32,595 nucleotides of DNA. Origin: Gammaproteobacteria bacterium (lineage in GTDB: Bacteria > Pseudomonadota > Gammaproteobacteria > Pseudomonadales > Litorivicinaceae). The position numbers and the translations under genes are program-made. The stretch covers positions 99,769 to 132,363 of the forward strand of contig JAHEDY010000001.1 in assembly GCA_024640985.1 (NCBI GenBank). Reading direction: 5' to 3'. This document shows, piece by piece, positions 1 to 32,595 of the stretch (the stretch's first letter is position 1; every line of letters starts with the position of its first letter). The notes beneath the pieces are model-generated. The model made no database searches. It had not been told where the DNA came from and was given only the letters and a program-made list of their open reading frames with translations.

Positions 1-1453
1 TCGCACGATCAAGTGCGAGATCGCGATCGGAGAGCTTCCGCAAATAGCGCATCATTTCTGTTTCTGAGTGATGCGTATTAAAGGCGTCTTGAGTCATAAA
101 CTCCGTCTGGCGACCCAGCGTTTCAGGAAGTCCCTTGTGTGAGTCTCCCAGAGTGACGCCAAAAACAGCAGCCAGAGCTTCTAATTCCGTCTCGGTTGAT
201 GCTTCATCAAAGGACAGTGAAACCGTTGTATCGCTGGCTTTGTGGATATTGAAACCTGCCGATAGGGCGTTATTGACCCAGTTGTCTGCACTGTCGACTT
301 GGATTGAGAGTGTGTCGAAGAAGGTGGTGTTGACTCCATATCCTGCCGCTTTGAGTCCTGCTTGCAATCGCGAAGTCAGCCCATGCACGCGTGTTGCTTG
401 TGCGGTGAGGCCTGATGGTCCGTGATAGCACCCATAAAATCCTGCGATGTTTGCCAGTAGCACTTGCGCTGTACAAATGTTACTCGTGGCTTTTTCTCGA
501 CGGATATGTTGTTCGCGCGTTTGCAGTGTCAAGCGATAGGCGGAACGACCTTCCGCATCAATCGATTGCCCAACAAGGCGGCCTGGAATATTTCGCTTCA
601 GTTTATCGGTGACTGCGAAAAATGCTGCGTGTGGACCGCCATTGCCCATGGGAACACCAAACCGTTGTGTGGAGCCCAAGCAGATATCCGCACCAAAATG
701 TCCAGGGCCTTCGAGCATCGTCAAACTCAAGATATCTGAGGCGACGACTGTTAATATTCCCTGGTCTTTGGCTTGTTTGATTAATGACTTGAGATCAACC
801 ACTGATCCGTCCGATCCGGTGTATTGCACGATGAGACCGAAGGCATCTTCGAATACCGGTGGGTGATGTGGATCGAATGCAATCAGATCAAATTCCAATG
901 GAAGCGCTCGGGTTTCGATCACCGCTCGGGTTTGGGCAAACAGATTGTTGGCGACATAAAACCGATTGGATTTTGATTTTGAGCTCCGTTCGCACAGCGT
1001 CATGGCTTCGGCCGCTGCCGTTGCTTCATCGAGCAGTGAGGCGTTGGCAACCGCCATTCCCGTCAACTCAACAATCATCGTTTGATAATTGAAGAGGGCT
1101 TCGAGTCGCCCTTGAGAGATTTCTGGCTGATAGGGCGTATAGGCGGTGTACCAGGCTGGATTTTCGAGCACGTTACGTTGGATCACCGCAGGTGTCAGCG
1201 TGTGGTAATAGCCCTGCCCAATCAACGAACGAACCACTTGGTTTTTCGACGCGATCGTCTTCAGTTCAATCAGCGCATCATGTTCAGAGATGGCTTGTGG
1301 AAGTGACATCCCTGTCCGCTTACGAATATTGTCTGGGACCACTCGGTCGGAGAGCTCATCCATTGAGCGAAGTCCTAACGTGTCGAGCATTAAGGTCCGC
1401 TCATCGTCAGATAATCCAATATGGCGGTCACGAAAAGTCATTTCCTGCTTCAC
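1..1453 (-). CDS. gcvP: Glycine dehydrogenase (decarboxylating), P-protein, N-terminal half (partial)
   Basis: PLP-dependent P-protein of the glycine cleavage system. It decarboxylates glycine and passes the aminomethyl group to the lipoyl arm of GcvH. The gene runs off the left edge, so only about 484 codons are seen. They start with the family N-terminus (TFRDRHIGLSDDE) and reach the RYLRKLSDRDLALDRA segment, which lies near the middle of full-length (about 950 aa) P-proteins. The PLP lysine lies in the missing half. I chose the GTG at 1453 because AGAGG sits 8 nt upstream. The ATG at 1441 is in frame, but its AGGA is only 1-2 nt away. The gene follows gcvH after 12 nt, and the SD overlaps the gcvH stop region. 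It should be co-transcribed with gcvT-gcvH and so be under the glycine riboswitch. Confidence 0.95.
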   Translation of the reverse strand, partial: MKQEMTFRDRHIGLSDDERTLMLDTLGLRSMDELSDRVVPDNIRKRTGMSLPQAISEHDALIELKTIASKNQVVRSLIGQGYYHTLTPAVIQRNVLENPAWYTAYTPYQPEISQGRLEALFNYQTMIVELTGMAVANASLLDEATAAAEAMTLCERSSKSKSNRFYVANNLFAQTRAVIETRALPLEFDLIAFDPHHPPVFEDAFGLIVQYTGSDGSVVDLKSLIKQAKDQGILTVVASDILSLTMLEGPGHFGADICLGSTQRFGVPMGNGGPHAAFFAVTDKLKRNIPGRLVGQSIDAEGRSAYRLTLQTREQHIRREKATSNICTAQVLLANIAGFYGCYHGPSGLTAQATRVHGLTSRLQAGLKAAGYGVNTTFFDTLSIQVDSADNWVNNALSAGFNIHKASDTTVSLSFDEASTETELEALAAVFGVTLGDSHKGLPETLGRQTEFMTQDAFNTHHSETEMMRYLRKLSDRDLALDRA

Positions 1454-1465
1454 TGAAGTTGCCTC

Positions 1466-1840
1466 TTACAGTTCTTCTTGAATAAACGCTTGATAGTCAG
1501 CCTCATCAAGCAGGTCATCGAGTTCGGTTGGATCGGATAGTTGCATTTTGAAGAACCAGCCATCGTTTTCTGGGTCTTCATTGACCAGCTCTGGTCGGTC
1601 AGAGAGTTCCTCGTTGGACTCAATGATGGTTCCTGTGACCGGGGCGTAGATATCACTGGCAGCTTTCACAGATTCCACGACCGCGACTTCAGAGCCTTGG
1701 TCAGCAGAGGTATCGGCGTCTGGGAGTTCGACAAATACCACATCACCCAGTTGTTCTTGTGCGTAGAAGGTAATGCCAACGGTGGCTGTATCGCCTTCAA
1801 TACGGATCCATTCGTGTTCGCGCGTGTATTTAACAGTCAT
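1466..1840 (-). CDS. gcvH: Glycine cleavage system H protein
   Basis: Lipoyl-bearing shuttle protein of the glycine cleavage system, 124 aa, a normal length. It begins with the family signature [17 protein letters not shown]. The lipoylated lysine is K59 in [14 protein letters not shown]. The C-terminal half carries the expected acidic [22 protein letters not shown] segment. The ATG at 1840 has AAGGA about 7 nt upstream. The gene sits 18 nt after gcvT and 12 nt before gcvP on the same strand, a compact T-H-P operon. Lipoylation and the L protein (dihydrolipoamide dehydrogenase) must be supplied from elsewhere, since no lipA, lipB or lpd gene is in the window. Confidence 0.97.
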
Positions 1841-1858
1841 AAAAGGTCCTTAATCACT

Positions 1859-2968
1859 TCAAAGAGCGCGTCGATAGCGCTGTTGAACAAAAATTGGGTC
1901 ACAGACAGTGCAGGCCAATGCTTTGCCTCTGACCTCTGCAATTAATTCGGTCCCAAGTGTACTCAGTTTTTGTGTGACATAACCCATCGAAACCGGTCCA
2001 TTGTGGGTCGGTCCAAATCCACCGGATGTGATTTCGCCCACAACATCACCAGCGGCGTTTTTCAGAGTGGTATGGTCACGGAGTGGTGTCCGGCCGTCCG
2101 CAGGGGTCAGTCCAACGCGCTTTCTTGGAGCGCCGTCGCTGATTTGCTTGAGAATTGTCTCCGCACCTAAGAATCCGCCTTCGGTGCGTCGTCGCTTTTG
2201 GATCGACCACAAAAGATCCGCTTCAATCGGTGTGGTGTCCTGAGTCAGGTCGTTACCGTACAAACAGAGCCCTGTCTCAAGCCTTAATGAATTGCGCGCC
2301 CCCAAACCGACCCAGGTCGTTTCATTGAGATCGGTTAAGGCATCTGCGAAGTCTCGAGCGTGATCATTGGCGATTGAGACTTCGTAGCCGTCTTCGCCTG
2401 TGTAGCCACAGCACGATAATGTGATGTCACGACCTTTCCATGTGGTCTTCAATGACCGCATAAACAGCAGATTTTGAGCCTCAGGGATGATCCGTGACAG
2501 GGTGAGTCGGGCTTGTGGGCCCTGAATGGCGATCAGCGCATGATCATCGATATAAGTCATGCTGACTGCGCCAGGAAGATGCGCTTTGAAATGGGCCATA
2601 TCAGCATGTTTGCACGCTCCATTGACCACTAATCCCCAAATGTCGGTATCCCAGCGTGTCAGCATGAGATCGTCTAAGATTCCGCCAGTGTCGAGCGTTA
2701 ATTGCGAATAACGGATCTGGCCGGGCGTCATCTCTTGCAGTGCTGCAGGGACGAGTCGTTCGAGGGCTTCGGTGGAACCAGGGCCTTGGATCAGCAGTTG
2801 GCCCATGTGTGAAACATCAAACAAACCGACAGCGTCACGCGTGTGGAGATGCTCACCTTTGACGCCTAAAGGATACTGAATCGGCATCCGATAGCCGGCA
2901 AAGGGTGCAAACTTCGCACCTTGCTCATGATGAAAGGGTTCTAGAATTAACGAATGTAGGTCGGTCAT
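1859..2968 (-). CDS. gcvT: Aminomethyltransferase, T-protein of glycine cleavage
   Basis: THF-dependent aminomethyltransferase, 369 aa. It takes the aminomethyl group from GcvH and makes 5,10-methylene-THF and ammonia. Family landmarks are FAPFAGYRMPIQYPLGVKGE near the N-terminus, GLFDVSHMGQ, GYTGEDGYEVSI around the middle, and GLGARNSLRLETGLCLYGND in the C-terminal half. The start at 2968 (MTDLHSLILEP) is preceded by AAGGAG with a 5-nt spacer. An in-frame ATG at 2995 would add nine residues but has no SD and lies in the riboswitch 3' edge, so I reject it. First gene of gcvTHP. The start codon lies inside an 8-bp hairpin arm described separately, which suggests translational control. The SoxA subunit encoded at 6882-9800 carries a homologous folate domain. 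Confidence 0.96.
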   Translation of the reverse strand: MTDLHSLILEPFHHEQGAKFAPFAGYRMPIQYPLGVKGEHLHTRDAVGLFDVSHMGQLLIQGPGSTEALERLVPAALQEMTPGQIRYSQLTLDTGGILDDLMLTRWDTDIWGLVVNGACKHADMAHFKAHLPGAVSMTYIDDHALIAIQGPQARLTLSRIIPEAQNLLFMRSLKTTWKGRDITLSCCGYTGEDGYEVSIANDHARDFADALTDLNETTWVGLGARNSLRLETGLCLYGNDLTQDTTPIEADLLWSIQKRRRTEGGFLGAETILKQISDGAPRKRVGLTPADGRTPLRDHTTLKNAAGDVVGEITSGGFGPTHNGPVSMGYVTQKLSTLGTELIAEVRGKALACTVCDPIFVQQRYRRAL

Positions 2969-2999
2969 GCATGCTCCTTGCAGGCGTTGTCGCATGACC
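2963..2999 (-). promoter_or_regulatory. Start-codon-sequestering hairpin of gcvT (candidate riboswitch expression platform)
   Basis: On the minus strand GGTCATGC (2999-2992) is a perfect 8-bp complement of GCATGACC (2970-2963). The second arm contains the gcvT ATG, and the 21-nt loop holds the AAGGAG ribosome binding site. The first arm starts at the 3' edge of the second glycine aptamer and shares about one base with the likely P1 helix (ATGG). Pairing of this helix and full P1 would therefore compete slightly. This is what a translational expression platform would look like. The pairing is seen directly; the regulatory role is inferred. Confidence 0.55.
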
Positions 3000-3162
3000 C
3001 ATCTGTCATTGACCTGAGAGATTCAGGATTCATCCCTTACTCCTTCGGTGAGCGTTTCGCTGCTTTCCAGATTCCTTTAACGACATGGCGGTCCGGGTGC
3101 CTGAGAGTTTCCGGGTCGGTTGCTCCTTCGGCGGCATGTCAATGCCTCTCCCGCGGTGTCGT
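2996..3162 (-). promoter_or_regulatory. Tandem glycine riboswitch upstream of gcvTHP
   Basis: Read on the minus strand, two successive glycine aptamer cores are visible. The first has GGGAGAGGC, GCCGAAGGAGCAA and CCCGGAAACTCTCAGGC (about 3160-3095). The second has TCTGGAAAGCAG, ACCGAAGGAGTAAG and GAATCTCTCAGGTCAATGAC (about 3080-2998). The paired 'CCGAAGGAG' and 'CTCTCAGG' boxes are the hallmark of the family. The second aptamer has GGAAAG where the first has the usual GGAGAG. The element ends about 28 nt before the gcvT ATG, leaving room only for the RBS and a short hairpin. Glycine-bound tandem riboswitches normally turn on gcv operons. Confidence 0.93.
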
Positions 3163-3558
3163 GCAAAGACTCGGTGTATTTGAGTCTCAACTTTGGAGCG
3201 CATATGTTGCCTTACATTGTCACTTCACGCAATTTTTTCACGCTCCCTTAGACCTCTGTTTTCCCCTCTAAACATTCGTGGGCAAATGAATTGAATTGTC
3301 TAGTTTCTAGAGTCTGTGAAAGCGCCATGATGGATCTCGTGCATTGTTGAGATTCAATTCGATGCTGAATTATTGCGATGCAACATACTGATTTTCATTG
3401 ATTTATTGATCTCTTATGGATTAAGTCATTGAAAATAATCAATTTTTAATTCTTTAGGTGTCTAAATAATTGAAATATAACAATTTTTTTCGTTTTTTTA
3501 TTGTTTTTAATCGTGTTTTTGGTCAACCTGCCACCCGATAGCAACGATCAAGAAGGTA
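3163..3558. other. AT-rich divergent intergenic region between gcvT and the cupin gene
   Basis: No gene is seen. From about 3330 to 3525 the DNA is strongly AT-rich, with T-runs (3487-3510) and repeated ATTGA/TTGATT words, unlike the flanking coding sequence. It must hold the promoter of the gcv transcript (leftward) and probably one for the cupin gene (rightward). I could not pick a convincing -35/-10 pair for either. Confidence 0.6.
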
Positions 3559-3564
3559 ATGCCG

Positions 3565-3963
3565 ATGTCGATGACGCATTTGATCAATCAATTAAATCCT
3601 GAGGCTGTGGACTCGAATCCAGCATTCGGTAACTGTGTTTGGCAAACGTTACTTGGAAATGATGACGAACACTCTGCCTTATCGCTTGGGTATGCTACAT
3701 TTCCTCCCCACGGAACGTTGCATCGACACCAGCATGATGATGCGGAATTTTACTTCTGCACCAAAGGCTCTGGAATCGTCACGATTGACGGCAAAATCAT
3801 TCAATTGACGTCAGGCATGGCATTGTTTATCCCAGGTGGCGCGTTACACGAGGTGATTGCTGGCACTGATGGTCTTGAGTTTGTTTATGGGTTTTCGAAT
3901 CAGCCGTATTTTTCTCAAGTGAACTATCAGTTCGTCGCACAGGATACCCACTGTGTTGCTTAG
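3565..3963 (+). CDS. Small single-domain cupin, DddK-like (candidate DMSP lyase)
   Basis: A 132-aa cupin_2 protein. Motif 1 is HRHQHDDAEFYFCTKGSG and motif 2 is GMALFIPGGALH. Metal ligands are predicted at H55, H57, E61 and H95 (numbered from 3565). Tyr63 lies two residues after the Glu, and Tyr121 lies near the C-terminus. From memory, the DMSP lyase DddK of SAR11 (about 130 aa) uses His56, His58, Glu62, His96, Tyr64 and Tyr122. All six correspond at a constant offset of one, and stretches such as LSLG-A, AE-Y, T-G-GI and LEF also match. DddK cleaves DMSP to DMS and acrylate. Other small cupins share the metal motif, so the substrate is inference. The start at 3565 gives AAGG a spacing of 8 nt; the ATG at 3559 would leave only 2 nt. 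The gene is isolated and lies close to an onium-solute catabolism and uptake region. Confidence 0.75.
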   Translation: MSMTHLINQLNPEAVDSNPAFGNCVWQTLLGNDDEHSALSLGYATFPPHGTLHRHQHDDAEFYFCTKGSGIVTIDGKIIQLTSGMALFIPGGALHEVIAGTDGLEFVYGFSNQPYFSQVNYQFVAQDTHCVA

Positions 3964-4583
3964 TTGGTCCGTTCGCGCGCTCCTGTTTTCTGTATCGAGT
4001 GCGACCATAAAGCGAGGCATCTAGACCAGTATCGTAAACATTTGGGTCGGTGTGTTCCTGATTTTCAGAATTACCGCCGTGCAGAGGCTCACAAATAGCG
4101 GAAGTGAGAGAAGAAAAAATAGTGGTAAGGCCAAATTCGATCGAATCCCCGCCTCTTTATAACCCAAGCACGCCCTAGCGTGTATGACACCAAGCTGGAT
4201 ATGAAGGGGTGGTAGCTGAGTTTTAATTTCTTTCTAAAGCTTCCGGATAGCAATAAAAAGCTATGCATGTGCACCATATCGGGTGGCGCTCAGGGCCGAC
4301 GGATAGATTTCTAATGATTGAATTTTGGCGCGACGAATGAGCTAGATTCCGCAAAAAACCGCAGATACCGCGATACATGGCGCATCTAAAATCCACCGAT
4401 TCGTAATCGCTACTGCTCTCTAATGTGTAGGGTCGCAGAAGAGGTGGCGAAATCGGATGTTTTTGTCTTTCAGCGCCACCATAACGCGATTTTCGTTTAC
4501 TGATCCGACTTAACATGTCGTAACGTTACACATTCGTCGATATCTTACGGATTAGTGAACGAAACAATAAAGGGTGCTTGGCA
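3964..4583. other. 620-nt gene-poor stretch with decayed-looking sequence
   Basis: No convincing gene. The frame of the cupin stays open after its TAG for another 44 codons, to the TAG at 4096-4098, and reads like protein (ECDHKARHLDQYRKHLGR), possibly a relic. CGAATCCCCGCCTCT at 4142-4156 resembles the 3' end of a tRNA-Ser gene. There is a small CACGC/GCGTG hairpin (4169-4182), a GGTGGCG/CGCCACC inverted repeat (4443-4449/4474-4480) with a second copy of the left arm at 4282-4290, and the 10-bp palindrome GTAACGTTAC (4520-4529) just upstream of the next gene. Short minus-strand reading frames here show no recognisable protein features. Confidence 0.5.
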
Positions 4584-4952
4584 ATGATCACTGGTCGTGT
4601 CCTCGAGCATTGGAACACCGTAAGCATGACATGCCGTGCGTCCGTATTGCATCAGATCAATCCAATTCCATTGATTTCGATGCACCCTCATGACACCGAA
4701 TCTATGGATATCCGGAAGGATGATGCGGTATTAATTCGATCCAGGCAGGATGAGATAGCGACCCACGTGCGTGTGGACGAGGCGATTGCAGTGGGCAGTT
4801 TGTTTATCCATTTTGCCTTTTATGAATCGGCCGCAAATATGCTGACCTCGGATGCATTAGATTCAACGGGTAAAATCCTGGAGTTCAAGCACGCGCCCGA
4901 GTCAATTGAGAAAACAACTATACGACCTGTGCATTCTAGCTATTCAGCCTGA
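4584..4952 (+). CDS. Stand-alone molybdopterin dinucleotide-binding domain (probable formate dehydrogenase remnant)
   Basis: A 122-aa reading frame matching only the C-terminal Molydop_binding domain of formate dehydrogenase/nitrate reductase alpha subunits. It starts at the ITGRVLEHWNT motif, followed by ISMHPHDTESMDIRKDDAV, VGSLFIHFAFYESAANMLT and ALDSTGKILEFK. Family proteins are 700-950 aa with [4Fe-4S], catalytic Cys/Sec and Mo domains, and none of these is encoded upstream. AGGG lies about 9 nt before the ATG at 4584, so translation is possible; TTG at 4578 is an alternative start. I read it as the surviving 3' end of a lost fdh gene. It could instead be a small domain protein. A formate dehydrogenase would suit a pathway that produces C1-THF and formate, so loss of the rest beside soxBDAG is plausible. 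Confidence 0.6.
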   Translation: MITGRVLEHWNTVSMTCRASVLHQINPIPLISMHPHDTESMDIRKDDAVLIRSRQDEIATHVRVDEAIAVGSLFIHFAFYESAANMLTSDALDSTGKILEFKHAPESIEKTTIRPVHSSYSA

Positions 4953-4970
4953 TTTTCCTGTTTCATCAGA

Positions 4971-5011
4971 TTAAAAAGAGCTTCGCTGTCATCAAGCCAG
5001 GTTCAGCGAAG
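4971..5011 (-). terminator. Terminator-like hairpin, best on the minus strand
   Basis: CTTCGCTG (4981-4988) and CAGCGAAG (5004-5011) form a perfect 8-bp stem with a 15-nt loop. Read leftward, the stem is followed by CTCTTTTTAA, a U-run typical of a Rho-independent terminator. Read rightward it is followed by ACAATTTTG, a weaker tail. On the plus strand it could end the fragment at 4584-4952. On the minus strand there is no gene upstream for it to serve. Confidence 0.5.
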
Positions 5012-5145
5012 ACAATTTTGATCCGGTCGCCCCGGTTACTGCTGCCTTGGGAATGAACTGCTTGATGTCGAGTGGAGGTCACCCTCTTTAAATCGAACAA
5101 ATCGAAATGGACTAATCAATGTTGAGCGTTGCTTAGTTACTAGTT

Positions 5146-5214
5146 TATCCGCGACCAATTTACCAACATCGATCATAAGGAATGTGGTGGATTGATTTAG
5201 TGCCATCGCGGATA
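5146..5214. repeat. Long imperfect inverted repeat upstream of soxB
   Basis: TATCCGCGA (5146-5154) is perfectly repeated as TCGCGGATA (5206-5214). Inside it, a CAATTTACCAACAT stretch can pair imperfectly with ATGTGGTGGATTG, so the whole 69 nt may fold as one long hairpin. It is 145 nt upstream of the soxB start. It could be a pair of regulator half-sites, a leader RNA structure or part of a small RNA. I see the symmetry only. Confidence 0.45.
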
Positions 5215-5358
5215 CATGTGGGCGTTGATTTTAGACAGAGAATAGTCAGCCTGCTTGACGCTGATATGTCTTTTCTGGCCAAGTTTTTATCTTTTTTGAC
5301 AACTTGATAAATAGCGAGGATGGTTATGCTTATCGTTAATATACGATGAGGATAATGC

Positions 5359-6609
5359 ATGGATTTTTCAGGTTGGCGGGTGCTGAGAGAGGGTCTTCGT
5401 GGGCATACTGGTTGGGCGCCTCTGTGGCGCGCTGCAACCCCAAAAAAACACTATGATGTGCTCATTGTCGGTGGCGGCGGGCATGGGTTAGCGACAGCCT
5501 ATTATCTGGCCAAATATCACGGGTTGACTAACATTGCTGTGCTCGAAAAAAACTGGGTCGGAGGCGGGAATGTCGGTCGTAATACGACGATCATCCGTTC
5601 TAATTATTTGTTGGATGGAAATCAACCATTCTATGAGTTGTCACTAAGACTTTGGGAAGGGATTGAGCAAGAGCTGAATTTCAATGCCATGGTGAGTCAG
5701 CGAGGAGTCTTGAACCTGTTTCATTCAGACGCGCAGCGCGATGCATTTCGACGGCGAGGTAATGCAATGCGGATGCATGGCACTGATGCTGAATGGCTGA
5801 ATGCCAAAGCGGTCCGTCAGATGGCTCCCTTCCTAAACTACGACAACGCGCGCTTTCCAATCCACGGCGGACTATTACAGAGGCGTGGTGGTACTGTTCG
5901 TCATGATGCTGTGGCTTGGGGATATGCTCGTGCAGCAAGCGCATTGGGAGTCGATATCATCGAACGGTGCGAAGTCCAAGGATTTGATGTTACTAATGGA
6001 CAGGTTCAAGCAGTTGAGACGAGCCGGGGGCGTATTGAGGCCGACCGAATTGGTGTCGCTGTCGCGGGGTACTCGAGCGAAGTCATGCGTCACGCCAATG
6101 TGCGCCTACCAATCGAATCACACGTGTTACAGGCTTTCGTAACTGAGGGTTTAAAACCTCTTATTCCGGGTGTGATCACATACGGCGCTGGACATTTCTA
6201 CATCAGCCAATCTGACAAAGGAGGCTTAGTATTTGGTGGCGATCTCGATGGTTATAACAGTTATGCAAGTCGAGGAAATTTACCTGTGGTCGAAGATGTT
6301 TGTGAGGGCGGTATGAGTATCATGCCGATGCTTGGGCGGGCTCGCTTGCTCAGATCCTGGGGAGGGGTCGTGGATATGTCGATGGATGGCTCGCCGATCA
6401 TCGATCGAACACAGGTGGGCGGTTTGTATTTCAATGGTGGATGGTGTTATGGAGGTTTCAAAGCGACTCCAGCAAGCGGCTGGGTCTTCGCGCATCTTTT
6501 AGCGAGAGAGTCTTCCCATCCAACTGCCAGCGCATATCGATTTGATCGATTTGCGGCAGGCGCCATGATTGACGAAAAGGGGCAGGGTTCGACGCCGAAC
6601 CTGCATTGA
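5359..6609 (+). CDS. soxB: Heterotetrameric sarcosine oxidase, beta subunit
   Basis: Flavoprotein subunit of the N-methyl amino acid (sarcosine) oxidase complex, 416 aa, the usual length. It oxidises the N-methyl amine. The FAD-binding Rossmann motif VGGGGHG lies at residues 37-43, with E63 ending the second strand, after the typical N-terminal block WRVLREGLRGHTGW. The segment GGTVRHDAVAWGYARA (about residues 178-192) is where the family binds FMN covalently through a histidine. H182 is my candidate, though I am unsure of the exact family numbering. The C-terminal part has GGVVDMSMDGSPIID and FNGGWCYGGFKATPASGWV. It is the first gene of a nine-gene operon, with GAGG 7 nt before the ATG and soxD 4 nt downstream. 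The substrate may be sarcosine or another N-methyl amino acid. Confidence 0.95.
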   Translation: MDFSGWRVLREGLRGHTGWAPLWRAATPKKHYDVLIVGGGGHGLATAYYLAKYHGLTNIAVLEKNWVGGGNVGRNTTIIRSNYLLDGNQPFYELSLRLWEGIEQELNFNAMVSQRGVLNLFHSDAQRDAFRRRGNAMRMHGTDAEWLNAKAVRQMAPFLNYDNARFPIHGGLLQRRGGTVRHDAVAWGYARAASALGVDIIERCEVQGFDVTNGQVQAVETSRGRIEADRIGVAVAGYSSEVMRHANVRLPIESHVLQAFVTEGLKPLIPGVITYGAGHFYISQSDKGGLVFGGDLDGYNSYASRGNLPVVEDVCEGGMSIMPMLGRARLLRSWGGVVDMSMDGSPIIDRTQVGGLYFNGGWCYGGFKATPASGWVFAHLLARESSHPTASAYRFDRFAAGAMIDEKGQGSTPNLH

Positions 6610-6613
6610 ACTA

Positions 6614-6889
6614 ATGCGGATACCTCACCCTATTCTTGGCCTACGAGATCAATCAGAGTTCGTCTACCTTGGGGATGCTTGCTTGCTTGAGCGGCCTGAT
6701 GGAATGCAGGCCGATGCGTTGCAGAAAATGACGGAATACGCGTACCAGCGCGATAACTGTAGAGGCCTGCATCGAGAGCTTTGGTTTCATGAACAGGGAG
6801 ATCGTGCGTGGCTAGTCGTCACGCGCAACACTGTTACGCATGAAATAGTAAAAGTCGAATTTGCAAACGAGGTTGCCAGTCATGACTAA
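6614..6889 (+). CDS. soxD: Sarcosine oxidase, delta subunit, lacking the zinc-binding cysteines
   Basis: Small structural subunit of the SoxBDAG complex, 91 aa. Family features are present: GxRD-SEFVYLGDA near residues 9-22, YAYQRDN then HRELWFH (53-59), and AWLVVTRNTVTHEI (65-78). Typical delta subunits bind Zn through a CPxCGxR motif and an HxxGC pair (Cys6, Cys9, His59, Cys63 in the Corynebacterium enzyme, as I recall). Here the first motif reads HPILGLRD (H5, L8) and the second HEQGDRAW (H59, D63), so all three cysteines are gone and only His59 remains. The reading frame is intact and well placed. The ATG at 6614 was preferred over upstream in-frame codons inside soxB because it follows the soxB stop by 4 nt and gives the family N-terminus. 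It overlaps soxA by 8 nt. Confidence 0.9.
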   Translation: MRIPHPILGLRDQSEFVYLGDACLLERPDGMQADALQKMTEYAYQRDNCRGLHRELWFHEQGDRAWLVVTRNTVTHEIVKVEFANEVASHD

Positions 6890-9800
6890 TCGGTTTGCCG
6901 ATGCGCCAGGCATCGATGTGGCAGAGCCCGTCCATTTTCAATTTGATAACCGGACCTATGTGGGATACCTCGGTGATACATTGGCTTCCGCGCTTCTTGC
7001 TAACAATGTACGCCTGATCGGAAGGTCATTTAAGTATCACCGGCCGCGCGGGGTATTCTCAGATGGCTCTGATGAGCCCAATGCGTTAGTAACTGTATTG
7101 CGCGAAGGGCACCCTGAGCCGAATACGCGAGCGACTGAAATTGAACTCTATGATGGCCTAAAGGCATGGTCGCAAAATGCGTGGCCAAGTTTGCGATTTG
7201 ACCTGCTGGCAGTTAACGATTGGTTGTCGAAGTTTCTGACCGCCGGTTTTTATTATAAAACGTTTATGTGGCCTGCCAGATTTTGGGAGGCGGTCTATGA
7301 GCCGATGATTCGGAGAGCGGCCGGGATCGGTCGGCTGTCTGATACTCCAGACCCGTCCGTCTATGATAAAGGCTACCTGCATCCAGATGTATTGGTGATT
7401 GGGGCCGGTTTGGCAGGTTTGGTATGTTCACTGCAACTGGCAAAAGGCGGGCAGAGGGTGCTCCTTGTGGATGAGCATGCCAGATTTGGTGGCCGCTTGC
7501 TTTTTTCCGCGAATGCTAAGCTTCGTCCATGGCTTGATGCTCTGGTCGAAGAGGTATTAAAGCATCCAAATATTCAGCGGTTGATTCGAACAGTAGTTTT
7601 TGGATCCTATGATCATGGGGTTTATGGCGCTATCACGCGCAATACCGAACATCAGGCTGCTGATCCTGGAGTGTTGCCGAAACAAACCTATTGGACGATC
7701 AGCGCCGGACACACGATCTTAGCTACCGGTGCACTGACGCGCAGCATCGCATTTCCGAATAATGATCGGCCAGGCATCATGACCATGAGCGCAATTGAGG
7801 CTTACGCGGTCTATTACGGTGCTTTGAAAGGTTCATCGGTTGCACTGTTTATCTCACACGAGGAGGGGCGACGTACTGCGCTGCGTTTGCATGCGCTCGG
7901 TGTAAATATCAAAGCGGTGATTGATACGCGTTCCGAAGCTTTGCCTTTGACTGAATTTCCATACTTCACAGGTTCTCAAGTGGTCAACACCTCGGGACGA
8001 CTCGGATTAACGGGGATCCAAGTGAGATCATCGGATGGCACGTTTCAATGGATCAATGTAGATTATTTAGGGATTTCAGGCGGCTATAACCCCACGATTC
8101 AGCTGACCTGCCATCAGGGAGCCAAACCCAAGTGGGATTTGTCGATTGAGGCATTTCGTGCTGCAGATAATCGACCCGACGATCAGCGGTGCATCGGTGG
8201 AGCCGACGGCGCATTTGGGTTAGGTGACTGCTGGCAAAGCGCAATCCATGCCGCCGAAGCAATCTTGGGTCAGTCACTGCATTTAGTTAACCCGTTTAAT
8301 GAATCTGAGCCACTTGCTCTTCAGTCGGAGTATGTGATTTACGGTCATGGACCGACCTTTGTGGATATGCAAAATGATGTCACGATCAAAGACATCCAGC
8401 TCAGTCATCAAGAGGGGATGTCGAGTGTTGAGCACGTGAAGCGGTACACAACACTTGGTATGGCAACGGATCAGGGGAAGCACTCCAATGTCCTTGGACT
8501 GGCCGCCCTGGCTCAGGCAACCGGACAATCTATTGCTGAGACAGGGACGACATTGTCGAGACCGCCATACACAGGAGTCTCAATTGGTGCGTTGGCTGGC
8601 CAATACCGTGACCTCGACTTCAAGCCAACGCGACTCACCCCGTCGCATCAGGCTGCGACAGCTCGTCACGCGAGTTTTGTGGAGGTCGGGAATTGGTTGC
8701 GCGCGCAATGGTTTCCTTTGCCACATGAGAAGTATTGGCGTGAGACAGTCGACCGTGAAGTCATCGCAGTTCGTCGCAATGTTGGTGTGTGTGATGTGAC
8801 AACGCTTGGTAAAATTGATGTTCAAGGTGAAGATGCCGCTGCTTTTTTAAATCACGTATACGCCAATGGATTCCTTAAATTACCCGTCGGCAAAACACGT
8901 TATGGCTTGATGCTGCGCGAGGATGGGATTGTTATGGACGATGGGACCGCGGCGCGTCTGAGTGAAACTCAGTTCGTTGTCACTACCACTACTGCCAATG
9001 CGGTTCCAGTTTATCGTCATATGGAGTATGTCAGGCAGTGTCTTTGTCCCAAAATGGATGTGCACCTGATTTCAACCACCGAGGCTTGGGCTCAATTTGC
9101 GGTTGCTGGACCTCGGTCACGAGAGTTGATTGCCCGACTCGTCGCATGTGACGTATCCAATGAGGTGTTTCCCTTCATGGCATGCGCCGAAACCCATTTG
9201 AGAAATGGTATACGAGCACGACTCTTTCGGATTTCTTTTTCTGGCGAATTGGCATTTGAAATTGCCGTGCCAACACGTGTTGGAAACGCGTTCTTTGAAT
9301 ATCTTCTTGAGATCGGAAAAGATCTGGAGGTGACACCTTATGGCACGGAAGCCTTGAGTGTTTTGCGTATTGAAAAGGGCCACGCGGCAGGTGCGGAACT
9401 GAATGGACAAACCACCGCCAAGCAGCTCGGCCTTGAGCGTATTGTTAGTCAAACCAAAGATAGCATTGGCCGTGTCTTAGCTGGGCGTGATGCCCTTCAA
9501 AACGACACCGCTTGCCTAGTCGGATTGCAACCGGTCACTTCATCTGATCCATTAGTTGCAGGGGCTCATTTAGTCGGCCTTGGAAAGCCGATCGATGCGG
9601 CGCATGATCTCGGCTATGTGACAAGCGTTGCCTACTCGCCACATTGTCAATCTATGATCGGATTGGCCTATCTCAAAGAGGGTGCAAGCTACCGCGGTAA
9701 AAGGATTCGTGCGGTGAGTTTGTTAGATCACCAAGATATCGAGGTCGACGTAGTTAGCCCACATTTTGTTGATCCAGACGGGGAGCGTTTGCGTGTTTGA
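6882..9800 (+). CDS. soxA: Heterotetrameric sarcosine oxidase, alpha subunit
   Basis: Large subunit, 972 aa, full length. It binds NAD and folate and converts the methyl-derived iminium to 5,10-methylene-THF. The order is: an N-terminal ferredoxin-like fold without cluster cysteines (YLGDTLASALLANNVRLIGR, then HRPRGVFSDGSDEPNALV); a dinucleotide-binding domain with VIGAGLAGLVCSLQLAKGG around residue 170 and FGGRLL; then a C-terminal GcvT-like folate domain from about 620 to 970 (GVCDVTTLGKIDVQGEDA, REDGIVMDDGTAARL, EKGHAAGAELNGQTTAKQL). The ATG at 6882 overlaps soxD by 8 nt. An in-frame codon at 6861 would add seven residues inside soxD and was rejected. It overlaps soxG by 8 nt, consistent with coupled translation of complex subunits. 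Confidence 0.96.
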   Translation: MTNRFADAPGIDVAEPVHFQFDNRTYVGYLGDTLASALLANNVRLIGRSFKYHRPRGVFSDGSDEPNALVTVLREGHPEPNTRATEIELYDGLKAWSQNAWPSLRFDLLAVNDWLSKFLTAGFYYKTFMWPARFWEAVYEPMIRRAAGIGRLSDTPDPSVYDKGYLHPDVLVIGAGLAGLVCSLQLAKGGQRVLLVDEHARFGGRLLFSANAKLRPWLDALVEEVLKHPNIQRLIRTVVFGSYDHGVYGAITRNTEHQAADPGVLPKQTYWTISAGHTILATGALTRSIAFPNNDRPGIMTMSAIEAYAVYYGALKGSSVALFISHEEGRRTALRLHALGVNIKAVIDTRSEALPLTEFPYFTGSQVVNTSGRLGLTGIQVRSSDGTFQWINVDYLGISGGYNPTIQLTCHQGAKPKWDLSIEAFRAADNRPDDQRCIGGADGAFGLGDCWQSAIHAAEAILGQSLHLVNPFNESEPLALQSEYVIYGHGPTFVDMQNDVTIKDIQLSHQEGMSSVEHVKRYTTLGMATDQGKHSNVLGLAALAQATGQSIAETGTTLSRPPYTGVSIGALAGQYRDLDFKPTRLTPSHQAATARHASFVEVGNWLRAQWFPLPHEKYWRETVDREVIAVRRNVGVCDVTTLGKIDVQGEDAAAFLNHVYANGFLKLPVGKTRYGLMLREDGIVMDDGTAARLSETQFVVTTTTANAVPVYRHMEYVRQCLCPKMDVHLISTTEAWAQFAVAGPRSRELIARLVACDVSNEVFPFMACAETHLRNGIRARLFRISFSGELAFEIAVPTRVGNAFFEYLLEIGKDLEVTPYGTEALSVLRIEKGHAAGAELNGQTTAKQLGLERIVSQTKDSIGRVLAGRDALQNDTACLVGLQPVTSSDPLVAGAHLVGLGKPIDAAHDLGYVTSVAYSPHCQSMIGLAYLKEGASYRGKRIRAVSLLDHQDIEVDVVSPHFVDPDGERLRV

Positions 9801-10368
9801 TCTTCTTCCCTCGCCGGCGACTACCGAAGCGTTGGGCGAATTTGGGGCCTATAAACTCAGTGAAGTCATGCAAAACGCATTGATTTCATTGGCTGTTCCA
9901 AAAGATCGCGTTGAGGGCGCGCGCCGATTTGTTCGGGAGCAATATGGCCTTGAGTTACCCGAGTCGGAGTCAATATGTGTTAATCACGATCAGAGCTACG
10001 CGGCATTTTGGATAGCGCGCAGCCAATGGATGCTCGAGCGACCGGAGTTACATGATCCTAATTGGGCAGTAACCCTTGCCGCTGAGAACATTGGTTATGT
10101 CACAGAGCAAACAGGTGCCTGGGTGCGACTTGATCTGGAGGGACCTATGCTGTCAACGCTCTTTCAACGGCTTGCCAATGTGCCAAGCGAGCGATTGGTT
10201 GAGCCGACGGCAATGAGAACAGCCATTCATCACCTGGGCGTCTTCGTGGTCTGTCGCAGCTCGTGCATCTCAATTTATGGACCACGATCAAGCGCAGATT
10301 CACTAGTAAGATCGGTGAAGTTTGCAATACATACAATTAATGGTTTGGAGAATAAATATGAGGTTTGA
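9793..10368 (+). CDS. soxG: Sarcosine oxidase, gamma subunit
   Basis: Gamma subunit of the SoxBDAG complex, 191 aa, within the usual range. The sequence is weakly conserved in the family, but position and the segments PLHDPNWAVT-like LHDPNWAVTLAAEN, GAWVRLDLEGPML and the C-terminal PRSSADSLVRSVKFAI fit. It resembles a GcvT fold half. I chose the GTG at 9793: GGGAG lies 8 nt upstream and the overlap with soxA is 8 nt. The TTG at 9766 has no SD. It overlaps the next gene by 11 nt. The combination of four subunits in the order B-D-A-G is the standard arrangement. Confidence 0.88.
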   Translation: MFDLLPSPATTEALGEFGAYKLSEVMQNALISLAVPKDRVEGARRFVREQYGLELPESESICVNHDQSYAAFWIARSQWMLERPELHDPNWAVTLAAENIGYVTEQTGAWVRLDLEGPMLSTLFQRLANVPSERLVEPTAMRTAIHHLGVFVVCRSSCISIYGPRSSADSLVRSVKFAIHTINGLENKYEV

Positions 10369-11803
10369 TAACTGGATCGCCGGTGATTGGGCCGGATCGG
10401 AAGATCGTATAGAGAATATCAACCCATCAGACACGCGTGATGTCATTGGGCGCTACGCGCAGGCCAATTTTGAAGATCTCGAGCGCGCCGTGATCGCAGC
10501 TATGAAGGCTCAAAAACAATGGCAGGCGACCCCTCTTGAGGTTCGTCAAACCGTGCTTGATCGCATTGGGCGTGCCTTGATGGAAAACGCAGATTCACTT
10601 GGCGAATTATTAAGCCGGGAAGAGGGTAAGACACGACCTGAGGGCCGTGGCGAGGTATACCGAGCTGGGCAGTTTTTTACCTACTACGCAGCAGAAGTAT
10701 TGCGGCAAATCGGTGATACAGCTGATTCGGTGAGGCCGGGTATTGAGATTGATGTGCGTCGTGAGCCAGTGGGTGTGGTTGGAGTCATTAGCCCATGGAA
10801 TTTTCCGATGGCGACAGCGGCTTGGAAGATCGCTCCTGCGTTGGCCTTCGGTAATGCAGTAATCTGGAAGCCTGCAAACTTAACCCCAGCGTCAGCCGTT
10901 GCTTTGACAGAGATCATTGCGCAACAGGATATCCCAACAGGACTGTTCAACTTGATGATGGGTTCGGGCAGCGGCATTGGTGACGCACTGACGGCCCACC
11001 CGCATGTCAATGCCATCAGTTTCACGGGGTCGGTCGATGTAGGGCGACAAGTTGCCACACGAGCCGCGTCCCATTTCGCCAAGGTGCAATTGGAGATGGG
11101 ATCAAAAAATGCGCTTCTTGTCATGGATGATGCCGATATTGCTCTTGCCGTTCAAACTGCTGCCAATGGAGCCTTTGGGAGCACTGGCCAAAAGTGCACA
11201 GCGTCAAGCCGGTTAGTGGTACATGACAAGATACTTGATTTATTTATTGATCGACTGCAAAAGCATATGTCGAGCATGGTGGTTGGCCACGCACTTGATG
11301 CATCGAGTCAAATAGGGCCGGTTGCCTCATTGACGCAGCTGAATGAAAACATACGGTATCTTGAGCTGGGCCGTGAAGAAAACGCTGAACTGTTGTGTGG
11401 TGGCGAGTTGCTTGAGCGCGAGACTCCTGGGTTCTTCATGCAGCCGGCATTGTTTGTAAAGACTCACAACGCGATGACAATCAATCGGGAGGAAATGTTT
11501 GCCCCGATCGCCAGTGTGATTTCTGTCAGCTCTTATGAGGAAGGACTGGCGACTGTGAATGATACGGCATTTGGATTGACGTCAGGAATCATGACGCGCT
11601 CATTGGCGCGAGCTAACCATTTCAGACGCCATGCGCGAACTGGGTGCGTCATGGTGAATCTACCCACCGCAGGCACTGATTATCACGTACCGTTCGGTGG
11701 CCGTGGTGAGTCGTCTTATGGATCTCGAGAGCAGGGGCAGTATGCGGTTGAATTTTATACGAATGTGAAAACTTCCTACATCGCACAGGGTGAGCCGGAA
11801 TAA
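10358..11803 (+). CDS. NAD(P)-dependent aldehyde dehydrogenase, 2-oxoglutarate-semialdehyde-dehydrogenase-like
   Basis: ALDH superfamily enzyme, 481 aa. Catalytic residues are visible: N148 (SPWNFP), K171 (WKPAN), E246 (QLEMGSKNALLV) and nucleophile C280 (GQKCTASSR). The EMGSKNA and STGQKCTASSR motifs resemble alpha-ketoglutarate semialdehyde dehydrogenases of hydroxyproline and sugar-acid pathways more than betaine aldehyde dehydrogenases. The real substrate is not determined by sequence. It could oxidise formaldehyde or semialdehydes released by the oxidase complex. The ATG at 10358 has GGAG with 7-nt spacing and overlaps soxG by 11 nt. The stop TAA overlaps the next ATG (TAATG), so it is firmly in the operon. 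Confidence 0.9.
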   Translation: MRFDNWIAGDWAGSEDRIENINPSDTRDVIGRYAQANFEDLERAVIAAMKAQKQWQATPLEVRQTVLDRIGRALMENADSLGELLSREEGKTRPEGRGEVYRAGQFFTYYAAEVLRQIGDTADSVRPGIEIDVRREPVGVVGVISPWNFPMATAAWKIAPALAFGNAVIWKPANLTPASAVALTEIIAQQDIPTGLFNLMMGSGSGIGDALTAHPHVNAISFTGSVDVGRQVATRAASHFAKVQLEMGSKNALLVMDDADIALAVQTAANGAFGSTGQKCTASSRLVVHDKILDLFIDRLQKHMSSMVVGHALDASSQIGPVASLTQLNENIRYLELGREENAELLCGGELLERETPGFFMQPALFVKTHNAMTINREEMFAPIASVISVSSYEEGLATVNDTAFGLTSGIMTRSLARANHFRRHARTGCVMVNLPTAGTDYHVPFGGRGESSYGSREQGQYAVEFYTNVKTSYIAQGEPE

Positions 11804-12771
11804 TGCGTATTGATGGACTGCAGTATTGTAATTGGTCAGGTGAGATCTTCCAGCAGATGGCGGAAGGCCAGGTTGATTGTGTGCATGTAACGATTGCATA
11901 TCACGAAAACTTTCGAGAGATGGTCGCCGTGATTGAGTCATGGAATCGGATGTTTGAGCATTTTTCCGATCGCATAGTTCATGCTTTTACAGCGGATGAT
12001 GTGCGCACGGCTAAGACCGACGGCAAAACGGCGATCATATTTGGTTTTCAAAACCCAAGCCCGATTGAAGACGACATTGGTCTGGTTGAGGTCGTTCACC
12101 AATTGGGCGTGAGATTCATGCAGTTGTCTTATAACAATCAATCGTTGTTGGCGACTGGATGCTATGAATCCTCAGATCCAGGAATTACGCGGATGGGGCA
12201 GGAGGTGATTCGCGAGATGAATCGTGTTGGCTTAGTTATTGATATGTCGCACTCGGCTGAGCGGTCCACTTTAGAAGCAATTGAGATCTCTGAGCGGCCG
12301 ATCGCGATCTCGCACGCCAACCCGGCTTTTTGGCATCCAGCAAAACGAAACAAGAGTCGCGAGGTTTTGCTGGCCTTGGGCGAATCGGGAGGCATGCTGG
12401 GATTTTCGATGTATCCTCATCACTTGAAAGATGGCGGTAGCTGTTCACTTGAGAGTTTTTGTCAAATGATTGCTGACACAGCCGACCTGATGGGCCTGGA
12501 CCACATTGGACTTGGGTCTGATCTCTGTCAGAACCAGCCAGATACAGTTGTCGAGTGGATGCGGTCTGGGCGCTGGACGAAATCAGTCGATTTTGGTGAA
12601 GGCACCAAAGATAAACCCGGGTTTCCTAAGCAGCCAGATTGGTTTGTAGATAATCGCTATTTTGGTCATCTCGAACAAGGGCTTCAGAACCATGGGTTCC
12701 AGGATGCTGAGATCAAGCAGATCATGGGTGGTAATTGGCTGCGATTTTTTGATGAAAGTTTCGGGACATAA
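11803..12771 (+). CDS. M19 (renal dipeptidase) family protein with degenerate metal site
   Basis: 322-aa TIM-barrel amidohydrolase of the membrane dipeptidase family. Retained residues include H150 (IDMSH), H171 (ISHAN) and GLGSD around residue 240. The N-terminal HxD zinc pair is replaced by DGLQYCNW (residues 4-11), and the bridging Glu position reads Gln83 (FGFQNPSPIED). A classic binuclear zinc site therefore cannot form. From memory, the homologue next to the dimethylglycine demethylase genes of Pseudomonas aeruginosa (PA5396) shares this DGL and FGFQN pattern, so it looks like a subfamily trait. No signal peptide is seen, so it is probably cytoplasmic. It starts at the ATG overlapping the ALDH stop by one base. 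A role in N-methyl amine catabolism is inferred from context; the reaction is unknown. Confidence 0.85.
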   Translation: MRIDGLQYCNWSGEIFQQMAEGQVDCVHVTIAYHENFREMVAVIESWNRMFEHFSDRIVHAFTADDVRTAKTDGKTAIIFGFQNPSPIEDDIGLVEVVHQLGVRFMQLSYNNQSLLATGCYESSDPGITRMGQEVIREMNRVGLVIDMSHSAERSTLEAIEISERPIAISHANPAFWHPAKRNKSREVLLALGESGGMLGFSMYPHHLKDGGSCSLESFCQMIADTADLMGLDHIGLGSDLCQNQPDTVVEWMRSGRWTKSVDFGEGTKDKPGFPKQPDWFVDNRYFGHLEQGLQNHGFQDAEIKQIMGGNWLRFFDESFGT

Positions 12772-12782
12772 ATGGTGGTGTC

Positions 12783-14441
12783 ATGATTGCGATGCGTGAG
12801 CCTGATGAAGTTATGCGACTCGATCGTCTCGGATCGTTGCACGCATCTCGTTTATCGTTTTTGCGCATTTTACTACGACGGATTCAAGAGGAACGCTGGT
12901 CTTTCCAACGAACAGTCTTCGATATTGGCGCTGACTGCACTGGAGATGCGGTCTATACCGCTCACTCCCCCCATCGATCGTACAGCTTGATTGTCTTTGC
13001 TCACCAACTCAATCCAGAGCACCGAACGGATCGGGTGATTGCGAATGCTTGGGATGCAACTTTTACCCTATTTGACGGGATTCCAAGCGCTGAAGATATC
13101 GATCGATTACGGTCCAATGTGCCACTCCAAGAAGCGGGACGCTTAAGTGCATCGGAGTTGACGATGTCGCGTGCCAATAAATCAGTAAGGTTATGGGATG
13201 CCGTCGTTGCTGCGTTGGCAGCTGGTACGCAGCCACCAGTTGAGGAGATTGATGATACGGGTTATCTCATGCGTACCACGGCCGTCTATGGTTCTGGAAA
13301 ATTCGGTGCGTGCGACCGAGAAATGATTCTTGATCGTCCAGAACTCCAGCCAGCGTTCCAAGCCGAGATGCTCACCGTACTGATGATTCGACAATTCGCC
13401 CGTGACTGGTTGGAGCATGAAGCTTATCTCAAAGCCCCAGATTCAGCGGTTCGGTTGGATGAGTCATTAGCTACCCGGCTTGGCATTGGTAATTCAACAG
13501 GTCTTGGGATGGCCCCATTCCTGATTAATCATCCTGTCTTGATCGATCATTGGGTGAGAGCGCGAGAGACCGCTATCGCGCGTGTTAAAGCTATCATTAA
13601 GGTGGCTCCTTGTGATCGTGAACTAGTAATGCACCTACTAAGACGTGCGCGTGCTGACTTTGCCCTCTGGCAAAGCGCCGATGAAGCACAGAGTGCGACT
13701 ATAGAGGAGCTAATACGAGATGTTGATACCCTGATCGGCTGGATTGAAGTGCACCCATTACACGCGACATCATGGGCGGATGCCATGCGTTTTGCGAAGA
13801 CAGAACTGTGTCTGGAAGCCCAAGAGATACTCGCATCTGTGATGCTTGAACCCTACTCCAATCTGGTTGACGAGCTTGCCAGTGGAATGGCTGTGGCTGA
13901 GTGCGAGTTAATGCCCGTGAATGGTTCGTTGACTGTCGGGGAGTCGATCGCACAGATTGATGACAGTTATGATTGGCTAGATGACATCCAGTGGAAGGAC
14001 GCACATGCAACGGCCTTATTGTGGTATGTCTCTGAAGAAAAATTGGAGCCACGGCTTGGGTTTCGTGCCGAAGACGCATTTGAAGCATATGAGCAACCAC
14101 TGGCGCCAGCGCGGGATATCACGGCCTACCGTCAAGCGCTCAGTGAATGGCCATCTGATGCGACGCTAGCGGAATTTCTCATGCGTCAGCCTGAACACCG
14201 CTTAGCTTCAATGCGCGTTCAGTGGATAGCATCCAATCGATATGGTGAGATTCGAGGAAATACGATTGACGCAGGACTGCGTCCAATTGATTTGCTGCGC
14301 TGTAAGCTGTCATTTTTTGGTGCGACACGGTTCGATCCACGCTCAGATCGATGGCTTCGGATCACACTGTATCGTCACGCTCCCTATCTCGACCAAATTG
14401 TCGAGGCTGATCCATTTTGGATTTACGGACCGGTGCATTGA
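12783..14441 (+). CDS. Conserved-looking protein of unknown function, 552 aa
   Basis: I do not recognise a named domain. The protein is soluble, with no signal peptide or membrane segment. Distinct blocks are YGSGKFGACDREM (about 173-185), FQAEMLTVLMIRQFARDW (about 195-212), LGIGNSTGLGMAPFLINHP (about 237-255) and a C-terminal FFGATRFDPRSDRWLRI. The glycine-rich GIGNSTGLGM block looks like a ligand-binding or catalytic loop, but it is not a standard P-loop. I have the impression that similar proteins occur beside DUF3726 and Ldh_2 genes in other proteobacteria; this is unverified. The ATG at 12783 follows a GGTGG SD after 3-4 nt; ATG at 12792 is an alternative. The stop overlaps the next start by 4 nt, suggesting the two products act together. 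Confidence 0.85.
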   Translation: MIAMREPDEVMRLDRLGSLHASRLSFLRILLRRIQEERWSFQRTVFDIGADCTGDAVYTAHSPHRSYSLIVFAHQLNPEHRTDRVIANAWDATFTLFDGIPSAEDIDRLRSNVPLQEAGRLSASELTMSRANKSVRLWDAVVAALAAGTQPPVEEIDDTGYLMRTTAVYGSGKFGACDREMILDRPELQPAFQAEMLTVLMIRQFARDWLEHEAYLKAPDSAVRLDESLATRLGIGNSTGLGMAPFLINHPVLIDHWVRARETAIARVKAIIKVAPCDRELVMHLLRRARADFALWQSADEAQSATIEELIRDVDTLIGWIEVHPLHATSWADAMRFAKTELCLEAQEILASVMLEPYSNLVDELASGMAVAECELMPVNGSLTVGESIAQIDDSYDWLDDIQWKDAHATALLWYVSEEKLEPRLGFRAEDAFEAYEQPLAPARDITAYRQALSEWPSDATLAEFLMRQPEHRLASMRVQWIASNRYGEIRGNTIDAGLRPIDLLRCKLSFFGATRFDPRSDRWLRITLYRHAPYLDQIVEADPFWIYGPVH

Positions 14442-15055
14442 AGTGGTCGGGTAACGAGTTACGGGCTCAGGTGACCAAGGCAGCTCGAGGTCTTGGGTAT
14501 GATTGGGGGCGTGCAAAATATCTCGGGGAGTCAGTACTCCGAGCTGAGCGAAATGGACTCAGCGCACTCACAAGTTTTTTGCAGTTGACCGACACTCTCG
14601 ACACCGGACCCTCTCGACTACTGCATTCAACCCTGCTTAAGGGAGATATCGTCACGGTTGACGTGGTCGACCTGGGGATCGCGCTGATCGATTGCCTCCC
14701 TGGACTGGATTTCCAAACGCCGGTGGCGTTTGATGTGGTCGGATTCCCGTTATTCTTGGGGATTCTGTGCTACGGGCTGACAGGGACAGACCGAGCATTA
14801 CAGATTGAGATTGATGATATTGAGTGTGTCGTTCAGGCTGAGCGAATCCTCGTTGGTCGAGAGTCCCCGTTTCAAGGTTTGTGCTGGTTGCGTTCTTGTC
14901 CGCGTCGATTTGATGATTGGCGTTTGGTTAGTCGCTTTGAGGTTACAGATACAGATGCTGAAACTTTGGATCACCTGGCATCGCGCGTGTATGCACCGGC
15001 GACCGAAGCGTCGCGTTTGGTGGGTGCAGGGGCTGGTTTAAATGATAATGATTAA
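14438..15055 (+). CDS. DUF3726-like protein
   Basis: 205 aa, soluble. The N-terminus KWSGNELRAQVTKAARGLGY and the C-terminal YAPATEASRLVGAGAGLNDN match my memory of DUF3726, a family of about 200 aa with no known function. I chose TTG at 14438 because it begins exactly at the conserved N-terminus and overlaps the previous stop as TTGA. The TTG at 14417 would add seven residues inside the preceding gene. It is followed by the Ldh_2 gene after 11 nt. Position between the 552-aa unknown and the dehydrogenase makes it part of a three-gene module; it may be an accessory or binding subunit. Confidence 0.75.
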   Translation: MKWSGNELRAQVTKAARGLGYDWGRAKYLGESVLRAERNGLSALTSFLQLTDTLDTGPSRLLHSTLLKGDIVTVDVVDLGIALIDCLPGLDFQTPVAFDVVGFPLFLGILCYGLTGTDRALQIEIDDIECVVQAERILVGRESPFQGLCWLRSCPRRFDDWRLVSRFEVTDTDAETLDHLASRVYAPATEASRLVGAGAGLNDND

Positions 15056-15066
15056 GTGAGGATGGT

Positions 15067-16071
15067 ATGCAACGGGTTAGTTTAGATCGCGTCGAGTCGC
15101 TGGCTTTATCGGCGCTGGTCAATAGTGGGACTTCGCCAGAAAATGCCCTAGCACTGGCTAAGGCGACCCGGATCACAGAGGCGCAAGGGATCGCTAGCCA
15201 TGGACTAGCCTACCTTCCAATATATTGCCAGCATGTCCAGTGTGGGAAAGTGCTTGGAGATGCCAAACCTGAAGTTACTGCCCCGCGATCTGCGGCCTTT
15301 AGGGTCGATGCCGGCAATGGTTTTGCACATCCGGCCATCGCGATGGGCTTTGAATATCTCATTCCAGCGGCCCGCGAGTATGGGATAGCTGTGTTGAATA
15401 TTGACCGTTCGTATAATTGTGGCGTGCTTGGCGTGCATACAGGAGCATTGGCTGACGCGGGTTTGATCGGTTTTGGGACCACCAACGCGCCGGCTTCAGT
15501 TGCACCGAGTGGTGGGAATCGACCAGTAGTTGGAACTAATCCCTGGTCGTTTGCGTTGCCCGGTGACACCGGTTTTTTAGTTGATCAGAGCGCTAGTGTG
15601 ATTGCCAAAAGCGAGATCATGAAGGCCAAGCGTGAGTCACGAGCGATCCCCGATACATGGGCTTTTGATCCAAATGGAAAACCTACGACAGACCCAGAGA
15701 TCGCATTGACAGGATCGATGGCGCCGTCAGGTGGTTACAAAGGCGTCAATCAGGCGTTGATGGTTGAATTACTCGCTGCCGCATTAAGCGGAGCCAATCT
15801 AGGGATTCAAGCCAGTCCATTTTCTGGAACAGTCGGTGGCCCGCCTGGAACGGGCCAATGTTTTATCGCGATTGATCCATCTATCAGTGCGGGCTTTTCT
15901 AGTCAGGCCGAGCTTCTTTGTGCCGCAATCATCGACCAAGGGGCTCGGCTACCCGGAGTCAATCGTCGGGATCAAATGCTGCACGCCGAGGCCGAGGGTG
16001 TGCTGGTCAATCCAGACATCTTGGAGACTGTTAAAGGCCTTGCCGGCGACGACAAAACGGAGCTTAGCTGA
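15067..16071 (+). CDS. Ldh_2 (malate/L-lactate/sulfolactate) family NAD(P)-dependent dehydrogenase
   Basis: 334 aa, a normal length for this family, which includes malate/lactate dehydrogenases, sulfolactate dehydrogenase (ComC/SlcC), ureidoglycolate dehydrogenase and delta1-pyrroline-2-carboxylate/piperideine-2-carboxylate reductases (DpkA). The catalytic His is H45 in GIASHGLAYL. Other landmarks are GGNRPVVGTNPWSFALP, LVDQSASVIAKSEIMKAKR, MAPSGGYKGVNQALMVELL and the C-terminal RLPGVNRRDQM. The substrate cannot be told from sequence. In this operon a 2-oxo acid or cyclic imine reductase acting on a demethylated amino acid product is attractive. The ATG at 15067 has GAGG 7 nt upstream. It is the last gene of the soxB operon, followed by 483 nt without a gene. 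Confidence 0.9.
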   Translation: MQRVSLDRVESLALSALVNSGTSPENALALAKATRITEAQGIASHGLAYLPIYCQHVQCGKVLGDAKPEVTAPRSAAFRVDAGNGFAHPAIAMGFEYLIPAAREYGIAVLNIDRSYNCGVLGVHTGALADAGLIGFGTTNAPASVAPSGGNRPVVGTNPWSFALPGDTGFLVDQSASVIAKSEIMKAKRESRAIPDTWAFDPNGKPTTDPEIALTGSMAPSGGYKGVNQALMVELLAAALSGANLGIQASPFSGTVGGPPGTGQCFIAIDPSISAGFSSQAELLCAAIIDQGARLPGVNRRDQMLHAEAEGVLVNPDILETVKGLAGDDKTELS

Positions 16072-16554
16072 GATTCATGCTGGCTGTTCGACAGCGAGTC
16101 GGTCGGGCCTTTCTTTAGCATTTTTCTATCACCTTAGCCTTAGCTGATCTCACGTGGTTGTATTTAAACATCTGGAGATAGACGGGTTCGGTGCTTCCGC
16201 GAGTCCCGGTAAAGAGAGGAATCGAGGTCGATTATTCCTAATTACGCCATCTTGAAGCTCCAATAAATCAAGACTGACGGAATTTTCGCTGAAAAGCGTG
16301 TAATGGCAACTCGATCGGCTTCTTTGGATGAACGGTTGTCGAACACTGCTAACACAAAAGGGCCCGGTCCATAGCAAGGATGTTAGTGCGTAAATTGTTT
16401 ATCCGTACCTTTTTTGGAGCAACAACTAAAGATTAGGTAGTTGGGAGCGGATCTGAAAATTGAATTCCTGATAGCTAACGGTTGTTTTTATTAGCCATAT
16501 GGTCATAGTAACGATGGTATCTTGGAAAGTAACAAAAAATTGGAGAGTAATAAG
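16072..16554 (+). promoter_or_regulatory. 483-nt region upstream of the ABC importer; promoter and operator candidates
   Basis: No gene is supported. A strong local dyad lies at 16217-16239: AGG, then AATCGA-GG-TCGATT, then CCT after a 3-nt bulge. It could be an operator or an RNA hairpin. TTGTTT near 16483 with ATAGTA about 17 nt downstream is a weak promoter candidate for the importer genes. GGAG at 16542-16545 is the RBS. I found no clear terminator for the preceding operon; the sequence after 16071 has only short GC stems. Confidence 0.35.
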
Positions 16555-17532
16555 ATGTCAGTTAAAAAGATAATAACGACGGCGATGTTGGTTGCGTCAT
16601 CTTCCCTGGCTCATGCGGGGGGACATGGAAAGTGTGGCGAAGTAAGTGTTGGTGCCATGGGTTGGGCATCTGGAGAAACATTCGCGGCAATTGTGGAATT
16701 CGTATTGGAACAAGGTTATGGCTGTGAGGTAAAGGTTGTGCCAACAGACACAGTGCCGGCTGTTACGTCGCTTGCTGAAAATGGACAGCCAGATGTCGTC
16801 CCAGAGGTTTGGGTAAACTCGGCACCCGCCTACCCCGGGTTAGTTGATAAAGGGGCAGTTATTACCGCCTCAAATGTGTTTGCTAGCGGCGGTGAAGAGG
16901 GCTGGTGGATTCCGAGCTATCTGGCCGAAAAACACCCAGAGCTAAAGACATTGGATGGAATTCTCGCTAATCCAGACCTCGTTGGAGGGCGTTTTCATAA
17001 TTGCCCGGTCGGGTGGGGATGCAGGAATGTTAACGATAACCTGAAGGTAGTGCATGGGCTCGAGGGGAAAGGAATCGAGGTTTTTGATCATGGTTCAGGG
17101 GCCAATTTGGCGGCATCGATTGCATCTGCTTATGAAGATAAGGCGCCCTGGTTCGGATACTATTGGGGGCCAACTGCAGTGCTTGGTAACTACCCGATGA
17201 CCAAGGTCGATATTGGCAAAGTCGATCCGGCGCAGCATGCGATTAATCAAGTTGAAGGGCAGGATCCCTCAAAATTGGGAGTTTCTGGATTTCCAGCGGC
17301 ACCTGTTGTGAATGCAATGACTGCTGAATTTGCCACGAGAGCTCCTGAAGCTGCTGATTTTGTAAAGAAGTTTTCTATCCCAAATGAAGTGATCTCTGCG
17401 TTTTTGGCGTGGAAAGAGAAGAATAATGCATCTGCGGACGAAGCTGCTGCGTATGTCCTTACCAACCACACCGATCTGGTCATGGGAATGGTAAATGATT
17501 CGGCTCGTCAAAAGCTGAAAGCGCTTCTCTAA
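16555..17532 (+). CDS. ABC importer substrate-binding protein, glycine betaine/TMAO (OpuAC) type
   Basis: Periplasmic binding protein, 325 aa. An N-terminal signal peptide is clear: SVKKIITTAM, then a hydrophobic core, ending LAHA-GG around residue 21. The OpuAC-type body contains VGAMGWASGETFAAI, PEVWVNSAP, GGEEGWWIPSYLAEKHPEL and APWFGYYWGPT. These aromatic residues would form the cage that holds a quaternary ammonium or sulfonium head group in this family. It resembles TmoX (TMAO) and betaine-binding proteins; the ligand is open among glycine betaine, TMAO, DMSP and related solutes. The paired cysteines in NCPVGWGC may form a disulfide. The ATG at 16555 has GGAGAG 8-9 nt upstream; the in-frame TTG at 16522 would place charged residues before the signal peptide and was rejected. 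Confidence 0.92.
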   Translation: MSVKKIITTAMLVASSSLAHAGGHGKCGEVSVGAMGWASGETFAAIVEFVLEQGYGCEVKVVPTDTVPAVTSLAENGQPDVVPEVWVNSAPAYPGLVDKGAVITASNVFASGGEEGWWIPSYLAEKHPELKTLDGILANPDLVGGRFHNCPVGWGCRNVNDNLKVVHGLEGKGIEVFDHGSGANLAASIASAYEDKAPWFGYYWGPTAVLGNYPMTKVDIGKVDPAQHAINQVEGQDPSKLGVSGFPAAPVVNAMTAEFATRAPEAADFVKKFSIPNEVISAFLAWKEKNNASADEAAAYVLTNHTDLVMGMVNDSARQKLKALL

Positions 17533-17554
17533 CGGGCGCTTTACCCGCGTTACC

Positions 17555-17577
17555 TGCCCAGAAGATTATGCTGGGCA
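17555..17577 (+). other. Intercistronic hairpin between binding protein and permease genes
   Basis: TGCCCAG (17555-17561) and CTGGGCA (17571-17577) form a perfect 7-bp stem with a 9-nt loop in the 81-nt gap. It is followed by AGTTTGACTTT, not a clean U-run. Such hairpins after binding-protein genes often protect or partly terminate the message, giving more binding protein than permease. That role here is inferred. Confidence 0.5.
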
Positions 17578-17613
17578 AGTTTGACTTTAAAATAAAAACA
17601 TTCGGGATGGATC

Positions 17614-18633
17614 ATGGCGACCTACACTGGCTTTTTCGATATGCTGGGTTTACGGGACTGGTGTGATAGCGAAAAAAAGCCATCACTTTTATCTCTTCGA
17701 AACCTGAAGGGCGAAGAACTTGCCTGGTACGAGTTTCCGTTCCCTTCGCTAGATAATCTGCACAGCGCTTGCAACGCTATACCCCAAACAAGAGATATGA
17801 CAGCTGGCCTCGAAACCGGTTTTTTGACAGTGCGGCCCGCACTTCGGACAGTGCTTGATCCTCTAACGCAACCGCTTTCGTGGGCGCTTGACGGAGCCCT
17901 GACGCTCTTTACTACCACCCCATGGTGGGCCCTAGTACCAATCATTTGCTTCCTGTGCTATCGCGTTTCTCGATCTGCATCAGTGACTGTATTGGTCGCA
18001 GTTTTTATGGCTTTTTTCTTGTTTACCGATCACTACACTTATGCAATGCAGACACTAGCAATCATTTTCGTCTGTACTTTTATATGTGTGGTCTTGGGCG
18101 TGCCGATGGGAATTTTGATGTCCAAAAGTGATACCACGCAACGAGTTGTGACCCCCATACTGGACATGTTGCAAACGTTACCTACATTTGTGTATCTCAT
18201 ACCCTTAATTTTCCTGTTTAAGATAACTGAGCCTAAGCTATATGGTATGGCGATTATCCTTTACGCAATTGTTCCAGTTGTTCGGTTAACAAATCTAGGA
18301 ATACGGCTTGTCGACCAGTCCGTTATCGAAGCAGCGCATGCATATGGATTGGATAGTCGACAGCGGCTTTTAGGTGTTGAGATACCACTGGCTCTTCCAA
18401 ACATCATGGCGGGAGTAAACCAAACGATTATGATGTCTCTGGCGATGGTTGTTATTGCGTCACTGGTTTCAGCTCCAGGCCTTGGCACTTTGGTGTTAGA
18501 TGGAATTAACAATTTAAGACTTGGTGTTGGTTTTGTCGCTGGATTCGCTATTGTCTTGTTAGCAATATTACTCGATAGAGTTTCTAAAGCTGCCTTAGAT
18601 CGAATCAATTCGGCGGAGGCAAAATTAAAATGA
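17614..18633 (+). CDS. ABC importer permease, glycine betaine/proline (ProW) type
   Basis: Inner-membrane permease, 339 aa. The first ~100 residues form a mostly polar N-terminal extension with aromatic residues (MATYTGFFDMLGLRDW). Several membrane segments follow, starting near WWALVPIICFLCYRV, then VFMAFFLFTD and LAIIFVCTFICVVLGVPMGI. The cytoplasmic EAA loop that contacts the ATPase is EAAHAYGLDSRQRLLGVEIP (about residues 240-259). The C-terminus is VGFVAGFAIVLLAILLDRVS. The gene lies between the binding protein and the ATPase, in an order also seen for tmoXWV. Its stop overlaps the ATPase start as ATGA, indicating coupled translation. Confidence 0.92.
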   Translation: MATYTGFFDMLGLRDWCDSEKKPSLLSLRNLKGEELAWYEFPFPSLDNLHSACNAIPQTRDMTAGLETGFLTVRPALRTVLDPLTQPLSWALDGALTLFTTTPWWALVPIICFLCYRVSRSASVTVLVAVFMAFFLFTDHYTYAMQTLAIIFVCTFICVVLGVPMGILMSKSDTTQRVVTPILDMLQTLPTFVYLIPLIFLFKITEPKLYGMAIILYAIVPVVRLTNLGIRLVDQSVIEAAHAYGLDSRQRLLGVEIPLALPNIMAGVNQTIMMSLAMVVIASLVSAPGLGTLVLDGINNLRLGVGFVAGFAIVLLAILLDRVSKAALDRINSAEAKLK

Positions 18634-19727
18634 TAGAAACCCCGCAAAACGTAAAAAGTCCTCACCAGCCCGAGATCGATCGAAACGTCAAAATTTCAGT
18701 GAGGAACCTTTATAAGGTTTTTGGGGATCAGCCCGAGGCCATGATTGAATTCGTCCGTTCTGGTATCAGTAAGACCGAGCTTCTGGAAAAATATCATCAT
18801 GTTTTAGGCCTCAATGACATCAATATAGACATGATGGACGGAGAAATAACCGTCATCATGGGGCTGTCTGGATCAGGTAAGTCAACCCTTATTAGGCATT
18901 TGAACCGATTAATTGAGCCTACTGCGGGCGAAGTAATTTTGGATGGTGAAGATGTCCTTAAGCTAACAGAAACGGAACTCCGTGAGGTGCGACGTAAGCG
19001 GATGTCGATGGTATTCCAAAAATTCGCGTTGTTTCCGCATCGTACTGTTTCTGAGAATGCGGCTCTTTCACTCGAGGTGCGTGGTGATGACTTAGGAGAG
19101 CAGCAAAGTGAAGCTCAGTATTGGCTGGACCGACTCGGATTAAGCGGATTCGAGGACTCTTATCCCTATCAATTATCTGGCGGAATGCAGCAGCGTGTAG
19201 GTATTGCGCGAGCACTGTGTGCACACAGTGAAGTAATGCTTCTTGATGAGGCTTTCAGTGCGTTGGATCCGATTATTCGATCGCAGATGCAGGATCTTCT
19301 TTTAGAGTTGCAACGTGAATTAAATAAGACAATTGTATTCATTACACATGACTTAGACGAGGCGTTGAAACTGGCTGATCATCTGGTCATTCTCAAGGAC
19401 GGATATGTGATTCAGCAAGGTGAGCCACAACAGATCCTATTGCATCCTAGCGACCCCTACATAGAGCAATTCGTATCGGATATTAATCGCGCGCGCGTGT
19501 TGCGGGTGCGCTCGGTGATGAAGGCTTATGATGGTGAGGTTCGTCCAGATGCAATTATGATAGATCCCGATATTACTCTCGAGCAGGTCATCGAATCAGT
19601 GAATGGAGATACGTCCAAGCATTTTGTTGTTGCGCAGGATGATAATCCAATTGGTGTTTTGTCGATGCACGAAATCATGATTGCAATGGTTCCTCGAAGA
19701 GCTTCTCTCGACGGGCTTGATCCCTGA
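18630..19727 (+). CDS. ABC importer ATPase, glycine betaine/proline (ProV) type
   Basis: ATP-binding subunit, 365 aa. Walker A GLSGSGKST is at residues 78-86, the signature LSGGMQQRVGIARAL follows, Walker B is VMLLDEAFSAL and the switch is FITHDLDEAL. The N-terminal helix segment FVRSGISKTELLEKYHHVLG is typical of the QAT/ProV family. The C-terminal ~90 residues resemble a shortened CBS-type regulatory region (IMIDPDITLEQVIESVNGD; HFVVAQDDNPIGVLSMHEI), the part that senses ionic strength in osmoregulated relatives. GGAGG lies 10 nt upstream of the ATG. It is the last gene of the importer operon. Confidence 0.94.
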   Translation: MIETPQNVKSPHQPEIDRNVKISVRNLYKVFGDQPEAMIEFVRSGISKTELLEKYHHVLGLNDINIDMMDGEITVIMGLSGSGKSTLIRHLNRLIEPTAGEVILDGEDVLKLTETELREVRRKRMSMVFQKFALFPHRTVSENAALSLEVRGDDLGEQQSEAQYWLDRLGLSGFEDSYPYQLSGGMQQRVGIARALCAHSEVMLLDEAFSALDPIIRSQMQDLLLELQRELNKTIVFITHDLDEALKLADHLVILKDGYVIQQGEPQQILLHPSDPYIEQFVSDINRARVLRVRSVMKAYDGEVRPDAIMIDPDITLEQVIESVNGDTSKHFVVAQDDNPIGVLSMHEIMIAMVPRRASLDGLDP

Positions 19728-19760
19728 GTTGATTGGCTGATTATTCACGTTGACTGCCAT

Positions 19761-19780
19761 AGGCTCACATCAAGCCTTTT
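19761..19780 (+). terminator. Weak Rho-independent terminator after the importer operon
   Basis: AGGCT (19761-19765) and AGCCT (19773-19777) form a 5-bp stem with a 7-nt loop, followed by a TTTT run to 19780. It lies 34 nt after the ATPase stop. The stem is short, so termination may be partial. Confidence 0.4.
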
Positions 19781-20236
19781 CGAGCAAATGTGGAAATTTA
19801 CATGTAGGTTGTCGATTGACTCAGCTCGCCTTTAGTGGCGATGCGCAGAAGTGAAAGGCAGATGACGTGGAGTCCACTACCACTAGTAGTCGGGAGATTG
19901 ACGATTTTGGGGAATCCTTCCTCTGGAGACGACGGCCAAAGCGATGGTGATACCAGAGGGGTTGATCTCGATTTGATCGCTGATTCAGCAATCCATCTTG
20001 ACCCACAATTTCTAAGCTATTTGCAGTGGATCCACTCATACTCTTTTAGTTACTTCTCGCAAACAGCACAATTTGCAAAACAGCTTGCAACGTTTGAGGC
20101 GTGCTAATCTCAAAAACTCGCGTTCTAAGAGGGAGCATGTCGTTAATTGCGAATTTGTGGATGAAAACTCGACGCAGGTTGCTTAGAATCTCGGTCCTGA
20201 AAATTCGTTGAAAGAAGCTCACCAAGGAGCGCAATC
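19781..20236 (+). promoter_or_regulatory. 456-nt region upstream of glyA, with possible structured leader
   Basis: No gene is supported; short overlapping frames on both strands show no family features. Two TTGCAA words flank AACAGC near 20075-20095. TGCTAATCT at about 20102-20110 looks like an extended -10 but lacks a well-spaced -35. In the ~125-nt presumed leader, TTCTAAG (20123-20129) can pair with CTTAGAA (20182-20188). AAGGAG about 8 nt before the ATG is the RBS. I do not recognise a known riboswitch. Confidence 0.35.
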
Positions 20237-21490
20237 ATGTACTCAAGCACATCGACAATCCATGTGTATGATCCAGATCTCGCCATAGCCATGGAGGCTG
20301 AGACCAAGCGCCAAGAGGATCATCTCGAATTGATCGCTTCAGAAAACTACGCCAGCCCTCGCGTTATGGAAGCTCAAGGTTCGGACCTGACAAATAAATA
20401 TGCCGAGGGCTATCCGGGAAAGCGCTATTACGGCGGATGTGAGTTTGTCGATGTTGTTGAACAGTTGGCTATCGATCGTGCAAAGGCACTGTTTGGTGCA
20501 GCGTATGCAAACGTGCAACCGCATGCCGGTTCGCAGGCAAATGCGGCGGCCTACCTGGCGCTGTTGGATGCAGGTGACACAATTCTCGGGATGTCGTTAG
20601 CCGACGGCGGTCACTTGACACACGGTGCGTCTGTGAATTTCTCAGGGAAGGTGTATCACGCGATTCAGTATGGAATCGATGCTGACGGTTACATGGACTA
20701 TAACCAAATTTCTGATCTTGCAGAGGCACATAAACCCAAACTGATTTTGGGAGGTTTCTCGGCCTATTCACGAGTCGTCGATTGGGCCAAGATGCGTGAA
20801 ATCGCGGATAATGTTGGCGCTTACTTTCTTGTCGATATGGCGCACATCGCTGGGCTTGTTGCGGCTGGTGTCTACCCGTCGCCGATTCCGCATGCGCATG
20901 TGGTGACCACCACTACGCATAAAACATTGCGTGGTCCCCGTTCGGGTTTGATTCTTTCGGGCCAAGACGATGAAACGCTACACAAGAAATTGAACTCCGC
21001 TGTGTTTCCCGGAATGCAGGGTGGGCCGTTAATGCACGCAATTGCCGGTAAAGCTGTCGCCTTTAAAGAGGCCATGGAACCGGAATTCAAGACCTATCAA
21101 GAGCAGGTTGTGAAAAATGCCCAGGTGATGGCATCAATCTTTATTGATCGTGGGTACAAAATTGTCTCAGGCGGTACCGACAACCATCTCATGTTAGTTG
21201 ATTTGGTTGCTCAGGGAATTACAGGTAAAGCCGCCGATGCCGCACTTGGCGAGTCACACATCACCGTCAATAAAAATGCGGTCCCGAATGACCCGCAATC
21301 ACCCTTTGTGACTTCTGGTATTCGGATCGGCACGCCTGCCGTGACCACCCGAGGCTTTGTCGAAAGTGATTGTCGCGATCTGGGCAATCTGATTTGCGAT
21401 GTCCTTGATCACCTCGATGATGAAGGCGTCAAACGTCGCGTCCGAGAGCAGGTCAAGGCGATCTGTGATCGTCTTCCGGTGTACCGTTAA
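20237..21490 (+). CDS. glyA: Serine hydroxymethyltransferase
   Basis: PLP enzyme interconverting serine + THF and glycine + 5,10-methylene-THF in the cytoplasm, 417 aa, full length. Landmarks are [20 protein letters not shown] near residue 29, [16 protein letters not shown], the PLP-binding lysine K229 in [14 protein letters not shown], and the C-terminal [10 protein letters not shown] region. The ATG at 20237 has AAGGAG about 8 nt upstream. It can combine the glycine and methylene-THF made by SoxBDAG and the glycine cleavage system into serine, so its location directly after the importer operon is meaningful. The 3' end overlaps the convergent acyltransferase gene by 38 nt. Confidence 0.97.
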
Positions 21491-22328
21491 GCATCCGTTC
21501 AAGACGGGTGTCTTTTTGCGCCCAGATTGAATTCATCCAGCCCCGGAATGCCTTGAGTTCAGCCAAGGTTTCTGGGGTTTTCTCAAGCCCCTCTGGAAGG
21601 TCGATCGTTTCAACGTGAATCATGACTTTAGGGACACGGCCTGACAGAAGATGCCACACACTGAGAGTTGCGCCTGGATAAGCGAGGGTGATGTCGACGA
21701 TGCCGTCAAGGCGATCTCGGAGGCAATCGAGCGCCAGCTGTGGTCCACCGACTTTGGGCTTGAGTAAGTGTTGATAGGGCGATCGGTTTTTGCGATGTTT
21801 TTCGGGCGTGAATCGAGTCCCTTCAGCGTAGTTCACCACCACACAAGCCTGATCGGGATTTCTGGAAAGAACGTCATGGGCGTAGTCAAAATCTCGATTT
21901 TTGAGTTCAGGTCGACCCTTGATATCTTCTTGGGTGTAGCGTCGCATGATTGGAAAATCCAGTGCCCAAGCACAGATGTTGATCACTGGCATGTAGACCA
22001 ATTCCCACTTCATAAAGAAGCGGGGGAGTGTTGTGCCTTTGCCAAGGACGACCATCACCATCATGATATCGATCCAACTCTGATGGTTGGCTAAGACCAG
22101 ATAAGTCCCCTTCGGATTCAGTTTCTCTCCGGTAATGACCCATTGGATTGGGAGGGTGGTGAGGAGCCAGCGCATGAAGTCGGCCCAAATGCCTGCGATC
22201 CCTGCGGCTAACCGATAACCCAGATGTTGGGTTTTCGAGTAAAGCTTCAGCGGTGCGACCAAGGTTATAAGCAATCCGCCCAAAAATGTTGCGACTGCGA
22301 GAAAAAAAAGACGTAAAATCGATACCAT
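21453..22328 (-). CDS. PlsC-type 1-acyl-glycerol-3-phosphate acyltransferase family protein
   Basis: Membrane-bound acyltransferase, 291 aa. The catalytic HX4D motif is H82-D87 in ANHQSWID, and the second motif is EGTR starting at E168 ([13 protein letters not shown]). An N-terminal membrane anchor lies at residues 4-28 ([20 protein letters not shown]), and a hydrophobic segment follows near 110-123. The size and the long N-terminal part are closer to the YihG-like group than to the 240-aa PlsC. No clear SD is seen at either ATG 22328 or the in-frame TTG 22340, so the start is uncertain. The gene is convergent with glyA, overlapping its last 38 nt, and divergent from the esterase gene. Confidence 0.9.
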
Positions 22329-22404
22329 GCGTTTAGCCAAAGTGTCATTGCGTGCATAGATTAGCGCGATTAGGCTTCGCGTTCCTTAATACATTGGAAG
22401 TTTC

Positions 22405-23088
22405 ATGTTTGACGCAGTCGTCGTAGAACCAGCACAACCGGCTGATAGTGCCGTGATTTGGCTTCATGGCTTAGGTGCTAGTGGCCATGATTTTGAGCCT
22501 GCCTTGCCGCTTTTGGGTCTTGAGAGTCAAACCACGCGATTTATCTTTCCGCATGCGCCAAATATTCCGGTGACGGTCAACGGTGGAATGGTGATGCCGG
22601 CTTGGTATGACATTCAGCACATGGATATTGATCGTACGATTGATGTGCCCGGGATTTCCAAATCAGCCGATCAAATTGACGCCATGATCCAACAGCAGAT
22701 GGATGCTGGTATTGATCCCCGTCGAATTCTGTTGGTTGGATTCAGTCAAGGTGGAGCAGTGGCGCTCTATGCCGGGATTCGTTCGCGATTACCGCTCGCT
22801 GGTATTTTGGCCCTTTCGACCTATTGGGTTGGTGATCAAGACCCTGGGTTGTCGCCAGGGCGTGACCCTTCAGAATTACCGATCGAGATTCATCACGGGA
22901 CATTGGATCCCGTGGTTCCTTATGTACTGGGAGAGCAGGCGCGCGACTCACTGTTAGCGCTTGGTTATCCGGTTACCTTTCAGGCCTTTGCCATGCCGCA
23001 TAGCGTGGTGCCTGAACAACTTCGGGCCATCGGACCATGGATGGCATTACGTTTGAACTCCGATTCCCCAACAAGGAGCAAGGAATGA
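22405..23088 (+). CDS. Carboxylesterase/acyl-protein thioesterase family alpha/beta hydrolase
   Basis: 227-aa cytoplasmic serine hydrolase of the Abhydrolase_2 (carboxylesterase II, EstB) family. The catalytic triad is visible: S114 in GFSQGG, D168 in HGTLDPVV and H199 in MPHSV. The oxyanion region is [12 protein letters not shown] (19-30). Natural substrates in this family are short-chain esters or lysophospholipids; none can be assigned. The ATG at 22405 has GGAAG 4 nt upstream. The stop overlaps the mdh start as ATGA, so it is translated together with malate dehydrogenase. Confidence 0.93.
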
Positions 23089-24107
23089 AACAACCTGTAC
23101 GCGTTGCTGTCACTGGTGCTGCCGGTGCAATTAGCTACACCATTTTATTTAAAATTGCGGCAGGAGAGCTGCTGGGCAAAGATCAGCCAGTGATTTTGCA
23201 ATTGGTGGAGATTCCGCCGGCAATGACTGCACTGAATGGCGTTGTCATGGAATTGATCGATTGTGCTTTCCCGTTGGTGGCTGGGATTACAACGCATGAT
23301 AACCCTGAGGCAGGTTTTCAAGATACGGATGTCGTTTTCTTAATTGGAGCACGTCCACGTGGCCCCGGTATGGAGCGTGCCGATCTTTTGAAAGAGAATG
23401 CGAAAATCTTCTCAGCGCAGGGTAAGGCATTGAATGATCATGCATCCAAGGATGTGCGTGTGTTAGTGGTTGGTAACCCAGCCAATACCAACGCATTGAT
23501 TGCCAGTCGAAATGCCCCGGATTTGGATCCTCGCCAGTTCACTGCAATGACGCGATTGGACCACAATCGTGCAGTGGGTATTTTGGCCAATCACCTATCG
23601 GTGCAGCCGACAGATGTCGACAATGCCTACATTTGGGGGAATCACTCGCCAACCCAGTATCCGGATCTGCATCAAGCAACGGTGAAAGGTCAGCCTGCGT
23701 TGGATCAGATCGATCGTGCTTGGTATGAAAATGACTATATTCCGACGGTCGCGAAGCGTGGTGCGGCGATTATTGAAGCCCGTGGTGCGTCCTCAGCGGC
23801 ATCTGCAGCACAAGCGGCGATTGATCATATGCACGATTGGATTCTTGGCTCAGGTGGCCAAGTGGTCTCGATGGCGGTTCCAGCAGACGGCTCTTATGGC
23901 ATTGCACCAGGTGTGATTTACTCCTATCCGGTGATCTGTGAAGGTGGTGACTATCGAGTCGTCCAGGGGATTGAAGTCAGTGAATTTTCGCGCGGTAAAA
24001 TGGAAGCAACCAATGATGAATTGGTTGGTGAGCGTGACGCCATCGCGGACCTGCTTCCTCAGGAAACCGAAGCGAAACTCAACTCAGTCTCGCATCCTGT
24101 TGCATAA
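23085..24107 (+). CDS. mdh: Malate dehydrogenase
   Basis: NAD-dependent malate dehydrogenase of the ~330-aa type, here 340 aa. The NAD-binding site is [19 protein letters not shown] at the N-terminus. Substrate-binding arginines lie in [15 protein letters not shown], followed by [21 protein letters not shown] and the proton-relay histidine in [11 protein letters not shown]. The ATG at 23085 overlaps the esterase stop by 4 nt and follows AAGGAGCAAGGA. It makes oxaloacetate from malate in the TCA and glyoxylate cycles, which fits the isocitrate lyase gene 2.2 kb downstream. A GC-rich hairpin follows the stop. Confidence 0.96.
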
Positions 24108-24126
24108 TCGGTAACTATAAACGAAA

Positions 24127-24141
24127 GGGGGCGTCGCCCCC
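24127..24141 (+). other. GC-rich hairpin after mdh
   Basis: GGGGGC (24127-24132) pairs with GCCCCC (24136-24141) around a 3-nt loop. There is no U-run after it (GGCCGTTTGG), so it is unlikely to be a full terminator. It may stabilise the mdh 3' end or slow polymerase before the next gene. Confidence 0.4.
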
Positions 24142-24159
24142 GGCCGTTTGGAGTTGCTT

Positions 24160-24540
24160 ATGAATACCCAGCGCGTCTGGTTTGCGTTTTTTATCGTTCT
24201 GGCTCTGACACTGAACTTCGGCTTCTTTGTGGGTGAGATCGATAACCCTCACCACCACAATCCCTACGAGTTTTTCCTCGCGTTGATCGTGTCGTTAATC
24301 GCAACGGTTCTCAAAGTTGGTGATCGGTCACATTTGGGTGCGGTCCTTCTGGCGACCAGTTTGGTTGCCGATTTCCAACTGATTGCGGCTGCGGTGATTT
24401 GGGGTTATGCCTCCCAAGTGACTGGTGAAGTCTCAGTGGCTGTTCTGGCGAGTGTTGTCTCATTGGCCGGCGGCGCGATGCTTGCGAATCTCACCAGCGT
24501 GATTTTGTTAATTGCTGAGACAATCCAATTAAAACGCTGA
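24160..24540 (+). CDS. Small membrane protein (DUF6394-like)
   Basis: 126 aa with four predicted hydrophobic segments: VWFAFFIVLALTLNFGFFVG, FFLALIVSLIATVL, LGAVLLATSLVADFQLIAAA, and VAVLASVVSLAGGAMLANL. A His-rich loop (DNPHHHNPYEF) lies after the first. I associate this family (DUF6394, from memory) with genes for K+ channel proteins, and here it directly precedes one with a one-base TGATG overlap. The ATG at 24160 has GGAG 6 nt upstream; the in-frame TTG at 24148 was rejected. It may be a partner subunit of the channel; this is inference. Confidence 0.82.
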   Translation: MNTQRVWFAFFIVLALTLNFGFFVGEIDNPHHHNPYEFFLALIVSLIATVLKVGDRSHLGAVLLATSLVADFQLIAAAVIWGYASQVTGEVSVAVLASVVSLAGGAMLANLTSVILLIAETIQLKR

Positions 24541-26246
24541 TGTCGTCTAATGATCGCGGTCGAACGCGGATCCGTGGTGCAGCCATGTGGCTGTTGCTTC
24601 TGGAGTTACGGACGCCGCTGATCACGTTAATTATCACCTACTCGATCAGCGTTCTGGGGCTTGTCTTAATCCCTGGGATGACCCCAGAAGGGACCACTTA
24701 TCATTTGTCCTTTCTCGATGCGTTTTACGTGGTGAGTTACACGGCAACGACTATTGGCTTTGGTGAAACTCCGCACCCATTTACCAGTGAGCAGAAGCTT
24801 TGGATGCTGGTCGTGATGTACTCGACGGTGATTTCCTGGCTATATGCCATCGGTTCAGTGTTATCAGTGATTTCAGATCCGGCATTTCGGCGATTACGTG
24901 CACACCAGCGTGCGGTGAATCGGATCGCCTCACAGAAGCTGCCATTTTGGATCGTTTGTGGGTTTGGTGGCGCTGGCAGTCAGTTAATTCGTTTTCTTGA
25001 TCAGTCAAACATCCGGTGTGTGATGATTGATTCGAATCAAGCGCGAGCTGATGTGGCTAAGCTTTCTGATTTAACCTATGAGTTAGATCATTTGGTCGGT
25101 GATGTGGCTGAGCCACAAACCTTGGTCGATGCCGGGGTGCAGAGTGCACTCTGTCGTGGTGTTCTTGTGTTAACCGATCAGGATCAAGTCAATCTGACGG
25201 TCGCGACGAACACTCGAATCTTGGCCCCTCGGGTGCCGGTGTATGCGCGCTCTGGGACGGATGCCAACACTCGGAATTTGCGGAGTTTTGATACTGAGGT
25301 TGTGATTGATCCATTTCGTGTGGCGGCACGGAGTGTGACGCAATTGATTCGTAAGCCTTGTGCTTTTGCGTTGTATCACGAGTTGGTCGATCCCGATCTT
25401 AATCACATTGACGTCGTCGAAATGCCGGCTGAGGGACATTGGGTGATTTGTGCTGATGGCCGTTTGGCGGATACCGTTGTGGAAGCTTTTCAGCGTGACG
25501 ATATCCCATTTTGTTTGGTCAGCAATCAAGCCCCAAAAGACAAGAGATCAGTGACTTGGGTTCAAGGCTTAGGTACGGAGGCTAGAACGCTACGCGCAGC
25601 CGATATTGCTCAGGCGGCTGGCATTTTGGCAGGAACCAATGACGATGGAGATAACCTATCGATCCTTTTGACGGCCCAAGCTGAAAATCCGCAATTGATC
25701 ACGATTGCTCGGCGAAATAAGCCAACCAGTGAACCGGTCTTCGGCCGTGGTCATTTTACCTATGTGTTGCGCGAGGGTCGGATGATTGCGCAAGAGATGT
25801 ACGCACGAATTACGACCCCTGTACTGCATCAGTTTCTCGGGCAATTAGAATCGATGCCGGAAGCGTTGGTTGAAGGGATTATTCAAAAGTTACAAACGCG
25901 ATTGGGTGATCAGCGACCTGAGTTATCCCATTTTGACTTGGTGCTTGACTCGCAGAATGCTCCAGGTGTGTTGCCATTCGTTAACACGGCGAGGACGCCA
26001 AAGCTCGGGGATTTACTGATTGATCCGGGTTTTGGTTATCCCGCGATGCCACTGATTTGTTTGCTTTTGGTTCGGCTCAATGGTGATTTGGTTCCATTTC
26101 CAGGCGATGGGCTGCTCTTAGCGGAAGGTGATCGGTTGCTCTTTTGGGGAGCGATGGGTAGCCATCATCGACTTCAGTTTTTAGTCCAACGTGAGGATTT
26201 GTTTGAGGCAGTCTTGGCGGAAAGACATCGGGTCTATTCGCAGTAA
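24540..26246 (+). CDS. Potassium channel protein with two RCK/TrkA-N domains
   Basis: 568 aa. Two membrane segments (about residues 17-40, ITLIITYSISVLGLVLIPGM, and 79-105) flank a pore loop with the filter TTIGFGE, a variant of TVGYG. A first TrkA-N/RCK domain begins at FWIVCGFGGAGSQLIRFL (about 139) with the acidic end of strand 2 in MIDSNQ. A second, less canonical nucleotide-binding-like domain starts near SVTWVQGLGTEARTLRAADI. The C-terminal ~130 residues resemble TrkA-C. It resembles Kch/MthK-like channels gated by nucleotides or ions. The ATG shares one base with the stop of the preceding small membrane protein gene. K+ handling is a natural companion of compatible-solute uptake, but the genes are not in one operon. 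Confidence 0.9.
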   Translation: MSSNDRGRTRIRGAAMWLLLLELRTPLITLIITYSISVLGLVLIPGMTPEGTTYHLSFLDAFYVVSYTATTIGFGETPHPFTSEQKLWMLVVMYSTVISWLYAIGSVLSVISDPAFRRLRAHQRAVNRIASQKLPFWIVCGFGGAGSQLIRFLDQSNIRCVMIDSNQARADVAKLSDLTYELDHLVGDVAEPQTLVDAGVQSALCRGVLVLTDQDQVNLTVATNTRILAPRVPVYARSGTDANTRNLRSFDTEVVIDPFRVAARSVTQLIRKPCAFALYHELVDPDLNHIDVVEMPAEGHWVICADGRLADTVVEAFQRDDIPFCLVSNQAPKDKRSVTWVQGLGTEARTLRAADIAQAAGILAGTNDDGDNLSILLTAQAENPQLITIARRNKPTSEPVFGRGHFTYVLREGRMIAQEMYARITTPVLHQFLGQLESMPEALVEGIIQKLQTRLGDQRPELSHFDLVLDSQNAPGVLPFVNTARTPKLGDLLIDPGFGYPAMPLICLLLVRLNGDLVPFPGDGLLLAEGDRLLFWGAMGSHHRLQFLVQREDLFEAVLAERHRVYSQ

Positions 26247-26256
26247 AGGTGTCGCC

Positions 26257-26289
26257 ATTAAAAAAGCCCGCTACAAATGAGCGGGCTTT
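26257..26289 (-). terminator. Rho-independent terminator, strongest for aceA
   Basis: AAAGCCCGCT (26263-26272) and AGCGGGCTTT (26280-26289) form a perfect 10-bp stem with a 7-nt loop. On the minus strand it is followed by a six-U run (complement of A26260-A26265), a classic terminator 27 nt after the aceA stop. On the plus strand only the three T of the stem follow, so it may partly end the channel transcript as well. Confidence 0.9.
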
Positions 26290-26315
26290 GGGATGACAAA
26301 CAACAGTCTTCAGTT

Positions 26316-27626
26316 TTAGAACTGTTCTTCTTCAGTCGACCCAGTCAGTGCTGTGACACTTGACTGGCCACCCTGGATCACAGTGGTGACGTCGTCGAAG
26401 TAGCCTGTACCCACTTCTTGCTGGTGAGCAACGAAAGTGTACCCACGCTCAGCTGCAGCAAATTCAGGCTCTTGAACCATTTCAACATAGTGCTTCATGC
26501 CTTCGCCGCGTGCGTAGTTGTGCGCGAGTTCGAACATGTTGTGCCACATGTTGTGGATGCCAGCCAGCGTAATGAACTGATACTTGTAACCCATGGCTGA
26601 GAGCTCGGCTTGGAACTTCGCAATGGTCGCGTCGTCCAAGTTTTTCTTCCAGTTAAATGATGGTGAGCAGTTATAAGCCAACAACTGATCTGGATATTTC
26701 GCGTGGATGGCGTCGGCAAATTTCTTGGCTTCTTCAAGACAAGGAGTCGCCGTTTCACACCACAGCATATCTGCGTAGGGAGCATAAGCCAGACCACGGG
26801 AGATGGCTTGATCGATACCGGCTTTCACACGGTAGAAGCCTTCAGCCGTGCGTTCGCCTGTGCAGAACGGTTGATCATAAGGATCGCAATCTGATGTCAG
26901 AAGATCTGCTGCGTTGGCATCCGTCCGCGCCAGAACAACAGTTGGTGTTCCTGCAACGTCCGCTGCTAAGCGTGCGGCGATTAACTTCTGAATGGCTTCC
27001 TGAGTCGGTACCAAGACCTTACCGCCCATATGGCCGCATTTTTTCACGGAAGCGAGTTGGTCTTCGAAGTGAACGCCAGCAGCGCCTGCTTCGATCATCG
27101 ACTTCATCAGTTCGTAGGCGTTGAGTACGCCGCCGAAACCGGCTTCCGCATCAGCAACCACAGGTGCGAAGTAGTCTACATAATCCGCATCACCTGGATT
27201 TTTTCCAGCTTTCCACTGAATCTGATCGGCCCGACGGAATGCATTGTTGATGCGTTGAACCACTGTTGGAACAGAGTTTACGGCATACAATGACTGATCT
27301 GGGTACATTGATAAACTGGAGTTGTTATCGGCTGCGACCTGCCAACCTGACAAGTAAATCGCTTCGATGCCGGCTTTGACCTGCTGCATCGCCTGACCTG
27401 CAGTCAGAGCACCAAGGCAGTTGACATAGCCTTTCTTTGCGTCGCCGTTGACTAAATCCCACAATTTGCGGGCGCCACGGTCTGCCAGTGTATTTGCCGG
27501 CTGAACACTTCCGCGTAAGCGGACCACGTCTGCTGCGGAATAGGTTCGTTCAACCCCTTTCCACCGTGGATTTTCAGCCCAATCTTTCTCGATAGCAGTA
27601 ATCTGCTGTTCGCGCGTCATTTCCAT
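26316..27626 (-). CDS. aceA: Isocitrate lyase
   Basis: Glyoxylate-cycle enzyme splitting isocitrate to succinate and glyoxylate, 436 aa, close to the E. coli enzyme. The active-site signature KKCGHMGGK is present with nucleophile C197. Other landmarks are [10 protein letters not shown] (93-102), [23 protein letters not shown] and [11 protein letters not shown]. The ATG at 27626 has GAGGGGG about 7 nt upstream. No aceB is adjacent. The gene permits growth on acetate-like or C2 substrates, and acrylate or DMSP breakdown products would also feed central carbon. Its 5' leader has a hairpin GTTCTT/AAGAAC (27660-27665/27681-27686). It is divergent from the LysE-type exporter gene. Confidence 0.97.
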
Positions 27627-27827
27627 GAAATCACCCCCTCTGCATCAGGTGAAATGAATGTTCTTCGGTACGCGAGTCCAAAGAACCCAAAACTCTATGC
27701 AACCGCACATTCCTCTGGGCATCAATCATCCTGATTGACTTGTGTGCCCGGATTTGAGGGTGTGTATACTCCCTCGACAGCGCATCCACTTCTATAGTCC
27801 GTTAGCCTAAGTTCATCCCTGAACAAG

Positions 27828-27844
27828 ACTAACGAGCGGTTAGT
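27828..27844. promoter_or_regulatory. Operator-like inverted repeat between aceA and the exporter gene
   Basis: ACTAAC (27828-27833) and GTTAGT (27839-27844) form a perfect 6-bp dyad around a 5-nt centre. It lies in the divergent intergenic region, 81 nt before the exporter start. The arrangement suits a dimeric repressor or activator. No regulator gene is adjacent, so the factor is unknown. Confidence 0.4.
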
Positions 27845-27856
27845 GTGCACTGCAAT

Positions 27857-27885
27857 ATAATACCGTTTAAAACAGTTGGTATTAT
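27857..27885. promoter_or_regulatory. Second operator-like inverted repeat upstream of the exporter gene
   Basis: ATAATACC (27857-27864) and GGTATTAT (27878-27885) form a perfect 8-bp dyad with a 13-nt spacer. It lies 40 nt upstream of the exporter start, a position overlapping or flanking the expected promoter. The AT-rich arms with long spacer resemble LysR-type or similar dimer sites; LysE/ArgO exporters are usually controlled by a LysR protein (LysG/ArgP). No such gene lies nearby. Confidence 0.45.
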
Positions 27886-27924
27886 CAGTGACCAAAAATT
27901 AATATTTAGTCATTAGGAGTGGCT

Positions 27925-28527
27925 TTGAACTGGTTTGTGACCGCATCAGGTTTTGGGATTGCGTTGGGTTTAATCGCCGCCATCGGCGCGCAAAATGCGC
28001 ACGTTCTTCGGCAAGGGATTGCGGGTCGACAAGTCGCGATCTCAGTCGCCGTTTGCATTCTTTGTGACACCGCCCTAATGGCTTCTGGTATTTACGGAAT
28101 GGGTGCCATGATTGCGTTCTGGCCGCCTTTAGAATCGGTCACGCGGATTGGCGGCGCACTTTTCCTCTTCGTTTTCGGTGGACTCTGTTTTCGTTCTGCG
28201 TTTAACAATCAGTCACTGGGTGTGGAAGGGCGGGTGGTTGAATCTTTTTGGCCAGCCTTTTGGACCATTTTGGGCGTCACACTCCTCAATCCGCATGTGT
28301 ATTTGGATACCTTAATATTTATTGGAGGGATTGGTGCCCAATACGGTCCTGATGATCAGCTCTCTTTTGCCGTGGGCGCGATCTCTGCCAGTTGGGTTTG
28401 GTTCATCGCGCTCGGTTATGGTGCGAGGCTCTTAAGGCCCATTTTTGAAAACCCTAAAGCCTGGACCATCCTGGATATTGGCATCGGCTTACTTATGTGG
28501 TCGATTGCGCTGACGCTGCTTCAATAG
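27925..28527 (+). CDS. LysE/ArgO-family amino acid exporter
   Basis: Inner-membrane exporter of the LysE superfamily, 200 aa with about six hydrophobic segments. The family N-terminal signature IGAQNAHVLRQGI (about residues 19-31) corresponds to the GPQNAF motif of ArgO/LysE, and TLLNPHVYLDTLIFIGGIGA (about 113-132) matches the conserved NP-x-Y segment. Members export lysine or arginine. I chose TTG at 27925 because AGGAG lies 5 nt upstream and the product begins MNWFVTASGF. The GTG at 27919 overlaps the SD itself. The 3' end overlaps the convergent DUF2069 gene by 35 nt. Confidence 0.92.
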   Translation: MNWFVTASGFGIALGLIAAIGAQNAHVLRQGIAGRQVAISVAVCILCDTALMASGIYGMGAMIAFWPPLESVTRIGGALFLFVFGGLCFRSAFNNQSLGVEGRVVESFWPAFWTILGVTLLNPHVYLDTLIFIGGIGAQYGPDDQLSFAVGAISASWVWFIALGYGARLLRPIFENPKAWTILDIGIGLLMWSIALTLLQ

Positions 28528-28888
28528 CCTCAAGTTCTCGATAGGCATTTCTCGAAAACATCATCGCGCTGATAAAAATCGTGGCTGCGAGACATGACTC
28601 AAGGAGCCCGAAGAGCTCACGGCCTTGCGTCATCGCATTCAACACGCCGGTGATAAAGAATAAACAGGACACGAAACTTAACCAAAGGCTCGCTTTGATA
28701 TCGCGCTTCAGGATAGGCCAGACGAATGCCACTAAGATCAGAGTCAGTCCAATCGCTCCAACCACCGTCGCAGGTGGCGTCAATAGCCAAAGGCCTGAGA
28801 TTCGGAGTGCGATCAGGCCAATCAATGAAAGACGCAAAAATCGGTAAAATAAGTGTTTGCGTTGACGGTATTTGTCGGTTTCAGTCAT
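28493..28888 (-). CDS. DUF2069-like membrane protein
   Basis: 131 aa with four predicted membrane segments: FLRLSLIGLIALRISGLWLL, VVGAIGLTLILVAFVWPIL, LWLSFVSCLFFITGVLNAM and LESCLAATIFISAMMF. The FVSCLFFITGVLNA core is like DUF2069 proteins, which in gammaproteobacteria often sit beside wrbA, as here. The ATG at 28888 overlaps the end of wrbA by 8 nt, and the product would be made from the proS-wrbA transcript. Function unknown. Confidence 0.85.
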   Translation of the reverse strand: MTETDKYRQRKHLFYRFLRLSLIGLIALRISGLWLLTPPATVVGAIGLTLILVAFVWPILKRDIKASLWLSFVSCLFFITGVLNAMTQGRELFGLLESCLAATIFISAMMFSRNAYRELEAIEAASAQSTT

Positions 28889-29459
28889 GGTGACTCCATT
28901 TGGCGAGGCGCTGCCCTAATCGGTGCGCCATCGCTTCTTCATGCGGTCGAAGTGAGTCAGCGTCAAGGTGTGTTGGACCATAGGGTGTGCCGCCACCTTC
29001 CGTCATTGCCAGTCCAGGATCTGAATATGGACAGCCCATCACCAACATTCCATGATGCAATAAGGGAGTCATCATCGACAGCAAAACCGCTTCATGGCCG
29101 CCATGCAGCGAAGAGGCCGAGGCAAAGACGGCGGCGGGCTTATCGATCATCGCGCCGGATAACCACAGATCAGAGGTGGTTTCTAGAAAGCCTTTTAACG
29201 GCGCAGCCATGGTGCCGAAGCGTGATGGCGATCCCAATGCTAAGCCGTCGCACTCGCGAAGATCGTTTTTCGTGGCATACAGATAGCCTTGTTCGCTTTC
29301 GAACTCATCGCCAGATGCCTCAGAAAATGCAGGACTGAGATTCGGAACGGTGCGTAATTTAGCCTCGCCACCGGCGTCTTCAACGCCTTTTGCGATCGCT
29401 TCAGCGAGCGACGCAATGTGGCCGCTGCGACTGTAGAACAGGATTAAGATCTGAGCCAT
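28881..29459 (-). CDS. wrbA: WrbA-like NAD(P)H:quinone oxidoreductase
   Basis: Flavodoxin-like FMN protein, 192 aa. The phosphate-binding loop is [20 protein letters not shown] at residues 7-26, and the family blocks [20 protein letters not shown] and [16 protein letters not shown] are present. It reduces quinones with two electrons and protects against oxidative stress. The ATG at 29459 lies inside the 3' end of proS (16-nt overlap), and the stop overlaps the DUF2069 start by 8 nt. This makes a compact proS-wrbA-DUF2069 operon. Confidence 0.92.
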
Positions 29460-31165
29460 TCAAGCGTCATCACAATGTTGACAATTTCACCCAGGGACAC
29501 TCGAGAGGCTAAAGCTTCGGTCCGTTGTTTCAGTTCCACTTCCGAATCCTCAAGTGTTTTGGCGCTGACCACGATCCGCACTGGAATACCGATCAAATCC
29601 ATATCAGCAAATCTTGGTCCTGGGCCCATGTTACGGTCATCGAGCAACACATCGAGCCCTCGATCTTGCAGTTCGCTCTGGATACGCAAGGCTTCTTCAT
29701 CGACCTTAGGGTTCTTGTTGCCACCAATGGGCACAATACAGACATCAAAAGGTGCAAGCGATGGCGGCCAACAAATCCCACGTTCGTCGTGTCGTTGTTC
29801 AATCGCAGCCGCCACGATCCGAGTGACGCCAATTCCGTAACAGCCCATATACAGCGTGGCCTGCTTGCCGTTTTCGTCCAGCACAGTCGCATTCATCGCT
29901 TCGGAATATTTCTGCCCCAACTGAAAGACATGACCGACTTCAATCCCTCGGCGGATCCGGTAATGCCCGGACCCGTCGACAGCGACATCGCCATCGACTG
30001 CATTACGAAGATCTGCTGTTTCTGGTTCCGGGCAATCCCGACCCCAATTGATTCCGAAATCATGCCAGCCATCTTGATTGGCACCAGCTCCAAAATCAGA
30101 ACAGATTGCTGCCTGACGGTCTGCAATCACTGGAATCGAACAGTTCACTGGGCCGAGTGAACCAGGACCTGCTCCCATGATTTTCTGAATTTCTGTTTCG
30201 GTAGCAAATGTGAGAGGGCTGAGAACCATGGAATGATTTTCAGCTTTGACTTCGTTGAGCGTGTGATCTCCTCGGAGAATGAGTGCGACAAAGTCTGACT
30301 CACAAACATCAGAGGCTCGAACGATCAGGGTTTTGACCGTCTTCTCAATGGCAAGATCGAAGTCCTGAACCAGAGCCTCGATGGTTTTCTGTGTCGGCGT
30401 TTCGACTCGGTGCATCTCTTCTTTGGGTTCTGCGCGTGTTCCCGAGGCGACGCATTCTGCTTTTTCAATATTGGCTGCATAGTCAGAGCCGTCTGAGAAC
30501 ACAATGTCATCTTCGCCAGAATCCGCTAACACATGGAACTCTTGTGATCCGCTTCCACCGATAGCGCCTGAGTCGGCCAGGACGGCGCGATAATCCAATC
30601 CGAATCGATCAAAAATCCGGCAGTAGGCGTCATACATTGCATGATAACTGGCTTGCATTCCCTCTACGCTGATATCAAACGAATAGGCATCTTTCATGAT
30701 GAACTCTCGTGAACGCATAACTCCGAACCGTGGACGGACCTCATCTCGGAATTTAGTCTGGATTTGATACAAATTCAGCGGAAGTTGTTTGTAGGAATTG
30801 ACTTCTCGACGCACGATATCCGTGACTACTTCCTCATGCGTCGGGCCCAAACAAAAGTCCCGCTGGTGGCGATCTTGGAGTCTCAAAAGTTCTGGTCCAA
30901 ATTGGCCCCAGCGACCAGACTCTTGCCAGAGTTCAGCTGGCTGAACTCCGGACATCAGTATTTCTTGAGCGCCAGCTCGATCCATTTCTTCCCGGACAAT
31001 ACGCTCAACTTTTCTTAAGACGCGCAGACCCAAGGGTAACCATGTATAAAGTCCTGACGCTAACTGCCGGATCAACCCGGCTCGCAGCATTAATTTATGA
31101 CTGATAACGACGGTATCGACCGGATCTTCTTTTAAAGTCGGCAGTAACAGCTGGGAGGTCCGCAT
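29444..31165 (-). CDS. proS: Prolyl-tRNA synthetase (bacterial type)
   Basis: Class II aminoacyl-tRNA synthetase, 573 aa, the bacterial-type length. It begins [15 protein letters not shown]. Motif 1 is in the [19 protein letters not shown] region, motif 2 in [23 protein letters not shown], and the bacterial INS editing domain lies between about 220 and 400. Motif 3 with [17 protein letters not shown] is near 440, and the anticodon-binding domain follows ([13 protein letters not shown]). The reading frame is open upstream to 31537, but the family N-terminus fixes the start at 31165. Only a weak GGA precedes it. It is divergent from pabB, with 65 nt between the starts. Confidence 0.96.
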
Positions 31166-31230
31166 AGCGCATCCATTTGTAGTAATTTGCAAAGCATTAA
31201 GTATAACGGGCTTCGGCCTTGAGGAGTGGA

Positions 31231-32349
31231 ATGCATCCTGTAGTTTGTTTGGATCGCGGTTTTTCGAGCGAATTTGAAACGGAATTTGGCTGGTATTCCA
31301 AAGGCTCTGTTCTGACGATCTCGAGTGCCCACGAGGTCTCTGATGGGCTTGCGCATTTGGCAGCGGAAGCTCGTGCGGGAGCCTGGATTGTCCTTGCACT
31401 GAACTATGAAGCCGGCTTTGCGTTAATGGATCTACCGCACCACTTGGCCCAAAGGCGGCCAAGTCAGTCTTATCTGACCGCCTACATCTATGATGAACCC
31501 CCGCAAGCTCTAGAGTTGAACGATTCAATTGGGACAAGCTTGCCCAGTTGGAAAACGCCCGATTTTGATGCTTATGAGCGTGCCTTTCAGACCGTCCAAG
31601 ATGCGATTACCGAAGGGGTATGCTACCAAGTGAATCAAACGTTTCGTTTGCGTGGTACCTCGAAAGAATCACCGTGGGACTTGTATCAGTTGCTGGTCAA
31701 CAATCAGCCTGCTGACTTTGGTGGTTTTATCGATTTTGGCCATGATCAAGTGTTGTCTCGTTCCCCGGAACTGTTTGTGGAAAAACGAGGGCAGTATTTG
31801 CGATCAGAGCCAATGAAAGGAACGGCGCGACGCGATCCGAATCCGATCATTGACCAGCAGATTCTGGATGACTTGTTGTCGGATGCAAAAATGCAAGCCG
31901 AAAATCTGATGATTGTCGATTTGATCCGCAATGATCTCAGTCGTGTTTCTGAGTCTCACTCTGTTCGAGTCTCTCGGCTATTCGAGCCAAGAACGTTATC
32001 CTCGGTGCATCAAGTTTCCTCGGTGATTGAGTCGACATTGAGGTCCGATATCGATACCTGCGCGCTCATCAAAGCACTGTTTCCCTGCGGTTCAGTCGTC
32101 GGCGCCCCAAAGGCGAAGGCGTTTGAGTTAATTCAGATGCTTGAGTCTGATGCCCGCGGGATCTATACCGGAAGTCTTGGGTTAATGGAGCCAAACGGAG
32201 ATATGACGTTTTCGGTTGCCATCCGAACCATTGAACAATGCGGTGAACAGGTGGTTCTGGGGTTAGGCAGTGGTTTGGTGGCTGATTCTGATCTGCAGGA
32301 CGAGTGGGCTGAATGTTTGCTCAAAGGTCGCTTTGCAGGGGTCGCCTAG
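31231..32349 (+). CDS. pabB: Aminodeoxychorismate synthase component I
   Basis: Chorismate-using enzyme that makes 4-amino-4-deoxychorismate for folate synthesis, 372 aa. It is a short PabB form without much of the N-terminal domain. The chorismate-binding core has [70 protein letters not shown] and [22 protein letters not shown]. Anthranilate synthase component I is the main alternative, but the KGTARR and GSVVGAPK versions and the size favour PabB. The ATG at 31231 has GAGGAG 4 nt upstream. Folate production suits the strongly THF-dependent metabolism of this region, though that link is only thematic. Its stop shares the CTAG bases with the stop of the next, convergent gene. Confidence 0.93.
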
Positions 32350-32595
32350 AGGGTAATCTCGCCATCCATTGCTTTAAACGGTGTGTGGTCATCGCAGGCC
32401 GAAAAATAACGATCAATATGTTGTCGCTCACTGGTGAGAAACTGCTGGATTGCCTGTTCAAATTCCGGATGTTGAATCCAGTGAAGGCTTTGGGTTTTTA
32501 CCGGCCTGAACCCTCTGGCAATTTTATGTTCACCCTGAGCACCTGGATCAAAGCGCTCAATACCCTGTGCAATTGCATCTTCGATCCACTGATGA
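32346..32595 (-). CDS. FemAB-like/DUF482 acyltransferase, C-terminal end (partial)
   Basis: The last ~82 codons of a gene that runs off the right edge. The sequence ...WIEDAIAQGIERFDPGAQGE, then HKIARGFRPVKTQSLHWI, matches the C-terminal part of the DUF482 'peptidogalycan biosynthesis' FemAB-like GNAT proteins: the FDPGAQGEHK-ARGF-P motif is characteristic. These are about 370-390 aa and of unclear substrate. The TAG stop is at 32346-32348 and overlaps the pabB stop on the other strand. Confidence 0.8.
   Translation of the reverse strand, partial: HQWIEDAIAQGIERFDPGAQGEHKIARGFRPVKTQSLHWIQHPEFEQAIQQFLTSERQHIDRYFSACDDHTPFKAMDGEITL

Follow-up and report, generated by a model that had tools for sequence, protein, structure and literature searches.

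The closest described systems for the protein considered here are two small DMSP lyases, DddK and DddW. In DddK, mutants and structures have assigned metal binding to His56, His58, Glu62 and His96, the role of base to Tyr64 and contact with the substrate carboxylate to Tyr122 (PMC10686828, PMC12582016), while Tyr21, Trp26, Phe108, Trp110 and Phe117 are its cation-pi residues (PMC10686828). The residues published for DddW of Ruegeria pomeroyi DSS-3 are H81, H83, E87, Y89 and H121, and a second DddW, from MED193, is named in the same paper (PMC4437653). A polar-ocean survey that applied a profile cut-off of 1E-30 assigned 100% of DddW to Rhodobacterales and 99% of DddK to Pelagibacterales (PMC8520302); a further study sets 40% identity as its rule for DddK and mentions a fungal dddW (PMC13310141). 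A DddW-like protein with 54% identity to R. pomeroyi DddW is reported not to cluster with ratified DddW (PMC9327192). Members of the Litorivicinaceae rise in algal blooms (PMC7992965). For OM252, which GTDB places with Litoricola, DMSP demethylation genes are described as missing from all genomes and DMSP lyases as predicted in three, of a type not named in the part of the article examined (PMC8269220), so that annotation of DMSP lyases in Litorivicinaceae may already exist. Among the matches listed, titles and opening abstract lines describe no DddW/DddK-type enzyme in Litoricola or OM252, and what is probably new here, judged by sequence comparison, is a DddW/DddK-family member in a gammaproteobacterium.

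The window (the whole stretch of DNA that was analysed, 32,595 nucleotides of a Litorivicinaceae contig) holds a small cupin gene between gcvTH and glyA. The features used below are the following.

1466-2995, minus strand: gcvH (1466-1840) and gcvT (1859-2995), pointing away from the cupin gene; conserved left side of the locus within the genus; gcvT passes the cut-off of GcvT model PRK13579
3551-3556, plus strand: Shine-Dalgarno-like AGAAGG, read from the sequence
3565-3963, plus strand: small DddW/DddK-family cupin, probable DMSP lyase, 132 aa (alignments, model, fold match, purifying selection)
16522-19727, plus strand: Opu/Dmp-type ABC importer with binding protein (16522-17532), permease (17614-18633) and ATPase (18630-19727)
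20237-21490, plus strand: glyA, right flank of the locus; about 16.3 kb from the cupin gene here

The open reading frame at 3559-3963 on the plus strand is present and encodes 134 amino acids from the ATG at 3559 or 132 from the ATG at 3565. The second ATG is more likely to be the start because AGAAGG is well spaced for it, lying by eye 8 nt before ATG 3565 and 2 nt before ATG 3559. Of the 28 codons that differ from the closest relative (L011), 25 differ synonymously (dS 0.36, dN 0.01). This corresponds to a dN/dS of about 0.03 and thus to purifying selection, from which it follows that the gene is maintained. NCBIfam gave two weak matches for the window cupin, both far below cut-off, and no match at 1e-5 for the DddW row of R. 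pomeroyi (L060). No plasmid-borne relatives were found in PLSDB at E 1e-8.

Counted from the 132-aa start, H55, H57, E61 and H95 of the window cupin align with the metal ligands H56, H58, E62 and H96 of DddK, and Y63 and Y121 align with Y64 and Y122. The six residues named beforehand were therefore correct, and the SLG-A, AE-Y, T-G-GI and LEF motifs are all found in the alignment as well. The spacing, which had been called identical to that of DddK, agrees in the sense that the six residues align, but does so via compensating gaps, with DddK positions 21, 26, 108 and 117 corresponding to 21, 26, 106 and 116 in the window cupin. The positions of the sulfonium cage are also complete (F21, W26, F106, Y108, F116), with two differences, as DddK Y21 is replaced by F21 and DddK W110 by Y108. 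The window cupin and DddK of Pelagibacter ubique HTCC1062 (PDB 6A53, 5TFZ) therefore have in common all six catalytic residues as well as a cage of five aromatics, at 37% identity over 105 positions. The DddW row from R. pomeroyi SZCCDBG043 (L060), read from a 152-aa start, carries H81, H83, E87, Y89 and H121 at the places of window H55, H57, E61, Y63 and H95, and Tyr 146 at that of Y121; DddW differs in that its stretch ahead of the first His is about 26 residues longer.

A phmmer search of the window cupin against all PDB chains returned four DddK sequences (E 3.7e-13 to 7e-12) and, as the next protein, another cupin at E 3.9e-4, so the likeness to DddK exceeds chance. An AlphaFold2 model built on a 46-row alignment reached a mean pLDDT of 91.1. 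With this model, Foldseek ranked DddK best (E 7.7e-11; next protein 1.6e-7), and residues 4 to 124 could be superposed on DddK 6A55 with a Z score of 19.1 and 1.6 A over 120 residues, the next fold reaching Z 15.2. The predicted model thus contains the DddK fold including its C-terminal segment. Membership of DddL or DddQ was considered and rejected, since the Pfam DMSP_lyase model (PF16867) scores the window cupin at 22.4 bits, below the curated cut-off of 27; none of the 22 genomes of the genus has a protein over that cut-off. What is common to these lyases and the window cupin is the cupin metal site and a weak profile match, and the second tyrosine of DddQ, Tyr120, precedes the first His (PMC4437653), unlike that of the window cupin.

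A scan of 84,980 GTDB species genomes confirmed 122 relatives, and the family rows used here are the best 80 of these. Scan candidates were drawn from two patterns, one with H-x-H...E-x-Y and one with the last His, which favours rows having these residues. All six catalytic residues occur in 80/80 family rows (best 80 of 122) and in 0/27 other gammaproteobacterial cupins, although for the five residues other than Y121 the 80/80 arises partly by construction, as the patterns demanded them. Y121 and the cage residues are in neither pattern, and the C-terminal Tyr is likewise found in 80/80 family rows (best 80 of 122) and in 0/27 other cupins. The latter set consists of 29 cupins among the matches listed as loci, minus two that were read in the wrong frame (L095, L103). 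The preliminary description had held both tyrosines to be more specific to DMSP lyases; this is borne out for the C-terminal one but not for that of E-x-Y, which is present in 25 of the 27 other cupins.

For tree building, 71 rows and about 130 columns were used in a careful analysis that left out 23 of the 27 outgroup rows and 15 of the 80 family rows (13 near-identical Rhodobacteraceae, the near-duplicate L088 and the long-branched L080). Here the 4 retained outgroup rows are separated from the family with full support (100/100; bootstrap/SH-aLRT throughout). These data bear on the reading that the window cupin is an unremarkable metal-binding cupin with a superficial likeness to DMSP lyases. 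The His/Glu set is indeed common to cupins, E-x-Y is widespread as described above, and in a quick tree built on the complete set of 27 outgroup rows, two of them (L096, L119) fall on the family's side at a branch support of 39. Against this, the C-terminal Tyr and the full cage are absent from all 27 other cupins and the careful tree separates the family cleanly, so that we regard such a superficial likeness as exceedingly improbable.

The cage separates groups within the family better than the six catalytic residues do. With groups drawn after the tree was seen, the full five-aromatic cage was counted in 4/4 Litoricola, 4/4 SAR11, 29/32 DddW-clade and 14/23 other Rhodobacteraceae or sister rows, versus 0/19 Rhizobium, Gemmobacter and mixed rows and 0/27 outgroup cupins. 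Of the 40 rows from Litoricola, SAR11 and the DddW clade, 39 have an aromatic residue at position 21, and all 19 Rhizobium, Gemmobacter and mixed rows have Arg, Lys or His there. If this rule holds, position 21 would be a simple and testable predictor of which family members cleave DMSP. The six catalytic residues themselves also occur in rows from Rhizobium, Geodermatophilus and one cyanobacterium (best 80 of 122), among which we know of no DMSP lyase. One soil Rhizobium cupin (L077, 8001-8390) matches DddK at E 8.8e-23, more strongly than the window cupin does, and seven Rhizobium-type rows keep all six catalytic residues with His or Arg at position 21.

This wide reach, and hence the possibility that the six residues do not mark DMSP users, favours a second reading, in which a DddW/DddK-family cupin has kept its metal site and tyrosines and acts on another substrate, for instance a different onium acid of the betaine type or a product of the neighbouring glycine/sarcosine pathway. 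Two rows that stand near Litoricola in the tree, in the same subclade (L059, L061), carry Asp at position 21 and do not have the full cage, which would fit another substrate. The window cupin, however, keeps the full cage, whereas the 19 Rhizobium, Gemmobacter and mixed rows carry a basic residue at position 21. We consider another substrate unlikely, and take up the evidence from the locus below.

Within the best 80 of 122 relatives, the window cupin has three same-genus relatives at 66-98% identity, followed outside the genus mostly by Rhodobacteraceae cupins at 40-52%. Its identity to the SAR11 DddK rows is 36-38% locally in the scan and 32-37% in pairwise comparison. Between single representatives, the window cupin and the R. 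pomeroyi DddW row are 40% identical, the window cupin and DddK 37%, and DddW and DddK 34%; since the last value is lower than that of the window cupin to either, it falls within the span of DddW and DddK. In the careful tree the four Litoricola rows form a clade (100/100) inside a 34-row clade (96/94) that includes the DddW rows from R. pomeroyi and MED193 (L060, L044), while SAR11 DddK lies on a separate branch. The window cupin itself is outside the 21-row DddW subclade. Holding the Litoricola rows together with those 21 DddW rows cost 13.6 log units (AU test, p 0.053; about 130 columns). We know of no tested protein in the immediate subclade of the window cupin.

A true DddK ortholog exchanged with SAR11, rather than a protein from the DddW side, would account for DddK being the best solved-structure match, a comparison in which a search with the DddW row found no DddW structure. 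A clade of Litoricola with DddK is also not rejected by the AU test (p 0.113), at a cost of 16 log-likelihood units and on a weak tree of about 130 columns. This lower likelihood, the 34-row clade with DddW and the identity of up to 52% to Rhodobacteraceae proteins, versus 32-38% to DddK rows, nevertheless make such an exchange very unlikely. The window cupin is accordingly placed, on the basis of these comparisons, as a gammaproteobacterial member of the DddW/DddK family that is probably nearer to DddW. Of the earlier proposal that it extends DddK-type lyases beyond SAR11, lyase function is supported, but the label 'DddK' is too narrow. Phylogeny also did not place it in a clade of non-DMSP cupins, an outcome that would have spoken against the proposal. 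The inner branches joining Litoricola to the alphaproteobacterial rows are weaker (84/50 to 98/76), and transfer is for this reason something we infer: the gene may have come from Alphaproteobacteria.

The genomic surroundings differ from those of DddW. Minus-strand genes of a single cluster are found immediately upstream in 32 of the 80 family loci, and in three loci (L060, L019, L053) these upstream genes are LysR regulators by Pfam, as described for DddW. The window cupin has no divergent LysR gene; its divergent neighbour is gcvT, and it adjoins gcvTH with glyA as the far flank.

To see how this locus varies, we compared 22 genomes of the genus, in 19 of which the gcvTH-glyA interval is visible from at least one side (all but G004, G010 and G021). 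The cupin is present at E 1e-5 in four genomes, in each case in this interval: the window genome (G000), G002, G013 (seen from the glyA side only) and G015. Nine of the 22 have a DmdA-like gene there instead (G016 seen from the glyA side only), and six have neither gene (G001, G003, G006, G007, G014, G020). Genomes with both genes were absent; the probability of this by chance is 0.098 given 4 and 9 of 22, which is not significant, and mutual exclusion was therefore rejected as statistical proof. In the window genome (completeness 98.85%), the DmdA-like matches were GcvT and a SoxA domain only. For gcvT in one genome (L142, G015) and glyA in two (L135, L149; G006, G020), tblastn gave two overlapping pieces, reflecting an assembly error or a frameshift.

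The nine interval proteins score 277-385 bits with the DmdA model, versus a curated cut-off of 410 and 84-120 bits for GcvT, and are thus near DmdA yet below its cut-off. Their genes stand with ORFs resembling acyl-CoA ligases and methylenetetrahydrofolate reductases in the three loci checked gene by gene (L134, L138, L148). The ligase-like ORF of L134 is over the cut-off of the acyl-CoA synthetase model PRK08162 and far below that of the 3-(methylthio)propionyl-CoA ligase model, and the reductase-like ORF is over the Pfam cut-off in L138 and below the NCBIfam cut-off in L134. The interval of L138 also has PpoB2 and DUF1326 genes. As judged from these matches, the gene sets suit DMSP demethylation, which is no proof of it. 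Set beside the OM252 study, as far as its text was examined, the DmdA-like genes of the present genomes either were missed by that study or belong to other species (PMC8269220).

In the three other cupin carriers (G002, G013, G015), the cupin gene is directly upstream of glyA and co-directional with it, at a distance of 26 to 53 bp by the listed ORFs. This arrangement, together with the divergent gcvTH, again favours a substrate other than DMSP, and in the window the neighbourhood of gcvTH, glyA and an island with sarcosine oxidase genes would also suit betaine or glycine metabolism. The DMSP-demethylase-like gene at the same locus in other species, on the other hand, argues for DMSP. Returning to the lyase reading, we tentatively propose, while holding it somewhat short of an even chance, that the gcvTH-glyA interval serves as a DMSP locus with exchangeable content, with a DmdA-like operon in some lineages and an Alphaproteobacteria-derived DddW/DddK-family lyase in others, to which the window lineage added a 16-kb importer island. 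If this is true, replacing the gene at this one site would decide whether DMSP takes the methanethiol route or yields DMS, and DddW and DddK would form a single enzyme family that extends beyond what surveys using 1E-30 or 40% identity detect.

The island was delimited by comparison with G002: the likeness of the window DNA to this genome breaks off at 3985, 22 bases past the stop codon of the cupin gene, and is found again from 20308, within glyA. The insert of roughly 16.3 kb between the cupin gene and glyA contains a fragment resembling formate dehydrogenase, genes for sarcosine oxidase, an aldehyde dehydrogenase and an M19 peptidase, Ldh_2, the importer and further unnamed genes. The interval is visible in 18 other genomes of the genus, and none of them has the gene set of window 3986-20236. 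The fragment, at 4578-4952, is a 124-aa molybdopterin dinucleotide-binding piece (C-terminus of formate dehydrogenase/nitrate reductase) with no large subunit nearby in the ORF list, and looks like a gene remnant at the island edge. A 552-aa ORF at 12783-14441, which has no Pfam or NCBIfam match at 0.01, overlaps a DUF3726 gene (14417-15055) that is followed by Ldh_2; the ORF and the DUF3726 gene are an unnamed pair in what is likely a pathway for onium compounds.

The importer lies, as had been noted, 12.6 kb from the cupin gene, its binding protein starting at 16522. This binding protein matches 7YLE at E 5.3e-102 with 156 of 305 positions identical (51%); 7YLE is RnDmpX of Roseovarius nubinhibens with DMSP bound (PMC10030565). 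Seven of eight DmpX pocket residues are identical, and Ala153 is replaced by Gly. The same pocket is present in 17 other binding proteins of the genus that are 32-40% identical to that of the window, except for T64P in two. The suggestion that the importer could carry DMSP is thus favoured by the likeness to DmpX, but a pocket common to the genus does not discriminate, and it was rejected as proof of DMSP specificity. Two of the cupin carriers (G013, G015) have no binding-protein match at E 1e-10.

Together, the catalytic set and the cage, both complete, the match to the DddK fold, the genomic locus and the importer support the earlier proposal of DMSP lyase function, and we consider it likely that the window cupin is a DMSP/DMSOP lyase of the DddW/DddK family. 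By homology with DddK and DddW, H55, H57, E61 and H95 would hold a divalent metal, to which the substrate carboxylate would bind together with Y121, while the sulfonium would sit in the cage formed by F21, W26, F106, Y108 and F116. Deprotonated Y63 would then take the C-alpha proton and the C-beta-S bond would break. Such a metal-dependent beta-elimination would convert DMSP to acrylate and dimethyl sulfide, and DMSOP would probably be cleaved likewise to acrylate and DMSO. The DmpX-type importer could supply substrate in the cell, and the removal of acryloyl-CoA could be aided by an AcuI/YhdH-type reductase whose gene lies elsewhere in the genome. The AcuI/YhdH model is over cut-off in 19 of the 22 genomes, including G000; this permits removal of acryloyl-CoA, yet being near-universal in the genus it is not specific. 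If the enzyme works, Litorivicinaceae would be an added gammaproteobacterial source of DMS.

Two further arrangements were seen among the loci. A second DmdA-like gene is present in G016 and G017 (region 9469-13543 of L143, where it scores 361 bits, and 7810-8817 of L146). In L143 the genes after it are OsmC-like, an enoyl-CoA hydratase and an acyl-CoA synthetase, which makes this region a candidate DMSP demethylation operon away from gcvT. In two SAR11 loci (L087, 2269-9680; L084, 7926-11485), dddK adjoins an Opu-type transporter, and in L087 it lies 20 bases after an FMO-like monooxygenase gene.
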